54,487 bases of DNA from a virus (IMGVR_UViG_3300023178_000060:1-54487); one strand, 5' to 3'. Shown: positions 1 to 54,487, counted from the first letter of the stretch. Numbers and translations are program-made. Notes: generated by a model not told the origin, from the letters alone.

Positions 1-9
1 TTTGATAGA

Positions 10-195
10 TTATTTGTGTTCATCTGTGCAGTGTGTGTGCCAGTATGAACTTCCGTGTTGATCGTCATGATCATGATGTTGCCATGAATTGCAATGATCG
101 TGCGCATGCATTCGTGACATATGATGTTGTCTGTGTGGTGTAGTACAAGCTGCGAGTAAAATAGTTACAGCCGCTACAGTAAAAAATAATTTCAT
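10..195 (-). CDS. Histidine-rich small lipoprotein
   Basis: A 61-residue protein starting at the ATG at 193-195, which has an AGGAG ribosome site 7 bases upstream; an in-frame upstream start at 276 would add 27 residues that spoil the signal peptide and overlap the neighbour, so I reject it. Residues 1-17 form a lipoprotein signal (MKLF, hydrophobic core, then LLAAC), so lipidation at Cys17 and transfer to an inner- or outer-membrane face is expected. The mature part is about 45 residues with 13 His, several as HH or HxH, plus two further Cys and many Asp, which looks metal-binding. It ends the leftward packaging operon. Possible roles are a spanin-like lysis lipoprotein, superinfection exclusion, or metal capture; none can be chosen from sequence. 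The lipoprotein call is firm, the function is unknown. Confidence 0.75.
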   Translation of the reverse strand: MKLFFTVAAVTILLAACTTPHRQHHMSRMHAHDHCNSWQHHDHDDQHGSSYWHTHCTDEHK

Positions 196-202
196 AAAAC
201 TC

Positions 203-412
203 CTATTTACATATTTTTTTATAATTTGGATTTTTTTTATTTTTTGGATTTGCACACCAATTTGCATTATCTGCACTTTGCTGTTTTGTTTGAGATTGGC
301 TTTGAGTGCGATTATCTTTACTTTTACCTTTAAACATTTTGCTTGCTCCGCTCAGTACATCATCTACGGCACTTAGAGGATTGTCTAAATCAAAAAGCTC
401 ATTTATTTTCAT
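203..412 (-). CDS. Small hydrophilic protein of unknown function
   Basis: A 69-residue protein whose ATG (410-412) overlaps the TGA of the preceding 661-residue gene as ATGA, so it is translationally coupled to it. An AGGTG ribosome site lies upstream. The N-terminus (MKINELFDLDNPLSAVDDV) could form a short amphipathic helix; the middle is Gln/Ser/Lys-rich and probably disordered; the C-terminus contains two Cys (WCANP and ICK) in a Lys/Asn-rich tail. I see no signal peptide or membrane segment. The gene lies at the end of the terminase operon, just before the His-rich lipoprotein. I do not recognise the family. Coding status is supported by the tight packing and the ribosome site. Confidence 0.6.
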   Translation of the reverse strand: MKINELFDLDNPLSAVDDVLSGASKMFKGKSKDNRTQSQSQTKQQSADNANWCANPKNKKNPNYKKICK

Positions 413-2394
413 TTTACACCTGCTAATCTCAAAATATCCATACTATCATCAATGTACTTATCTTTAATTTTTCCAAGCTCTTCTTGACTGGCTCCATCTC
501 TTCCGGCTTGTGCAAGTGCCTTCATGCCATCTTTACCATATTTCTTTTTACCTAAGTAATATTGTAAACCTGATTCTTCTACATCGTTTTCATATGTTCG
601 GGTGAATTGTGGATCAACTTCATGTACTTTATCGCCATACATCATTTTAAGTTTATGGAAACGAGAATTGGGCAATACCATAACTTCAGAATTTTCGTCA
701 GCAACTTCTATACTGCCTGCAAATCGTCTGTCATTTTGGATGTCATAATAGTCTTCCATATCTGGTACAACAAAGTAGCGTCTATCACTTTTTGGTTTAG
801 GATCTATCAAATCTTCTTCAACATTTTCTGTTTCTTGCCTATTAAGAGTTTCTGCTGTTCCTTCTGCTTCATGCTGATTATATGCTTTGTGTACAACTTG
901 CTTAGTTTTAGTATCAAATACTTTCCATTCTCCGTTAGCTGATTGTACAGCCTTAAATCGCATAGGCGTTTCGCTGAGTATACCGTCTGCATCAGTGTCA
1001 TAACCACTATATTCTCTGAATTTCTGATTTATAGCTTCAATAAATTGCTTGGCAGGATTGATCAAATTTTCTCCATAATCTTTTTCTATAGCAGTTAAAA
1101 CAGCAGTTTCTCCCTTAGGAAATTGACCTGTTTCTCTATCAAACATGCTTAATATAAATTCAGTAATTGGTAATTTTTTTTCTATTTTAATATCTGGCTC
1201 ATTTGAATCTGGATGAGGTATAGAATCGCCTTTCTTTTTGCCGTTCATCTTAGCTTGTCTTACTGCATGTACATACGCATTGCCATCATGTATTTCACTA
1301 TCTAATGCATTTTCTACTGTTTCTTCAGCCCAATCCTCAAATTCTGTAAAAATATCCTCATGTTTATCATCAGTTTCATTTGCACTTTCATTTGACACTT
1401 CGTCTATAATATTGTCAGGTGTAATTTTTTTAGCTTGTTTTTCACTAATTAATTTATAAATGTAAGGAAAAACTTCTTGTAATTCTTCGTTGAACTGTTT
1501 AATTGTTAATTGGTCAATCCAATTTTCTGCAACATCTTGTGGAACTTCTTGTAAGTCTTCGTTACTGAAATTTTCTACCATTTCTCGATATCTATTTTCT
1601 TTTTGAATACTTTCAATAGTTTTCTTTACTGTTACAATACGCTCGCTTACAATGTCTGCATATTCAGATAAGCCTTCTGCCATTACATTTGATCTACTTA
1701 CATAATTTTTGAATTTTTTTAATTTACCTAACTCTTCACTGAGACTTACAATATGTTTTCCGAAATCATCGTGCATTGTGCCACCTTCTGATATGTGTCT
1801 AGCCATTGCTCGAGCACCATTTAAATGTTTAATCGGATATTTAAATCTCTCGCCTTCTGCGTTTTCAACATAGATATTTTCAATATATTGTGTGCGGCCA
1901 CTTGCTAGATTATTATTAACTGGTTGCGAATGCTTAATGCTTAATCTTGCAGCGCCTATATCTTGGTAACTTGTTTTGCTAGTTCCATAAAGTCGTGATT
2001 CTGTCATTGCTCCTTCTCCGGCGTTTTTTGCTAAAAATTGATAATCTCGTCTATCTAAATTGCTTTTTGTTATATCTCTAACATCAAATGTCAGTAAACG
2101 TTTTTTTGAAAAATTTCTTAATTCTCTTAGAAAAGCATACCAATTTTTCTTTGTTGTTGTGGTTTGATTTTCAACAAAATTCTGTGCATACATTATATTT
2201 AAACTTGTTTCATCTAACGAAATGCTTACGTTTCCTAATACATTGTTGTTATCTTTAAATTCAAAATCAAAAAATCTTGCTTCTGTAGGATTATTTGTGA
2301 CCATCCCTTCTTGATTTCCTAAAGTTACTGAAGGAAACTTACTCCTGATTTTATTGAAAAGTTCTTCGCCTATAAAATTAATGTTCTTTTCCAT
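409..2394 (-). CDS. Conserved T4-like marine phage protein, unknown function (downstream of gp17)
   Basis: I start this at the ATG at 2392-2394 (661 residues, MEKNINFIGEELF). A TTG at 2407-2409 would add five residues, but a late promoter box GATAAATA (2400-2407) lies over it, so the transcript should begin near the ATG. The product is soluble and acidic: a mixed alpha/beta N-terminal half (about residues 1-200, including a stretch LRELRNFSKKRLLTFDVRD), a Lys/Glu-rich helical middle, and an acidic linker around 320-400. The type recurs next to terminase in marine T4-like phages, as I remember it, without an assigned function. It directly follows gp17, whose stop codon overlaps the promoter. 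A packaging or virion role is an inference from position only. Confidence 0.8.
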   Translation of the reverse strand: MEKNINFIGEELFNKIRSKFPSVTLGNQEGMVTNNPTEARFFDFEFKDNNNVLGNVSISLDETSLNIMYAQNFVENQTTTTKKNWYAFLRELRNFSKKRLLTFDVRDITKSNLDRRDYQFLAKNAGEGAMTESRLYGTSKTSYQDIGAARLSIKHSQPVNNNLASGRTQYIENIYVENAEGERFKYPIKHLNGARAMARHISEGGTMHDDFGKHIVSLSEELGKLKKFKNYVSRSNVMAEGLSEYADIVSERIVTVKKTIESIQKENRYREMVENFSNEDLQEVPQDVAENWIDQLTIKQFNEELQEVFPYIYKLISEKQAKKITPDNIIDEVSNESANETDDKHEDIFTEFEDWAEETVENALDSEIHDGNAYVHAVRQAKMNGKKKGDSIPHPDSNEPDIKIEKKLPITEFILSMFDRETGQFPKGETAVLTAIEKDYGENLINPAKQFIEAINQKFREYSGYDTDADGILSETPMRFKAVQSANGEWKVFDTKTKQVVHKAYNQHEAEGTAETLNRQETENVEEDLIDPKPKSDRRYFVVPDMEDYYDIQNDRRFAGSIEVADENSEVMVLPNSRFHKLKMMYGDKVHEVDPQFTRTYENDVEESGLQYYLGKKKYGKDGMKALAQAGRDGASQEELGKIKDKYIDDSMDILRLAGVK

Positions 2395-2399
2395 AATTG

Positions 2400-2407
2400 T
2401 ATTTATC
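2400..2407 (-). promoter_or_regulatory. Late promoter box GATAAATA upstream of the 661-residue gene
   Basis: The minus-strand box GATAAATA ends 5 bases before the ATG at 2394 (box-CAATT-ATG). It matches the T4 late promoter core TATAAATA except at the first base. The box lies inside the gp17 stop region. Confidence 0.55.
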
Positions 2408-3986
2408 AATAATTGGTACTTACAAAGATAGGCATAGGTGCCTGATAATCTTCTTCTTCGTCCATACTCTTAAATGAGTTATATATCCTAGGATCCCAGT
2501 CTCGCAATACACTAATAATTCTTAAACATAATAATAATGCGCTAACTAAATCGTCGCTTTCTTCTAACTTTCCCCTATATGTTGTACCGACTGCAACAAA
2601 ATTTTTAAGCTCGCTTATTAGAGCTGCACTATTAATGTGTAATTTATCATTTTCTATCATTACTTTTAATTTGCTACATGCTGTAAGCTTACTGCTATGT
2701 GTGGTATTAAACCCTTTGCGGAATTTTCTTACGTGGCCTTTTCGCATCGGTTCACTTAGAAATAATCCCGGAATGTTTTCTTCTCCGAAATCATTTATTA
2801 CCAATAATGCAGCTTCGCCAATAGCATTATTTTCTACACTCCAGTAAATTCCTGTAGGATTATTTAAACTTTTTGCAATGTAATCACATATATCTTTTAA
2901 CACCCTTATTTGCCCTGGTATAGCAGTTGTGTTATGCCGCCATTCTCCTATCTGTCGGTAAGTTGGTAATTCAATGACTTGTATAGCAGCAAAGTCTCCT
3001 CCTGTTCCCATGCTAGGATCTAAACCAACTACATATGTTGCATCTGGTTTTATTTTTTCATACCATCTAGTTTGCCCCATGTTTACTAGAACATTCTTAG
3101 ACTGCATGTTAGCAAGGGTAATACTGTTAATCAATGTTTCGTCATAGACTAAAAATTCGCAGCCATATTCCCTTCGGAATCTTTCTTCTCCAATACGACC
3201 CATTTCAGCTTCGCGCCACTCTTCATCACGATCAGGATGCTCATCCCAATGCACTGTAAAGCTATGAAATCCGTTTATACCCAATTCTTGTTCATTGCCG
3301 TGATCGTCAAATTTTTGCTCGGCTTGTTTCCAAATCGTTGCAAATGTATCTTCATCTGAATTAGGTGTGCTTGTAATAATAGCTCTACCACCTGTTGCAA
3401 GTGTAGGAGAAATAGATGTCCAAAATTCTTCTGCTATATTTGGTGCAACAAAAGCAAACTCATCGCAATACAATAATGATATACTCATACCTCTACCGGT
3501 ATTATCAGTTGTTGTAGCACTTACAATACGGCTTCCATTTTCAAATTCTATGCTACCTTTATTATAACTTGTAACTCCAGCACGGATGTAATCAGGGCAG
3601 CATTCATAAACATACCTCACTCTTTGCATAATTTCTTGTGCGCCAGTATACTTATGAGCAGCAATAAGGATTGTTTGATCAGGATTAAACATCGCAAACC
3701 ATGTGAGATATATAGCCGCACAAGTTGTTTTTCCTGTTTGCCGTGGTAGCATATTGATATTAAATCTATGATTATGATATGTATTGAATAATCTTACCTG
3801 ATAATCATAGGGATCAAATTGCAACTTTCCTTTAACAGGATGTTGTATAAATGCAAAGTTTTTTGAAAAATATAAATATCCGTCTTGAGGATCCATGCAT
3901 TTCATAAGATCCTCAATTTGTTCGTTGGTGTAAGTTTCAGTTTGATTTGCTTTTTTAGTGATTACACCGTCAAGCGATTTACTCAT
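2406..3986 (-). CDS. 17: Terminase large subunit (gp17), packaging ATPase and nuclease
   Basis: This 526-residue protein is the motor that pumps concatemeric DNA into the prohead and cuts it. The N-terminal ATPase has a Walker A at residues 82-88 (RQTGKTT), a Walker B at about 171-176 (SLLYCDE, catalytic Glu176) and the coupling motif TSTPN at 206-210. The C-terminal RNase-H-like nuclease shows acidic residues in GLDPSMGTGGD (Asp323, Asp331), in SVENNA (Glu385) and near ESDDLVSA toward the end, matching the T4 gp17 arrangement. It is shorter than T4 gp17 (610 residues), mainly at the N-terminus. The ATG at 3984-3986 has no clear ribosome site. Two unknown genes separate it from gp16, unlike T4 where 16 and 17 are adjacent. 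Confidence 0.97.
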   Translation of the reverse strand: MSKSLDGVITKKANQTETYTNEQIEDLMKCMDPQDGYLYFSKNFAFIQHPVKGKLQFDPYDYQVRLFNTYHNHRFNINMLPRQTGKTTCAAIYLTWFAMFNPDQTILIAAHKYTGAQEIMQRVRYVYECCPDYIRAGVTSYNKGSIEFENGSRIVSATTTDNTGRGMSISLLYCDEFAFVAPNIAEEFWTSISPTLATGGRAIITSTPNSDEDTFATIWKQAEQKFDDHGNEQELGINGFHSFTVHWDEHPDRDEEWREAEMGRIGEERFRREYGCEFLVYDETLINSITLANMQSKNVLVNMGQTRWYEKIKPDATYVVGLDPSMGTGGDFAAIQVIELPTYRQIGEWRHNTTAIPGQIRVLKDICDYIAKSLNNPTGIYWSVENNAIGEAALLVINDFGEENIPGLFLSEPMRKGHVRKFRKGFNTTHSSKLTACSKLKVMIENDKLHINSAALISELKNFVAVGTTYRGKLEESDDLVSALLLCLRIISVLRDWDPRIYNSFKSMDEEEDYQAPMPIFVSTNY

Positions 3987-4000
3987 AATTGATTATTTTT

Positions 4001-5992
4001 TTATAAACCTGCTAAAGTTTGTAAATCATTTACTTCAGTTGTAGCAACGATTTTCCTTTTCTGATTTATTCCCGCAAGAGATTTCATTTCTTCTACTTGT
4101 TTATCATCTACATTTTCATCATCGAATAAACCGCCAAGGAAGCCTTTTTTCTTAGGAAATTCTCCACCATTTGCTTGTCTAATTTTATCAAGTAAAGCAT
4201 CTGCTGCTTTATCAGCATATGGCATACAATAGTCTGTTATTTTCAACAATTTTTTTGCCATAAATGCAGCATATTGCCAAGGACGTTCTTTATCTTGAAA
4301 ACCCATTTCTAATTTTTTTTGTAATTTTTGTTCTGATTCTCGTGAATATCCTTCTCCCGGAGGACAAGGCATCCCTTTCATACTTGGTGGTTTTTCCGTA
4401 GACATATTACTTCCAACACTATTGTCTGGATTTTTTGGAATGTCTAATTCTGTGAAGTATTTTTCTTCTAAAGATTTTCTAAGTTTATTTATGTAGGTTT
4501 CTGTAGTCACAGATGGATCTTTTACTTTAATAGCAGCAATATCTTTTTTTCTGTTTATTCCACCTGACAGATCGTTTAACATATACGAATCATCTTGATA
4601 CTCTTCATCAGGTGAATTGACCCATTCTTCTTCAACAGATTCTCCGCACGATGATCCATCTGCATGCATAGCTCCGCATCCACATGGGCTAGGCTCTGGC
4701 TGGAACATTCCCATAGATGCTACAGGTTTTGCATCTTCCATTCCAGCATTTCTCAAAAGTGCCATTAGCTCTGCAACTTCCTGACTTGTATTGCCTGTCA
4801 TAGACACATTCATACTTGCTTCATTTATCATTTTACTTTCCTTATTTTTAAAATCTTTACTTGAGGTCATTGTTTGCGAATAGCTATCAAATGAATCTTT
4901 AGATTTTTTTATAGGTTTCATTGTGTTAGAATAACTCTTTCCAAATTTTGATCCCGCTTTGCCTGCATTTGTTTGATTTTGTTTTGCAGGACTATTTGTT
5001 TTTCCTTTTAACAACGGTGTGCCATTTTTAGTAAGCCATGCCGATAACAATTTATACTTGTCTCCGAATCTAGCATCAATAATCAATTTAGGGGGAATCT
5101 TTGGTTTAGGATTTACACCGTCAGGTGCGTACCTTATGTTGATACCTCCGTCTGTCGGAGATCTGTCAATCACATAAGGAAAAACTTTTTTATTGTTTAC
5201 AGTTTTAGGTCTGCTTATAGATAGTAACCATTTAATTGCAGGATCTGATCCATCTAACGGTATACTCACATATTGAGCATTACTATTTCCTACTGCACTA
5301 GATTTGCCAACTGCTGGTTTATCAGTATTTGGCTTAGTTCCTAATTTATTAGTTGCTGGGTTTTCCGGCGATATATCAAGAGGTTTCCCGTCACCTGGCT
5401 TTTTTAATTTCATGTTATTATTAAATGGATGACCAGGAACGCCTTTTTGAAGTGGTTGACTAGGTTCTTTATCATAAGTATATTTTTTTTCAGGCGGCTC
5501 TTTTAATTCAGCACTTGGAGGATTTGGGTCTAACTCGTCTTTTTTACTTTTGTCAACGCCAAATTCATCTGCTAAATCGTCTGGTAGTAATCCACCATCG
5601 TATTGTAATTGCGCTATATCTCTGTGTTTCTTTGGATCAAAATCCTGAGTAACATGCTGGCCCTGTGGCATCAGTTCTGGATTGTTTTTTGATTTTTGGG
5701 TTTTTTGAGTTGCTACAAAAGATACTTGTCGATTTTGAAACGTTCCCGGTTCTAAGTGAATCAGTCCTCTAATTCCACCTAGTTCCTTTGCAAGCATTCC
5801 GTAAAATTGATTTAGTTTAGACGAGTCAGTATAAAATTTCCAATCTACACTCACATCTTTGGCTTGCTCAATAGCATTCCTTAAATTATCAAGTGTAGGC
5901 TTTTTTTTAAAATTACTTATTATTTTTGAAAATATTCCGTAATTTCCTTCATCTTTTTCTAATAGTAAAAAAATTTCCTTAACGCTTTGCAT
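4001..5992 (-). CDS. Large Pro/Lys-rich protein of unknown function between gp16 and gp17
   Basis: A 663-residue protein. Residues 1-100 look folded (MQSVKEIFLLLEKDEGNYG, then helical). About 110-230 is low complexity, rich in Pro, Lys, Asp and Asn. About 235-320 may form a second domain. About 395-460 contains a helix and a small Cys cluster, CGCGAMHADGSSCG, that could hold a metal. The C-terminal third includes a block RPWQYAAFMAKKLLKITDYCMPYADKAADALLDK (given here in pieces: RPWQYAAFMAKKLL, then ITDYCMPYADKA) that looks helical. The start codon overlaps the last base of the upstream 169-residue gene. I recall similar proteins in marine T4-like phages without function. Position among terminase genes suggests a packaging accessory or virion role, by inference only. 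Confidence 0.75.
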   Translation of the reverse strand: MQSVKEIFLLLEKDEGNYGIFSKIISNFKKKPTLDNLRNAIEQAKDVSVDWKFYTDSSKLNQFYGMLAKELGGIRGLIHLEPGTFQNRQVSFVATQKTQKSKNNPELMPQGQHVTQDFDPKKHRDIAQLQYDGGLLPDDLADEFGVDKSKKDELDPNPPSAELKEPPEKKYTYDKEPSQPLQKGVPGHPFNNNMKLKKPGDGKPLDISPENPATNKLGTKPNTDKPAVGKSSAVGNSNAQYVSIPLDGSDPAIKWLLSISRPKTVNNKKVFPYVIDRSPTDGGINIRYAPDGVNPKPKIPPKLIIDARFGDKYKLLSAWLTKNGTPLLKGKTNSPAKQNQTNAGKAGSKFGKSYSNTMKPIKKSKDSFDSYSQTMTSSKDFKNKESKMINEASMNVSMTGNTSQEVAELMALLRNAGMEDAKPVASMGMFQPEPSPCGCGAMHADGSSCGESVEEEWVNSPDEEYQDDSYMLNDLSGGINRKKDIAAIKVKDPSVTTETYINKLRKSLEEKYFTELDIPKNPDNSVGSNMSTEKPPSMKGMPCPPGEGYSRESEQKLQKKLEMGFQDKERPWQYAAFMAKKLLKITDYCMPYADKAADALLDKIRQANGGEFPKKKGFLGGLFDDENVDDKQVEEMKSLAGINQKRKIVATTEVNDLQTLAGL

Positions 5993-6501
5993 TATTTTTC
6001 TTTCTTGATGCCCTTTGTAGGATCAAACTCATTTTCTTTTTTTGCTGTCTCTAATTCTTTTAATAAATCCATTACCCTATTTTGACCTACTTTGTCTTGG
6101 GCAGATTCACTTTCTAATTCTTCTTTTGTTAAAAGAGTTTGATATTCTGTATTAGGTTTTTCTTCTTGATATTTTTCAGTTTCGTCATTTTCTCCACGTA
6201 CCTTAAGATGACTAGCAGGATAGTCTGTATTAAGAGTTAAATAACTTTCAAGAACATGGCTAGTTGTTGGATAACTTACTTCTGCATCAAAAGTTGTTAC
6301 TTCGCAATTTGTAAGCTGTGGAAAGTCTAAAGGTCTTTCTGTGATAGGTGTTGTTTTACCTTTAGAAAAACTCACAACTTCGTACTTATTGAGGGCAGTT
6401 TCTAATTTATCTACAAATCCTTCTGGTAATTCGCCAGCTGCACGAATTTTAAATTTATAAGTTTTTTTTGATTCTGTTAAAAGTTCTTTGAGTGATTTCA
6501 T
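5992..6501 (-). CDS. Conserved phage protein of unknown function (169 residues)
   Basis: The N-terminal 110 residues look like one compact alpha/beta domain, with beta strands YKFKIRAAGELP, YEVVSFSKGKTTP and CEVTTFDAEVSYP flanking a helix (FVDKLETALNKY). The pattern resembles a small ferredoxin-like fold, an inference from strand/helix order only. The C-terminal 60 residues are acidic and probably flexible. A late promoter box GATAAATA at 6523-6530 lies 21 bases upstream, and an AGGA ribosome site is present, so this gene starts its own late transcript within the packaging operon. It overlaps the following 663-residue gene by one base, which suggests the two products act together. Confidence 0.75.
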   Translation of the reverse strand: MKSLKELLTESKKTYKFKIRAAGELPEGFVDKLETALNKYEVVSFSKGKTTPITERPLDFPQLTNCEVTTFDAEVSYPTTSHVLESYLTLNTDYPASHLKVRGENDETEKYQEEKPNTEYQTLLTKEELESESAQDKVGQNRVMDLLKELETAKKENEFDPTKGIKKEK

Positions 6502-6521
6502 TGCAATAATCCTAGTTTTAT

Positions 6522-7010
6522 CTATTTATCCATATTTTTTAGTTTTTCTAATAGACTGTTACGATCTGTAACTAAATACCCCTCGCCCTGTACAACATTA
6601 TTCTCTGTTGTAGATTCTTTATCTAACTTTTCTTTTTTTAATTGGAGTTCTACCATCTTTAGTTTTTTATCTAGTTTTGCAACTTTACTATCTAGATTTG
6701 TTTTTAACATTTGTCCTGCTACTTCAAAGATCCTACCACTGTATCTAGCTTCTACGTTCATTCCTAAATCCATTAAATCTTCATAGGCTGCCATAGATTT
6801 TTCAGATACTTCGTCAAGCTCAATGTCACCCAAATCACCAAGTCCATTTACTTTAGGCAAGGCTGCAGCAATTTTGTCAAATTCTTCTATCTGTTCTAAA
6901 GTATGCGATTGGACAGGTATACTTTTTTGTTTCTTGTTTTTTTTACTATCTTGGTCAATAATTTCTTTTGATTCTGGCAGGTTTAGTAACTCTTCTAATT
7001 TTTTTGTCAT
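6522..7010 (-). CDS. 16: Terminase small subunit (gp16)
   Basis: A 162-residue protein, about the size of T4 gp16 (164). The central region (about 75-135), with AAYEDLMDLGMNVEARYSG followed by RIFEVAGQMLKTNLDSK, is the coiled-coil oligomerisation core typical of T4-type small terminases, and a Lys-rich coiled coil (KLDKKLKMVELQLKKEK) follows. It recognises phage DNA, forms a ring, and stimulates the gp17 ATPase. The N-terminal 60 residues are charged and hold the presumed DNA-contact part. The late box AATAAATA (7032-7039) lies 22 bases upstream. The gene sits directly after gp4, and two unknown genes separate it from gp17. Confidence 0.92.
   Translation of the reverse strand: MTKKLEELLNLPESKEIIDQDSKKNKKQKSIPVQSHTLEQIEEFDKIAAALPKVNGLGDLGDIELDEVSEKSMAAYEDLMDLGMNVEARYSGRIFEVAGQMLKTNLDSKVAKLDKKLKMVELQLKKEKLDKESTTENNVVQGEGYLVTDRNSLLEKLKNMDK
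6523..6530 (-). promoter_or_regulatory. Late promoter box GATAAATA upstream of the 169-residue gene
   Basis: The minus-strand box GATAAATA is 21 bases before the ATG at 6501, with AGGA between. It lies over the 3' end of gp16, so it adds transcript for the downstream packaging genes. Confidence 0.6.
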
Positions 7011-7031
7011 GGTAAATACTCTAATAAATAC

Positions 7032-7039
7032 TATTTATT
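7032..7039 (-). promoter_or_regulatory. Late promoter box AATAAATA upstream of gp16
   Basis: The minus-strand box AATAAATA is 21 bases before the gp16 ATG in the 30-base gap after gp4. Confidence 0.5.
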
Positions 7040-7040
7040 T

Positions 7041-7478
7041 TTACCGCTTTTTACCATAGTGAAAAATGTCATTTTCAGTAATAACTCTAAAAAGGATACC
7101 TTGAGGTTTGCACCACGCTTTAGCCGCATTCCATTTTGCTTGATTCAGTGCATAATGTGCTTGATTGTTACGACTCCTACCAATTTTTTCTTGTATTGCT
7201 TGATTCGCGGGTTTCACCTCAATTAATTCTGTTCTTATTTTACCTGTTTTATCACTAAACTGTATTAGGAAATCTGGTACGTAGATTGTCTTTTTGCCTG
7301 TTAAAGGATTTATATATGGTATTTTAATCCCTTCAGAAACCCATTGCGTTATACTAGGATGTTCGTCGCAAAAACGCATCATAGTAAATTCCCAGCTGCT
7401 TCTATATAACGGAGTGCTTCCGCCTATATATTTTTCAGGATTTTTGCAGCGAAATCTGCCTTGAGCAAAACGTGCCAT
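7041..7478 (-). CDS. 4: Head completion protein gp4, nuclease-like
   Basis: This 145-residue protein matches T4 gp4 (gp50/gp4 head-completion family, about 150 residues), needed to finish DNA-filled heads before tail joining. The sequence carries a TnsA/PD-(D/E)xK-like nuclease pattern: Glu30 in SSWEF, Asp69 in VPDFL, and Glu87-Val-Lys89 in LIEVKP. The strand-helix order around these residues fits an endonuclease fold. The N-terminus MARFAQGRFR is basic. The stop codon of the upstream subtilase gene is one base away, so the two are probably co-transcribed. gp16 follows 30 bases later with its own late promoter. Confidence 0.92.
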   Translation of the reverse strand: MARFAQGRFRCKNPEKYIGGSTPLYRSSWEFTMMRFCDEHPSITQWVSEGIKIPYINPLTGKKTIYVPDFLIQFSDKTGKIRTELIEVKPANQAIQEKIGRSRNNQAHYALNQAKWNAAKAWCKPQGILFRVITENDIFHYGKKR

Positions 7479-7479
7479 T

Positions 7480-10400
7480 TTAAGTTACAGTAATTGGTCC
7501 ATTCATTCCTGAATGATTTACACAATTATAATGGAATGAGCCACTGCTTGGAATCGTCCAATCGATGTTACCACTATACGCACCATTATTAACCACACCG
7601 CCTGCTTGGTTGCCTGTTCCTGTGCTATTCATAGTTTTAACATACATTGAATGCATTGAGGATACATTCATAGCAAACCTTACCTTGTCTCCGTTAGCAA
7701 AAGTTAATGAAGGATCTGTACCACTTACACTTCCGTTTGCGTCTGTTCCTGACATAGTATAGTTATTACTATCTAGAGCTGTAACATTAATTGTGTAATC
7801 AGGTGTAAATGTCGGGGTCTGACTAGTGTCATTAATAGTAATATTTTGTGTTTGAGCTACGATTGTACCACTTGTGCTTCCTGTCCTGACCTGCGCTTGG
7901 AAAGTTTCTGCAACTGCTTCTGTTGTTGCATCTGCATCTGGTTGCACAGAAAAAGAGCCTGTATTTGAAGTAATTGTAAAACTTCCACTTGAAGTAGTAA
8001 AATCGCCTGCATTTGTCACTGTCCAATATAAGGTAGTTGCATCATCTACATTTGTTGTAGTGACATTCATTAACAATGTTGTTCCTTCATCAACATCAGT
8101 TGCATTATTTTGAGGAACAACTGAGTATGTAGGATCAGCAGTGAGGCTTGTATCATTAATAGTTATTGATGATGATGTTACAACAATTGTACCTCCTACA
8201 CTATCAGTCCTAATTTGTGCTTCAAATGTTTCTGCACCTTCTGTAGTTGTATCTGCTGTAGGTAACACACTGAATGATCCTGCATTTGCTGTAATTGTAA
8301 AACTACCTGACGAAGTTGCAAAATCTCCTGCATTAGTTAAGGTATAATACAAAGTAGTTGCATCAGCGACATTTGTTGTAGTAACATTAAAAGTCAACGA
8401 ACTACCTTCGTCTATACTTGTTACGTTGCCAGCGGTAGCTATATTATACGATGGACCTGGAGTTTGACTTGTATCATTTATAGTAATAGAGTTAGATGTA
8501 GCAACAACAGTACCTGATACACTTCCAGTCCTTACACTTACGGTAAAGGTTTCTGCGCCTTCTGTAGTCGCATCTGATGTAGGAGTGATATCAATCGTTC
8601 CTGCATTACTTGTGATGTTAAAAGAACCTGTTGAAGTAGCAAAATCACCAGCATTGCTAACACTCCAGTACAAAGTCGTACCGTCAGTTACATTACTTGT
8701 TGCAACATCAAATGTCAGAGTGCTACCTTCATTTACACTTGTAGCTCCACCTTGGGCTGTTACAGAATATGTTGGAGTATTACTTGCTGAAACAACAATA
8801 TCGCCTGTCATACTATTATGGGTTGTGCAGTAATAATAATATGTGCCTGCAGATTGTGGATTAAATTGCACACCGCCATTTTCGGTTAATAGACAATTTG
8901 CTGATATTGGTCCAGCACTTGTTGCAGAAATAATGATAGGATGTGTAGCATATCTAGGATTAACAATGCTTAACACATCATTCACAACCATATTAATTGT
9001 ATAATTTTGTTGTCCAGTAAAATAACCGTTTGTGTCTTGACCTGTAAGAGTTATGTAACTACTTGCTGAGCTTGCACTATGTACATATACTTTATGCCAA
9101 TCGCCTATTTCTAGTTTTTTTGTTCTTGTTTGGAGCTTTACTCTAGGAAAAACCAGTCCTGATTCTTCTCTTTTATTATTTAATACTGAAAGAGATGTGC
9201 CTGATGTTGTTCGTTGTTGAACATGATATAAATATCTATTTGCTTCTCCACTTTCATTAACTAAGTCATAGTATCCGTCTAGATCTAATCCTCCGTCATA
9301 CATTTGATCTTTCTTAGATCCTGGTCCATGGAACCAATCCCGGACTTCTTCTTGTGTCATACTTGATTGAGTTTCAAGCAAGCAAGCTATTACACCTGTC
9401 ATTTGTGGACTAGACATACTTGTGCCTTGATATTTTCCTACTACGAAGTTATTATCCCTTGGATCAGCATATTTTGTTGTATCAGTATCGTCTCCAGTTT
9501 GGTGTAAACTTGATGCGATAGCCATGCCTGGTGCATAGCAATCGATAGCAGATCCTTTTGCACTAAAATAAGCCTTCCGATCATTACCATAATAATCAGC
9601 AGCTCCGGATATGATCGCTCCACCCATTCTTTTATGATCGCCTCTACAATAGAAGTAATCAGTACCATTACTTGTTGTGAGTTTATTATTATAATCAGCT
9701 TCAGATGGCAGAGCATAAATTTCATTATCATTACCACCAGATCCTATCATTATAACTCCGGCAGCTAACATATCTTGGATATCTGTTATTTCGCTATTAT
9801 CTATCTCAGGCGTCCGTATCAATGTTCCATCTATCGAGCCATTAAGACCGTAACTCCTTAATTGGGTAGAAGTTAATGATGATGCATCATTAGTTACAAC
9901 CGTTCCTCTAAATGTTATAGATGCATTAGTCATATCCCTCCACCACGAGGACCCGTAACTTGAATTTATTATAGTAGGATTTTTCTTTCCGGTAATTGGA
10001 TTTATAGGTTTTGTTTCGTGGAATTCTTGGATAAAATTATACTTGTACTGATAAAATAAAAAATTGTTTATTCCACCTGAATAAGGACTTATGTTGTAGA
10101 TAGTTGCACTTTTTGCCCAACCTTGTGTGTTTCCTGCAACAGTTCCGGCAACATGCATTCCATGATCTGCTCCGTAAATCGTACTGTTTGTATCGCCATA
10201 TAAATAATGGTTAATACCAGGAACCACTTGATCGTCTGCTATTCCAAATATATTTCTAGAAAAAACATCCCAGTCAAGTTTTACAAACCTTATAATACCT
10301 GTTCCATCTGCGTTTGTTGTAAATTCAGGATGATTTGGATTAATTAATCCGTCTACTATAATAACATCAACATGATTGCCTGCCAGTGTGCTGGTTATTT

Positions 10401-10785
10401 CTCCAGTCCTATTGGAATATGATGTACCCCACGATCCATCTTGTGTTCCTTCTATAACCCTCAGCAAACCCCAATTTTTGTGTTCGCTTGCCATTGTATT
10501 AGAACGCCACCAATAATCACTATCTTGGACCCAACCGTGTGGTTCTACTTCTATCCGTTTTTTGTGTTCTTCTACTGATATTATATCTAATACACGAGGA
10601 TCATTCCTTATCAGCGCAACTTCATCTTCTTCTAGCATGTAGTTAGTATTTCTACTTCTAGGTCTACGCATAGCAACATCTACATTCCTATCAGGTATAT
10701 ATAAATTACCGCCAGGTGTTTCCATATCATCGTAAAAATCATTTAAATCTTCAAAAGAATGTAGGGTAATAATGTATTCTTGCAT
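7480..10785 (-). CDS. Subtilisin-like (S8) virion protein with Calx-beta repeats and cupredoxin-like domains
   Basis: A 1101-residue multidomain protein. Residues 1-80 resemble a peptidase inhibitor prodomain (EYIITLHSFEDL...). The S8 catalytic domain spans about 100-510, with the triad visible: Asp145 in VIIVDG, His208 in DHGMHVAGT and Ser456 in GTSMSSP, plus oxyanion Asn352 in GSGGNDN. Residues about 578-668 form a cupredoxin-like domain with a type-1-copper ligand set: His615, Cys653, His656 and Met659 (C-x2-H-x2-M, as in amicyanin). Three Calx-beta-like repeats follow (about 672-1000), and a second cupredoxin-like domain ends the protein (His1045, Cys1088, His1091, Met1094). There is no signal peptide. 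It lies between tail fibre genes and gp4, so it is likely a virion protein that trims capsid/tail proteins or host surface proteins. The peptidase call is firm; copper binding is inferred. Confidence 0.93.
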   Translation of the reverse strand: MQEYIITLHSFEDLNDFYDDMETPGGNLYIPDRNVDVAMRRPRSRNTNYMLEEDEVALIRNDPRVLDIISVEEHKKRIEVEPHGWVQDSDYWWRSNTMASEHKNWGLLRVIEGTQDGSWGTSYSNRTGEITSTLAGNHVDVIIVDGLINPNHPEFTTNADGTGIIRFVKLDWDVFSRNIFGIADDQVVPGINHYLYGDTNSTIYGADHGMHVAGTVAGNTQGWAKSATIYNISPYSGGINNFLFYQYKYNFIQEFHETKPINPITGKKNPTIINSSYGSSWWRDMTNASITFRGTVVTNDASSLTSTQLRSYGLNGSIDGTLIRTPEIDNSEITDIQDMLAAGVIMIGSGGNDNEIYALPSEADYNNKLTTSNGTDYFYCRGDHKRMGGAIISGAADYYGNDRKAYFSAKGSAIDCYAPGMAIASSLHQTGDDTDTTKYADPRDNNFVVGKYQGTSMSSPQMTGVIACLLETQSSMTQEEVRDWFHGPGSKKDQMYDGGLDLDGYYDLVNESGEANRYLYHVQQRTTSGTSLSVLNNKREESGLVFPRVKLQTRTKKLEIGDWHKVYVHSASSASSYITLTGQDTNGYFTGQQNYTINMVVNDVLSIVNPRYATHPIIISATSAGPISANCLLTENGGVQFNPQSAGTYYYYCTTHNSMTGDIVVSASNTPTYSVTAQGGATSVNEGSTLTFDVATSNVTDGTTLYWSVSNAGDFATSTGSFNITSNAGTIDITPTSDATTEGAETFTVSVRTGSVSGTVVATSNSITINDTSQTPGPSYNIATAGNVTSIDEGSSLTFNVTTTNVADATTLYYTLTNAGDFATSSGSFTITANAGSFSVLPTADTTTEGAETFEAQIRTDSVGGTIVVTSSSITINDTSLTADPTYSVVPQNNATDVDEGTTLLMNVTTTNVDDATTLYWTVTNAGDFTTSSGSFTITSNTGSFSVQPDADATTEAVAETFQAQVRTGSTSGTIVAQTQNITINDTSQTPTFTPDYTINVTALDSNNYTMSGTDANGSVSGTDPSLTFANGDKVRFAMNVSSMHSMYVKTMNSTGTGNQAGGVVNNGAYSGNIDWTIPSSGSFHYNCVNHSGMNGPITVT
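7800..8775 (-). repeat. Three tandem Calx-beta-like repeats inside the subtilase gene
   Basis: Three units of about 100 codons each carry the pattern DEG(S/T)(S/T)L..(N/D)V(T/A)T(T/S)NV.D.TTLY(Y/W)(T/S)(L/V)(T/S)NAGDF(A/T)TS(S/T)GSF.IT and end SITINDTS or close. Their closeness in sequence suggests recent duplication or ongoing gene conversion. Confidence 0.85.
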
Positions 10786-10791
10786 TAAGAA

Positions 10792-11664
10792 TTATCCTTC
10801 TACTTGAACTAACGTGAGCGTGACAGTAATTGCTGCAGACGCACCTGATTTATTAACAACTTTTAAAGGTATATCTGTAGTCACAGGTGATTCATCATTA
10901 AAGCCAAATACACCAGGAGTTATTAGTAAAGTATCTGCTCCTGTAGTGATTGCTTCTGCTATAACTCCACTTCCAGGTAAAGGGTCAGTAGTTTCAGCTC
11001 TTGCTGCGTCGGCAGTTCTACTTGCTGTGTCTGAATATACTGTAACCCATGCTGCAGCCGATGTTTCTATTTTTAATAAATAATAACTTTTGAATCCTGT
11101 TATAGTTATGTTGTCTGCTGATCCATCTAATATTGAAGTTGTGGTTGCATTTGCAGTAGATCTTGACAATGTAGCATTATCGGCTTGATTTGCAATTGCT
11201 ACCCAAGCTCCACTATGGGCAAAGTACATCCTACCGTCTTGATGACTATGTAATATTGCTCCATGATAAGTTGATGGAGAAGGAAATGCATTTTGGTTAC
11301 TGTAATAAAACGGTATCACAGTTCCTTCTACTGCTGGAGCTACAATTGCTCCTACATCACTAATTGTAACAAGACTGTTTTGTAAGGTATCTCCTGTAGT
11401 GCTATCAAATCTTACAATTGCGTTGTCAGTGGAACTAGGCGCTTTGTTAACATCACCGGAAGCGATAGATGATATTGTTCCGTCTCCGGTTACAGTAATT
11501 GTGGTATTATCAACTTTAACAACACCTACATCTGCTGCAGTTGCTATAGGCAGAGTTGCTCCACTACTATTTGCATTCCAGCTTGTACCATCCCATGTCC
11601 AAGTTATATCACCTACTGTATGAGTATCGTTTACTAGTGGTGAATTTGGAAAATTAATTGCCAT
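10792..11664 (-). CDS. Fibre-like virion protein
   Basis: A 290-residue Thr/Ala/Ser-rich protein. Residues 1-32 (MAINFPNSPLVNDTHTVGD, then WTWDGTSWN) form the short N-terminal motif that recurs in marine phage fibre proteins, and closely match the start of the 292-residue gene at 50599-51477, so the two are paralogues at that end. The middle has a segment typical of fibre shafts (VVKVDNTTITVTGDGTISSI and IVRFDSTTGDTLQNS). The C-terminal half looks all-beta. There is no signal peptide. It lies 6 bases upstream of the subtilase gene on the transcript and 18 bases from the next fibre gene. Virion or fibre role is inferred from motif and place. Confidence 0.75.
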   Translation of the reverse strand: MAINFPNSPLVNDTHTVGDITWTWDGTSWNANSSGATLPIATAADVGVVKVDNTTITVTGDGTISSIASGDVNKAPSSTDNAIVRFDSTTGDTLQNSLVTISDVGAIVAPAVEGTVIPFYYSNQNAFPSPSTYHGAILHSHQDGRMYFAHSGAWVAIANQADNATLSRSTANATTTSILDGSADNITITGFKSYYLLKIETSAAAWVTVYSDTASRTADAARAETTDPLPGSGVIAEAITTGADTLLITPGVFGFNDESPVTTDIPLKVVNKSGASAAITVTLTLVQVEG

Positions 11665-11682
11665 GTTTATCTATTCCTTTTC

Positions 11683-12894
11683 TCATAAATCATGAATAAT
11701 TATCATAATTTCGCCTAAATTTAATGGATCTTCATTCCAACGTCTAATTATAAATTCAACTTTGTCAACAAATCTTGTTGTGCCAATTTGTGCTCCATTT
11801 CCTGCTATCCAATTAGTGCCATCATAAGACGCATTGACAATGTAATCTGTTCTAGCAGAGTAAGAAGATGGAAATGTAAGGGTGTATACAACGTCTGAAT
11901 CTTGAGCTGACCCGTCACCGCCGGACTTTGATACAGTATAACCGGTCGTGCCCATCCATGTTGGATTGTTACCATTCATATCAATACAACCAATTGCAGT
12001 TGGTGAACTTTGCGAAGTACTGTAACCACTTTGTGGTGTGGCATCTACCCATTGTAAACTTGTTCCATCATTGTAATATACTTTGAGCACTCCAACAGTT
12101 GAATCCCACCAAAGATCTCCGCTTTCTGGATTTGTCGGAGTAGTGTCACTGATTGTTACACTGGCACTATTAATTGATGTTGGAACAAATCTATTATTAT
12201 CAGTAGACCATTCTAAGACTTGCCCGTCAGATATACCTGCTAAACTTACATCACTATGATTTGCAATTGTTCCATATTGTGTCAAGTATCCAATTAGACT
12301 ATGATCTCCCCAACTGTAAGCAGTGTTCCAATCAGTTATATTTTGAGTTGTAATTCCACCTGCTGGATCAGTTGGACCTATATATCCAACTAGACTATGA
12401 TCTCCCCAGCTATAAGCAGTATTCCAATCTGTAATGTTTTGAGTTGTAATTCCACCTGCTGCACTAGCTAGAAAAACTGGATCGGTTTCTGTAACTGTAT
12501 TAACTGCTGATACCCATAACGTGCCGTTGTATTGTAAGACATGTCCAGGTGTAGGATTAGATATAGATACATCTCCTAAGTCGTTTAGATTTGTATCACC
12601 TAAACTTGTTATATAACCCTGAGTAGCATGATTACCCCAATTGTATGCCGTACTCCAATTGGTAATATTTTGAGTAGTAATGTTGTAGGCTGCGCTGGCT
12701 ACAAAGACAGGATCAGTTTCTTCGTAGAATGTGATATAACCTTGGAGCGAATGATCTCCCCATCCGTATGCAGCATCCCAGTTAGGTTTGCTTGTTTCTA
12801 AAGTAGTAGTGCGGGTATTTAACTCAGAAAAATTACCGTCTAATTCTTCAAATGTTAAGGCTTCGCCTTTTGTCAATCTTAAAGTTATTGCCAT
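11683..12894 (-). CDS. Fibre protein with repeated W-x2-AY-x-WGDH units
   Basis: A 403-residue protein. The N-terminus (MAITLRLTKGEALTFEELDGNF) is the common phage fibre start with a short coiled coil after it (FSELNTRTTTLETS). Residues about 35-215 carry four copies of a repeat with core NW(D/S/N)(A/T)AY(G/N/S)WG(D/N)H followed by GY(I/L), spaced roughly 25-75 residues apart and often preceded by ITTQNIT. The repeats look like the shaft units common in marine phage fibres. The C-terminal 180 residues look like a globular beta-rich head with a DLWWDSTVGVLKVYYNDG motif. The ATG overlaps the stop of the 155-residue gene by one base. Function is likely host contact, by inference. Confidence 0.8.
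   Translation of the reverse strand: MAITLRLTKGEALTFEELDGNFSELNTRTTTLETSKPNWDAAYGWGDHSLQGYITFYEETDPVFVASAAYNITTQNITNWSTAYNWGNHATQGYITSLGDTNLNDLGDVSISNPTPGHVLQYNGTLWVSAVNTVTETDPVFLASAAGGITTQNITDWNTAYSWGDHSLVGYIGPTDPAGGITTQNITDWNTAYSWGDHSLIGYLTQYGTIANHSDVSLAGISDGQVLEWSTDNNRFVPTSINSASVTISDTTPTNPESGDLWWDSTVGVLKVYYNDGTSLQWVDATPQSGYSTSQSSPTAIGCIDMNGNNPTWMGTTGYTVSKSGGDGSAQDSDVVYTLTFPSSYSARTDYIVNASYDGTNWIAGNGAQIGTTRFVDKVEFIIRRWNEDPLNLGEIMIIIHDL
12283..12780 (-). repeat. Repeats of the AY.WGDH shaft unit in the 403-residue fibre gene
   Basis: Four codon-level copies of AY(G/N/S)WG(D/N)H followed by GY, two of them (near 12283-12365 and 12388-12460) almost identical over about 70 bases. Confidence 0.85.
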
Positions 12895-13361
12895 TATAGT
12901 ACATATCCTTGTTCAACATATCCAGTTGTTATATATTGTGATGTATCTGGATCATCTTGGTCTTGCCCAAAACCAATATTATCAGGTTCAGTATTTACTT
13001 TATCTCCAATTGATCGCAATTCAGTAAGGGCATTATTATTTGCAGTCCTATACCCTAATTGTGAAGTTTTACCTCTGCTAGCATTTAATATTTTTGCAAC
13101 CACAGTAGATAAATTCGGCTCATTTAATTTTCCTAGCGTGTCTATTAGTGCAAAGACAGATATCCTTTCTTTTTTGGCCTGTGTCATTATAACCTGGCTA
13201 ACTGTACGTGATGCCGTTTCGCCAAAATTTCTTTTATCAAAAAAACCAACAACAGCATCGTATTCGGAAATTGGAAATTGTATTTTTTTAGTAAAATATG
13301 AATCGAAAAATTCAACAACTTTCTGTTCTGATTTTTTTTCTTTTGTTGGTAATGCTGACAT
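12894..13361 (-). CDS. Conserved phage protein of unknown function, probably virion-associated
   Basis: A 155-residue soluble protein. A helical domain occupies about residues 10-110 (VVEFFDSYFTKKIQFPISEYDAVVGFFDKRNF in pieces: VVEFFDSYFTKK, FPISEYDAVVGFFDKRNF, and ISVFALIDTLGKLN). The C-terminal 40 residues are Asp/Gly/Tyr-rich and probably extended (GFGQDQDDPDTSQY). I remember this family from tail clusters of marine T4-like phages, without function. It sits between the tube-fold protein and a fibre gene, with 8 bases upstream and a one-base overlap downstream, so it is co-transcribed with both. A tail or baseplate role is an inference from context. Confidence 0.7.
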   Translation of the reverse strand: MSALPTKEKKSEQKVVEFFDSYFTKKIQFPISEYDAVVGFFDKRNFGETASRTVSQVIMTQAKKERISVFALIDTLGKLNEPNLSTVVAKILNASRGKTSQLGYRTANNNALTELRSIGDKVNTEPDNIGFGQDQDDPDTSQYITTGYVEQGYVL

Positions 13362-13369
13362 AAAAATCC

Positions 13370-14428
13370 TTATAAACTTGGAAATTCTAAATTCTGTAAT
13401 CCACTTACTGTATTATCGTAAAAATCTTCATTTGCTCCGGTAATAACATTAGTTATATCTTCACGGACTCCTGCTTCTGTTAAATCCTGTATATTACCTA
13501 TTAAATTTACACCTGCAAGGACTGCTGCGATTGGATTGTTAAATCCTTTACCCGTTCTTGTGTAATCAAATAAATCTACTCCCCCTGATAATATTGCACC
13601 TAACGATACTGAACCACCACCTACAAGAGTGTTTGGACTAGGAGTTGCATCATAATGCGCTAAATCTCCAAATCCTACCGGTTCTCCTTGTCCGCCTTCT
13701 GTTACTCCGCCCCGGTCAATCCATACAGTCTCATATGCAACTGTCATACTGTTTTCATTTATATCACTTCCAGGAGAAGAATCTACGTTACCATGATTCC
13801 ACTCTGTTATTATAGGGTTAACTAGAGTATAGGTAGTGTAGGTATGCCTTGTCATTTGGCTTATTTGAATATTTACAATAAAAGGATCTGTTATGCCATT
13901 ATGTAATCCAAATGCATATTTATTGCGAACTTCTCCCTTGTATGTACTATCACCTGCATCAGCTTGACCGTACAATTTATTAAAAGCGCCTTTAGCCATA
14001 TCAGACAATCCATAATTCCCATCTAGATAATAGTATCTATAATAAGCTTCTAACATTCCTGTTATAATGCCTAAATTATCGTCATGGAAATTTATTGTAA
14101 TAGGATTGTAAGTAAGTCCTGTTTGTATTTGTTTTGTTCTATTATATTTTTTTTTTGCTTCTACATTTGCAGTAAAAGACGGTAGTGTAGAATTTTTTAC
14201 AAGTAAACCTGCTTCTAATTTATGTTTTTGATCCCATGACAGCAATGTCTTTTGCATTGCAGGACTGAATGTAAAAGCGACATGGTATAGAAACTTTACT
14301 TTAGGCGCAAGTCTAAATGAATTTTTAGCAAAGGTCCTGCTAGCATGCCTAGCATCACCTAAATTTCCTTTTGGATTTAGGGTTCCTGATAAAAGATTAT
14401 CAAAGAATCCATTGAATGCATTACTCAT
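13370..14428 (-). CDS. Tail-tube-fold protein, gp54-like (baseplate tube initiator)
   Basis: A 352-residue protein with a tube-type core. Residues about 40-200 show a strand LAPKVKFLYHVAFTFSP, then LLVKNSTLPSFTANVEAKKK, then LTYNPITINFHDDN and an aromatic block AYYRYYYLDG, and about 190-250 has strands IVNIQISQMTRHTYTTY and NSMTVAYETVW. This order (strand pair, proline-rich strand, PITINF, helix, strand) parallels gp19 next door (PITINLRED). T4 gp54 is 320 residues and starts tube polymerisation on the baseplate, so a gp54-like role is likely. It could alternatively be a gp48-type cap or a gp19 paralogue. A GC-rich hairpin at 14449-14465 separates it from gp19. Confidence 0.6.
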   Translation of the reverse strand: MSNAFNGFFDNLLSGTLNPKGNLGDARHASRTFAKNSFRLAPKVKFLYHVAFTFSPAMQKTLLSWDQKHKLEAGLLVKNSTLPSFTANVEAKKKYNRTKQIQTGLTYNPITINFHDDNLGIITGMLEAYYRYYYLDGNYGLSDMAKGAFNKLYGQADAGDSTYKGEVRNKYAFGLHNGITDPFIVNIQISQMTRHTYTTYTLVNPIITEWNHGNVDSSPGSDINENSMTVAYETVWIDRGGVTEGGQGEPVGFGDLAHYDATPSPNTLVGGGSVSLGAILSGGVDLFDYTRTGKGFNNPIAAVLAGVNLIGNIQDLTEAGVREDITNVITGANEDFYDNTVSGLQNLEFPSL

Positions 14429-14448
14429 AATTTACTTTACTATCGAAA

Positions 14449-14465
14449 GGGCAGGTTTACTGCCC
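14449..14465 (-). terminator. GC-rich hairpin between gp19 and the gp54-like gene
   Basis: Perfect 6-bp stem (GGGCAG / CTGCCC) with a 5-base loop, 13 bases after the gp19 stop on the minus strand and followed by TTTC. Strong for an AT-rich genome. It may be a weak terminator, an attenuator or a 3'-end protector of the gp19 message. The T run is short, so full termination is unlikely. Confidence 0.45.
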
Positions 14466-14478
14466 ATTATTGGAATTT

Positions 14479-15105
14479 TTATGAACCGCCACCTGTAGCT
14501 AATGTGCTAATATTTCTACCTATAGCAGTACCTATACCTGTACCTTGAGGTGTTTGTATAGCATTATCATAGCGTACACTCAATGTAATAGTGACAGGAG
14601 CAGATTCAGCATAATTTAAAGAATTATAATTTGCACTTTCTAAGTAGCATCCGTATAATTCAAAAGTTTCTAAAATACCCGGAGTATTTGCTCCGTTGCC
14701 GCCATCTAGAATTTCTATTTTAGTAGTAAATTTGTAATCTAATCCAGATGCTGCACTTGATTGCTCATAAAAATCAAATTGCTTTTGAAGTTGCTCACCT
14801 ACTAATAGTTGGACTTCATTATTAACATCTTCTCTTAAATTAATTGTAATCGGTTCCCAATTGTGCTTTCCAGCCAAATATACCCTAGAGTTATACACAT
14901 CTAATGTAATTTGATCAAAAGTTAAATTAGGTTTTGTTACATCTACAACTTGTTTTGTTAATTCTGTTGTAGGGGTACTGTTGCCAAAATTTTGAAAAGA
15001 TACCCTAAATCTATATTGTAATTTTGGCATCAATAGTGCCTGCGAACTGGGGCTGTCCCCAGTTGCAAGTGGCACTGTCATTTTTGATAAAGTTGCTATA
15101 GCCAT
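14479..15105 (-). CDS. 19: Tail tube protein gp19
   Basis: A 208-residue version of T4 gp19 (163 residues), the subunit stacked in hexameric rings to make the rigid inner tail tube. Visible landmarks are LQYRFRVSFQNFG (about 29-41), LTKQVVDVTKPNLTFDQITLD (about 49-69, given as LTKQVVDVTKPN then LTFDQITLD), WEPITINLRED (about 82-92), a helix LLVGEQLQKQFDFYE (about 98-112) and C-terminal strands PVTITLSVRYDNA. The N- and C-termini are Gly/Thr/Ser-rich and probably exposed or flexible. The late box GATAAATA at 15128-15135 lies upstream, with an AGGAG ribosome site. It follows gp18 as in T4. A hairpin after the stop codon may set expression relative to downstream genes. Confidence 0.92.
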   Translation of the reverse strand: MAIATLSKMTVPLATGDSPSSQALLMPKLQYRFRVSFQNFGNSTPTTELTKQVVDVTKPNLTFDQITLDVYNSRVYLAGKHNWEPITINLREDVNNEVQLLVGEQLQKQFDFYEQSSAASGLDYKFTTKIEILDGGNGANTPGILETFELYGCYLESANYNSLNYAESAPVTITLSVRYDNAIQTPQGTGIGTAIGRNISTLATGGGS

Positions 15106-15127
15106 TAAATCGCTCCTAATTTATTAT

Positions 15128-15135
15128 TATTTATC
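15128..15135 (-). promoter_or_regulatory. Late promoter box GATAAATA upstream of gp19
   Basis: The minus-strand box GATAAATA is 22 bases before the gp19 ATG with an AGGAG site between, in the 33-base gap after gp18. A dedicated promoter fits the high demand for tube protein. Confidence 0.65.
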
Positions 15136-15138
15136 GTA

Positions 15139-18100
15139 TTATAAACCAGATATTTCACCTGTGTTTTTAATTCTTAAAGGTATGTAAATAAACTCGATAG
15201 CTTTTACCGGCTCTATTGCAATATCTACATACAACTCATTTCTGTCAATTCTTGCAGGTGTATTATTTGATTCATCACAGACAACAAGGAAGTCATACAG
15301 TGCTCTAAGACCAACTAATTCTAATAGTAATGTTTCTACCTGCTGTTTGATTTCATCGCGTGTAATTTTATCATTTGGTTCAAATAAGTATGGTTTTGCC
15401 AATACTTTTAGTTGACTTCTAAGATAGATAATTAAGCGAGCAACGTTTATTCTATCTAAAGCACTTGCAGTAAGTTGTCTAGTTTTTTGACCAAAACACA
15501 CTAAACCTGCACCTGTAATGAACGTAATTGGATTAACGTTATTTGAATACAATGTATCACGTAGTCCTTCATTCATTGCAAGACTTTTAAATTCACCTTC
15601 TGATGTAATGTATCCGCTTGCTGTAGCATTTGTGATATTTCCTCTCCGTGTCCCTGCTGGCGCAAACCATGGATAAGCAACTTGATCACTCAAAGCGATT
15701 GTTCTCAACATCATATGACTTGCAGGAACAACTACGTTATTACCAAAATTGTCGCTTGTAAATCCGGATGGATAATAAACAGCCATGTAAGGATCTGAGC
15801 TAACAAGTCCTGTATCATTGTCTTCAGTTGCATTGTTAACATTTGTTGCCCAATTATTTAAATTAGTGCCTGTAGCTTCTAATCTAAATGGTGAGTCACC
15901 TACTATAAATGCTGTTAGACCTCTATCATAATTTAGTGTATTAAGTTCACCAATAAGTTCTGGATAGCCAGGACATGCCATTAAATTGAATAATCTTGAC
16001 TCATCATCACGTATTTCTTCATTGCTATTTACAAGAGCTTGAAGTGCTTGTACAACAACTTTACGTTGAGCAATTCGGCCAAATGAACCTGATCCGTCTT
16101 CTTGGTTCCCAGATTCTGTAACCCATCGATCAGGTACATATCCATCCATGGGTTCGTCGTTATATCGGATATTTTTTGTAGCAGTGTTTACGTAATTTTT
16201 TCTGAATCTCTTTACATTGAAACCACTTCTGCGTAAGTTGAATAATAACATTCCTTTAGGATATAATGCTGGATCCGGTCCATCTGGATCCATATAATCG
16301 GAATACAATAAATCTGCAATTTCTCCCGGCATATCACTATTTGCTCCTGCAGTGTTATATCTAGCATCCGCAAATAAAACTCCATTTTCAGAGGTTTGAT
16401 CAGTAGTATCAACTGTAAACCATCTTCTCACAAGTGGAATATCAGTCCTTCCTGCATTGAACTTATACATTACTGGAAAGTTGTCAATGTCTGATGTATC
16501 TATCCACAAATCGCCAGTAACTAAAGCAGTTCCGTCACTTTGAGTAAGAGGTATACTTGCACTAACAATTGGTCCATTTGGGTCTGTTTGAGCAGTTTCA
16601 TCTGCATCATAGTAAGGACTTGCTGTTGCGCTTTGGCCACTTGATCCATCATACAAATATCCAACAAATTCGTTACCATTATGCACTAAAATATCAACTT
16701 CATCAACTATAGAATTATACCAAAGTGTTTGGTCTTCGGTTGCACCTAATACTTCATTATCGCTAGCCGTATAGGTTAAAACTTTCCATAAAGATGCTTG
16801 TAATTCTGAAGGACTAGTAGTATTATCAGTTCCTAGTACATAGTATAAGTTAGGAGTTCCATTATTTTCATCCACAAAAGGAGTAAATCCTGCTTCTGCT
16901 AAACTACCATCAGTATCAACAAATTTAATTTCACCTCCAAGGCTATGTAATATTTGAACTTTATTTTGGCTTGTTACTGTAGCACTAACATTGTCTACAC
17001 CAGCATCACTTATTGCAGAAGCTAGTAAAGTTGCATCACTTGCTTGTCCTGTTGGATCAAAACTAACAGTTACAGGACTACTCATTGCTAAAGATCCATT
17101 ATCTGTAGAACTTATTGTAAAAGTTTTTGTTCCTGCTGTAAGAGATCCTACAGAAATCTTTGTTCCAGTGACTGTGGTAGGTGCTATGTTATCTCTTCTA
17201 TACAGTTTTATTGTTGCTGTTGGTCTAAAACCTTTGCCTACATCTGAAAGTGCATATAGTTGTCCTGTTAATAAATTTACTCCACCACCGGATCTATCCA
17301 TTTCGTACAATGCTTCAGCATTACTTGGATAAATGTTAATGTCTTGACCTTCCCATAACTTTGTACTATCATTCCATTTTTTTACATCAAGTTTTGCCCC
17401 TAAATTAGGAATAGTGGTTTTTAACCATACACTTCCAGTTGGTCTAGGCCTAGTATCTAGCGCCTTAAATTCTGGTATAGATGTGTGTTTTGATATTTGT
17501 AATTTTGGAATATATCGTGTTGCAATTGTAGGTGTGCCTGTATCTGCTGTAATGCCAATTTCAGCAAATCCGTCTATGTCTGCACTAGGTGAATTTGTAA
17601 TTGTCATATGCGATACCCAGCCGCCGTCGCTAAATCTACCTGTTGTATAAATTTCTAATCTACCATCAACTGCTTGGGCACTAACATTGCCTGCTACATA
17701 AACAGTGTTAATTGTTAACGCAACATCAGCAGCAGTGTCTCCAGGATTCAACGCAATTGATACTGCTTGTCCAGATTCGGCGTGTGTAGTTCCGTCTTCT
17801 TGATACAAAGTAATTTCTAGTGCTGCAGCTTGTGCTCCTGCAAACTCGAATACATTTGTTCCTTTTGCAGTTGGCCAACTTTTTACCCACTGATCACTTC
17901 CAACTAAAACCCAATCTCCTGATCTATTTCTATAAAATGCACGGTTTAAAGTAGATGTTGCAACAACTGCATACTGTCCAATTGATCCTACTGTTTTTGC
18001 TGGGATATAACCGGCAAATCCATTTACAGATAATGACCCTGTATTCGATGTTTCAGTTTCATCCGTAATTACAATAGGCTCTTTATTTGTAAACACCTGT

Positions 18101-18573
18101 CCATCATTAATTAATGATTCACCATTCCATTCTTGCAAACCCCATAGTGTTGTACTTGTGTCAAACCAATACGCACCGTCCATTGGCGCTGCACCTGGTG
18201 CTGTAGGTGATCCTTCTAACTCTGCCAAATCAATATCGGCTCTAACTACATAGGCTCTATTTGCTATACCAAGAAAACTGTAAGCTGTTTGCAATCCATA
18301 TTCATTTAATTCTGATCCATGGATAGGATTATTATTATTGTCTGTTTTAAAAATAGGATCTCCGAATGTATCTACTAAATCACGCTGAGATGTTAGTAAA
18401 TAAGGAACACCTGCGTTGCTGGCTAAAGTTCCTGCTGCTGTTCCTGATCCTGATCCGTTAGGTTTGTTGCCTGCTGTTGCAACAAAAATACAAGGTAATG
18501 TACCTGGTTCTGCTGGGGTATAAAAACTTTCGTCAACGACTTTAACTTCTACACCTGGTGATACTAGTGCCAT
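15139..18573 (-). CDS. 18: Tail sheath protein gp18, enlarged
   Basis: This 1144-residue protein is the contractile tail sheath subunit. Its start MALVSPGVEVKVVDES and its C-terminal third (GLTAFIVGDSPFR at about 920, VYYPSG, VVPASHMMLRTIA, AYPWFAPAGTRRG, NPITFITGAGLVCFGQKT, and the helix ARLIIYLRSQLK near the end) are standard sheath features; the last residues YVDIAIEPVKAIEFIYIPLR form the C-terminal handshake strand region. T4 gp18 has 659 residues, so roughly 480 extra residues lie in the variable middle, between about 130 and 760, rich in Thr/Asp/Ser beta structure. These extra domains would project from the contracted or extended sheath surface. A likely late box ACTAAATA (18609-18616) and an AGAGGAG ribosome site precede the gene. 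Confidence 0.95.
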   Translation of the reverse strand: MALVSPGVEVKVVDESFYTPAEPGTLPCIFVATAGNKPNGSGSGTAAGTLASNAGVPYLLTSQRDLVDTFGDPIFKTDNNNNPIHGSELNEYGLQTAYSFLGIANRAYVVRADIDLAELEGSPTAPGAAPMDGAYWFDTSTTLWGLQEWNGESLINDGQVFTNKEPIVITDETETSNTGSLSVNGFAGYIPAKTVGSIGQYAVVATSTLNRAFYRNRSGDWVLVGSDQWVKSWPTAKGTNVFEFAGAQAAALEITLYQEDGTTHAESGQAVSIALNPGDTAADVALTINTVYVAGNVSAQAVDGRLEIYTTGRFSDGGWVSHMTITNSPSADIDGFAEIGITADTGTPTIATRYIPKLQISKHTSIPEFKALDTRPRPTGSVWLKTTIPNLGAKLDVKKWNDSTKLWEGQDINIYPSNAEALYEMDRSGGGVNLLTGQLYALSDVGKGFRPTATIKLYRRDNIAPTTVTGTKISVGSLTAGTKTFTISSTDNGSLAMSSPVTVSFDPTGQASDATLLASAISDAGVDNVSATVTSQNKVQILHSLGGEIKFVDTDGSLAEAGFTPFVDENNGTPNLYYVLGTDNTTSPSELQASLWKVLTYTASDNEVLGATEDQTLWYNSIVDEVDILVHNGNEFVGYLYDGSSGQSATASPYYDADETAQTDPNGPIVSASIPLTQSDGTALVTGDLWIDTSDIDNFPVMYKFNAGRTDIPLVRRWFTVDTTDQTSENGVLFADARYNTAGANSDMPGEIADLLYSDYMDPDGPDPALYPKGMLLFNLRRSGFNVKRFRKNYVNTATKNIRYNDEPMDGYVPDRWVTESGNQEDGSGSFGRIAQRKVVVQALQALVNSNEEIRDDESRLFNLMACPGYPELIGELNTLNYDRGLTAFIVGDSPFRLEATGTNLNNWATNVNNATEDNDTGLVSSDPYMAVYYPSGFTSDNFGNNVVVPASHMMLRTIALSDQVAYPWFAPAGTRRGNITNATASGYITSEGEFKSLAMNEGLRDTLYSNNVNPITFITGAGLVCFGQKTRQLTASALDRINVARLIIYLRSQLKVLAKPYLFEPNDKITRDEIKQQVETLLLELVGLRALYDFLVVCDESNNTPARIDRNELYVDIAIEPVKAIEFIYIPLRIKNTGEISGL

Positions 18574-18608
18574 AATCTATTCTCCTCTAAGGCTGATATT
18601 TCTACTAG

Positions 18609-18616
18609 TATTTAGT
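18609..18616 (-). promoter_or_regulatory. Possible late promoter box ACTAAATA upstream of gp18
   Basis: A weaker match to the late core (CTAAATA) 35 bases before the gp18 ATG, followed by AGAGGAG. The 109-base gap 18574-18682 between gp18 and the plus-strand HNH gene otherwise shows only AT-rich sequence. Confidence 0.4.
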
Positions 18617-18682
18617 TATTTTTATTAAAATTAGGTTTTTGTAACACCAAAAAAGGGGTATAAAAGGTTAGGTAAATAGAAT

Positions 18683-19021
18683 ATGAGACCTTTGTGCATC
18701 TGTGGATTTAGACCTGCAGCTATTAATTATGTAAAAAATGATAAGATATACTATAGAAAAAAATGTGAGCGTTGTTTAAAACACAATAATGTTGCGGTAG
18801 GAATACCTTTATGGAAGCAACGGGGATATTTAAAAAAAAAATTATGCGAAAAATGCGGATACAAAAGTCAATATGACGAACAATTTAATGTTTATCATAT
18901 TGACGGAAATTTAAAAAATTGTAGAATAAGTAACCTAAAGACAATTTGTGCAAATTGTCAGCGAATTCTTCATAAAGAAGGTATAAAATGGAAGCAGGGA
19001 GATTTAATTCCGGATTTTTAA
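18683..19021 (+). CDS. HNH-type zinc-finger endonuclease-like protein
   Basis: A 112-residue plus-strand protein lying between gp18 and gp13, both transcribed the other way. Zinc ligand pairs are visible: Cys5/Cys7 with Cys28/Cys31, and Cys55/Cys58 with Cys89/Cys92. The HNH core is HIDGN (His72, Asp74) with Asn84 in SNLKTICANC and His97, matching the usual H-x-D-G-x(n)-N-L-x2-x-C-x2-C pattern of HNH nucleases. Free-standing HNH genes between T4-phage structural genes are commonly homing endonucleases. The last 4 bases overlap the gp13 stop (convergent), so no terminator fits. The ribosome site is weak. It may cut DNA of related phages lacking the insertion; a regulatory DNA-binding role is possible. 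Confidence 0.8.
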   Translation: MRPLCICGFRPAAINYVKNDKIYYRKKCERCLKHNNVAVGIPLWKQRGYLKKKLCEKCGYKSQYDEQFNVYHIDGNLKNCRISNLKTICANCQRILHKEGIKWKQGDLIPDF

Positions 19022-19776
19022 CCTATGATAAATGAATAACCTGTGCCTCCTGGTACAGCAGTTGCTACTTCTTGCTCCAATTTTTCTAGTTCTGCACTTG
19101 CCTCATTTTTTAATGTATCACCATTGAGCTGTCCTCCACCTTGCGGTCCTGCTATAGTTGCAAATTTACTCCTAGCTTCTCCTAACATCATCTTGCTTAT
19201 TGCAAGTGCATAATCTCTTATCCAAGATTTTGCCATATAATCGTTAAGCAATTGTTCATCTGGTCTGTAATTGTAACATTCTAAAAGTAATGTTTCTTCT
19301 GCTCTAGGTCTTTGTAAGATTGTTAATTTGTGAGTAGAACTATTCCAATTAAATTCTATAAATGATCCAAACATTCTTCCAACTAATTCTTGATATTGGC
19401 TAAAAAAATCATATGTAGCTAATCCTCCTAAATTAGAACTTGCAAGTAAATACGTGTTTGTGTACGCTAAGTTAAAAGGTTCAAATAAACTACCACCGTC
19501 ACCACCGCCTGTTCTTGATCCTATACTCCTCCGAAAAATTTTTTTAACTTCTACAATTTCTTTTGGTAAAGTATATTGGTTTTGGTCAACTATAGTTGGC
19601 ATGAAAAAATAGCTTTCTTCGATACTATTATCTGATCGTTGTCTAAATCTAGTAAGAGCTTTGTCCAATGCAGTAGCATAATGTACAGGATCAAGTTCTA
19701 CATCTACCATTCCCCCGCCGAGCATGTTGTGGATATAGTCATAAACCTCTTGTCTATAGGTTGTTAAATCATTCAT
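19018..19776 (-). CDS. 13: Neck protein gp13
   Basis: A 252-residue protein of the T4 gp13 type (309 residues in T4), which with gp14 closes the head-tail neck after packaging. The N-terminus is helical (DLTTYRQEVYDYIHNMLGGG, then VELDPVHYATALDKALTRFRQR), followed by beta-rich residues about 55-170 (QYTLPKEIVEVKKIFRRSIG, a Gly-rich loop GSRTGGGDGGSLFEPFNL, LTILQRP), and a helical tail (SWIRDYALAISKMMLGEARSK). I recall close relatives annotated gp13 in marine T4-like phages. It is transcribed leftward from the palindromic promoter with a good AGGAG site, while its partner gp14 is transcribed rightward from the other half. Confidence 0.85.
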   Translation of the reverse strand: MNDLTTYRQEVYDYIHNMLGGGMVDVELDPVHYATALDKALTRFRQRSDNSIEESYFFMPTIVDQNQYTLPKEIVEVKKIFRRSIGSRTGGGDGGSLFEPFNLAYTNTYLLASSNLGGLATYDFFSQYQELVGRMFGSFIEFNWNSSTHKLTILQRPRAEETLLLECYNYRPDEQLLNDYMAKSWIRDYALAISKMMLGEARSKFATIAGPQGGGQLNGDTLKNEASAELEKLEQEVATAVPGGTGYSFIIG

Positions 19777-19794
19777 AGGTCATATCTCCTATTG

Positions 19795-19802
19795 TATTTA
19801 TC
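19795..19802 (-). promoter_or_regulatory. Late promoter box for gp13 (left half of palindrome)
   Basis: GATAAATA on the minus strand, followed by CAATAGGAG and the gp13 ATG at 19776. It is the left arm of a perfect inverted repeat with the gp14 box. Confidence 0.7.
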
Positions 19803-19806
19803 GTAA

Positions 19807-19814
19807 GATAAATA
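19807..19814 (+). promoter_or_regulatory. Late promoter box for gp14 (right half of palindrome)
   Basis: GATAAATA on the plus strand, 4 bases before the gp14 ATG at 19819. Start would fall at or near the ATG if the T4 box-to-start distance of 6-7 bases holds, giving a leaderless or nearly leaderless mRNA. Confidence 0.7.
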
Positions 19815-19818
19815 CAAT

Positions 19819-20985
19819 ATGCCAAGATTATCTTTATACCGGCCCAGTAAGGGCAATGATTATAATTTTATAGATGCTAGAATTTTTGAAATGTTTACCG
19901 TAGGCGGAACTGATGTAAACATACACAAATATCTAGGCCCTAAAAATCCAACAGACGAGCAAGCAACTGCAGATATACCTCAGTATGATGTTATAGCAGA
20001 GACAAATATTCAAGATCTACTGTTTTTAGAAAATAGAGATAGGAAATATGATCCAGATATCTATACTATTCGTGGTATATATAATGTGCAAGACATAGAT
20101 TTTAATCTAAGTCAATTTGGATTATTCTTAAACAATGACACTCTTTTTATGACTATACACATTAATAGTTCTGTTAAAACTCTTGGTAGGAAAATTATGA
20201 GTGGTGATGTTATAGAATTACCACACATGAAAGACGAATATGCTAAGAATGATTTCCATGTAGCATTGAAAAGTTATTACGTAGTAGAAGATGTAAGCAG
20301 AGCAAGTGAGGGTTACAGTCCTACATGGTATCCACATCTTTATAGATTAAAATGCAAACAAATAGTAGATAGTCAAGAATTTAAAGATATATTAGATCTA
20401 CCAATGGATGAAGAAATACCTGCTGCAGGAAGTTTACGTGATTTATTATCAACTTACTCAAAAGATTTAGAAATAAATCAAGCAATTGTAGCCCAAGCAG
20501 AAGCTGATGCGAAAAAAAGCGGATATGAGACCGGACACTTTTTTACCCTACAGACAGGTGATGATGGCAAAGTTGAACTTGTTACAACTGATTTGACAGA
20601 ATTAGATGCAAGCACAGCTAACGAATTAGCTGATAGGGTTATGCAAACTCCTGAACGGACCGGATACACTGGTTACTTATTAGGTGACGGTATTGCCCCA
20701 AATGGAGAAATTTTTGGTCATGGAGTTATTTTTCCTGAGGGCAGTGTCAATGGTGATTATTTTTTGAGGACAGATATGATTCCAAATCGATTATTTAGAT
20801 ACGACGGTCGTAGATGGATAAAAATTGAAGATGCAGTTAGAATGACTATGACCCAAACAAATGATAGAAGCACTCAAAAAGGCACATTTATTAATAATAC
20901 AAATACAACGACTGTAGCTGGCGAAACGATACCTGAGCGCCAGAGTGTAAGCAAAGCTTTAAAGGCTAAAACTGATAATCTTTAA
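19819..20985 (+). CDS. 14: Neck protein gp14
   Basis: A 388-residue neck protein, longer than T4 gp14 (256). The N-terminal part (MPRLSLYRPSKGNDYNFID, FEMFTVGGTDVNIHKYLGP, NIQDLLFLENRDRKYD) and the central SSVKTLGRKIMSGDVIELPH block match the marine T4-like gp14 pattern. Residues about 235-330 carry an added domain with TGYLLGDGIAPNG and GHGVIFPEGSVNGDYFLRTDM, a motif also seen in other phage neck and fibre proteins. The ATG is 4 bases after a GATAAATA late box, so translation must be leaderless or nearly so; no ribosome site is visible. gp15 follows after 11 bases with its own AGGA site. Confidence 0.88.
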   Translation: MPRLSLYRPSKGNDYNFIDARIFEMFTVGGTDVNIHKYLGPKNPTDEQATADIPQYDVIAETNIQDLLFLENRDRKYDPDIYTIRGIYNVQDIDFNLSQFGLFLNNDTLFMTIHINSSVKTLGRKIMSGDVIELPHMKDEYAKNDFHVALKSYYVVEDVSRASEGYSPTWYPHLYRLKCKQIVDSQEFKDILDLPMDEEIPAAGSLRDLLSTYSKDLEINQAIVAQAEADAKKSGYETGHFFTLQTGDDGKVELVTTDLTELDASTANELADRVMQTPERTGYTGYLLGDGIAPNGEIFGHGVIFPEGSVNGDYFLRTDMIPNRLFRYDGRRWIKIEDAVRMTMTQTNDRSTQKGTFINNTNTTTVAGETIPERQSVSKALKAKTDNL

Positions 20986-20996
20986 TAGGATCATAT

Positions 20997-22460
20997 ATGC
21001 AACATTTTTATGACGGACAAATAAGAAGGTATATAACTCAAATAGTCCGTATGTTGAGTAACTTTAGTTACAAAGACTTAGAAGGAAACATAAAAATAAT
21101 ACCAGTTGTTTACGGAGATTTGGCAAGGCAAGTAGGTTCTATCTTAAAAGATAATTCAGAATTAAAGTTAGTTGGTGCGCCAAAAATGAGTGTTTATATC
21201 ACAGGTTTAGAATTAGATAGAAGTAGATTATCAGATAGTAGTTTTATTAGCAAAGTTAATATCCGCGAGAGAGCATTTGACGAAAATAACAATGAATATC
21301 TAAATTTCCAAGGAAAAAATTATACAGTTGAGAGGCTTATGCCTACACCTTATAATTTAACTGTAAATGCAGATATATGGTCAACAAACACTGATCAAAA
21401 ACTACAGATACTCGAACAAATTTTAATGCTTTTTAATCCAAGTTTAGAAATTCAGACTACAGATAATTTTGTTGATTGGACAAGTTTAAGCGTTGTAAAT
21501 TTAGAACAAGTAACATTCAGCAGTAGATCAATAGGAACAAGCACAGAAACGGAAATAGATATTGCTACTTTAGGATTTAGTACACCGATTTATATTTCCC
21601 CACCTGCAAAAGTAAAAAAGTTAGGGATTATCCATACTGTTATTACAAGTATTTTTAACGAATCCTATGGTAATGTAGATCTTAATCAAACGATGCCAGA
21701 ACTGCTAGCCTATGCCGACGGTAGGTACAAGTCAGATTCAATGCATAAGACTGTAGTAAATGAAGACGGAACAACTGAAGAAATTTATGATCATTTGCCT
21801 GCATCGAAACCTGATACAGATTCTGTTATAGCTACTACTTTTGGCAATTATGATTTGTTTGTTTTAAATAATACTGCAAAATTAATTGATAAAAATCAAA
21901 TAGGATCTGTATCATGGGAAGAGTACTTTAAAGCATATCCAGAAATCTTTACTCCAGGCATATCTGAATTACGTTTATACAGGAATGATCTCAATACGGA
22001 TATTGTAGGTAGTGTAACGATAAATCCATTAGACGGATTTAGTTTGTCTATCAATTGGGATTTAGATACTTTACCAAGTGATACAATACTCAATGGTCCG
22101 TTAGGAGATAAAACAAAAATTGACTACATAATAGATCCTACAAAAACTAATCCTACAAATTTAAAATTTCCTGGTTTACGAATACTTTTATTAGATGAAA
22201 ATATAGGTAATATAGATAATTTAGACGGTCCTGACGCTTGGAAAAACAACAACGGAACTGATTTTGTTGCTGGCGCTAACGACATAATAGAATGGGACGG
22301 AAGTGCTTGGCACGTTGTATTCGATGCAAATGAACATACTGGTGATATAATATACACAACAAATTTAAATACAAATATCCAATATAAATTCTTAGAAAAA
22401 GAATGGGTATTGTCATTTGAAGGTGAATACCCATTTGGCACGTGGCGTATAGCATTTTAA
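20997..22460 (+). CDS. 15: Tail sheath stabiliser/completion protein gp15, with extended C-terminus
   Basis: The first 270 residues align by pattern with T4 gp15 (272 residues), which caps the tail and joins it to the neck: HFYDGQIRRYITQIVRMLSN matches the T4 start FYNSSFRRYATLMGDLFSN; IPVVYGD matches VPITY; YNLTVNADIWSTNTDQKLQI and LEQILMLFNPSLEIQTT match the T4 YELSIFTRYEDDMFQIVEQI and following region. The remaining about 210 residues are an extra C-terminal part, including a domain with IIEWDGSAWHVVFDA and TWRIAF at the very end, a motif type found in other marine phage structural proteins. It follows gp14 on the same plus-strand transcript with an AGGA ribosome site. Confidence 0.85.
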   Translation: MQHFYDGQIRRYITQIVRMLSNFSYKDLEGNIKIIPVVYGDLARQVGSILKDNSELKLVGAPKMSVYITGLELDRSRLSDSSFISKVNIRERAFDENNNEYLNFQGKNYTVERLMPTPYNLTVNADIWSTNTDQKLQILEQILMLFNPSLEIQTTDNFVDWTSLSVVNLEQVTFSSRSIGTSTETEIDIATLGFSTPIYISPPAKVKKLGIIHTVITSIFNESYGNVDLNQTMPELLAYADGRYKSDSMHKTVVNEDGTTEEIYDHLPASKPDTDSVIATTFGNYDLFVLNNTAKLIDKNQIGSVSWEEYFKAYPEIFTPGISELRLYRNDLNTDIVGSVTINPLDGFSLSINWDLDTLPSDTILNGPLGDKTKIDYIIDPTKTNPTNLKFPGLRILLLDENIGNIDNLDGPDAWKNNNGTDFVAGANDIIEWDGSAWHVVFDANEHTGDIIYTTNLNTNIQYKFLEKEWVLSFEGEYPFGTWRIAF

Positions 22461-22473
22461 GCTAACTATACAT

Positions 22474-22911
22474 ATGCGTGAAATAATATGTAGTGGTGCT
22501 TTGATATTTGCGAAATCAACAAATAAATTTCTTTTCTTACATCGTGCAAAAGGTAAAAATAACAATTTATGGGGTTTAGTTGGTGGAACTAACGAAGATA
22601 ACGAAACACCTTGGTCTGGTTTGCAAAGAGAAATAGTTGAAGAAATAGGAAATATTGAAATAGTAAAAAGTATACCTTTAGAAATATTTGTTAGTAATGA
22701 TGACCATTTCTTATTTCATACGTACCTGTGCATTGTAAATGATGAATTTATACCCAAATTAAATGACGAACATGACGGATATGCATGGGTTTCCTTTTGT
22801 AAATGGCCTAAACCATTACATCCAGGACTTCGTAATACACTTAGGACAAAAATTAATCAGGCAAAATTAGAAACTGTTATAAAATTAATAACTCATTTAG
22901 ACAATAGATAA
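22474..22911 (+). CDS. NUDIX hydrolase
   Basis: A 145-residue NUDIX protein that would hydrolyse a nucleoside diphosphate linked to another group (for example NDP-sugar, dinucleotide, or oxidised NTP). The NUDIX box runs about residues 38-61: G38-x5-E44-x7-R52-E53-I54-V55-E56-E57-I58-G59-N60-I61, with all catalytic acidic residues kept; the residue after the final Gly is Asn rather than hydrophobic. Strands before the box (ICSGALIFA, FLFLHRA) and a helix after complete the fold. It follows gp15 and is one base from a cupin gene, in an otherwise structural operon. The substrate cannot be read. No clear ribosome site precedes the ATG. Confidence 0.92.
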   Translation: MREIICSGALIFAKSTNKFLFLHRAKGKNNNLWGLVGGTNEDNETPWSGLQREIVEEIGNIEIVKSIPLEIFVSNDDHFLFHTYLCIVNDEFIPKLNDEHDGYAWVSFCKWPKPLHPGLRNTLRTKINQAKLETVIKLITHLDNR

Positions 22912-23226
22912 ATGGAAAACACAGAATTACATTGGGCAAACAATGAAAATTATTCAGCAAAAATCTTAATTTTTGAAAATGCAGGATTTAAAACGCAAAC
23001 TATGTTACATAGTAAAACGTCAAAAACATGGTTTGTAAATTCTGGAAATTTTATTTTAAAGATTATAGATACAAAAACAGGAACTCAAGAAGTTCACGAA
23101 ATTGGTGATGGAAAAACTATACATTTTCATCCTCTAAGTCCGCATAGTTTAGAAGTTATCATACCAGGAACAATTACCGAAGTATCAACTAGTGATCCAA
23201 AAACTGATCTATATATAATAGGTTAG
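22912..23226 (+). CDS. Small cupin-fold protein
   Basis: A 104-residue single-domain cupin. Residues 33-47 (HSKTSKTWFVNSGNF) mirror the first cupin motif of mannose-6-phosphate isomerase-type cupins (H-x3-SE-x-W-x-V-x-SG), with Lys in place of the usual Glu; residues about 68-83 (KTIHFHPLSPHSLEV) mirror the second motif, with His71, His73 and His78 available for metal. It starts directly after the NUDIX stop (TAA then ATG), so they are translationally coupled and may act on the same sugar-nucleotide-type compound. The stop overlaps the convergent giant gene by 4 bases. Without the Glu, isomerase activity is doubtful; ligand binding is possible. Confidence 0.8.
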   Translation: MENTELHWANNENYSAKILIFENAGFKTQTMLHSKTSKTWFVNSGNFILKIIDTKTGTQEVHEIGDGKTIHFHPLSPHSLEVIIPGTITEVSTSDPKTDLYIIG

Positions 23227-26200
23227 GCTTGCGCTTCGCCCCAACGTAAAATTATACTAGAATTAATTGCTGTTCCTGATACCTTTGTAACATTTATAGC
23301 TAAAATGTCAGGACCATTTGGATAAGTTCCCCTACCTCCCAATGGTGTATTTGTCAGTTCTTTTAATTCTCCTAAATCTAATGAACTACTATTTCCTGGA
23401 TTTGTGATAAAAGAAAAGACGGTTTCACCGGGTTCAGCAAATGATGATGCACCTAATTCAAAAATTACATTTTGACTAGCTGTTAAATTACCTACAGAAG
23501 TTTGATTAAATGTAATTTCATAAAATTCTACACTTCCGAGAGTAAGTAATTTAACATTTGATATTGCTGTTCCTGCAGGCCAATTCGTGTCAGTTGCAGA
23601 AACCTTTGTACCTATTGTAACGTTAGAACTATCAAAATCAACTTTCGTAAACAATAACCTATTCGTGAATCCTGTGTAATTCCTATAAACAAATCTGTAT
23701 GTAGTACCACCGTTCTGATTACCTTGGGCAAGATTGTTACCTAAACTTGATTGATAGTAAATTTCAGCTCCAAAAGTACCATTGTCATTAACTGACGTTA
23801 CAGTAAATATTTCGCTAGGATCTGTGAATCTATCAGGATTTTGTGAATAAATTACAGACCCAACTGCTATTGGATTTGCTTGAACTTGACCACTATTTAG
23901 ATACAACGGGTTATAATTTCCTCTATACAAACCGTTGTAGATAAAACCAGTGTCTATGTCCGATGCTAGGGTTGAAATTGTTACCGTTGAAGCAGTTGTA
24001 TTCCCCCAATCTATACCTCCTGCAGGTGCAACCTGAGCAAAACTAGGTTGTCCGCCTAAAGCTTGACTACTTAAAGCTGACCAAGCAACATCATTAGGAT
24101 TAGTTGGATAATTGTTTGGATTTAAGATACCTTCAACAATTAAAGCACCCGAACCTGTATCTGATGTTACTTCTATAGATTTCAACAGCATTTGTGCTCT
24201 GTTTAATAATTCCCGTTCGCCTAAATCTCCTATGATTGCATTTGATACACTAGGTGCAAGTCTGATTAAAAAAGCAGTTTTAGGAGTTGTGCTAATTGAT
24301 AATCCTGTTGCTGCATAGGAGAAAATATAACCTCTATCTTCGTCAAAACCACCATCAGTAAGGAAAGCACTACCCCAATGGCTTATCAAAGGTGTAATAG
24401 TTTGAGATATTAAAATTACACCTTCTCCTGCTGTATGAGTAGCTGCTGCTCCTGCACTAAATGATCTAAGAGCGCCTGCTTGAAATACCGAATAACTTGC
24501 TGGCCTAAGAAGTCCTGTTAATTTATTGTTGTCTTTATCATTTCCAGTAAATTCTATAACTTCATTTTGAATATAAATATATCCTGAGTTTGGAAAAAAT
24601 GATGAATCATATAATGTTAGCTCTGTAGCAGTATCTGTCAAATCTTCTTTTAATCTGCCCGGAGGACCTTCGTTTGTAACTTCATACCTTACGGGCAAGT
24701 TGCCAGATCTCATAAAAGCTTCTGTGTTAATATTTGAATTACGCATCCTGTGAGCAAAAACAAAATTTCCATCTGACCCACGTAACATGAAATCAATAAA
24801 TCCAGCGCCATACCAACTATATTGAATTCCTATCATCTGCATAGTTGCAACATCTATTTCGTAACCAGATGGACCTGTTCCATCTAATTTGTCCATATTA
24901 AATTCGGACTGTTTAACTTTCTTATCGACAATCAATGCAACCTTTGCACCTGTTATAGATGATACACCTCTAAAATCTGGTGCAATGTAACATACAGTTT
25001 GAGAATCGACTCCTGTAACTAGATGAGTCATTCCTTTTATGATAATCCTGTCACCATTTTTTATTTGATCTAAAAATCTAGTATTGATACCTGTAACTAA
25101 ATTTGTGTCTGGATTTAAAGAAATTGTTCCTGCTATTTGTTTTGTTCCAGTGCGTTGTACAACCGAAATTTGTGTTCCATCGTTTTCCCAAAAAATTCCA
25201 TTTTGATCATCAAATATTCCAGCACGGACTGTTGCTCCATGCCAAGATACAACACTCATTTGAGCACCAAATCCTAGGACAGCGTCTAGGGCTCCTAAAC
25301 GTCTTTGAGCTCTTACAGTAAAGGTTTTTTCGTCTATGACACTTGTAACGGTGTAATCAAAATTTGGTGGCACAGCAGTGTAAGGCCCACTGTTATATCC
25401 TGGTGTTTCTATACCTAATAATCTAATTACACCTCCTTCTTGAACACCGTGATCATTATTATCTGTTGTAATTGTTATTATACTTCCAACCTCATTGCCA
25501 GTAGAAACAACTGACGCTAAATCATAACTTGGTGCAAATAAAGCACCGGTTGTGTACATAATTCCTTTACCAGATTGATAACGTATATATTTTTTACTTT
25601 GTCTTATAGCTTGTGCCCCGTGTTGCGGTCCTCCAGTTCCTAATTGAACACCACCGTCATAGGGCCTATGTACAAAAAATGAATCAGGTCTTGGGTAAAC
25701 AGAAGCTACTATTGGATCTTGTGCTTCATCTTCTGTAATAGTTTCATCTAATCTGTAAAGATCAGATGTATTACCCCATTCATTAGTAAATGAATTTTGT
25801 AAAGTTCCTCTTTCATAAAAATATGCTGTACCTGTATACACCCATTTTGGTGGTACAAATGATAAAATTTCCGCATATTCTGCTGCATTTTCTATATCAT
25901 TTACGTCAACTAGAGTTGTTGAGTTTTTCCTAATCTTAATGTAATTTGCATTTGCACCTTGCACTAATTTAACTCCTGATTCCCACCAAGTTGGATCTTG
26001 ACTATCGAATAATATAGTTGTAGTCTGGACTGCTTGAATATCTTCATCTATAAATCCGACTGCTCTTGCTGTATAAGTTAGTTGGTTAAGTGCAGGTATA
26101 TTAGTTGCAAAGAAAGATCCTGCAGCTAAATTGTGATTATTAAACCCATCATCAGATGTTACTCCTACAATAAAAGTATTGCCTGGTACCAATCCATGCG

Positions 26201-29200
26201 GATTATCAAATGTAATCTGTAAAGTAGCAATTGCAGTAAAATCTACAGTTTCGGCAGATAGCAATGGTTGTGTAGTAGGTTCCGAAATTGTAATTGTTGA
26301 TATAAAATCTACCGTATCGCCAGTTGCCGTAGAACTATATTCTAAAGAAATTGTACCACTCGAATCATCTTGTATAGCTCCATTTAACTCTTCATTTATA
26401 ATTATTGTTAAACTATTAGTTTGATCGCCACCTAATAAATTACCAGCAATTAATAACCTATCACCTACAGCATAATTTTGTCCACCTGATGATACAGTAG
26501 CAGTGTAAGTTCCACTAGATCTAGTTACTTCAAATGTGGCACCGTTACCGTTTGGTGTAATATTTGTACCACCTACATTGTTTACAGGAGAAACACCTGT
26601 GCTTGCAATACCTGTATTAACTACGACACTCACTAGCCTATTCATGTCATCTACTGCAGTAACATCTAGTAATAGATCATTAGTAGGTGTAGCTCCTAAC
26701 AGTAAATTTCCTGGAATTGTGATAGTTTGTCCTACATAAAACAAAATACCCGGAGACACTATAGTAACACTTGAGTATGCACCCGCTGACAGGGTAATAT
26801 CAGCTTGTGCTCCTATACTTGTAACAACGTTACTGGACGCTGCTGACACAAATCCATAATTGTAAGCAGTTCCAGACAATGTAGTAGCTGTAATTGCACC
26901 AGCGTCTACTTGTGTAATAGTAATGGTTAAATTATTTGTTGGATCACTGCCACCTAATTCAGATCCTAATATCTGTATTTGGTCGTTCTGAGCAAACCCT
27001 GTGGCATTTAGCTGATCTAAGAAATATTGTGTTCCGACCTGACTAATAACAATTGATGTAATTGTACCTGATCCTGTTATTGAGTATTGAGGATTGTTAT
27101 AAACTGCTGTTTGATCCGGACCAGTACCGCTTTCAACCGTAAATGTTTCTATATTACCGATTCCTGTTACACTGTCAACACGGATTACAAGGGTGTTAGA
27201 CGAACTTGTGCCTGTAATCTGCAAAGCAGTATAAGGAATAATTATTCTATCGTCTATATCAAAATCTTGGCTCAAATCAGGTGATACTAACGAAACAGTG
27301 TAAACATTATTCAGCCACTCAATATCCCACACTGCATTTGTTCCAGTTGCTCCTGTGCCTGGCAAATCAAAATTTGTTAAAGTTGCTTCTCCTGCAAATG
27401 CAGTTCCTGATGCTGTAATATTTGTAATTCCTCCTACACCGTCTACTGAATCTACAAAAATATTAATATCATTTATATTATCTTGACTACCAACTAAAAA
27501 TCCAGCTATTTTAATCCTATTTCCCGGAAAGTAATCTTCACCTGCGGTATTAATTGTGACAGTGTAAGTAGTTCCCGTAGCTGTTATGTCGAAAGTAGCA
27601 TTTGTTCCAACAGGTGCTAGTAGAGATCCAGTTAAGTTGCTGTAAACGCTGGTTTCTCCTATAAAAGTTCTTTCTACTTCACTTGTAAAAGTAACAGTAT
27701 TTCCCACCACACTTTCAACAAATACTGCAGTTCCATTACCATTGTCAATTGCTAAATTATCAATAATACCAGTAACATCTACAAAATCTATTTGATTTGT
27801 AAATGTATTGTAATCATTAAATACTTGCGCTGTTAAGTAAAGTCCACCGCCGGTACTTGTAGTCTGCACAGCAGTTACTTGTGCGCCTGTTGTTATCTTT
27901 GCATTAGATGCAGGCGACCCAACGTCAGGAGCTGGACCATCGAATGGAATAATAGTACTACCTGGGTCAGTGTCTAATTCTACTGTAATTGTTGTGTTTG
28001 CGCCTTGAGATAAGACTGTGAATTCCGCTCCGCCAATGTCTGCTCCAGTATAAAATCTTCCCTTTCTAAGTTGAGAATAGGTATTGGTTAAATCTTCGCC
28101 CGCTGTAGAACCTACTTTTGCTTTTGCATAATATTCTAAAGTGGTGTTTGATGGTACATTTATAACTACAAATGATCCTTCTGCTCGTGCAACTCCAGTA
28201 ACACCATCATTTAATGCCTTAATAGTAATCGGATCGCCTACATCTATACCATGCGCACCTACCGTAGTAACTGTAATTAAACTTTGTCCTACCCCATTTG
28301 TTCCTGAGCTTGCATCTGTTGTAATCGAACTCACTAAGATATCTGATCCAGGAATTTCATATATAGAAGGATATCCTCGTAAGGTAGATATTGCAGCCCA
28401 TTTTGTAGGTTGGAGACCATATTCAAAATCTGCATCTAGCATAGACAAAGGTTCTGCAACCCTATTCCTTTCAATTGCGTCTGTACCAAAGTTGTATGGA
28501 CGGGTTATAACAACACTTTTAGCATTTTCTAAGGTTTCTACAAAAATTTGTATATCGTCAGTTGCTGCCATGGTATTTGTAGAAAAACGTAATTTTAAAG
28601 TTGTAATTCCGTCTGTGGTTTGTAGATAGGTAGGAAAATCTGAATTATAATCTCTAAAACTATCTGTAATCTCTATTTCACCACCTTGAGCATTATTATT
28701 AAAAGAATATATAATTGTATTCGTTGTTGCGTTGTTGATTAGTAATATCTCTGATAAGTTGTACTTACCTTGAATTTGAATGTAACCTAAGGAATTACTA
28801 CTTAGTTCTGGTATAAAATCTAGTCCGCCACGAATGACTTGGGTGGTAATACTAACTAGATTATTAATAACACTAAATGCAGAAGTTTCAGCTTGCTTGC
28901 TTTCGTCAATTGTTTGTGATGTTCCACCTAGGTTCGTCCAGGCTACATTTTGGAAAATGTTTTCAACAATTAAATCACCGATAAAAAAATGTGTCAAAAT
29001 TTCTGGTATTCTATTACCGTCTATTTGGGCGACATCTTGGTCCCAATAGTATTTTACAACTTTTCTAGTATTTTCATTACCACCATATTTTAAATCAGTG
29101 CTATATGCATCTAACACATATCTAACATCTCTTTGGCATTTTTCTACATTGTATGTGTAATTTTCATCAAATGTATTATTCTCAATAATTTCATCTTTCC

Positions 29201-30221
29201 TAAACAAAATTGCTGTCGTCGCATCAATTGTTTCTTGGTTTGCCCATAGACTTATACTAGGCGCTGTCCTAACAATAGCATCTAACACTACTGTTGCTTC
29301 TGCTAAATCATTTGCACCAAGAACATCTATTGTAATTTGTACTAGTGTTTCAACGTAAGATGTTTCTGATATAGTACCATTATTACCACTTGTTATTTGA
29401 ACTTCGTTATTACCTGTACTCGGTGTTATAGCTGTGCCTGTAATAATGTCTGGTATAATTGCTTTTAGATGTGTATATGCAGCTACTGTTTGTTCTTTGT
29501 GCGAAGGATCAATTCCAGGATCATTATTATCTAAATGATAAAAGAAAAACTTACTTTGATCATAAGTTGCAGAATTACCACCATATAATACATCATAACA
29601 ACAAGCCTCAATTATGTAAATTATATCTCGAGTGCATTTTGAAACATCGTGGTCTGTCGGAGCATAATTAACTTCTACATATGCATTTATTTCTGCAGTT
29701 ATAAAATCTATATTCGCAAGTAATTTATCTTTAGTTGCAATAACATTTGAACCTGCGGTAATAGGATTAGTAAAATCCAAAGCACTTGCTACTGTTTTAC
29801 CATTTTCAATTATGTTTATAAGCTCAACTTTGTAACTTTCTATTTTGTCTGTTATCGTTTGCGATAGTGGTCCTATAAATTCTCCAGTACCTATTTGTAC
29901 TGTTTTAGTTTCTTCGATTGTATTTGTTATAATCCTAGAAACTGTATTTGATAAATCTAAACTATTTGTTTCTGTAAAACCTAAAAATCTTGCATTATAG
30001 TTAGTGTCAAGACCAACATCATATATTAAACCATCAAATATGTAATCTAAATCTCTTTTACATTTAACTGTATTTTGAACTTCGTCGTTGATATATGCAA
30101 TAATTTCTGATATTATAAAATCTTTATTTGATTCTAATAAACTGCTAGCATTTGGATGAAGGTCTTCTGATAAACCAAAGCCTGGTTTAAATACATAATT
30201 TTTAACTAAAGTTTTTGCCAT
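23223..30221 (-). CDS. Giant virion protein (2332 residues), fibre/VrlC-type
   Basis: One of the three largest genes. Residues about 30-470 hold three copies of a helical C-x-RD module (KCKRDLDYIFDG, KCTRDIIYIIEA, KCQRDVRYVLDA), each followed by a YD or TD and a Gly/Asn loop. Residues about 870-1280 hold five repeats of 75-90 residues with a core G(D/Q/N)(R/Q/T)I.I(A/P/L)G.L.G..(T/N)N.L.I. The C-terminal third is beta-rich with segments such as GYEIDVATMQMIGIQYSWYG, VFAHRMRNSNINTEAFMRSGNL, and ELTLYDSSFFPNSGYI seen in marine phage large structural proteins. There is no signal peptide. It starts three bases from the stop of the 302-residue gene. A long tail appendage or adhesin is the likely role. 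Confidence 0.85.
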   Translation of the reverse strand: MAKTLVKNYVFKPGFGLSEDLHPNASSLLESNKDFIISEIIAYINDEVQNTVKCKRDLDYIFDGLIYDVGLDTNYNARFLGFTETNSLDLSNTVSRIITNTIEETKTVQIGTGEFIGPLSQTITDKIESYKVELINIIENGKTVASALDFTNPITAGSNVIATKDKLLANIDFITAEINAYVEVNYAPTDHDVSKCTRDIIYIIEACCYDVLYGGNSATYDQSKFFFYHLDNNDPGIDPSHKEQTVAAYTHLKAIIPDIITGTAITPSTGNNEVQITSGNNGTISETSYVETLVQITIDVLGANDLAEATVVLDAIVRTAPSISLWANQETIDATTAILFRKDEIIENNTFDENYTYNVEKCQRDVRYVLDAYSTDLKYGGNENTRKVVKYYWDQDVAQIDGNRIPEILTHFFIGDLIVENIFQNVAWTNLGGTSQTIDESKQAETSAFSVINNLVSITTQVIRGGLDFIPELSSNSLGYIQIQGKYNLSEILLINNATTNTIIYSFNNNAQGGEIEITDSFRDYNSDFPTYLQTTDGITTLKLRFSTNTMAATDDIQIFVETLENAKSVVITRPYNFGTDAIERNRVAEPLSMLDADFEYGLQPTKWAAISTLRGYPSIYEIPGSDILVSSITTDASSGTNGVGQSLITVTTVGAHGIDVGDPITIKALNDGVTGVARAEGSFVVINVPSNTTLEYYAKAKVGSTAGEDLTNTYSQLRKGRFYTGADIGGAEFTVLSQGANTTITVELDTDPGSTIIPFDGPAPDVGSPASNAKITTGAQVTAVQTTSTGGGLYLTAQVFNDYNTFTNQIDFVDVTGIIDNLAIDNGNGTAVFVESVVGNTVTFTSEVERTFIGETSVYSNLTGSLLAPVGTNATFDITATGTTYTVTINTAGEDYFPGNRIKIAGFLVGSQDNINDINIFVDSVDGVGGITNITASGTAFAGEATLTNFDLPGTGATGTNAVWDIEWLNNVYTVSLVSPDLSQDFDIDDRIIIPYTALQITGTSSSNTLVIRVDSVTGIGNIETFTVESGTGPDQTAVYNNPQYSITGSGTITSIVISQVGTQYFLDQLNATGFAQNDQIQILGSELGGSDPTNNLTITITQVDAGAITATTLSGTAYNYGFVSAASSNVVTSIGAQADITLSAGAYSSVTIVSPGILFYVGQTITIPGNLLLGATPTNDLLLDVTAVDDMNRLVSVVVNTGIASTGVSPVNNVGGTNITPNGNGATFEVTRSSGTYTATVSSGGQNYAVGDRLLIAGNLLGGDQTNSLTIIINEELNGAIQDDSSGTISLEYSSTATGDTVDFISTITISEPTTQPLLSAETVDFTAIATLQITFDNPHGLVPGNTFIVGVTSDDGFNNHNLAAGSFFATNIPALNQLTYTARAVGFIDEDIQAVQTTTILFDSQDPTWWESGVKLVQGANANYIKIRKNSTTLVDVNDIENAAEYAEILSFVPPKWVYTGTAYFYERGTLQNSFTNEWGNTSDLYRLDETITEDEAQDPIVASVYPRPDSFFVHRPYDGGVQLGTGGPQHGAQAIRQSKKYIRYQSGKGIMYTTGALFAPSYDLASVVSTGNEVGSIITITTDNNDHGVQEGGVIRLLGIETPGYNSGPYTAVPPNFDYTVTSVIDEKTFTVRAQRRLGALDAVLGFGAQMSVVSWHGATVRAGIFDDQNGIFWENDGTQISVVQRTGTKQIAGTISLNPDTNLVTGINTRFLDQIKNGDRIIIKGMTHLVTGVDSQTVCYIAPDFRGVSSITGAKVALIVDKKVKQSEFNMDKLDGTGPSGYEIDVATMQMIGIQYSWYGAGFIDFMLRGSDGNFVFAHRMRNSNINTEAFMRSGNLPVRYEVTNEGPPGRLKEDLTDTATELTLYDSSFFPNSGYIYIQNEVIEFTGNDKDNNKLTGLLRPASYSVFQAGALRSFSAGAAATHTAGEGVILISQTITPLISHWGSAFLTDGGFDEDRGYIFSYAATGLSISTTPKTAFLIRLAPSVSNAIIGDLGERELLNRAQMLLKSIEVTSDTGSGALIVEGILNPNNYPTNPNDVAWSALSSQALGGQPSFAQVAPAGGIDWGNTTASTVTISTLASDIDTGFIYNGLYRGNYNPLYLNSGQVQANPIAVGSVIYSQNPDRFTDPSEIFTVTSVNDNGTFGAEIYYQSSLGNNLAQGNQNGGTTYRFVYRNYTGFTNRLLFTKVDFDSSNVTIGTKVSATDTNWPAGTAISNVKLLTLGSVEFYEITFNQTSVGNLTASQNVIFELGASSFAEPGETVFSFITNPGNSSSLDLGELKELTNTPLGGRGTYPNGPDILAINVTKVSGTAINSSIILRWGEAQA
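26390..27610 (-). repeat. Five 75-90-residue repeats in the 2332-residue virion gene
   Basis: Copies share (G)ATF(E/D)(V/I)T....YT(A/V)(T/S)V.....(N/D)(Y/F).(V/P)G(D/N)R(L/I).I(A/P)G.L.G and N.L.I.V(D/T). They vary from near to distant, so the array is old. Confidence 0.7.
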
Positions 30222-30223
30222 TT

Positions 30224-31132
30224 TTATATTCCGAATATGATAGAAAATCCAATAGATGCTGTGTCTACATAACTTCTATTTGTGATTGCTTCAGCATCTG
30301 TACTTACTCCAAAAACTAAACCACTAGAGAAACTAGCTGTAGCTGGTGTATTTTGTCCTATTGGACTATTGTCTAGCCGTGTATTGGTTAGAGTTAAATT
30401 ATCACCAAACGTATTATAGATCGGAATTGTTGAACCAATGCTATCAATCTGCCCTATAGTAACGTCATCAATTTTGATTTTGATATTTGTGGTAGGATTT
30501 ATATCTAAGGAAGATGTACTTGTTATTGCCGGTGAAGATGCGCTGAAAAATTGCAGGTTGTTTCCTATGCTTACATTTTTATCAACTGCTACTCCGCCAT
30601 TAACAATTAATGCACCAGTATTTAAATCTGTTGATTCTTCGATATTTTTGACTGTTACAGTATCAAAAATTCCAATAGCTTCAGTTACAACTATAGTACC
30701 AAATTGTGTTCTAGCTTCGTTAGTATAAAATAGTTGCGTAATATTGCTAGATGTAGGAATGTTAATTGTATAATATCCATTACTTTTACCTTGAGCGTCT
30801 CTGCCTCTGAGTCCTGTATCATGCACCATATTACCAGAAAATAATGTTTCTCCATCATCTTCTAAAATATATAATCCTGTACTTGTTAATGTAAGACCAA
30901 AATATACAGTTTCAGTTTTTGAAATTGTTACAGTAGGAAAACTACCAGTTTGTCCAACAATAGAAATAATGCCGTCAACTGTTTCTAAAAATTCATAATC
31001 AAACTCGATTCCTATACTTTCCTCACTCAATGTTAAGGAAGTTGCAGTAATATTTCCTAAAGAATCTACATTAAAAAAAGGACTAGTATATCCAAAATCT
31101 GATTGTACAGGTTGCTTGAATGATTTCCGCAT
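30224..31132 (-). CDS. Fibre-like structural protein (302 residues)
   Basis: A beta-rich 302-residue protein. The N-terminal half contains DFGYTSPFFNVDSLGNITAT and strands such as GIISIVGQTGSFPTVTIS. The C-terminal half has the phage-fibre motif STDLNTGALIVNGGVAVDKN and SIGNNL, then DNLTLTNTRLDNSPIGQNTP and ATASFSSGLVFG, which are shaft-to-tip patterns found in many T4-like marine phage fibres. The TAA stop is at 30224, three bases before the next start. A box GCTAAATA lies at 31151-31158, 18 bases upstream of the ATG, so it may head the transcript that continues into the giant gene. Confidence 0.75.
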   Translation of the reverse strand: MRKSFKQPVQSDFGYTSPFFNVDSLGNITATSLTLSEESIGIEFDYEFLETVDGIISIVGQTGSFPTVTISKTETVYFGLTLTSTGLYILEDDGETLFSGNMVHDTGLRGRDAQGKSNGYYTINIPTSSNITQLFYTNEARTQFGTIVVTEAIGIFDTVTVKNIEESTDLNTGALIVNGGVAVDKNVSIGNNLQFFSASSPAITSTSSLDINPTTNIKIKIDDVTIGQIDSIGSTIPIYNTFGDNLTLTNTRLDNSPIGQNTPATASFSSGLVFGVSTDAEAITNRSYVDTASIGFSIIFGI

Positions 31133-31150
31133 TAATTCTCCATTATAAAA

Positions 31151-31158
31151 TATTTAGC
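31151..31158 (-). promoter_or_regulatory. Possible late box GCTAAATA upstream of the 302-residue gene
   Basis: Minus-strand GCTAAATA, 18 bases before the ATG at 31132. Weak match to the core. Confidence 0.35.
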
Positions 31159-31162
31159 TTAT

Positions 31163-31567
31163 TTAAAAACTTATAGGAGAAAGAGTTTTAAAGTAGTTTG
31201 CGGAATAAATAAATTTTGCGGTTTCTATTTTTTTATTGACAGGAGTAATCGTTACATCTACATATGACCTATTAACTACTGCTTCTAATTTAACAAGTTC
31301 TCTATTTAATTGAGATCTACCAAAAACTTGTAAATTTGCAATTTCAGTGCTGGCAACAACTATACATTTTATAATTTCTTTATTCTCTGTTGATTCGTCA
31401 ATTAGGATTGTATATTCTGCAGCACATACTTCTCCTATATACCAACGGTCAAAAGTGTTAGAACGACCAATTAATTTCCATGGTCCAGAATGTGTAAATC
31501 CACTATTATTATAAAACGTTAAAGAATTATTAATACCTATACCAAAATATTTTTTAAAAAAATCCAT
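31163..31567 (-). CDS. Conserved T4-like marine phage structural protein, unknown role
   Basis: A 134-residue protein starting MDFFKKYFGIGINNSLTFYN, followed by GFTHSGPWKLIGRSNTFDRW and AAEYTILIDESTENKE, which I recognise from memory as a conserved small protein in marine T4-like phages (annotated only as structural or hypothetical). It looks like a single beta-sandwich domain, with no membrane segment and one Cys pair of little note. The late box CATAAATA at 31594-31601 lies 27 bases upstream and overlaps the stop region of the carbamoyltransferase gene. Position among fibre genes suggests an adaptor or decoration role, by inference. Confidence 0.75.
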   Translation of the reverse strand: MDFFKKYFGIGINNSLTFYNNSGFTHSGPWKLIGRSNTFDRWYIGEVCAAEYTILIDESTENKEIIKCIVVASTEIANLQVFGRSQLNRELVKLEAVVNRSYVDVTITPVNKKIETAKFIYSANYFKTLSPISF

Positions 31568-31593
31568 ATAATCATTGTTCCAATTTATGATTA

Positions 31594-31601
31594 TATTTAT
31601 G
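31594..31601 (-). promoter_or_regulatory. Late box CATAAATA upstream of the 134-residue gene
   Basis: Minus-strand CATAAATA, 26 bases before the ATG at 31567, overlapping the carbamoyltransferase stop region. It separates transcription of the structural gene from the enzyme pair. Confidence 0.5.
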
Positions 31602-33414
31602 CCGTATTTTTTATAAAAATAAGTTTAGATAATTCTGGTAGATACAAATATTCAATATTACTGTTGATTAAAGTCCTTATTGCATCATCAAATGTTTCGA
31701 CCAATGGTTCGCCTCCTAAATTAAAACTCGTATTAAACAAAATTGGAATATTTGTTTGTTCATAAAACTCTTTAATTAGGTTGTAAAAATGTAAATTTTG
31801 TTCTGCTGTAACAGTTTGAATCCTACAAGTTCCATCGGTATGGATAATTGATGGAATTTTTTCTGCTGTTCCTTCTTTACAATTTACAGCATACATCATA
31901 AATGGTGAATTTTCCATACCTCTAAGGTCAAACCATTCGTGAACATGTTCTTCAAGGATAGTTCCTGCAAATGGTCTAAAATATTCTCTATTCTTTACTG
32001 TATTAACAAAATCTTTTCCGTCTTCAAAAGTTGGATCAAATAATATACTGCGATTGCCTAATGCTCTTGGTCCGTTTTCGCTTTTTCCTTGGAAAATACT
32101 TACAATATTCTTTTCTCTAATTAACTGTATAACTTTTTTGTAATCTGCATCAATTATTTCAGCATTTACACTTTTTAACTTGTCCTCGATATCATTTATA
32201 GAATAATTGTATTTTGGTCCATAGTAAAGCGTTTCTGCTTTAGGATATGATTTACTTTGATTTACTTCATTCCAAAATAATAGAGCTGCTCCCATTGCTG
32301 TTCCGGCATCGTTACTTACCGGTTCTACATATATGTTTATATTTTCATCTCTAAGAGATTCTAAATAGTGATAGTTAGCTACACAATTTAATCCGTATCC
32401 ACCGCTTATAACAACATTTTTTCTACCTGTTAATAAAACTGCATGCTTAATAAATTTTGTAACTTGGTCTTGCGTTTCCATCTGACAAGCATACGCTAGA
32501 TCTCGCCTGTTTTGCAGTGTTGTTACATCACCCTCTATATTATCCTGTAAATAATCAAATAAATTAGCATTTACTGAGGCAGCCATTGGATATAAAGGAC
32601 AAATTAAATTTCTATTTGATATAGGCACAAGTGAATTTGATTCAAATAGTTTTGGTATCTTAGGATTTTCATTACCATACGGAAACAAACCCATAGTTTT
32701 CCCAGCTTCAATAGCTGAAAAATTACAATATTGCGTCACTGCTTCGTATACTTTAACTATACCGGCCCTGTCAGTAACCCAAGCTTGATGTGTCCCTTCT
32801 TCTATAATATTTCTAGAATCTAAATCATCATAATAACTGGCCACAATAGGTTCTTTACAACCATAATTTTTAAAAATTGTTTTTAGGTTATTAGGATAAG
32901 AACAATCTATTATAGATTCAGTTTCAAATACGGTAATAGGGTCTCCTCCGTATTGAATATTAAAAAATGTTCCGCAACCATCAACAACTACTGCAACAGC
33001 ATCGTTGTATCCTGATCTGTAAAAAGCACAAGCTGCATGTAATTTATGATGGATACCACTTAAATCAATTACTTGAGGATGGTTCCTATTATCTATGTTT
33101 ACATTCGTTTCTATTAGTCCTAGCTTTCTAGCTAACCCTGTATATATATCATCTCCCGAATAATCTATTGTTCCTGCAGTGTTGTGTAAAGGAGTAGTAT
33201 GAGCAACTAGTAAGTAATCTATTTTATCTGTGTATTCTTTAATTTTGACAATAGAAGCAAGTGGTCCTCCATCATATTTTTGCCTACTTAGTCTTTCTTC
33301 TTCTATAGAAAATAAGATTTCTCCATCTTTTAACAAGCATACTCCAGCATTGTGCCCTCTTGTAATTGCAGCAATATATCCAGTTTTTAATTTTAAATCA
33401 GAAAATAAATTCAT
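31597..33414 (-). CDS. Carbamoyltransferase (NodU/CmcH/TobZ family)
   Basis: A complete 605-residue O-carbamoyltransferase; this family uses carbamoyl phosphate and ATP through a carbamoyl-adenylate to place a carbamoyl group on a sugar or other hydroxyl. All family motifs are readable: TRGHNAGVCLLKDG (about 18-31) with EEERLSR; the metal-binding HHKLHAACAFYRSGY (His122, His123, His126); DGCGTF at 145; SGGYGLNCVANY; NDAGTAMGAALLFW; GKSENGPRALGNRSI (about 440-450); FRPFAGTIL; HTDGTCRIQTV; and NTSFNLGGEPLVET near 563. It overlaps the GT9-like gene upstream by 4 bases (ATGA), so the two are coupled. The acceptor is unknown: a virion or host glycan is likelier than DNA, since no DNA hypermodification gene is visible here. 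Confidence 0.95.
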   Translation of the reverse strand: MNLFSDLKLKTGYIAAITRGHNAGVCLLKDGEILFSIEEERLSRQKYDGGPLASIVKIKEYTDKIDYLLVAHTTPLHNTAGTIDYSGDDIYTGLARKLGLIETNVNIDNRNHPQVIDLSGIHHKLHAACAFYRSGYNDAVAVVVDGCGTFFNIQYGGDPITVFETESIIDCSYPNNLKTIFKNYGCKEPIVASYYDDLDSRNIIEEGTHQAWVTDRAGIVKVYEAVTQYCNFSAIEAGKTMGLFPYGNENPKIPKLFESNSLVPISNRNLICPLYPMAASVNANLFDYLQDNIEGDVTTLQNRRDLAYACQMETQDQVTKFIKHAVLLTGRKNVVISGGYGLNCVANYHYLESLRDENINIYVEPVSNDAGTAMGAALLFWNEVNQSKSYPKAETLYYGPKYNYSINDIEDKLKSVNAEIIDADYKKVIQLIREKNIVSIFQGKSENGPRALGNRSILFDPTFEDGKDFVNTVKNREYFRPFAGTILEEHVHEWFDLRGMENSPFMMYAVNCKEGTAEKIPSIIHTDGTCRIQTVTAEQNLHFYNLIKEFYEQTNIPILFNTSFNLGGEPLVETFDDAIRTLINSNIEYLYLPELSKLIFIKNTA

Positions 33415-34358
33415 TTTTGTTTTTTTCCTAATATAGCGTTGATGGTGTAATCTTGGATTTCAGGAGTCATAGCCATAATTGTCTCATGTTTTCGATCAAT
33501 CCTTTCATCCATTGTTATCCTAATTGGACTATACTCTCTTTGGAATTCACCCAAGTCTAAAATATTAAAAGTTTTTTCCTTAGGATATGATACGTTAATT
33601 GGAAATGTAGAACCTATAACCACAGTTGACGGACAACTAACTGCATATGCTAGATGTTGCCCTAAACTATCGCAACCAAAAAAATGATTAGACTGTTTTA
33701 TAACTGCTGCCCACTGTCGTAAATTTAAATTTTCTGGTTGGGCAATATTGTCTTTGCATCCAAATGTAGATGTGTCTAATTTCATTTCTGACATTAATAT
33801 AACAGCAAAATGTTTGTCTTGTAATTTTTTAATTAAAGACTTTAGATCAGCATATTCTATACTTCTAGAAGTACTATCTACGAACGATCCATCTATGTGC
33901 TCAATACCTCTACCAAATGGTTGAACAACAATAATTTTTTGTTTATTTAATGTTTTTTTAATTTCGCTTGTTAACTGCCTACCTAATAAAAGTTCATGCT
34001 TAGACAGTTTGAGTGTAGGTTTAGGTAAATCACGTATCCCTTTATTATTAATTTCTATATCAAAAGCTTGGGATAAACTGCATTTTTGATTATAATATTC
34101 CCAAATCCTATAAGGTTCTAAACTAACAATACTCCTATTTACAAGCTGATCTTTGAACAAATTTTTGTGCCAAATATCGTAAGTACGATGATCTAATGCA
34201 GGATGGCCTTTGAAAAATTCAGTCCCACCTTCGCATACTATAATAAAATCTTTATCAGTTGATTCTTGTTCGTAAAGTTCAAATGCAGGAACAGAACAGA
34301 TAACCCTGCCTGCTCCGCCATTTATAAAAAAAGCTTTTGATCTTTCCATATTCTCCAT
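33411..34358 (-). CDS. GT9-like glycosyltransferase (heptosyltransferase fold)
   Basis: A 315-residue protein with a GT-B, family 9 pattern: an N-terminal Gly-rich loop FFINGGAGRVICSVPAF (10-26), equivalent to the GGIGD...P motif, and a C-terminal donor-site motif FFGCDSLGQHLAYAVSCPST (227-245) with IGST following, equivalent to the G.DSG..HLA...G.P...LFG.T signature. A VVQPFGRG segment (144-151) opens the C-terminal domain. Family members move heptose or related sugars from ADP/NDP donors. The first ATG (34356-34358) has no ribosome site; the fourth codon ATG (34347-34349) follows GGAG with a short 3-base spacer, so the true start may be there. Coupled to the carbamoyltransferase. Divergent sequence; donor and acceptor unknown. 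Confidence 0.75.
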   Translation of the reverse strand: MENMERSKAFFINGGAGRVICSVPAFELYEQESTDKDFIIVCEGGTEFFKGHPALDHRTYDIWHKNLFKDQLVNRSIVSLEPYRIWEYYNQKCSLSQAFDIEINNKGIRDLPKPTLKLSKHELLLGRQLTSEIKKTLNKQKIIVVQPFGRGIEHIDGSFVDSTSRSIEYADLKSLIKKLQDKHFAVILMSEMKLDTSTFGCKDNIAQPENLNLRQWAAVIKQSNHFFGCDSLGQHLAYAVSCPSTVVIGSTFPINVSYPKEKTFNILDLGEFQREYSPIRITMDERIDRKHETIMAMTPEIQDYTINAILGKKQK

Positions 34359-34359
34359 T

Positions 34360-34390
34360 AGTAACTACTATTATATATATGTAAGTTACT
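34360..34390. other. Inverted repeat AGTAACT/AGTTACT around an AT tract upstream of the GT9-like gene
   Basis: AGTAACT at 34360-34366 and its inverse AGTTACT at 34384-34390, separated by 17 bases containing TATATATAT, lie in the 53-base gap 34359-34411 before the glycan-enzyme pair. It could be an operator, a weak promoter region or a chance repeat; no late box is present. Confidence 0.3.
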
Positions 34391-34411
34391 TGTAGAGCTA
34401 AAATAATATGG

Positions 34412-35053
34412 TTAGATGTTGCGATCTGGCAATAACCACGGCCAATCAATTTTCCAGTGATCTACATCTGCCATTTGAGTTTTTACATCTTTCATGCCCT
34501 GTAATGCTTCTTGTAAGACTGTTACATCTTCTGGTAGATATTCATCACTGTGATCAGCTAATTCACTTTCTACTGTTGCAATATGTTCATCTACACCTGC
34601 CCAATAATCCTCTTTAGAAATCATATGAGTCCTATAACTAGGCTTGATATATTGTCCGTTTTCATATTTTAATTGTAGATGATTATACACTTCTGTAACA
34701 ACATTATCTTGTGAATATACATATCTATATTCTTTACCGTTTGGTAATGCTTCTACATAATCATCTACTGGATCATGCGTATACTCTTCTGTGAGATATG
34801 CAGCTTCCCAGGGATTTTCATTAGCATCTAAGGTCACAAAATAAATATTTGGATCGTTCTCTGTATGTTGTGACATGTTAATTTCATCTAAGGTTGTATA
34901 CGATCCAGAAATATACTCTATATTTTTTGATACTTTGTTAACTGCTAAAACATGGTATCTGTATCCGTTGTACATGCAATTAACTGTTCTATTTTGAGTA
35001 ACTATACCTGAATATGGTGCATCTGGTATAACTGCTGTAAATGCTTTTTTCAT
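34412..35053 (-). CDS. Conserved protein of unknown function, virion context
   Basis: A 213-residue soluble protein. The N-terminal half looks beta-rich (FTAVIPDAPYSGIVTQNRTV, YRYHVLAVNKVSKNIEYIS, NIYFVTLDANENPWE, YRYVYSQDNVVTEVYNHL); the C-terminal half is an acidic helix pair (SKEDYWAGVDEHIATVESEL and VTVLQEALQGMKDVKTQM) ending WKIDWPWLLPDRNI. I do not recognise a functional family. It lies directly downstream of the third Cys-rich gene (11-base gap) and upstream of the glycan-enzyme pair. Its helical tail might act as an oligomerisation or chaperone segment; this is guesswork from composition. Confidence 0.65.
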   Translation of the reverse strand: MKKAFTAVIPDAPYSGIVTQNRTVNCMYNGYRYHVLAVNKVSKNIEYISGSYTTLDEINMSQHTENDPNIYFVTLDANENPWEAAYLTEEYTHDPVDDYVEALPNGKEYRYVYSQDNVVTEVYNHLQLKYENGQYIKPSYRTHMISKEDYWAGVDEHIATVESELADHSDEYLPEDVTVLQEALQGMKDVKTQMADVDHWKIDWPWLLPDRNI

Positions 35054-35064
35054 ATTTTTCCTTT

Positions 35065-36063
35065 TTAATTTTCTATAAATCTTATCCTAACAACACCCAT
35101 GCCTCCACGGCCGCCTGAATCTCTGATACTGTTACACATCATAGAACCTGGTGCTCCCCAAGCAGGTGGCGTATACGGAGTACAAGAATAATTGTGTTCA
35201 TAACATGAACACTGCCGTTCACTCCTCCAACAAGCCGATCTTGGTATTCCTCTAGACGGGCTGTGTGACATCATTCCATAACTTCCACCAGCTTGGTTCA
35301 TTGCCATTCCTGCTAATGCTGAACTACGTGCATCCTCCATTCCGGTATACATCATTCCTCCTCCGCCACCATCTGCGTACATGCCCGGAGGCGGTGCTGT
35401 AAAGTAATATGTTTTACACTTAGTATTATGGAATCCACCACCGCAGCAATAAAAGATTGCTTGGCTTATGTTACCTGGGCAATTTATATCTCCACCATAC
35501 GCATTTGCTTGCCATGATCTTGATCCAGATAAATTACAAACTCTTCCACAAAAATCACTAAGGCCAAATCTATCATTACAGAATCCTAATGCTACATAAC
35601 AACAATAGCTCGAAGTTGTACTTGTTTGGCAGATAGAGTTACCACCTAAGCCTCCTTGGGCACACATACAACCATTACCTGTAGATCCAATCCAACACAG
35701 ACATGTAGCATCACCGCATCCAGCAAAGCATAATGACTCACTTTTGAGAGATATTGCAGGTTTTGCATAAATGTAACTTGATGAATTTACAGCTATTGAT
35801 TTTCTTGAATATGCTCCAGAATTTCCAGGTAATCCTACTCCGCAACAGCACATCCGTCCTTGTGATCCACCAGCTCCCCAAATCTCAATAACTGCAGTTC
35901 CGGCTCCGGGAGACTTCCAACATATGCTACCGTCACCATTGTGCTGGCTCCGCCAATTTGCAAGGACATTTCCATTTGTATAGACCCAAAGTTCACCTTG
36001 TTCCAAATTATGTTCCATTGTGTCTGTTATAGAGCGTTCGTATACTAGTTGTCTTAAATTCAT
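35065..36063 (-). CDS. Cysteine- and glycine-rich virion-type protein, copy 3 of 3
   Basis: A 332-residue protein with about 25 Cys, the first 45 residues plain, then a Gly-rich-domain start AVIEIWGAGGSQGRMCCCGVG (given as AVIEIWGAGGSQG then RMCCCGVGLPGNSGAY). Further motifs are CMCAQGGLGG, YGGDINCPGNIS, a GGGGG loop, QCSCYEHNYSC and a C-terminal DSGGRGGMGVVRIRF. It shares all of these with the two upstream genes, so it arose by tandem duplication. The Gly-rich IEIWGAGG start is typical of phage tail fibre Gly-rich domains; the cysteine load is not. It may be a fibre-tip adhesin with many disulfides or bound metal. Three bases separate it from copy 2. Confidence 0.75.
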   Translation of the reverse strand: MNLRQLVYERSITDTMEHNLEQGELWVYTNGNVLANWRSQHNGDGSICWKSPGAGTAVIEIWGAGGSQGRMCCCGVGLPGNSGAYSRKSIAVNSSSYIYAKPAISLKSESLCFAGCGDATCLCWIGSTGNGCMCAQGGLGGNSICQTSTTSSYCCYVALGFCNDRFGLSDFCGRVCNLSGSRSWQANAYGGDINCPGNISQAIFYCCGGGFHNTKCKTYYFTAPPPGMYADGGGGGMMYTGMEDARSSALAGMAMNQAGGSYGMMSHSPSRGIPRSACWRSERQCSCYEHNYSCTPYTPPAWGAPGSMMCNSIRDSGGRGGMGVVRIRFIEN

Positions 36064-36066
36064 TTC

Positions 36067-37083
36067 TTATCCTGTTTGTGTATTTCTATCAGTGAAATCT
36101 GGTTCTCCCTCAGGAACAAATTTTATCCTTACCATTCCACTACCACCCCGTGTTGCATGATCTCTTACACCTGAACACTGACTAGGCGGTAATCCTGGAA
36201 AACCGGGAGGTACATATTCTATGCATCCGTGATGTTCATAACAACCACAATGCCTGCTGCCTTTCCAACATCTTGTTTCAGTACCTCCGCCCGAAGGCAT
36301 TTTACTCGCACCATTGAGGGCATAGACATACTGGAACGGACCATTTCCTGACCAATTTGAATGCATTGTATTTTCTTCAATAGGGAAATTTAATTTAACA
36401 CCTTTGTCTGAAAATACTCCAGGAGGTCCTGAAATTGAATATGTAATACTGCATGGTCGATTTGGATGGTAACAGTGCCATACGGTGCAACTGAAAGATC
36501 CTGGACAATTCACATCTCCACCATATGCTTGAGCAGGATTAAAATTCATACAACTTTGATGATAGTTACAGGCAATTCCGCATCTATCGCCGCATATAGT
36601 CCTACAATAACCGTTGCCTCCAAAACAACATACCCCTGATGTGGTAGTTGAGCAATAGCTTACACCACCTCGACCACCTTGGGCACACATGCACCAATTT
36701 CTATCTTGGTATCTAGGATCACTTGAGAGATAGAAGAAACAACTTGCTTCACTGCACCCCCTAAAACAAAGATCAGTTGAGTTGTTGCAGGATTTACCTG
36801 CATATCCACATAGATAATCACCTGCATTGTAGTAGAAGGTTTTCCTAGCATATGCACCTGGGTTGCCAGGTAATCCGACTCCACAACAGCACATTTCCGC
36901 CCCAGATCCTCCTGAACCCCATATTTCAACTGTCATTTTTCCACTATTTACACATACCCACTTGATATTGTTACAATAATTTACATATCCTTGGGGAGCG
37001 TATGTAGAAATATTTCCTGTTTCTAATCTTTCGTATTCAAAAAAGTCAATCTTTTTTTGAATTAAGTCTGATAAATTTGCCAT
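36067..37083 (-). CDS. Cysteine- and glycine-rich virion-type protein, copy 2 of 3
   Basis: A 338-residue paralogue with about 29 Cys (over 8% of residues). Key marks are TVEIWGSGGSGAEMCCCGVG (split as TVEIWGSGGSGAE and MCCCGVGLPGNPGAYARK), CMCAQGGRGG, VCCFGGNGYC, CGDRCGIAC, YGGDVNCPGS, CWKGSRHCGCYEHHGC and DHATRGGSGMVRIKF. The copy differs from its neighbours in the middle, where extra Cys appear and a segment KGVKLNFPIEEN replaces the Gly-rich GGGG loop. No signal peptide is seen, so disulfides would form only after lysis unless metal is bound first. Copy 1 lies 6 bases upstream and copy 3 three bases downstream. Confidence 0.75.
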   Translation of the reverse strand: MANLSDLIQKKIDFFEYERLETGNISTYAPQGYVNYCNNIKWVCVNSGKMTVEIWGSGGSGAEMCCCGVGLPGNPGAYARKTFYYNAGDYLCGYAGKSCNNSTDLCFRGCSEASCFFYLSSDPRYQDRNWCMCAQGGRGGVSYCSTTTSGVCCFGGNGYCRTICGDRCGIACNYHQSCMNFNPAQAYGGDVNCPGSFSCTVWHCYHPNRPCSITYSISGPPGVFSDKGVKLNFPIEENTMHSNWSGNGPFQYVYALNGASKMPSGGGTETRCWKGSRHCGCYEHHGCIEYVPPGFPGLPPSQCSGVRDHATRGGSGMVRIKFVPEGEPDFTDRNTQTG

Positions 37084-37089
37084 GTTTAA

Positions 37090-38028
37090 TTAATTATCCT
37101 TTACAAACCTGATCCTTATAGCTCCGGATCCACCTCTACCGCCATGGTCTCTAACACTAGTACATGGGTGTGCTGGAAAACCTCCATGTCCTGCTGGTGT
37201 ATAATAAACACATCCTTCATTTTCGTAACAACCGCAAGCCTTGCTACTGCCCCAACAATACGTCCATGGATTGCCTTGGCTAGGATTCCTACTTGTTGCT
37301 GCAATGACATATGAATGTTCAGGTCCGCCACCTGACCACTTCGTTGTAACATTATCGGCACCTGGTTGTACCATCATACAGGCTCCTCCAGTACTGTATT
37401 GGTAGGGAGGTCCAGCAATAACTTCAATATATTGACACGGACAAGAGCTCCTGTGAGTATTTGAGAACAAGCAAGAAATATTAGAAGGACAATTAATGTC
37501 TCCTCCAAAAGCTAAACCACACCAAACACATCCTCCTGCCCAAGGTGTATTTTTTATTATACCAGCAGGCATGTGGCTATCTCCAATTTCACATACTGAC
37601 CATCCACCTTTACCACCTTGGGCACAAATCACAGCGGTTGTTGCTTCATTATCAAATGTGTAAAATAGACAAGTTGGTGCCGATACACCTCTACATGATG
37701 TAGCACTAGCATTACCGCATGATTGTCCTATGCATCCACAGATATATGAAGTTGTATAATTGCTAGGAGTGAAACATAATGTTTTCCTTGCATAAGAACC
37801 TGAATTTCCCGGTATGCCGTAACCACAACAGCAAGTTCTAGCTCCTGATCCACCAGCTCCCCATACTTCAACTATAGCTCTACCTGATCCAGTAGGTTGC
37901 CATTTTATTTGGGGAGCATATCCTAAATCCATTGCGGGAGCATATCCCCATATTTCACCTTTTTCTAATCCTACATCTACATAGTTGTCTAAATTCTTAG
38001 ATTGGACTAGTTGCGACAATTTTGCCAT
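37090..38028 (-). CDS. Cysteine- and glycine-rich virion-type protein, copy 1 of 3
   Basis: A 312-residue protein with about 23 Cys, first of the tandem triplet on the transcript. It carries AIVEVWGAGGSGARTCCCGYG (split AIVEVWGAGGSGART and CCCGYGIPGNSGSYARK), ICGCIGQSC, VICAQGGKGG, FGGDINCPSNISC, SCPCQYIEV, CWGSSKACGCYENEGC and DHGGRGGSGAIRIRF. The Gly-rich domain core matches phage fibre Gly-rich domains; the repeated CCC, CGC, C-x-C patterns are distinctive. The start MAKLSQLVQSKNLDNYV parallels MANLSDLIQKKIDFFEY in copy 2, so the N-terminal attachment part is conserved as well. Downstream of a small structural gene with the TATAAATA promoter, so probably co-transcribed from there. Confidence 0.75.
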   Translation of the reverse strand: MAKLSQLVQSKNLDNYVDVGLEKGEIWGYAPAMDLGYAPQIKWQPTGSGRAIVEVWGAGGSGARTCCCGYGIPGNSGSYARKTLCFTPSNYTTSYICGCIGQSCGNASATSCRGVSAPTCLFYTFDNEATTAVICAQGGKGGWSVCEIGDSHMPAGIIKNTPWAGGCVWCGLAFGGDINCPSNISCLFSNTHRSSCPCQYIEVIAGPPYQYSTGGACMMVQPGADNVTTKWSGGGPEHSYVIAATSRNPSQGNPWTYCWGSSKACGCYENEGCVYYTPAGHGGFPAHPCTSVRDHGGRGGSGAIRIRFVKDN

Positions 38029-38040
38029 TTTTTCTCCAAA

Positions 38041-38370
38041 TTATGCAGATACAAACCAACCAATGCCTGCAACTCCGGTATAAACGAGAGTAACAGTTGT
38101 ACCGTTTACGTTTAGGATAAGGTCACTATCTCCCATTATTTCTCCACCGTTTGCATCAACTGTAACATTGTTAGTTGTTAAAAATTGACCTATGTCTAAA
38201 AATTGCACAGTATCATTTTCTAATAGCGTACCTGGTGCAGGTAAAGTTACAGTAAATGCAATTGAGCTGCTGTCAAGTAACATTCTATCATTAACTTTTG
38301 CTACATAATTATTAGATACTTGCCGAAAAACAGCACCAGCTGTTCCTGTAGTCGATATATATCTTCCCAT
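38041..38370 (-). CDS. Small beta-rich structural protein (109 residues)
   Basis: The sequence begins MGRYISTTGTAGAVFRQVSNN and continues with VAKVNDRMLLDSSSIAFTVTLPAPGTLLEND (pieces: VNDRMLLDSSSIAFTVTLP and APGTLLENDTVQFLD), then NVTVDANGGEIMGDSDLILN and a C-terminal GIGWFVSA. It resembles the short fibre-type beta-domain proteins of marine T4-like phages, in which a TLPAPGT...ND.V.F.D segment is followed by N.V.V..NG..I.G. A perfect T4-type late box TATAAATA (38389-38396) lies 19 bases upstream with an AAGGA site, so it opens the Cys-rich operon. Virion role is by context and family look. Confidence 0.7.
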   Translation of the reverse strand: MGRYISTTGTAGAVFRQVSNNYVAKVNDRMLLDSSSIAFTVTLPAPGTLLENDTVQFLDIGQFLTTNNVTVDANGGEIMGDSDLILNVNGTTVTLVYTGVAGIGWFVSA

Positions 38371-38388
38371 GTATTTTCCTTCTTACTG

Positions 38389-38396
38389 TATTTATA
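38389..38396 (-). promoter_or_regulatory. T4-consensus late box TATAAATA upstream of the Cys-rich operon
   Basis: Exact T4 late consensus TATAAATA on the minus strand, 18 bases before the ATG at 38370 with AAGGA between. It is the only exact T4 consensus late box I found between genes and heads the small gene plus the Cys-rich triplet. Confidence 0.7.
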
Positions 38397-38712
38397 AAGT
38401 TGTTGTCTCTATACCAAAGGCCATTGCAGAAACATTCGCAGCAGACGACCAAACAATAATGCGTTTTTCAGCATCCAAAACAATACCTGTTCTTTCTAAT
38501 ACACCTTTTGGCATTATTTCACAATCATATTCTATATATTCTGCAAGCGCAGGAGTGACATCAGCTGCTACTGCTACCCTAACTGTGATAGGTGCATTTC
38601 CTCTATTACAAAAAGACACTGTAGCAACAGTAAATGTGTCTACAGGAACTTGATATAAAGTTGTAAGAGTATCTAATGCTAAATCTGCTACTCCAAGTCT
38701 ACCAGTTGCCAT
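38392..38712 (-). CDS. Small structural protein (106 residues)
   Basis: A compact beta-rich protein: MATGRLGVADLALDTLTTLY, then VPVDTFTVATVSFCNRGNAP, ITVRVAVAADVTPALAEYIE, PKGVLERTGIVLDAEKRIIV and MAFGIETTTL. The layout, strands with an SFCNRGNAPITVRVAV motif, is that of a small immunoglobulin-like virion decoration or fibre-associated domain that I recall from marine phages. The 110-residue protein at 50217-50549 has a related pattern (ATLILETDLARTMTIIGLSL type strands, similar length) and may be a distant paralogue. It lies 13 bases after the giant 2007-residue gene's start region on the map side and overlaps no neighbour. Confidence 0.7.
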   Translation of the reverse strand: MATGRLGVADLALDTLTTLYQVPVDTFTVATVSFCNRGNAPITVRVAVAADVTPALAEYIEYDCEIMPKGVLERTGIVLDAEKRIIVWSSAANVSAMAFGIETTTL

Positions 38713-38725
38713 TTTTTTATCTCCA

Positions 38726-41700
38726 TTAATTTTTAAGTAAATAATTCATTGCAACAGGAACACCGTCTACTCCTTTTTTGTAATAGACTTTTTGCTCCAT
38801 GTTGATTTGATTTCCTGTTACAGTTGTAATCTCTGTACCTGTAATTAAAATATCCCCAGCAGTAATACTATTTACGTTAAGTGTAGACGAACCGCCTCCA
38901 ATTTGTGACGTAATGTACGTCCTAATAGCTTTTTGTGTAGGAACAATTTCATCACTATTTGCAGTAAACGTTCCGTCGGTACTGAATTCTGTAATAGTTG
39001 CTCCTGTTTGTCCAAGTCCAAGTTCTCCAAGTGACAATTCATTCAAACCGCTTATATTAAATGCATCTGCATTTAACGTTGCGACACCAGTTGATTGTTC
39101 AACTGAGAATAAATCTCCAACTCGGAAATTTCCATCTTGATCTGTTGACGTAAAGAATACCCTACCACCAGTGCTTTCTAATGTTTCGTTGGCAGGAATA
39201 GGTTCTTGTAACGGAATTCCTGGATAATTTGTTTTAACAAAATTACCAGTTCCGATATCAAGGAAATCATGTCCTGTCAATCTAATTTGACTATATCGAA
39301 TCCTTAGGGTTAAATTTTCATTATTTTCTGGTGCTTCAGATATTTGAATATCTGGTGAAACTTGTAATTGAGCTGTAAATGGAGGTTGATCTCCTAGTTG
39401 ACCAGTTCCTAATAAAGATCTTACAACTACTAATTTAAATACCTGTCCAGGTAAATGATCAAACACTATATTCGAACCGGCTAACGGAATACCTGATAAA
39501 TTTTGTACTTGTATTAAGTTACCGGGTTGATAAAAATCAGCGTATCCGTCTCCTACAATTTCTACAGTTGCTGTTGTAAAATCATTACCTCGTCCATTAG
39601 CTGCCCATAGAGGTTGTGTAAGTACACCGTTTGCTATCCTAGCCTGGGTTGGCGCATCAGTTACTGCTTGATTACCTAGTGCAATATTGTTAGGATCAGT
39701 GATTGTTATTGTTGGTTCGGCTGTATATCCTTCTCCTGGATCCCAAATTAATATTTTGACAATTTGCTCATTTTCAACAAATGGTCTGCCTTTTGCGTTT
39801 TTGGTGTAATCTCCAGGATATGTATCCGAATCGCTAAACTGAATTAGTGGCTCTACTGTATAGACTGTAGTAGCATCTAACGTTGCTTCTATAGATCTAC
39901 CAGCTACCATCTGATCCCATCCTGCAGTTCCGTCACTTATTTTCACAATATCAGCAAGCTTTGTATTTTCATTGTAATTTGAAATTTGACCATACTGTCC
40001 TGTACCTTTACCTCCGGTAATATAAATTGATAAACCTATAACTTGTGAAGCTAACCCAACATCTGTATTAGATAATGTAATTTGAGTTGTTGTACCATTC
40101 TGAGCACTGTTTGTAGCAAAATAATAACCTTGACCACCAAAAATTCCACTAGAGTCATCTAAATCAAGCATACGTACTTCGAACACACCTCCGTCTACTG
40201 TTTGAGCTGAATCAATCACATAACCAAAACCGTCTCCTACAACAGTTATTGTTGTGTTTGCAGCGGTAAATTCTTTTCCTGCATTCAAATATTCAAAAGC
40301 AATTATTTCATTACCATCAGTTAACACTCTATCAACAACAGGTGTAAATGCATAGTTATTTACTTGAGCAGTAACTGGAATTTCTGTAATATCTACACCT
40401 TCTGAAACTGATCCAAAATCTCCATAAGAATTATTACCGTTAGTTGCTCTAACTTTTCCACCATTTTCTGCTAGATAGCCAATATGACAATAATATGTAA
40501 AAACAGAAACTAATTCTGACCTTCCAAGATTTGTTACCCAATATCCTATTCCGTCACTTAATATCTGTGTAAAATCGTTTGCAACTATAGAATCATTACC
40601 ACCTGCATGGATTTCACCGTCAACCTTCATACCAATACAAGCAGTACCAAAAGTACTGACATTTTGTACATATGGTGATTTTGTCCTAATCCAAGGTTTT
40701 GTATCTTGTGGATTCCAACCTGGATCTAGGCTTACATATGCCCCTGCTAAAGGTCTTGCTGTGCCGTTGGGATTTACCTCTGTTAAACCAGTGATACTTT
40801 GATTCACTGTTGTTCCATCACTCCTGCCATCTAACGCATTTAGAGAACAATTTCTTAATCCCGATCCATTGTGCATTAGGAACATGTTTTCAAGTTTAGA
40901 TCCTGTAACAGCATTTGCGTAATATATTCCTGCATAAATTGACTTGTAATTTCCTGGGTAAATTAAATCATATTTTATTGCATCAATATAAGAATTTATA
41001 TCTCTTTCACATGACCCAGTATTGTATGCTAGATTCATAGTCATTGATCCAACTGCTGAATTCCAGGAAATTGGAGCACTATCTGTCCTTGCTGCTTTTA
41101 CAGTAAAATTATTTGCATCAGTTTTACTATGTACAAAATATGTTGTATTTGCTTGTATTTCACTACCGATGACATTTGAAAACTTTACTGCTGTCCCAAC
41201 TTGTATCCAATCTGAGTTTGTTCCATCTGTCTGTACATCTGTACCACTTAAAGATTGTATTGTTGCTGTAAATGTATTTGCAATGTATGCATTCATTTCG
41301 CTGACAATAAATTTTCTATTTTTTTCTATAGTTTCAACTGCATATGTATGATCTGTATCTGTTAATGGTTCATTACTGCCTGTCATTATAGGTTCAGTAC
41401 CTATGTTGTTTACTTTGTTGTTGATATAATCTTGAATTGTTGAAATCAATGCTTCTGCTTTGGTGCCAGGCCCGCCTATAGATAGATTACTTAAACTTGT
41501 GTCTAAATAATCAACAGCTCTGAGCGTATCAGATAATTGATAATTTAACACTGTTTGTGCAGATGTTGTAACCTTGTAATAAGATATTCCTGATATACGA
41601 GTTTGATAATTTGTATCTAATGCCATATCATATACAAGAGCGTCTATCATGTAGCCTGCATCTCTCAAACATGTTGTTTTATTAAATTCAAGTGTAGGAT

Positions 41701-44700
41701 TTGCCCTTTGGATATAACTTACTGCTTCATTTTGAATTCTATTTTTTCTATCAAGTATAGTTGCAACTGAAGATTGGATTATTGAGCTAACATGAGTTAG
41801 GGCTGGATATACAACTGCAGGTAGGTTATCTAAAGTACCGTCTCTAATTACATCTTCTACAATGTTTATCATAGATGAGGCATAAGCTGCTTCAGTCACT
41901 GTTCCTACATTGCCTGGTGTAGTAAGTAGAGTTTGTCCAGGATATGTCCCCTCTACAACATCTGACACATAACCAGCTAGAGTATCATACACATCAGCCG
42001 TAGGCAATCTTTCATTAGGTTCTAAAGTTAATGCTAGACTATCATAATAATTTCTTGCAATGATTATACTCGCCCATCTACTGTTGTATTGTACATCATA
42101 GCTTGCAGCATCTAAAATTAATGCAACATCTCTTTCACATGCTGCTGCTTTAATTGAATCATAATCAAAATTTTCCCAAATACTTCCAGCAGTTGCTGCT
42201 GCAACTTGAGCGTTGATGTAGGTTTCTATTTCAGAAAATAAGAAATCTTTATTTACTTGTATTAATTCACGAGCATACAACCGTTCTGTTACAACTCCAG
42301 GATCAGAAAATGAAAGCGCAGTGGCAGAATCTACACCATTTTCTATAATATTTTTTATTTCAGTTGCACCAGTTGTAATTTTTGTAGATGCAGTTGCATC
42401 TCCTACCGTACCTGACACACCGAGTGTATATTGTGTTTCGCTGTTTCCTGTTGTCGGTGTTATCGCAGTATTAGTGATTATATTAGAAATAAAGGAAGAC
42501 ATATGTGTCAAAGACTGCAAACTATATGTAGTGTCTGAAATATGAGTTATACTTTCCGACGGATAGATACTTGTAGATCGAAGTTCATCACCTACAACAG
42601 CAGTTTTTTGCGGAACAATCATAGGTAATGTTTCTTCATATTTTCCTGTTTTTATAAAAACTGTGTTATTAGGTATATATTCTTTTGCTAGATTGTCTAT
42701 GTTTTCAGCTGTAAGAGGTTGTATAATAATCTGTAATAAATTTTCAATCCTAGTTTGAGCATCTTGTTCTTCTAAATAATTACTATCCTTATACTGTATT
42801 ATTGTATTATTAGCATCAGTGTAATCTAAATTACTAATTACTGCATTTACTATCACTATCATCTGTTGTATTGATGCAACTAATTGTTCATTTTCATCTG
42901 CTATTGCTGCTATCAATGAACCATTATCAAAATACGATAGCGTAGCAAGGCGTATTTTTTCATTACCACCATGTCGCATGTCATAAATTACTGCATCTAA
43001 TATTAACCCAATATCTCTCCTGCATGATTCTATATTATCATTAGTGAACCCACTCCATATTCCATTACCTGCTGTAATTTGTGCATCAACCCAAACTACA
43101 ACTGCATTTTGGATAAAAGCTCTGTTTACTTCTAATAAATATGTTGCTTCCGAAAACAATGGGCCTTTATCTATTTGCTCGAGTGCATATCTAATTGTTT
43201 TAAATGGATGGTTTATAGTTCCGCCATATGTAGGTAACGGTTGGTTGATCCCATTGGTGCCTTCTACATATACTACATGATTTATTTGACCAATGTATTT
43301 CCATTCAGGAGCAGTGCCGTCAGCATTAACTGCTAAAACTTGGCCAACTTTTCCAATTGGTAGCCTAGCTGGACCTACACCGCTGTAATAAACAAGATCT
43401 CCTTGCGTAGTTAAAACGTTATTTTCAGGACCTCCTGATAAGATATCCCAGTATGTAGCACCAGTGCCAAACCCAGTGGTTTGATCAGGTCTATTTTGAT
43501 CTACAGTATCATCTGCTGTGTGCCCTAATATACATATATAAGAATTGTTACCATATCTAACAGAATCTCCTAAATCATAGACAGTTGCATTTGTCCATGA
43601 GCTCTTCCAATAAATACCTGAATTGAGTCTTTCCCAATACAATGTATTTGGCGGCTTTTGATTTTGATGATCTTCTATGCATAGATATGTATATCCACCT
43701 ACTCTAACTACATCTCCTACATAATAATCCTGGAGTGAACTATCTTCTCCCCAATCTCCCCTAAATCTAAATCCAGTTGAAAAAAGTTCCCATACGTCCG
43801 AATTTTCTGTTGGTACTTTATTTGAGTGTAATTGATTAGTTACATATACATATCCTCCATATGTAACCGTGTCTCCTGGTTGATACTTTTCAATCTCTGA
43901 CCAAGAATTTTCAAATTCTAAACCTTCAACAAATTGCTGCCAATTTAAACTATCAGACGAGAATATATTGCTATTATGATATTGTGTACAAATCCATATC
44001 CCACCACCTTTTTTGACTAAGTCATTTTTCTTGTACCTATAATTAGTTTGCCATTCACCTGTATAATCAATTCCTTCATGGAATACATCCCATTTGTTTA
44101 TATCTGCTTCTAATCCTAAATCAACATCAGCATTGCTCAAATGCCCTGTGTTACACAAATAAATTATTCCACCATATTTGACGAGATCTCTTTCTGCATA
44201 TCTTGTATCAGTACTCCAACTAGACGTCCAGTTTAAACTAGAAGAATAAATTATCCATTTATCTGCTTGTGATTCAAGTCCTGCTTCTACAGTGTCAGTT
44301 GAAGTATGATGTTCTATACAAAGGTATATTGTACTGTTATATTTTACAAGATCATTGACCTTGTAAACAGTCGTAACAGTCCAATCTCCCTTCCAGTCAA
44401 AATTTTCACCAAAAGGAGTCCATTTTTCTAAATCAATTACTAATCCATCATATACATTTGTTGTACTTTGGTGTTCAGTATTGGCTATATATTGTTTTCC
44501 ACCATATTGTACAATATCGTTAACTCTATAATAGGTAGATACAGCCCATTCTCCTCTCCATTCTTGTCCATCTGAAATGCTATTCCAGGATGATGCAAAA
44601 TCATCTGCAAAAACAGAACTCGTATGCCTAGCAACACAGACATAAGTGTTACCGCCATATTTGACTAAATCATCTTTAAAATATTCAGTGTTTGTTTGCC

Positions 44701-44749
44701 ATTCATTTTTCCAAATAAATTTAATTCTACCTAATCTAATTTCTGCCAT
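38726..44749 (-). CDS. Giant fibre protein (2007 residues) with N-terminal chitin-binding-like repeats
   Basis: Residues about 10-445 hold eight repeats of about 50-60 residues with pattern W.....Y...D.V.YGG..Y.C...H.S......W, as in CBM5/12-type carbohydrate-binding modules. Residues about 500-1300 hold four helical C-x-RD modules (SCRRDIGLILDA, AACERDVALILDA, TTCLRDAGYMIDA, GSCERDINSYIDA). About 1296-1456 is a beta-helix-like segment (GNDSIVANDFTQILSDGIGY and FTYYCHIGYLAENGG) shared with the 1697-residue gene. The C-terminus has GHDFLDIGTGNF, FTSTDQDGNFRVGDLF and a trimeric-fibre-type tail (EIVPTQKAIRTYIT) also shared. Late box GATAAATA at 44774-44781 lies 25 bases upstream. Likely a long tail adhesin recognising glycans. 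Confidence 0.88.
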   Translation of the reverse strand: MAEIRLGRIKFIWKNEWQTNTEYFKDDLVKYGGNTYVCVARHTSSVFADDFASSWNSISDGQEWRGEWAVSTYYRVNDIVQYGGKQYIANTEHQSTTNVYDGLVIDLEKWTPFGENFDWKGDWTVTTVYKVNDLVKYNSTIYLCIEHHTSTDTVEAGLESQADKWIIYSSSLNWTSSWSTDTRYAERDLVKYGGIIYLCNTGHLSNADVDLGLEADINKWDVFHEGIDYTGEWQTNYRYKKNDLVKKGGGIWICTQYHNSNIFSSDSLNWQQFVEGLEFENSWSEIEKYQPGDTVTYGGYVYVTNQLHSNKVPTENSDVWELFSTGFRFRGDWGEDSSLQDYYVGDVVRVGGYTYLCIEDHQNQKPPNTLYWERLNSGIYWKSSWTNATVYDLGDSVRYGNNSYICILGHTADDTVDQNRPDQTTGFGTGATYWDILSGGPENNVLTTQGDLVYYSGVGPARLPIGKVGQVLAVNADGTAPEWKYIGQINHVVYVEGTNGINQPLPTYGGTINHPFKTIRYALEQIDKGPLFSEATYLLEVNRAFIQNAVVVWVDAQITAGNGIWSGFTNDNIESCRRDIGLILDAVIYDMRHGGNEKIRLATLSYFDNGSLIAAIADENEQLVASIQQMIVIVNAVISNLDYTDANNTIIQYKDSNYLEEQDAQTRIENLLQIIIQPLTAENIDNLAKEYIPNNTVFIKTGKYEETLPMIVPQKTAVVGDELRSTSIYPSESITHISDTTYSLQSLTHMSSFISNIITNTAITPTTGNSETQYTLGVSGTVGDATASTKITTGATEIKNIIENGVDSATALSFSDPGVVTERLYARELIQVNKDFLFSEIETYINAQVAAATAGSIWENFDYDSIKAAACERDVALILDAASYDVQYNSRWASIIIARNYYDSLALTLEPNERLPTADVYDTLAGYVSDVVEGTYPGQTLLTTPGNVGTVTEAAYASSMINIVEDVIRDGTLDNLPAVVYPALTHVSSIIQSSVATILDRKNRIQNEAVSYIQRANPTLEFNKTTCLRDAGYMIDALVYDMALDTNYQTRISGISYYKVTTSAQTVLNYQLSDTLRAVDYLDTSLSNLSIGGPGTKAEALISTIQDYINNKVNNIGTEPIMTGSNEPLTDTDHTYAVETIEKNRKFIVSEMNAYIANTFTATIQSLSGTDVQTDGTNSDWIQVGTAVKFSNVIGSEIQANTTYFVHSKTDANNFTVKAARTDSAPISWNSAVGSMTMNLAYNTGSCERDINSYIDAIKYDLIYPGNYKSIYAGIYYANAVTGSKLENMFLMHNGSGLRNCSLNALDGRSDGTTVNQSITGLTEVNPNGTARPLAGAYVSLDPGWNPQDTKPWIRTKSPYVQNVSTFGTACIGMKVDGEIHAGGNDSIVANDFTQILSDGIGYWVTNLGRSELVSVFTYYCHIGYLAENGGKVRATNGNNSYGDFGSVSEGVDITEIPVTAQVNNYAFTPVVDRVLTDGNEIIAFEYLNAGKEFTAANTTITVVGDGFGYVIDSAQTVDGGVFEVRMLDLDDSSGIFGGQGYYFATNSAQNGTTTQITLSNTDVGLASQVIGLSIYITGGKGTGQYGQISNYNENTKLADIVKISDGTAGWDQMVAGRSIEATLDATTVYTVEPLIQFSDSDTYPGDYTKNAKGRPFVENEQIVKILIWDPGEGYTAEPTITITDPNNIALGNQAVTDAPTQARIANGVLTQPLWAANGRGNDFTTATVEIVGDGYADFYQPGNLIQVQNLSGIPLAGSNIVFDHLPGQVFKLVVVRSLLGTGQLGDQPPFTAQLQVSPDIQISEAPENNENLTLRIRYSQIRLTGHDFLDIGTGNFVKTNYPGIPLQEPIPANETLESTGGRVFFTSTDQDGNFRVGDLFSVEQSTGVATLNADAFNISGLNELSLGELGLGQTGATITEFSTDGTFTANSDEIVPTQKAIRTYITSQIGGGSSTLNVNSITAGDILITGTEITTVTGNQINMEQKVYYKKGVDGVPVAMNYLLKN
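40381..40860 (-). repeat. Shared beta-helix segment, copy in the 2007-residue gene
   Basis: Homologous to 47270-47760 at DNA level, including an identical 32-base block at 40569-40600 equal to 47467-47498. It codes for NDFTQILSDGIGY and YYCHIGYL. Confidence 0.8.
43414..44719 (-). repeat. Eight CBM5/12-like repeats in the 2007-residue fibre
   Basis: Residues about 10-445. Each unit has a W near the start, Y..(G/N/D)D.V.YGG..Y.C in the middle and H.S plus W.(P/I/D/E) near the end. Confidence 0.75.
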
Positions 44750-44773
44750 TTACAACTCCGATATCCTATAGTT

Positions 44774-44781
44774 TATTTATC
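44774..44781 (-). promoter_or_regulatory. Late box GATAAATA upstream of the 2007-residue fibre gene
   Basis: Minus-strand GATAAATA in the 37-base gap between the giant twins, 24 bases before the ATG at 44749, with GGAG between. Confidence 0.6.
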
Positions 44782-44786
44782 TTAAA

Positions 44787-47700
44787 TTAGTCCTGCAACA
44801 TTGCTGCTAAAAAATGCCCGTCAACACCAGCTAGAAGGTTGTCTTTTACCTCAAAAATGATAGCTGTTTCTGTACGAGTTGTTACATTGTTTTCTGATAA
44901 TACTACTTGTGCAGCAACTAATTCGTTTGTTGTCGCGTTGGCTCCGCCGCCTGATACCCTTGATTCTATATAAGCTTTTATTGCAGCTTGTGTTGGGACT
45001 ATATTGTTAGAATTTGCAGCTAATAATTTATCTTTTGAAAATTCTCTAATGATGACAGCAGTACCACCTATTTGAATCCCTCCTAAATTAATTTCATTTA
45101 ACCCTCCTAGATCAAACTGAGATGCACTTATAGTTACTACACCAGTAGATTGTTCTACCTTAAAGAGTTCACCTACCCGGAAATTTCCATCTTGATCTGT
45201 AGAAGTATAAAAAACTCTTCCTCCTCCACTTGCTACAGTTTCATTGAAGGGTTGTCTTGCATTAAGAGTTGTTTCTCCTTCAAGATATAAATCTGGATAG
45301 TCCGTATTTGTGAAATTCCCAGTTCCTATATCTAGAAAATCGTGCCCTGTTAATCGAATTTGACTATATTTTTCTCGTATTTCTAACCTTGATAAATGCT
45401 CAACACTTTCTGTTATATCTATGCTAGGTGCAATTTCAATTTCAGCGTCATATGGTCCATCTCCTAATAAAGAATTTATTCTAGATAAACTAAATTTTTC
45501 GCCTGGAAGTGCAGAAAAATCTAAATTTGCTCCTGGACTTGGTATTTTTGTTAAGTTTGTTATCTTAAATTTTCTACCATTTTGATAAATTTCAGCAAAA
45601 CCATCGCCTGTTATTTCTGCTGTAATAGTTGTATAACCTTGTCCTCTACTAAACATTTCTGGTTGAGATAATACTCCGGATCTTACAAATAATTGCAAAT
45701 CTGCATCTGTGGTGTTAGCATTGTCTATTATATCTATAATTGGTGTTGAATTATAACCTCCGCCGACATCATACAACACAAGTTGCTGTATAACCCCTCC
45801 AGCAATTTGAGGCCGAATTACTGCTTTTGATCCTGTTTGTATTTTATTCCAGGTATTAGCTGAAGAATTAGTAATTAAGAAAAATCCATTACCATATGAG
45901 CAATCCGTCCAACTTGATAGTTGGAATAAAGCAAAAGTACCCGCTGTATCTGAAGTTAACCAATCTTTTCCATCTTTACTTAGAGAGTATGTGTTGTTGT
46001 TACTACCATCAATTCCACATGTAATAAAAACTCCATTACCATAGGCTACACGTTTTCCTACCACTGGTAAGGTAGTATTATACCATGTATCGCCGTCAAA
46101 ACTGTAACATGCTTCTGATACTCCAACTGCAACAAATCTGTTGTTACCATAAGTGATATCTGCAATATCTGTAGTCAGAGGAAATGCTGTTGTAGAAATA
46201 CTCCAACTCAAACCACTATCTACTGAAAACTGTATTTCTGGAGAAGGAGCAATTTTTGTTGCAACCAGTATTAACCTACTGTATTTTATACAAGTCCAAC
46301 CATTTGATCCTAAAGAAAAAAGTGTCCAATTTGCGCCGTCATCTGCTGAATAAGCTACATTACCAGCTGTGCCTAATACCCAAATTTTTTGATCTTTATC
46401 TGTAGTTACATCATTCCAAGTATCTGTTGCTGGTAATACTATTTCCTGCCAACCATTACTTTCTGTATATTTTAATAATATATTGCTTTGATTTCCGCCA
46501 TAAGAATTTACAGCCGCATACCAACTTGTCATTGTACCAGCAATGTTGGAAATGACATATCCTCCTATATTTGAAGTTACTGACCAATTAACACCATCAT
46601 TTTCTGTTATAGCAGAATTTAGTGTGCTACTTCCGTCAGTCATAGCTAACCATTTGCCATTACAAAACTCTATAAAACTCCATGTAAAACCTCCTGGAGG
46701 TGTTAATGAAGATAAAACTCTTGCAGGATCACTTATACTGACACATGGCTCTATCACATATCTTGTAGTATCATTTAAAGCTGATTCTATTGGCCACCCT
46801 GGTTGGAAATGGTCCCATCCAGCAACACCAGTTGTTTCTTTTTCTACATCTGCGATAAAAGTCCCTTCATCATAGGCTGTAACTTTAGCATATTGACCTA
46901 CACCTAATCCTGCCTTAATAATTATCCTTTGTCCTACAATTTCATCGGTTGTAATTGTTTCTGCGTTTGATAATCTTATGTTTGTAGTGGTTCCTGTAAC
47001 AGCAGTGTTTTCCCGTTCGGTATAATTAGCACCTCCTGGCAAAGTAGACATATCTGCAGAAATTATTCTTACATTGCTAATTGCATTATATCTAAATTCA
47101 TCATAATATCCTACAGCTCCAAAACCTGCTCCTCCGAATGAAATTGCAGCATTTGTATAATCTTGACCAGCATGAGCATAAGCAATTGCTATTACAGTTT
47201 GTTGCGTAGTACCAAATGTAATAGCTTCTCCAAATTGTGCTTCGTTTGTTCTATTATCTATATCTGCAGTGACAGGCGTTTCGTTTTCATCAAATCCTTC
47301 AGCAACTGATCCATAATCTCCATAGCTGTTATTTCCATTCGTTGCACGTAAGATTCCACCATTAGTACATAGATATCCAATATGGCAATAATATGTAAAC
47401 ACTGACACAAGTTCTGATCTACCTAAATTGTCTGCCCAATAGCCTATGCCGTCACTTAGTATCTGAGTAAAATCGTTTGCAACTATAGAATCATTACCTC
47501 CATCATGCAGTGCTCCGTCAATTTTCATCCCAATACATCCATTACCAAAAGTGCTAACATTCTGTATATATGGTGATTTACTTGTTATCCAAACTGACTG
47601 ATCGCTTGTGTCTGATCCGGGATCTAAACTTACATATGCACCTGCAGTCGGTCTTCTAGTAAAAAATTCATTTTGTTCTCCAAGCGTGCCATTCAAGCCT

Positions 47701-49880
47701 TGTAAACTTAGGTTCCTAATACCAGATCCATTCCTTACATAGAACATATTTGATAATTCGTATCCAGCAGCTGGTTGTATGCTGGTACTACGCAATTCGT
47801 CACCAACAATAGCGCAATTAGCAGGCACACTAATAGGTAAAATTTCTTCGTAAAATCCTGATTTTACAAATAAAGTAGTGTTTTTATCTGTATCTACATT
47901 CGCAAGAATGTAATCACAAGCATATTTCACAGTTGCAAAAGGTGCAGTAGGAGTAACACCATGTGTTTCTGAATCTACTCCGTCCATGGAAACATAAAAA
48001 ATATTTGGCACATAATCATACTTTGTATATTGAACTACATTGTTTTCTGTATTTTTGTTTAATACACTACCTAATTCTCCTATTGCTAGTTTTTCTGTCT
48101 GATTTGTATAGGTTTTTATATCTCCAAACGTGCTTAACACATTATTAGGAGAACCTTGGATGAAAACTTCCCAATAGTTGATGCTTGTTAGATCTTTATC
48201 AAGATCAGGTCTACTATCAGATTCGTCGGATTGATGTTGTATCAATGCTTTGTATATTGTTCCTGCATACTGTACAAGATTATTAGGATAATATATAACA
48301 TTCTGTTCCCATTCTGCTTTAAAATTTTCTCCAGATACTAATATTTGCCAAGAACTATTTACGGTTGGTGCATTTTGATTACTTATATCATCTATTGCAA
48401 TGTAAAGTGATCCAGCATGACTAACTACGTCTCCTGTCTTGTATGTAATATCACCTAATGTTGTATAATCTCCTACAAAATTATATCCTTTTAATAATAA
48501 TTCCCAAGAACTAGAACTAGACGGTATTTTTTCGACATTGTTTTCTAAAGCTGTATAACTATAACCTCCATATAAAACAATGTCTCCCTTATTGTAGATA
48601 ATTTCCTCGCTCCAAAAATTTTCAAATTCTAAACCTGGTACAAAAACTTGAAAATATTGGTCTATCATTTGTAAATCAGGAACATGTTCTTTGATGCATT
48701 TGAATAGAGTTCCGCCGTATTTAACTACATCGTTTTCTCTTATCAAACTTAAAAATGTTGTGCTACCATCCAGCTGAGGATAATTACCAATGTAAATAAA
48801 TCCACTTACTAGCAATTCCCATGACCCTGCAGCAAATATACCTTCATCATCTCTAGTGGTACTTAAATGGCTCTCTATACATTTGTATATATTCCCGCCA
48901 TACCGTACAATATCGTTTTGGCTATAGTAAGTTGCTCTGGCCCAGTCTTGCATCCATAAATTGCCTATACTTAACAATGCCCATTTTTCTGTTAAATTTT
49001 CTAATGCATTCAATTCTGCTTCAGATTCATGTGCTTCGATACAATAATATGTATTTGATGTTGTTTTAACTACATCTCCGATGTTGTAGTAAGTGTCTGC
49101 TTGCCAAATACCTTGCCAGGAATAACCAGAAATTATGTATGTCCAATAATCTAAATTTTCATCAATTGTTGTGGTAGATAAATGAGTGGTCAAACATTCA
49201 TACACTTTACCGTTTAACTTAACTATACTACCTGCAGGATAGTACTGTGAATCAGCCCAATCGCCTCTCCATACTTTGCCATTAAATACTAATTCCCAAT
49301 AGCTTGTATACTTTGTGTTACATTTTGCGCCTAAATCCCTATAATTATAACTGTAATAATATAATGCATTCGGAGCAATAGTTGGAATAATTATTTCAAA
49401 TTTTCTCTCATTTGCTGCAGCAAACCCAGCGACATACTCAGTATAGGTTTTTTCCTCGTTGTCTAGATAAAATGTTGTTCCTTCTAAATACGGGCCTCCT
49501 CCACTGAGTGTGCCATTTTCTATTGTACTTAATAAGAAAATATTTACTTGTCCGTTATAATCTACATTAGAATCAGCGTCTTGATTAAAAATGTATTTTC
49601 TTCCCCGCAATAATGTTAAAAATGGACTTTCAACACCGTCTACATAAAAATGCCCTTGGGCTTGTAAATTAAATGTATCTGTGCTAACTGTTATAGTATG
49701 GATAGTATCAACTTGAGATGCTAATAAATCGTCAATAAAGTTAGCTGACGATGTATGGGCACTTAGTGTAGAATAACTTTTTCCCGCATAGTACGCTATA
49801 TCATCTTTCTTAAATTCTACACCCGGATTCCAAGTTCCTCTCCATGTATATTTTAATCTCTGTATATTAAAATCTGCCAT
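44787..49880 (-). CDS. Giant fibre protein (1697 residues), paralogue with beta-propeller and cupredoxin-like inserts
   Basis: Built on the same plan as the 2007-residue gene. Eight CBM5/12-like repeats occupy residues about 10-580; the first is split after AHTSS by a 135-residue cupredoxin-like insert (about 55-190, FYVDGVESPFLTLLRGRKYI) whose copper ligands are gone (YYYSYNYRDLGAK). No C-x-RD modules are present. About 703-876 is the shared beta-helix segment. About 1050-1350 is a propeller with Asp-box-like turns (SADDGANWT, SVDSGLSWS, SFDGDTWY, SKDGKDWL) inserted into a framework that the twin lacks. The tail shares GHDFLDIGTGNF, FYTSTDQDGNFRVGELF and NIVPTQAAIKAYIE. A fibre or adhesin is the likely role; the insert may bind or cut a glycan. 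Confidence 0.88.
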   Translation of the reverse strand: MADFNIQRLKYTWRGTWNPGVEFKKDDIAYYAGKSYSTLSAHTSSANFIDDLLASQVDTIHTITVSTDTFNLQAQGHFYVDGVESPFLTLLRGRKYIFNQDADSNVDYNGQVNIFLLSTIENGTLSGGGPYLEGTTFYLDNEEKTYTEYVAGFAAANERKFEIIIPTIAPNALYYYSYNYRDLGAKCNTKYTSYWELVFNGKVWRGDWADSQYYPAGSIVKLNGKVYECLTTHLSTTTIDENLDYWTYIISGYSWQGIWQADTYYNIGDVVKTTSNTYYCIEAHESEAELNALENLTEKWALLSIGNLWMQDWARATYYSQNDIVRYGGNIYKCIESHLSTTRDDEGIFAAGSWELLVSGFIYIGNYPQLDGSTTFLSLIRENDVVKYGGTLFKCIKEHVPDLQMIDQYFQVFVPGLEFENFWSEEIIYNKGDIVLYGGYSYTALENNVEKIPSSSSSWELLLKGYNFVGDYTTLGDITYKTGDVVSHAGSLYIAIDDISNQNAPTVNSSWQILVSGENFKAEWEQNVIYYPNNLVQYAGTIYKALIQHQSDESDSRPDLDKDLTSINYWEVFIQGSPNNVLSTFGDIKTYTNQTEKLAIGELGSVLNKNTENNVVQYTKYDYVPNIFYVSMDGVDSETHGVTPTAPFATVKYACDYILANVDTDKNTTLFVKSGFYEEILPISVPANCAIVGDELRSTSIQPAAGYELSNMFYVRNGSGIRNLSLQGLNGTLGEQNEFFTRRPTAGAYVSLDPGSDTSDQSVWITSKSPYIQNVSTFGNGCIGMKIDGALHDGGNDSIVANDFTQILSDGIGYWADNLGRSELVSVFTYYCHIGYLCTNGGILRATNGNNSYGDYGSVAEGFDENETPVTADIDNRTNEAQFGEAITFGTTQQTVIAIAYAHAGQDYTNAAISFGGAGFGAVGYYDEFRYNAISNVRIISADMSTLPGGANYTERENTAVTGTTTNIRLSNAETITTDEIVGQRIIIKAGLGVGQYAKVTAYDEGTFIADVEKETTGVAGWDHFQPGWPIESALNDTTRYVIEPCVSISDPARVLSSLTPPGGFTWSFIEFCNGKWLAMTDGSSTLNSAITENDGVNWSVTSNIGGYVISNIAGTMTSWYAAVNSYGGNQSNILLKYTESNGWQEIVLPATDTWNDVTTDKDQKIWVLGTAGNVAYSADDGANWTLFSLGSNGWTCIKYSRLILVATKIAPSPEIQFSVDSGLSWSISTTAFPLTTDIADITYGNNRFVAVGVSEACYSFDGDTWYNTTLPVVGKRVAYGNGVFITCGIDGSNNNTYSLSKDGKDWLTSDTAGTFALFQLSSWTDCSYGNGFFLITNSSANTWNKIQTGSKAVIRPQIAGGVIQQLVLYDVGGGYNSTPIIDIIDNANTTDADLQLFVRSGVLSQPEMFSRGQGYTTITAEITGDGFAEIYQNGRKFKITNLTKIPSPGANLDFSALPGEKFSLSRINSLLGDGPYDAEIEIAPSIDITESVEHLSRLEIREKYSQIRLTGHDFLDIGTGNFTNTDYPDLYLEGETTLNARQPFNETVASGGGRVFYTSTDQDGNFRVGELFKVEQSTGVVTISASQFDLGGLNEINLGGIQIGGTAVIIREFSKDKLLAANSNNIVPTQAAIKAYIESRVSGGGANATTNELVAAQVVLSENNVTTRTETAIIFEVKDNLLAGVDGHFLAAMLQD
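47250..47770 (-). repeat. Shared beta-helix segment, copy in the 1697-residue gene
   Basis: Partner of 40381-40860; the two segments are the closest match between the twin genes and a likely site for recombination. Confidence 0.8.
48150..49850 (-). repeat. Eight CBM5/12-like repeats in the 1697-residue fibre, first one split by an insert
   Basis: Same pattern as the 2007-residue protein over residues about 10-580. A cupredoxin-like domain (about 49310-49715) divides the first unit between AHTSS and SYWEL. Confidence 0.75.
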
Positions 49881-49890
49881 TCAATTTTCC

Positions 49891-50220
49891 TTATCCATCT
49901 GTTTTCATAATAAATTCGCCATCATCGCTAATTTCATATGTGATACTCCTAGCATCCCATCTAAATTGCTCGTAATTTAAATTATCATAAATCAATTCGT
50001 GATCCTGGTCTCTTCCTTCATAAAAATCTTGTCCTTCTACAAAGTTAGGAAAATTATCAACATCATTTCCCGGCTTGTTAAGAATTAAAGTTTCAGTGCT
50101 TAGTTGGTCATATTTTCCTAAGAATAAATCACCTTCGTCTGTCCTTCTAATTCCATAAAAATATCTTTTTGTATAACTATTCAAGATATCAGTAGGAGAT
50201 AAACCTATATAGTATGTCAT
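49891..50220 (-). CDS. Conserved small phage protein, unknown role
   Basis: A 109-residue acidic protein: MTYYIGLSPTDILNSYTKRY, FYGIRRTDEGDLFLGKYDQL, LILNKPGNDVDNFPNFVEGQ, DFYEGRDQDHELIYDNLNYE and QFRWDARSITYEISDDGEFI. The pattern (short, Tyr/Asp-rich, DNFP.F..G.DF..G) is familiar to me from marine T4-like phage tail regions, where it has no assigned function. It overlaps the upstream 110-residue gene by 4 bases (ATGA-type), and lies 10 bases before the 1697-residue gene on the transcript. A fibre connector or assembly role is a guess from its fixed place next to the giant fibres. Confidence 0.7.
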   Translation of the reverse strand: MTYYIGLSPTDILNSYTKRYFYGIRRTDEGDLFLGKYDQLSTETLILNKPGNDVDNFPNFVEGQDFYEGRDQDHELIYDNLNYEQFRWDARSITYEISDDGEFIMKTDG

Positions 50221-50549
50221 TGTATTACCTCTGCATAACTTACTATCGCATCTACTGAATCAGCTTTGGATGCGACTACGTACAATTGGTCATTATACCC
50301 TAACACTAATTTTTCGCCAGAACTAACTGCTCGTAAACTTGAGTTAAATGGAATAAGTGTATTTTTTAGAAAATGGACTTCGACTGACTCATCTGTTTTT
50401 ATCGTTACGTCTACATATGTAACGGTATCAAGCACATTTGTTAGACTTAGGCCTATAATTGTCATAGTCCGTGCTAAATCAGTTTCTAATATTAATGTAG
50501 GTTCTGTACCAATATTTTTAACAACTGCATTTTTTATAATTGTGGGCAT
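50217..50549 (-). CDS. Small beta-rich structural protein (110 residues)
   Basis: A beta-sandwich-like protein: MPTIIKNAVVKNIGTEPTLI, LETDLARTMTIIGLSLTNVL, TVTYVDVTIKTDESVEVHFL, NTLIPFNSSLRAVSSGEKLV and VVASKADSVDAIVSYAEVIQ. The TYVDVTIK...VHFLKNTLIP layout is typical of small phage virion proteins that bind fibres or baseplate (recalled from marine T4-like phages). A late box GATAAATA (50572-50579) lies 23 bases upstream of the ATG; the reading frame ends overlapping the 109-residue gene. The two probably form one translational unit leading into the giant 1697-residue fibre. Confidence 0.7.
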   Translation of the reverse strand: MPTIIKNAVVKNIGTEPTLILETDLARTMTIIGLSLTNVLDTVTYVDVTIKTDESVEVHFLKNTLIPFNSSLRAVSSGEKLVLGYNDQLYVVASKADSVDAIVSYAEVIQ

Positions 50550-50571
50550 GTATGTTACCTAATAATACAGT

Positions 50572-50579
50572 TATTTATC
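50572..50579 (-). promoter_or_regulatory. Late box GATAAATA upstream of the small-protein pair and 1697-residue fibre
   Basis: Minus-strand GATAAATA 22 bases before the ATG at 50549, with TTAGGTAA between. Confidence 0.6.
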
Positions 50580-50598
50580 AAGAAATTTGTTCACAGTA

Positions 50599-51477
50599 TT
50601 ATACTACTGTTCCAACCATAGCAATAATATCATCCTTTGCTTCGATTTCACCTGATATGGTAAATTTTATCATATTAACACCATTGTATTGAAAAATTAA
50701 ATCATTATTTGCATTAGTAGTCAACAACCATCCATTTAAATTTGTAAATATGTTGTTAGTAATACTTAAAGTTCCTGCGTTATTAAACAAAAAGCCGCCA
50801 TTTACATTACTAGTAGGTAAAGTAAAAGCTGTTATAAAATCGTTTAAATTTTGATCATACCCCGCAACTCCATTTACAACATCTATATCACTGCTTGATA
50901 AAAAGCTATTAGAAATATCATCTAACGATTTAAAACCAAATTGCCCGTTAGTTAAACTTGTTAGAACCAAATCACCAAATGTATTTGGACTATTTGCAGT
51001 TAAATTAATGTTTGAAATTTGACTCATTGTGAGTAAATCAAAATTATAACCACTGTTACCATCTGATTGTAGCACGAGGTTTGCATTATTTGTCGGATCG
51101 TTTGTAACACCATCAACATCACTTAATCCTACTAATGAATTAGGTATTTGAGTAAAACTAAATGTTCCGTCACCATCTGATTTTAAGAATAAATTTTGAT
51201 TTATCAACGGACTGTTAGTGCTGTCATCAATGTCTAATAAATTTTTTAATTCGTTTATTGGTGATTGGAAATCGTAAGTACCGTCACCTACAGAAGTAAG
51301 CACAAGTCCGCCTACGCTATCAGGAGAATTTGTTGTTTTGTCTACATAATTTATAATTTGTAGAGCGTTTGGATCATTTGTAACGATATTCCAAACAAGA
51401 CCGTCATACGACCACAATGCACCGGCTGTATTAAATGTATCGCCTACTTGTGGATTATTAGGAAAATTTAAAGCCAT
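50599..51477 (-). CDS. Fibre-like protein with short LVL.S.GDG.Y.F repeats
   Basis: A 292-residue protein whose first 32 residues (MALNFPNNPQVGDTFNTAGA, then WSYDGLVWN) match the N-terminus of the 290-residue gene at 10792-11664. Residues about 50-200 hold four repeats with core LVL(T/Q/K)S(V/L/D)(G/T)(D/N)G(T/S/Q)(Y/F)(D/S/N/G)F separated by SPD..NN linkers, spaced about 40 residues. The C-terminal part (NNIFTNLNGWLLTTNANNDL, IFQYNGVNMIKFTISGEIEA) ends in a typical fibre-tip strand. It lies 9 bases from the 230-residue gene upstream and precedes the small-protein pair. A fibre or collar component is likely. Confidence 0.75.
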   Translation of the reverse strand: MALNFPNNPQVGDTFNTAGALWSYDGLVWNIVTNDPNALQIINYVDKTTNSPDSVGGLVLTSVGDGTYDFQSPINELKNLLDIDDSTNSPLINQNLFLKSDGDGTFSFTQIPNSLVGLSDVDGVTNDPTNNANLVLQSDGNSGYNFDLLTMSQISNINLTANSPNTFGDLVLTSLTNGQFGFKSLDDISNSFLSSSDIDVVNGVAGYDQNLNDFITAFTLPTSNVNGGFLFNNAGTLSITNNIFTNLNGWLLTTNANNDLIFQYNGVNMIKFTISGEIEAKDDIIAMVGTVV

Positions 51478-51486
51478 GAAAAATCC

Positions 51487-52179
51487 TTATGATAGAGCAA
51501 TGCTATATGCTATTGCTTGCTCTGTAGTTAATCCTGTGCTTGTAATTGTAATTGTATTGCTAGATTCAGTTAATATAATATCAATTCCATTACCAGCTTC
51601 AAAAAACAATGTATCTGTTCCAATTGAATTAATTACAGTTGTATCTACTTGCACTGCACTGAATGCATTTACATCAGCTAATCCAATGTTAGGCTGTATC
51701 CATTGAGCACTGTCTACATCTTGGAAGTATATATACAATCCCATTGTATCTGTATCCATCCATATCGAACAATTTAACGGTGATCCTGGAGGATTATCTG
51801 ATGCTGAAACTGTTACACCTGCAGGAGATGTTATATTTCCACCTACTTCTAAATTTCCTGGTATTACAACTTTGTCAGTTATCTGAGCTGGTTCAAGTCT
51901 AAGATCACCACTTGTCGTTCCTAATATTTGTCCGTCAATATAAACATTGTCAATTTCTAATCTCTCACCACCTAATTGTGTTGCAAATGCAGTACCTTCA
52001 ATATCAAGAGGATAGACAGGATTTGTTTTTTTTACACCAATCCTATTATTAGTAAAATCTAAATGTAAAATATTTGCTTGATCTGGATTTGCTTGATCCT
52101 CAGCACCTTTAAATGTTAAATCTATCTCTCTTTCAAGCGTAGATGTTAACAATGGTCCGGAAATTCTTCCTACTGCCAA
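51487..52179 (-). CDS. Structural protein (fibre/connector type) with TTG start
   Basis: A 230-residue protein starting at TTG (52177-52179), supported by AGGAG seven bases upstream and by the MAVGRISG start familiar in marine T4-like phages. The order MAVGRISGPLLTSTLEREID, HLDFTNNRIGVKKTNPVYPLDIEG in pieces, VVIPGNLEVGGNITSP and YIYFQDVDSAQWIQ, then DVNAFSAVQVDTTVINSIGT and a C-terminal TSTGLTTEQAIAYSIAL is that of a fibre-associated protein with a shaft segment. A late box GATAAATA (52199-52206) lies 20 bases upstream, overlapping the stop codon of the coiled-coil gene. It heads the transcript into the fibre gene group. Confidence 0.75.
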   Translation of the reverse strand: MAVGRISGPLLTSTLEREIDLTFKGAEDQANPDQANILHLDFTNNRIGVKKTNPVYPLDIEGTAFATQLGGERLEIDNVYIDGQILGTTSGDLRLEPAQITDKVVIPGNLEVGGNITSPAGVTVSASDNPPGSPLNCSIWMDTDTMGLYIYFQDVDSAQWIQPNIGLADVNAFSAVQVDTTVINSIGTDTLFFEAGNGIDIILTESSNTITITSTGLTTEQAIAYSIALS

Positions 52180-52198
52180 TGTATTCTCCTATTTAATC

Positions 52199-52206
52199 TA
52201 TTTATC
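52199..52206 (-). promoter_or_regulatory. Late box GATAAATA upstream of the TTG-start structural gene
   Basis: Minus-strand GATAAATA 19 bases before the TTG at 52179, with AGGAG between; its last base overlaps the stop codon of the preceding gene. Confidence 0.6.
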
Positions 52207-52958
52207 TAGATTCCTAAACGAGTTTTATTGTCTAAATAAGCATCTTTGAATAGAGTATACATGTCTTCTAAAAAAGCATACAGATGAGTAATGTTAGGCG
52301 TTTTTCCTTCTATTAATAGATCGTCACAATTTTTTATATAATTTAAAACGTAAAATTTTGCTGCGTATGGATGTATTCCCCATTGTTCTAAATGTCCAAA
52401 TGTGCCTTTACTAATACTACCTTGTTGTGTCATATCTTGTATTGCTTGTTTAAATGCGGTTTTCACATGATCTTCTGTACTTGCTCGATCCATTTCTTCA
52501 TCTGATACAATATCATTGATATTGAATGATGTTTTTATTTGTTCTGCTGTTTTTTTATAATGGACAATTTCTTTTATGCAATTCTCTAAATAACCTTCTG
52601 TAGATATATAATTTGTTTTATACTTAGCAAGTTTGATCTGTTGTTTTGGTGTTAAATTTTCCTTTTGCTCATATTTTTCTATTTGCAATTTAAACTCTTG
52701 TAAACGATAAAACGTATCTGTAGATGCTTCTAAACGCTGATTTATCTGAGCATAACATTGTTTTAACCAAATAAGAGGAGAATTACCACTCATTTGCAAA
52801 TTTCCTATTTCTCTTTCATGAGATGTTTGCTCTGTTCCTATTACCCGTTTAATATTTTCTAATTCGTTAAATACAGGAGCGATTGTTTTTTCAAATTCCT
52901 GTAATTTAAGATCAATTTTTGTGATTGAAAAATCTTTTTTTTCTATAAGCTCATTCAT
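52206..52958 (-). CDS. Coiled-coil-rich protein of unknown function (250 residues)
   Basis: A helical, charged protein. Residues about 5-55 (LIEKKDFSITKIDLKLQEFE, KTIAPVFNELENIKRVIGTE) and about 70-160 (LEASTDTFYRLQEFKLQIEK, then KQQIKLAKYKTNYISTEGYL) are heptad-like; the C-terminal 90 residues (QGSISKGTFGHLEQWGIHPY, AAKFYVLNYIKNCDDLL, TPNITHLYAFLEDMYTLFKD) form a separate helical domain. Its start overlaps the stop of the propeller-like gene as ATGA. I do not recognise it. Candidates are a fibre assembly chaperone or fibritin-like helper, suggested only by coiled coil and place between fibre genes. Confidence 0.65.
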   Translation of the reverse strand: MNELIEKKDFSITKIDLKLQEFEKTIAPVFNELENIKRVIGTEQTSHEREIGNLQMSGNSPLIWLKQCYAQINQRLEASTDTFYRLQEFKLQIEKYEQKENLTPKQQIKLAKYKTNYISTEGYLENCIKEIVHYKKTAEQIKTSFNINDIVSDEEMDRASTEDHVKTAFKQAIQDMTQQGSISKGTFGHLEQWGIHPYAAKFYVLNYIKNCDDLLIEGKTPNITHLYAFLEDMYTLFKDAYLDNKTRLGI

Positions 52959-54487
52959 CCTGGTCCATGTCCGCTTGCACTTGAATTAAAATCTGTTGAT
53001 CCAAAATTTACTGCTGCAGTATTGCTGCTCAAACTCAACTTTCTCCAAACTCTGTTTGATGTTGTTCCTGCTCCATGTAGCACTATATCATTTAAATCAC
53101 TTATACTTACTCCACTGCTACTAACAGTTAAATTCATGTAGTTTGTATTCATAGACCCGCTTGCATAGTCATATCTTTTAACATAGTTTCGCGGAGTGTA
53201 TGGTGAGTTACCGTAATTACCTGTAATGTATGCTGTTGTATTGTTTGATGCTGATTGCATTACATACATTGCTTCTCCTAAGCCTGCACTATTTACTATT
53301 GATTGTGTTGTAAAATCTATTCGTTGAGTATCACTTAATCTCTGATTACTCCAGTCTCCTGCTCCAACCAACGCTATATTATCGTAATCACTAGTGGTAA
53401 AATTAGCTCGTCTACCTCTAGTAAGTAATTGACCATAATTAACATTTGTGGTTGCTGTATCATAGCTTTTGTATGACACTGTCTTAGTATTAGGTGCTTC
53501 GCCAGGAAGACTATTAGGGTTGTACCATCCGCCTGCAAAAATACAGGCTGTAGGTGTACTAGCAGCTTTACCTATAAAATGTGGTGCTGCACAGGATCCC
53601 CATGAGATTGCTTTGAAATTACTTGCTAAATCTTTTAAAAATACCCTTTGGTTTCCGGTCATTCCGTCATAACCGGTTATCATCATTGTGCTTGTATTTG
53701 TAGAGCCTGCACCACTACTGGTTGTTTGTCCTAGAGTACCAAAGTTTGTATCTCCAGATCCTGTATTCCATGCTCGTCGGGTATAATTTTCTTGTGTGTA
53801 ATTTGTATCGCTAGGTGCGTCATAAAATGAACCTCCTAATAGAACTGCATATGCTGTTGATATAGCCATAGTAAACAAATTAGTTCCATACCAAGATCCA
53901 AGGGTCATATAATAGTTATGATAATGAGCATGGGCAGTATAGTACGATGGTAGAGAATGGTTATGGTAACTCATAAAATATCGTCTAGGTGCATAAGGTC
54001 CTGTGCTACCATTCAATTTTAAGTTACCTACTGTATAATCTGCAGTTTGTGAAGAATCAAAGCCAGTCTTTGAAGTGAATGTATCTATCATCACTCCAAA
54101 TTCTGCTTCCGTCATAGAGCTGTATTCGCTCCAGTCTGCTGCTCTATAATCAGGTCCTAAACTGTTTGCTACCCTTGTATCCATTACATTTGCATCACTT
54201 GTTTCGCTATATCTATTCCTTGTAAGGGTAGTTTTTTGACTAGTTGCTGTCATGTAATAAACATCCCCACCTTCAGGGTGAGGTAACTCATACTGTCCTA
54301 GGTCAACATCAGCAACTGTTACTCCTGTACCTTCAGCAGCAAGCGCAGGATACCAAGACGTATCCGCAGAGTTAACAAAAACTTCATAAACATAGGAAGC
54401 AATTTCAAATGTATCTGTTGAATAACTTGCACTGTGTTTGATTCCTAATAAAAATGTTTGTTGCTCGTTTACTTCGTCACTTTTTAA
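52955..54487 (-). CDS. Propeller-like virion protein, partial at right edge
   Basis: The frame is open from 54253 to the window end with no stop, adding 78 sensible codons before the first visible ATG at 54251-54253, so the true start lies outside the window and that ATG is probably internal. The visible 510 residues have a beta-rich head (GVTVADVDLGQYELPHPEGG before the ATG) and then repeats of about 50-60 residues with blades such as CIFAGGWYNPNSL, DNIALVGAGDWSNQRLSDTQ, YDYASGSMNTNYMNLT and RVWRKLSLSSNTAAVNFGST, each joining a Gly-rich strand to a T..NFG or T.VNYG turn; this resembles a Kelch-type propeller. A His/Tyr-rich segment (AHAHYHNYYMTLGSWYG) precedes the blades. Likely a virion protein binding host surface. 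Confidence 0.75.
   Translation of the reverse strand, partial: LKSDEVNEQQTFLLGIKHSASYSTDTFEIASYVYEVFVNSADTSWYPALAAEGTGVTVADVDLGQYELPHPEGGDVYYMTATSQKTTLTRNRYSETSDANVMDTRVANSLGPDYRAADWSEYSSMTEAEFGVMIDTFTSKTGFDSSQTADYTVGNLKLNGSTGPYAPRRYFMSYHNHSLPSYYTAHAHYHNYYMTLGSWYGTNLFTMAISTAYAVLLGGSFYDAPSDTNYTQENYTRRAWNTGSGDTNFGTLGQTTSSGAGSTNTSTMMITGYDGMTGNQRVFLKDLASNFKAISWGSCAAPHFIGKAASTPTACIFAGGWYNPNSLPGEAPNTKTVSYKSYDTATTNVNYGQLLTRGRRANFTTSDYDNIALVGAGDWSNQRLSDTQRIDFTTQSIVNSAGLGEAMYVMQSASNNTTAYITGNYGNSPYTPRNYVKRYDYASGSMNTNYMNLTVSSSGVSISDLNDIVLHGAGTTSNRVWRKLSLSSNTAAVNFGSTDFNSSASGHGPG

Follow-up and report, generated by a model that had tools for sequence, protein, structure and literature searches.

A tandem set of three cysteine-rich paralogs predicted to form a tail fiber tip in a T4-like marine phage

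Introduction

The virus record IMGVR_UViG_3300023178_000060:1-54487, the whole 54,487-base stretch of which is here referred to as the window, contains three adjacent genes (s1, s2, and s3) whose products are unusually dense in cysteine. This locus raises three questions: what the proteins do, why there are three of them, and what becomes of their cysteines. A useful point of comparison is Pam3 gp24, a trimer that combines a helical domain at the N terminus with a TNF-like domain and a receptor-binding head rich in glycine, and that needs the chaperone gp25 (PMC9608196). According to the same paper, the tail fibers identified to date are elongated trimers (PMC9608196).

The source of the triplet is a T4-like marine phage. 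The window carries a T4-type terminase (2406-3986), a T4-type Gp23 capsid gene is present in 12/12 large related contigs tested, and the window's sheath protein (15139-18573) is closest to the sheaths of jumbo phages, PA5oct and Atu_ph07 among them. The structural gene region of the window also encodes a NUDIX-domain protein (22474-22911, plus strand) and a protein resembling the N-terminal part of the TnsA endonuclease (7041-7478, minus strand).

Results

We examined the three genes, which lie on the minus strand in the same frame, separated by intergenic gaps of 6 and 3 bases. As originally predicted, they encode adjacent Cys-rich paralogs: s1 (37090-38028) specifies 312 amino acids with 23 Cys, s2 (36067-37083) 338 amino acids with 29 Cys, and s3 (35065-36063) 332 amino acids with 25 Cys. 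Cysteine makes up 7.4 to 8.6% of these proteins and glycine 14 to 16%. The other open reading frames listed in the window contain at most 2.1% Cys, with the sole exception of a 112-amino-acid HNH-type reading frame (18683-19021, plus strand; 9 Cys, 8.0%), which has a weak match to HNH_3 just below the cutoff. Identity to s1 is 41% for s2 and 38% for s3, and an alignment of the three contains 79 invariant columns, 13 of them Cys. The motifs CCC, CAQGG, GGD.NCP, CxCYE..C, and RGG.G..RI.F are common to all three copies. Details of the motifs first described differ between copies: CMCAQGG is confined to s2 and s3, with VICAQGG in its place in s1, and s1 reads FGGD where YGGD had been given. No cluster of Cys in the family is better conserved than the CCC found at codons 65-67 of s2 (36883-36891, minus strand; 98-100%). 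The s1 protein of the window lacks several cysteines that are conserved elsewhere in the family. The N termini follow the pattern MA.LS.L...K, in which no hydrophobic signal sequence is seen by eye, in agreement with the claim that signal peptides are absent. At a convincing E value, the sole family match is phrog_4205, whose function is unassigned (E values of 1.6e-12, 2.6e-13, and 1.7e-18 for s1, s2, and s3); searches of Pfam and NCBIfam with the three proteins gave no match.

To obtain a view of the fold, we predicted the structure of s2 with AlphaFold2 from 114 homologs (pLDDT 84.5, pTM 0.85). In the predicted fold of this one copy, a TNF-like beta sandwich runs on into loops rich in glycine. 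The best structural match of the model is the Pam3 fiber (7ypx_A; VIA Z 14.3 over 195 residues), followed by the tail tip of the mycobacteriophage Bxb1 (PDB 9D93, chains Qa/Qb; VIA Z 11.7 over 191 residues, with approximately 18% identity over the aligned part). The TNF-like and glycine-rich domain of ALK/LTK is of the same fold class (VIA Z of approximately 8-9 over 150 residues), but it belongs to the extracellular region of a receptor kinase of animals, with approximately 14% identity and no shared context. The remaining structural matches have a Z of about 4; Foldseek searches were also run. A profile built from the family alignment found no match among solved structures, and absence of a family from the structural comparison lists does not exclude that family. 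Pam3 gp24 (PDB 7YPX and 7YFW) shares with the s2 model the TNF-like sandwich and glycine-rich loops, and both systems have a chaperone gene, a candidate one in the window, directly downstream. The two also differ: gp24 is the product of one gene and forms a homotrimer, whereas the window phage has three paralogs; the distal domain of gp24 is 39% Gly, whereas s1 to s3 contain 14-16% Gly overall and 23-29 Cys; and gp24 has a long N-terminal helical bundle, whereas the s2 model has only a short N-terminal helix (PMC9608196).

We also modeled s1, s2, and s3 together as a read-through product. The best of five discordant models reached a pTM of 0.66, against roughly one third estimated for three unrelated placements, but its pLDDT was only 60.9 (31.9 for the poorest model), from an alignment of 19 rows and without a control. 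Read-through alignments that included single proteins and pairs were set aside, as the placement of proteins into slots was arbitrary. When compared to a single-chain C1q head, the fused three-copy model gave a weak match (Z 4.4), and this comparison with a solved structure adds little. The globular head of C1q, an animal complement protein, is a TNF-like heterotrimer encoded by three tandem genes. Its likeness to the tip proposed here, a TNF-like heterotrimer from three adjacent paralogs, is one of analogy only.

The surroundings of the triplet point to a tail fiber. The cassette runs in the order long tail fiber, 106-amino-acid protein, 109-amino-acid protein, s1, s2, s3, 213-amino-acid protein, GT9-like protein, and carbamoyltransferase, all on the minus strand in the window, and this order is kept at about 75/84 loci. 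The long tail fiber (38726-44749; 2007 amino acids; phrog_9851, tail fiber protein, E value of 1.1e-201) is the likely carrier of the tip and is found at 60/62 scorable triplet loci. Both small proteins upstream of the triplet are found at 62/62 such loci: the 106-amino-acid protein (38392-38712) is tail fiber related, with a match to a tail fiber PHROG, and the 109-amino-acid protein (38041-38370) is a tail protein, with a match to a tail protein PHROG. A second giant fiber gene (44787-49880) adjoins the first, and the N-terminal parts of the two share the repeat W..Y..D.V.YGG..Y.C...H, reminiscent of carbohydrate-binding repeats. Directly after the triplet, at 56/56 triplet loci with enough downstream sequence, comes the 213-amino-acid protein (34412-35053; 1 Cys). 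The window's own copy matches phrog_9740 with an E value of only 0.015, and searches of Pfam and PDB with its family returned nothing credible. However, 42/57 of its homologs match phrog_9740, and the protein occupying this slot in Synechococcus phage S-SSM7 matches both phrog_9740 and tail fiber assembly PHROGs. We therefore regard the 213-amino-acid protein as a candidate tail fiber assembly chaperone, as in Pam3. At two loci (L062, 10047-11414; L080, 11021-12388), the triplet is followed by two tandem homologs of this candidate chaperone. Taken together, the predicted fold, the synteny, and the tail fiber and candidate chaperone neighbors favor the adhesin first proposed, and the three proteins very probably form a fiber-tip adhesin.

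The cassette ends with two enzymes, which are its best conserved neighbors (63-66% identity) and are both present at 56/56 scorable triplet loci. The first (33411-34358) resembles GT9 glycosyltransferases and heptosyltransferases (phrog_8954, E value of 3.4e-134), although its scores of 14.7 bits against Glyco_transf_9 (cutoff of 22) and 19.3 bits against heptosyltransferase III (cutoff of 170) are below the cutoffs. The second (31597-33414) is a NodU-type carbamoyltransferase, with matches to Carbam_trans_C (E value of 4.6e-57) and Carbam_trans_N both above the cutoff. These enzymes raise the alternative that the triplet is their substrate and receives a carbamoylated heptose-like sugar, so that the cassette would mainly serve glycosylation, with the cysteines only a scaffold. 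Consistent with this, both enzymes are absent downstream of the single-copy homologs (5/5 loci, over the sequence covered), and in the cultured cyanophages at loci L088, L089, L179, L180, and L181 genes annotated for the heptose pathway come after the cassette, accompanied in some by 2OG-Fe(II) oxygenase genes. The candidate chaperone is likewise absent downstream at the five single-copy loci. Against it, host lipopolysaccharide is an equally possible target of the enzymes, the GT9 assignment is itself below the cutoff, and the single-copy clade is equally rich in Cys. Because that clade is free of the enzymes over the sequence covered, they do not explain the cysteines, and we find glycosylation of the triplet doubtful as an account of the locus. 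A homolog of the GT9-like protein adjoins a tail protein gene in Vibrio phages, for example in Vibrio phage K479 (7890-8741 of locus L183).

To determine how widely the set of three is kept, we scanned viral contigs for relatives, taking the best 80 of 196 and then the best 80 of 275 stretches that encode them. Removal of redundancy left 83 locus clusters, of which 74 interior loci were used to count tandem copies: 62 have three, eight have one, three have two, and one has four. Synechococcus phages S-CAM1 and S-CAM3, scored as having two copies, really have three, since the profile missed their first copy. Departures from three are thus seen in the single-copy clade, at a two-copy locus, at a four-copy locus, and in Prochlorococcus phage P-SSM2, which has only a pair (36 and 36 Cys). 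Triplets are present in cultured Synechococcus phages S-SSM7 (29, 28, and 30 Cys), S-CAM1 (36, 31, and 25 Cys), and S-CAM3 (36, 35, and 24 Cys) and in cultured cyanophage Sf-FS3 (28, 28, and 25 Cys). In profile comparisons, the S-CAM proteins are akin to the window family over nearly their full length (99.6%), and the S-SSM7-type proteins, which also match phrog_4205, align over 49 columns only (93%). These phrog_4205/phrog_35878 proteins of S-CAM1, S-CAM3, S-SSM7, and P-SSM2, each with 24-36 Cys, are related in sequence and encoded in the same cassette, but they are annotated only as hypothetical proteins of unknown function, and P-SSM2 has two copies. Some loci, among them L012, L017, and L019, have an enlarged second subunit (approximately 394-418 versus 330-342 amino acids) with more Cys than its sisters. 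The single-copy clade (L141, L162, L168, L170, and similar loci) has 31-34 Cys and lies beside other fiber genes. A search of a genome collection gave one match, on a 15-kb contig (L090) of a Euryarchaeota-labeled metagenome-assembled genome, which is probably a misbinned piece of a virus.

We next asked whether the three positions have separate histories. In a first tree of the main locus set, the copies cluster by position and not by contig. In a 48-row tree labeled by lineage and position, 9 changes are needed, compared to 24.9 for shuffled labels. We then ran approximately unbiased (AU) tests in which all proteins of a given slot, drawn from the main, second, and window lineages, were forced into one clade. 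The constraint was not rejected for slot 1, 2, or 3 (P values of 0.67, 0.47, and 0.70), and it yielded a more likely tree than the free search in the case of slots 1 and 3. Independent origins of the triplet in separate lineages, which an earlier FastTree run had suggested, were dropped after these tests. The slot pattern and the AU results are consistent with one ancient triplication whose order has been kept since; with the deep branches poorly resolved, these trees stop short of proof. All three copies appear to be under purifying selection, with dN/dS values of 0.11-0.17 against the nearest relative. The number and order of copies are mostly fixed, and, together with the dN/dS values, this leaves the proposal of a variable set unsupported.

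An ordered set of three kept in most related phages suggests a fiber tip built of three different subunits. The recurring count of three and the positional orthology lend indirect support to the hetero-oligomer proposed at the outset, for which we put the chances at about even. The alternative is that s1, s2, and s3 each form a homotrimeric adhesin like Pam3 gp24, with a receptor of its own, the three being either stacked on one fiber or carried on different fibers. Pam3 gp24 is itself a homotrimer (PMC9608196), the members of the single-copy clade would have to self-assemble, and all three copies retain the bulk of the framework of Cys and Gly. However, a number and order fixed over deep divergence is a poorer fit to interchangeable adhesins, one candidate chaperone usually serves all three genes, and the copies show purifying selection and not rapid change. 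We therefore consider separate homotrimers somewhat unlikely.

We then turned to the cysteines. Whether their positions are conserved had been named in advance as one point on which the original prediction could fall, and conserved they are: in an alignment of 217 proteins, Cys accounts for at least 80% of the residues in 24 columns. Between pairs less than 50% identical, Cys is the most conserved residue (77% kept), ahead of Gly (69%). Such high and strongly conserved Cys content in proteins from a reducing cytoplasm could reflect metal binding, with Zn or Fe-S sites in a metal-stabilized or redox-active tip or coat, and the random parity of Cys number fits this as well. Zn and Fe-S sites usually carry the motif CxxC. 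In the family, CxxC pairs occur at half of expectation (323 observed versus 652 in shuffles), whereas CC is enriched 1.35-fold and CxC 1.6-fold over shuffled expectation, a pattern unlike that of typical Zn or Fe-S proteins. Furthermore, searches of PHROG, Pfam, and NCBIfam with s1 to s3 gave no match to a metalloprotein family. Given this pattern and a predicted fold that is that of a fiber tip, metal binding by the cysteines, and with it the suggested metal-binding coat, is disfavored, and we hold it to be very improbable.

Pairing of the cysteines was examined through odd and even Cys counts. Among the 217 proteins, 111 have an even and 106 an odd number of Cys; the totals per triplet are odd in 33 and even in 30. 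Only the single-copy homologs, with even counts in 8/9, fit the odd/even test, and complete intrachain pairing is possible in that clade. Given the odd counts, many members of triplets must have some Cys that either stay free of a partner or find one elsewhere, and the odd totals mean that full pairing of Cys inside one 1:1:1 trimer is impossible in approximately half of the phages. Paired loss of cysteines was rejected as a guide to disulfide partners, the correlations being weak and confounded by relatedness. No DsbA homolog was found in 12 large relatives by a search whose control was positive. Disulfides are, on balance, probably present in the virion, if by a modest measure, and a redox-hardened tip is plausible.

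Discussion

Our results lead us to a reading of the locus as a paralogous fiber-tip adhesin, most likely a hetero-oligomer, with loops held by disulfides formed after lysis, a combination to which we give somewhat better than an even chance. Under this proposal, s1, s2, and s3 would be adhesin subunits with the TNF-like and glycine-rich fold of Pam3 gp24, the TNF-like sandwich forming the core of the trimer and the long loops forming a distal receptor-binding head in which most of the approximately 24 conserved cysteines of each subunit would sit. The tip, most likely a heterotrimer with one each of s1, s2, and s3, would fold with the aid of the adjacent candidate chaperone and be seated on the end of the 2007-amino-acid fiber via the 106- and 109-amino-acid proteins. 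The cysteines would be reduced in the host cytoplasm, and disulfides forming in oxic water after lysis would staple the head. A stricter version would have an obligate 1:1:1 heterotrimer, folded reduced by the chaperone, locked by disulfides within and between subunits upon release into oxic water, and possibly decorated with a carbamoylated sugar by the two neighboring enzymes; in this full form we think it unlikely to be correct.

The triplet is undescribed in the papers we searched and presents a known fold in a new guise. No paper on it was found in this literature, which mostly left out subscription papers, nor was any proteomic, structural, or binding record of a member of the family. 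The cyanophage proteomes compared in one published study are those of S-SM1, S-PM2, and Syn9 (PMC3037559).

A tip made of three kept paralogs would, if true, be a new way to build a phage fiber tip. When and how the dense, conserved cysteines become oxidized is a testable question for a protein whose assembly presumably takes place in the cytoplasm. Since relatives occur both in many virus contigs and among the cultured phages of Synechococcus and Prochlorococcus, this question can be approached in a phage in hand.
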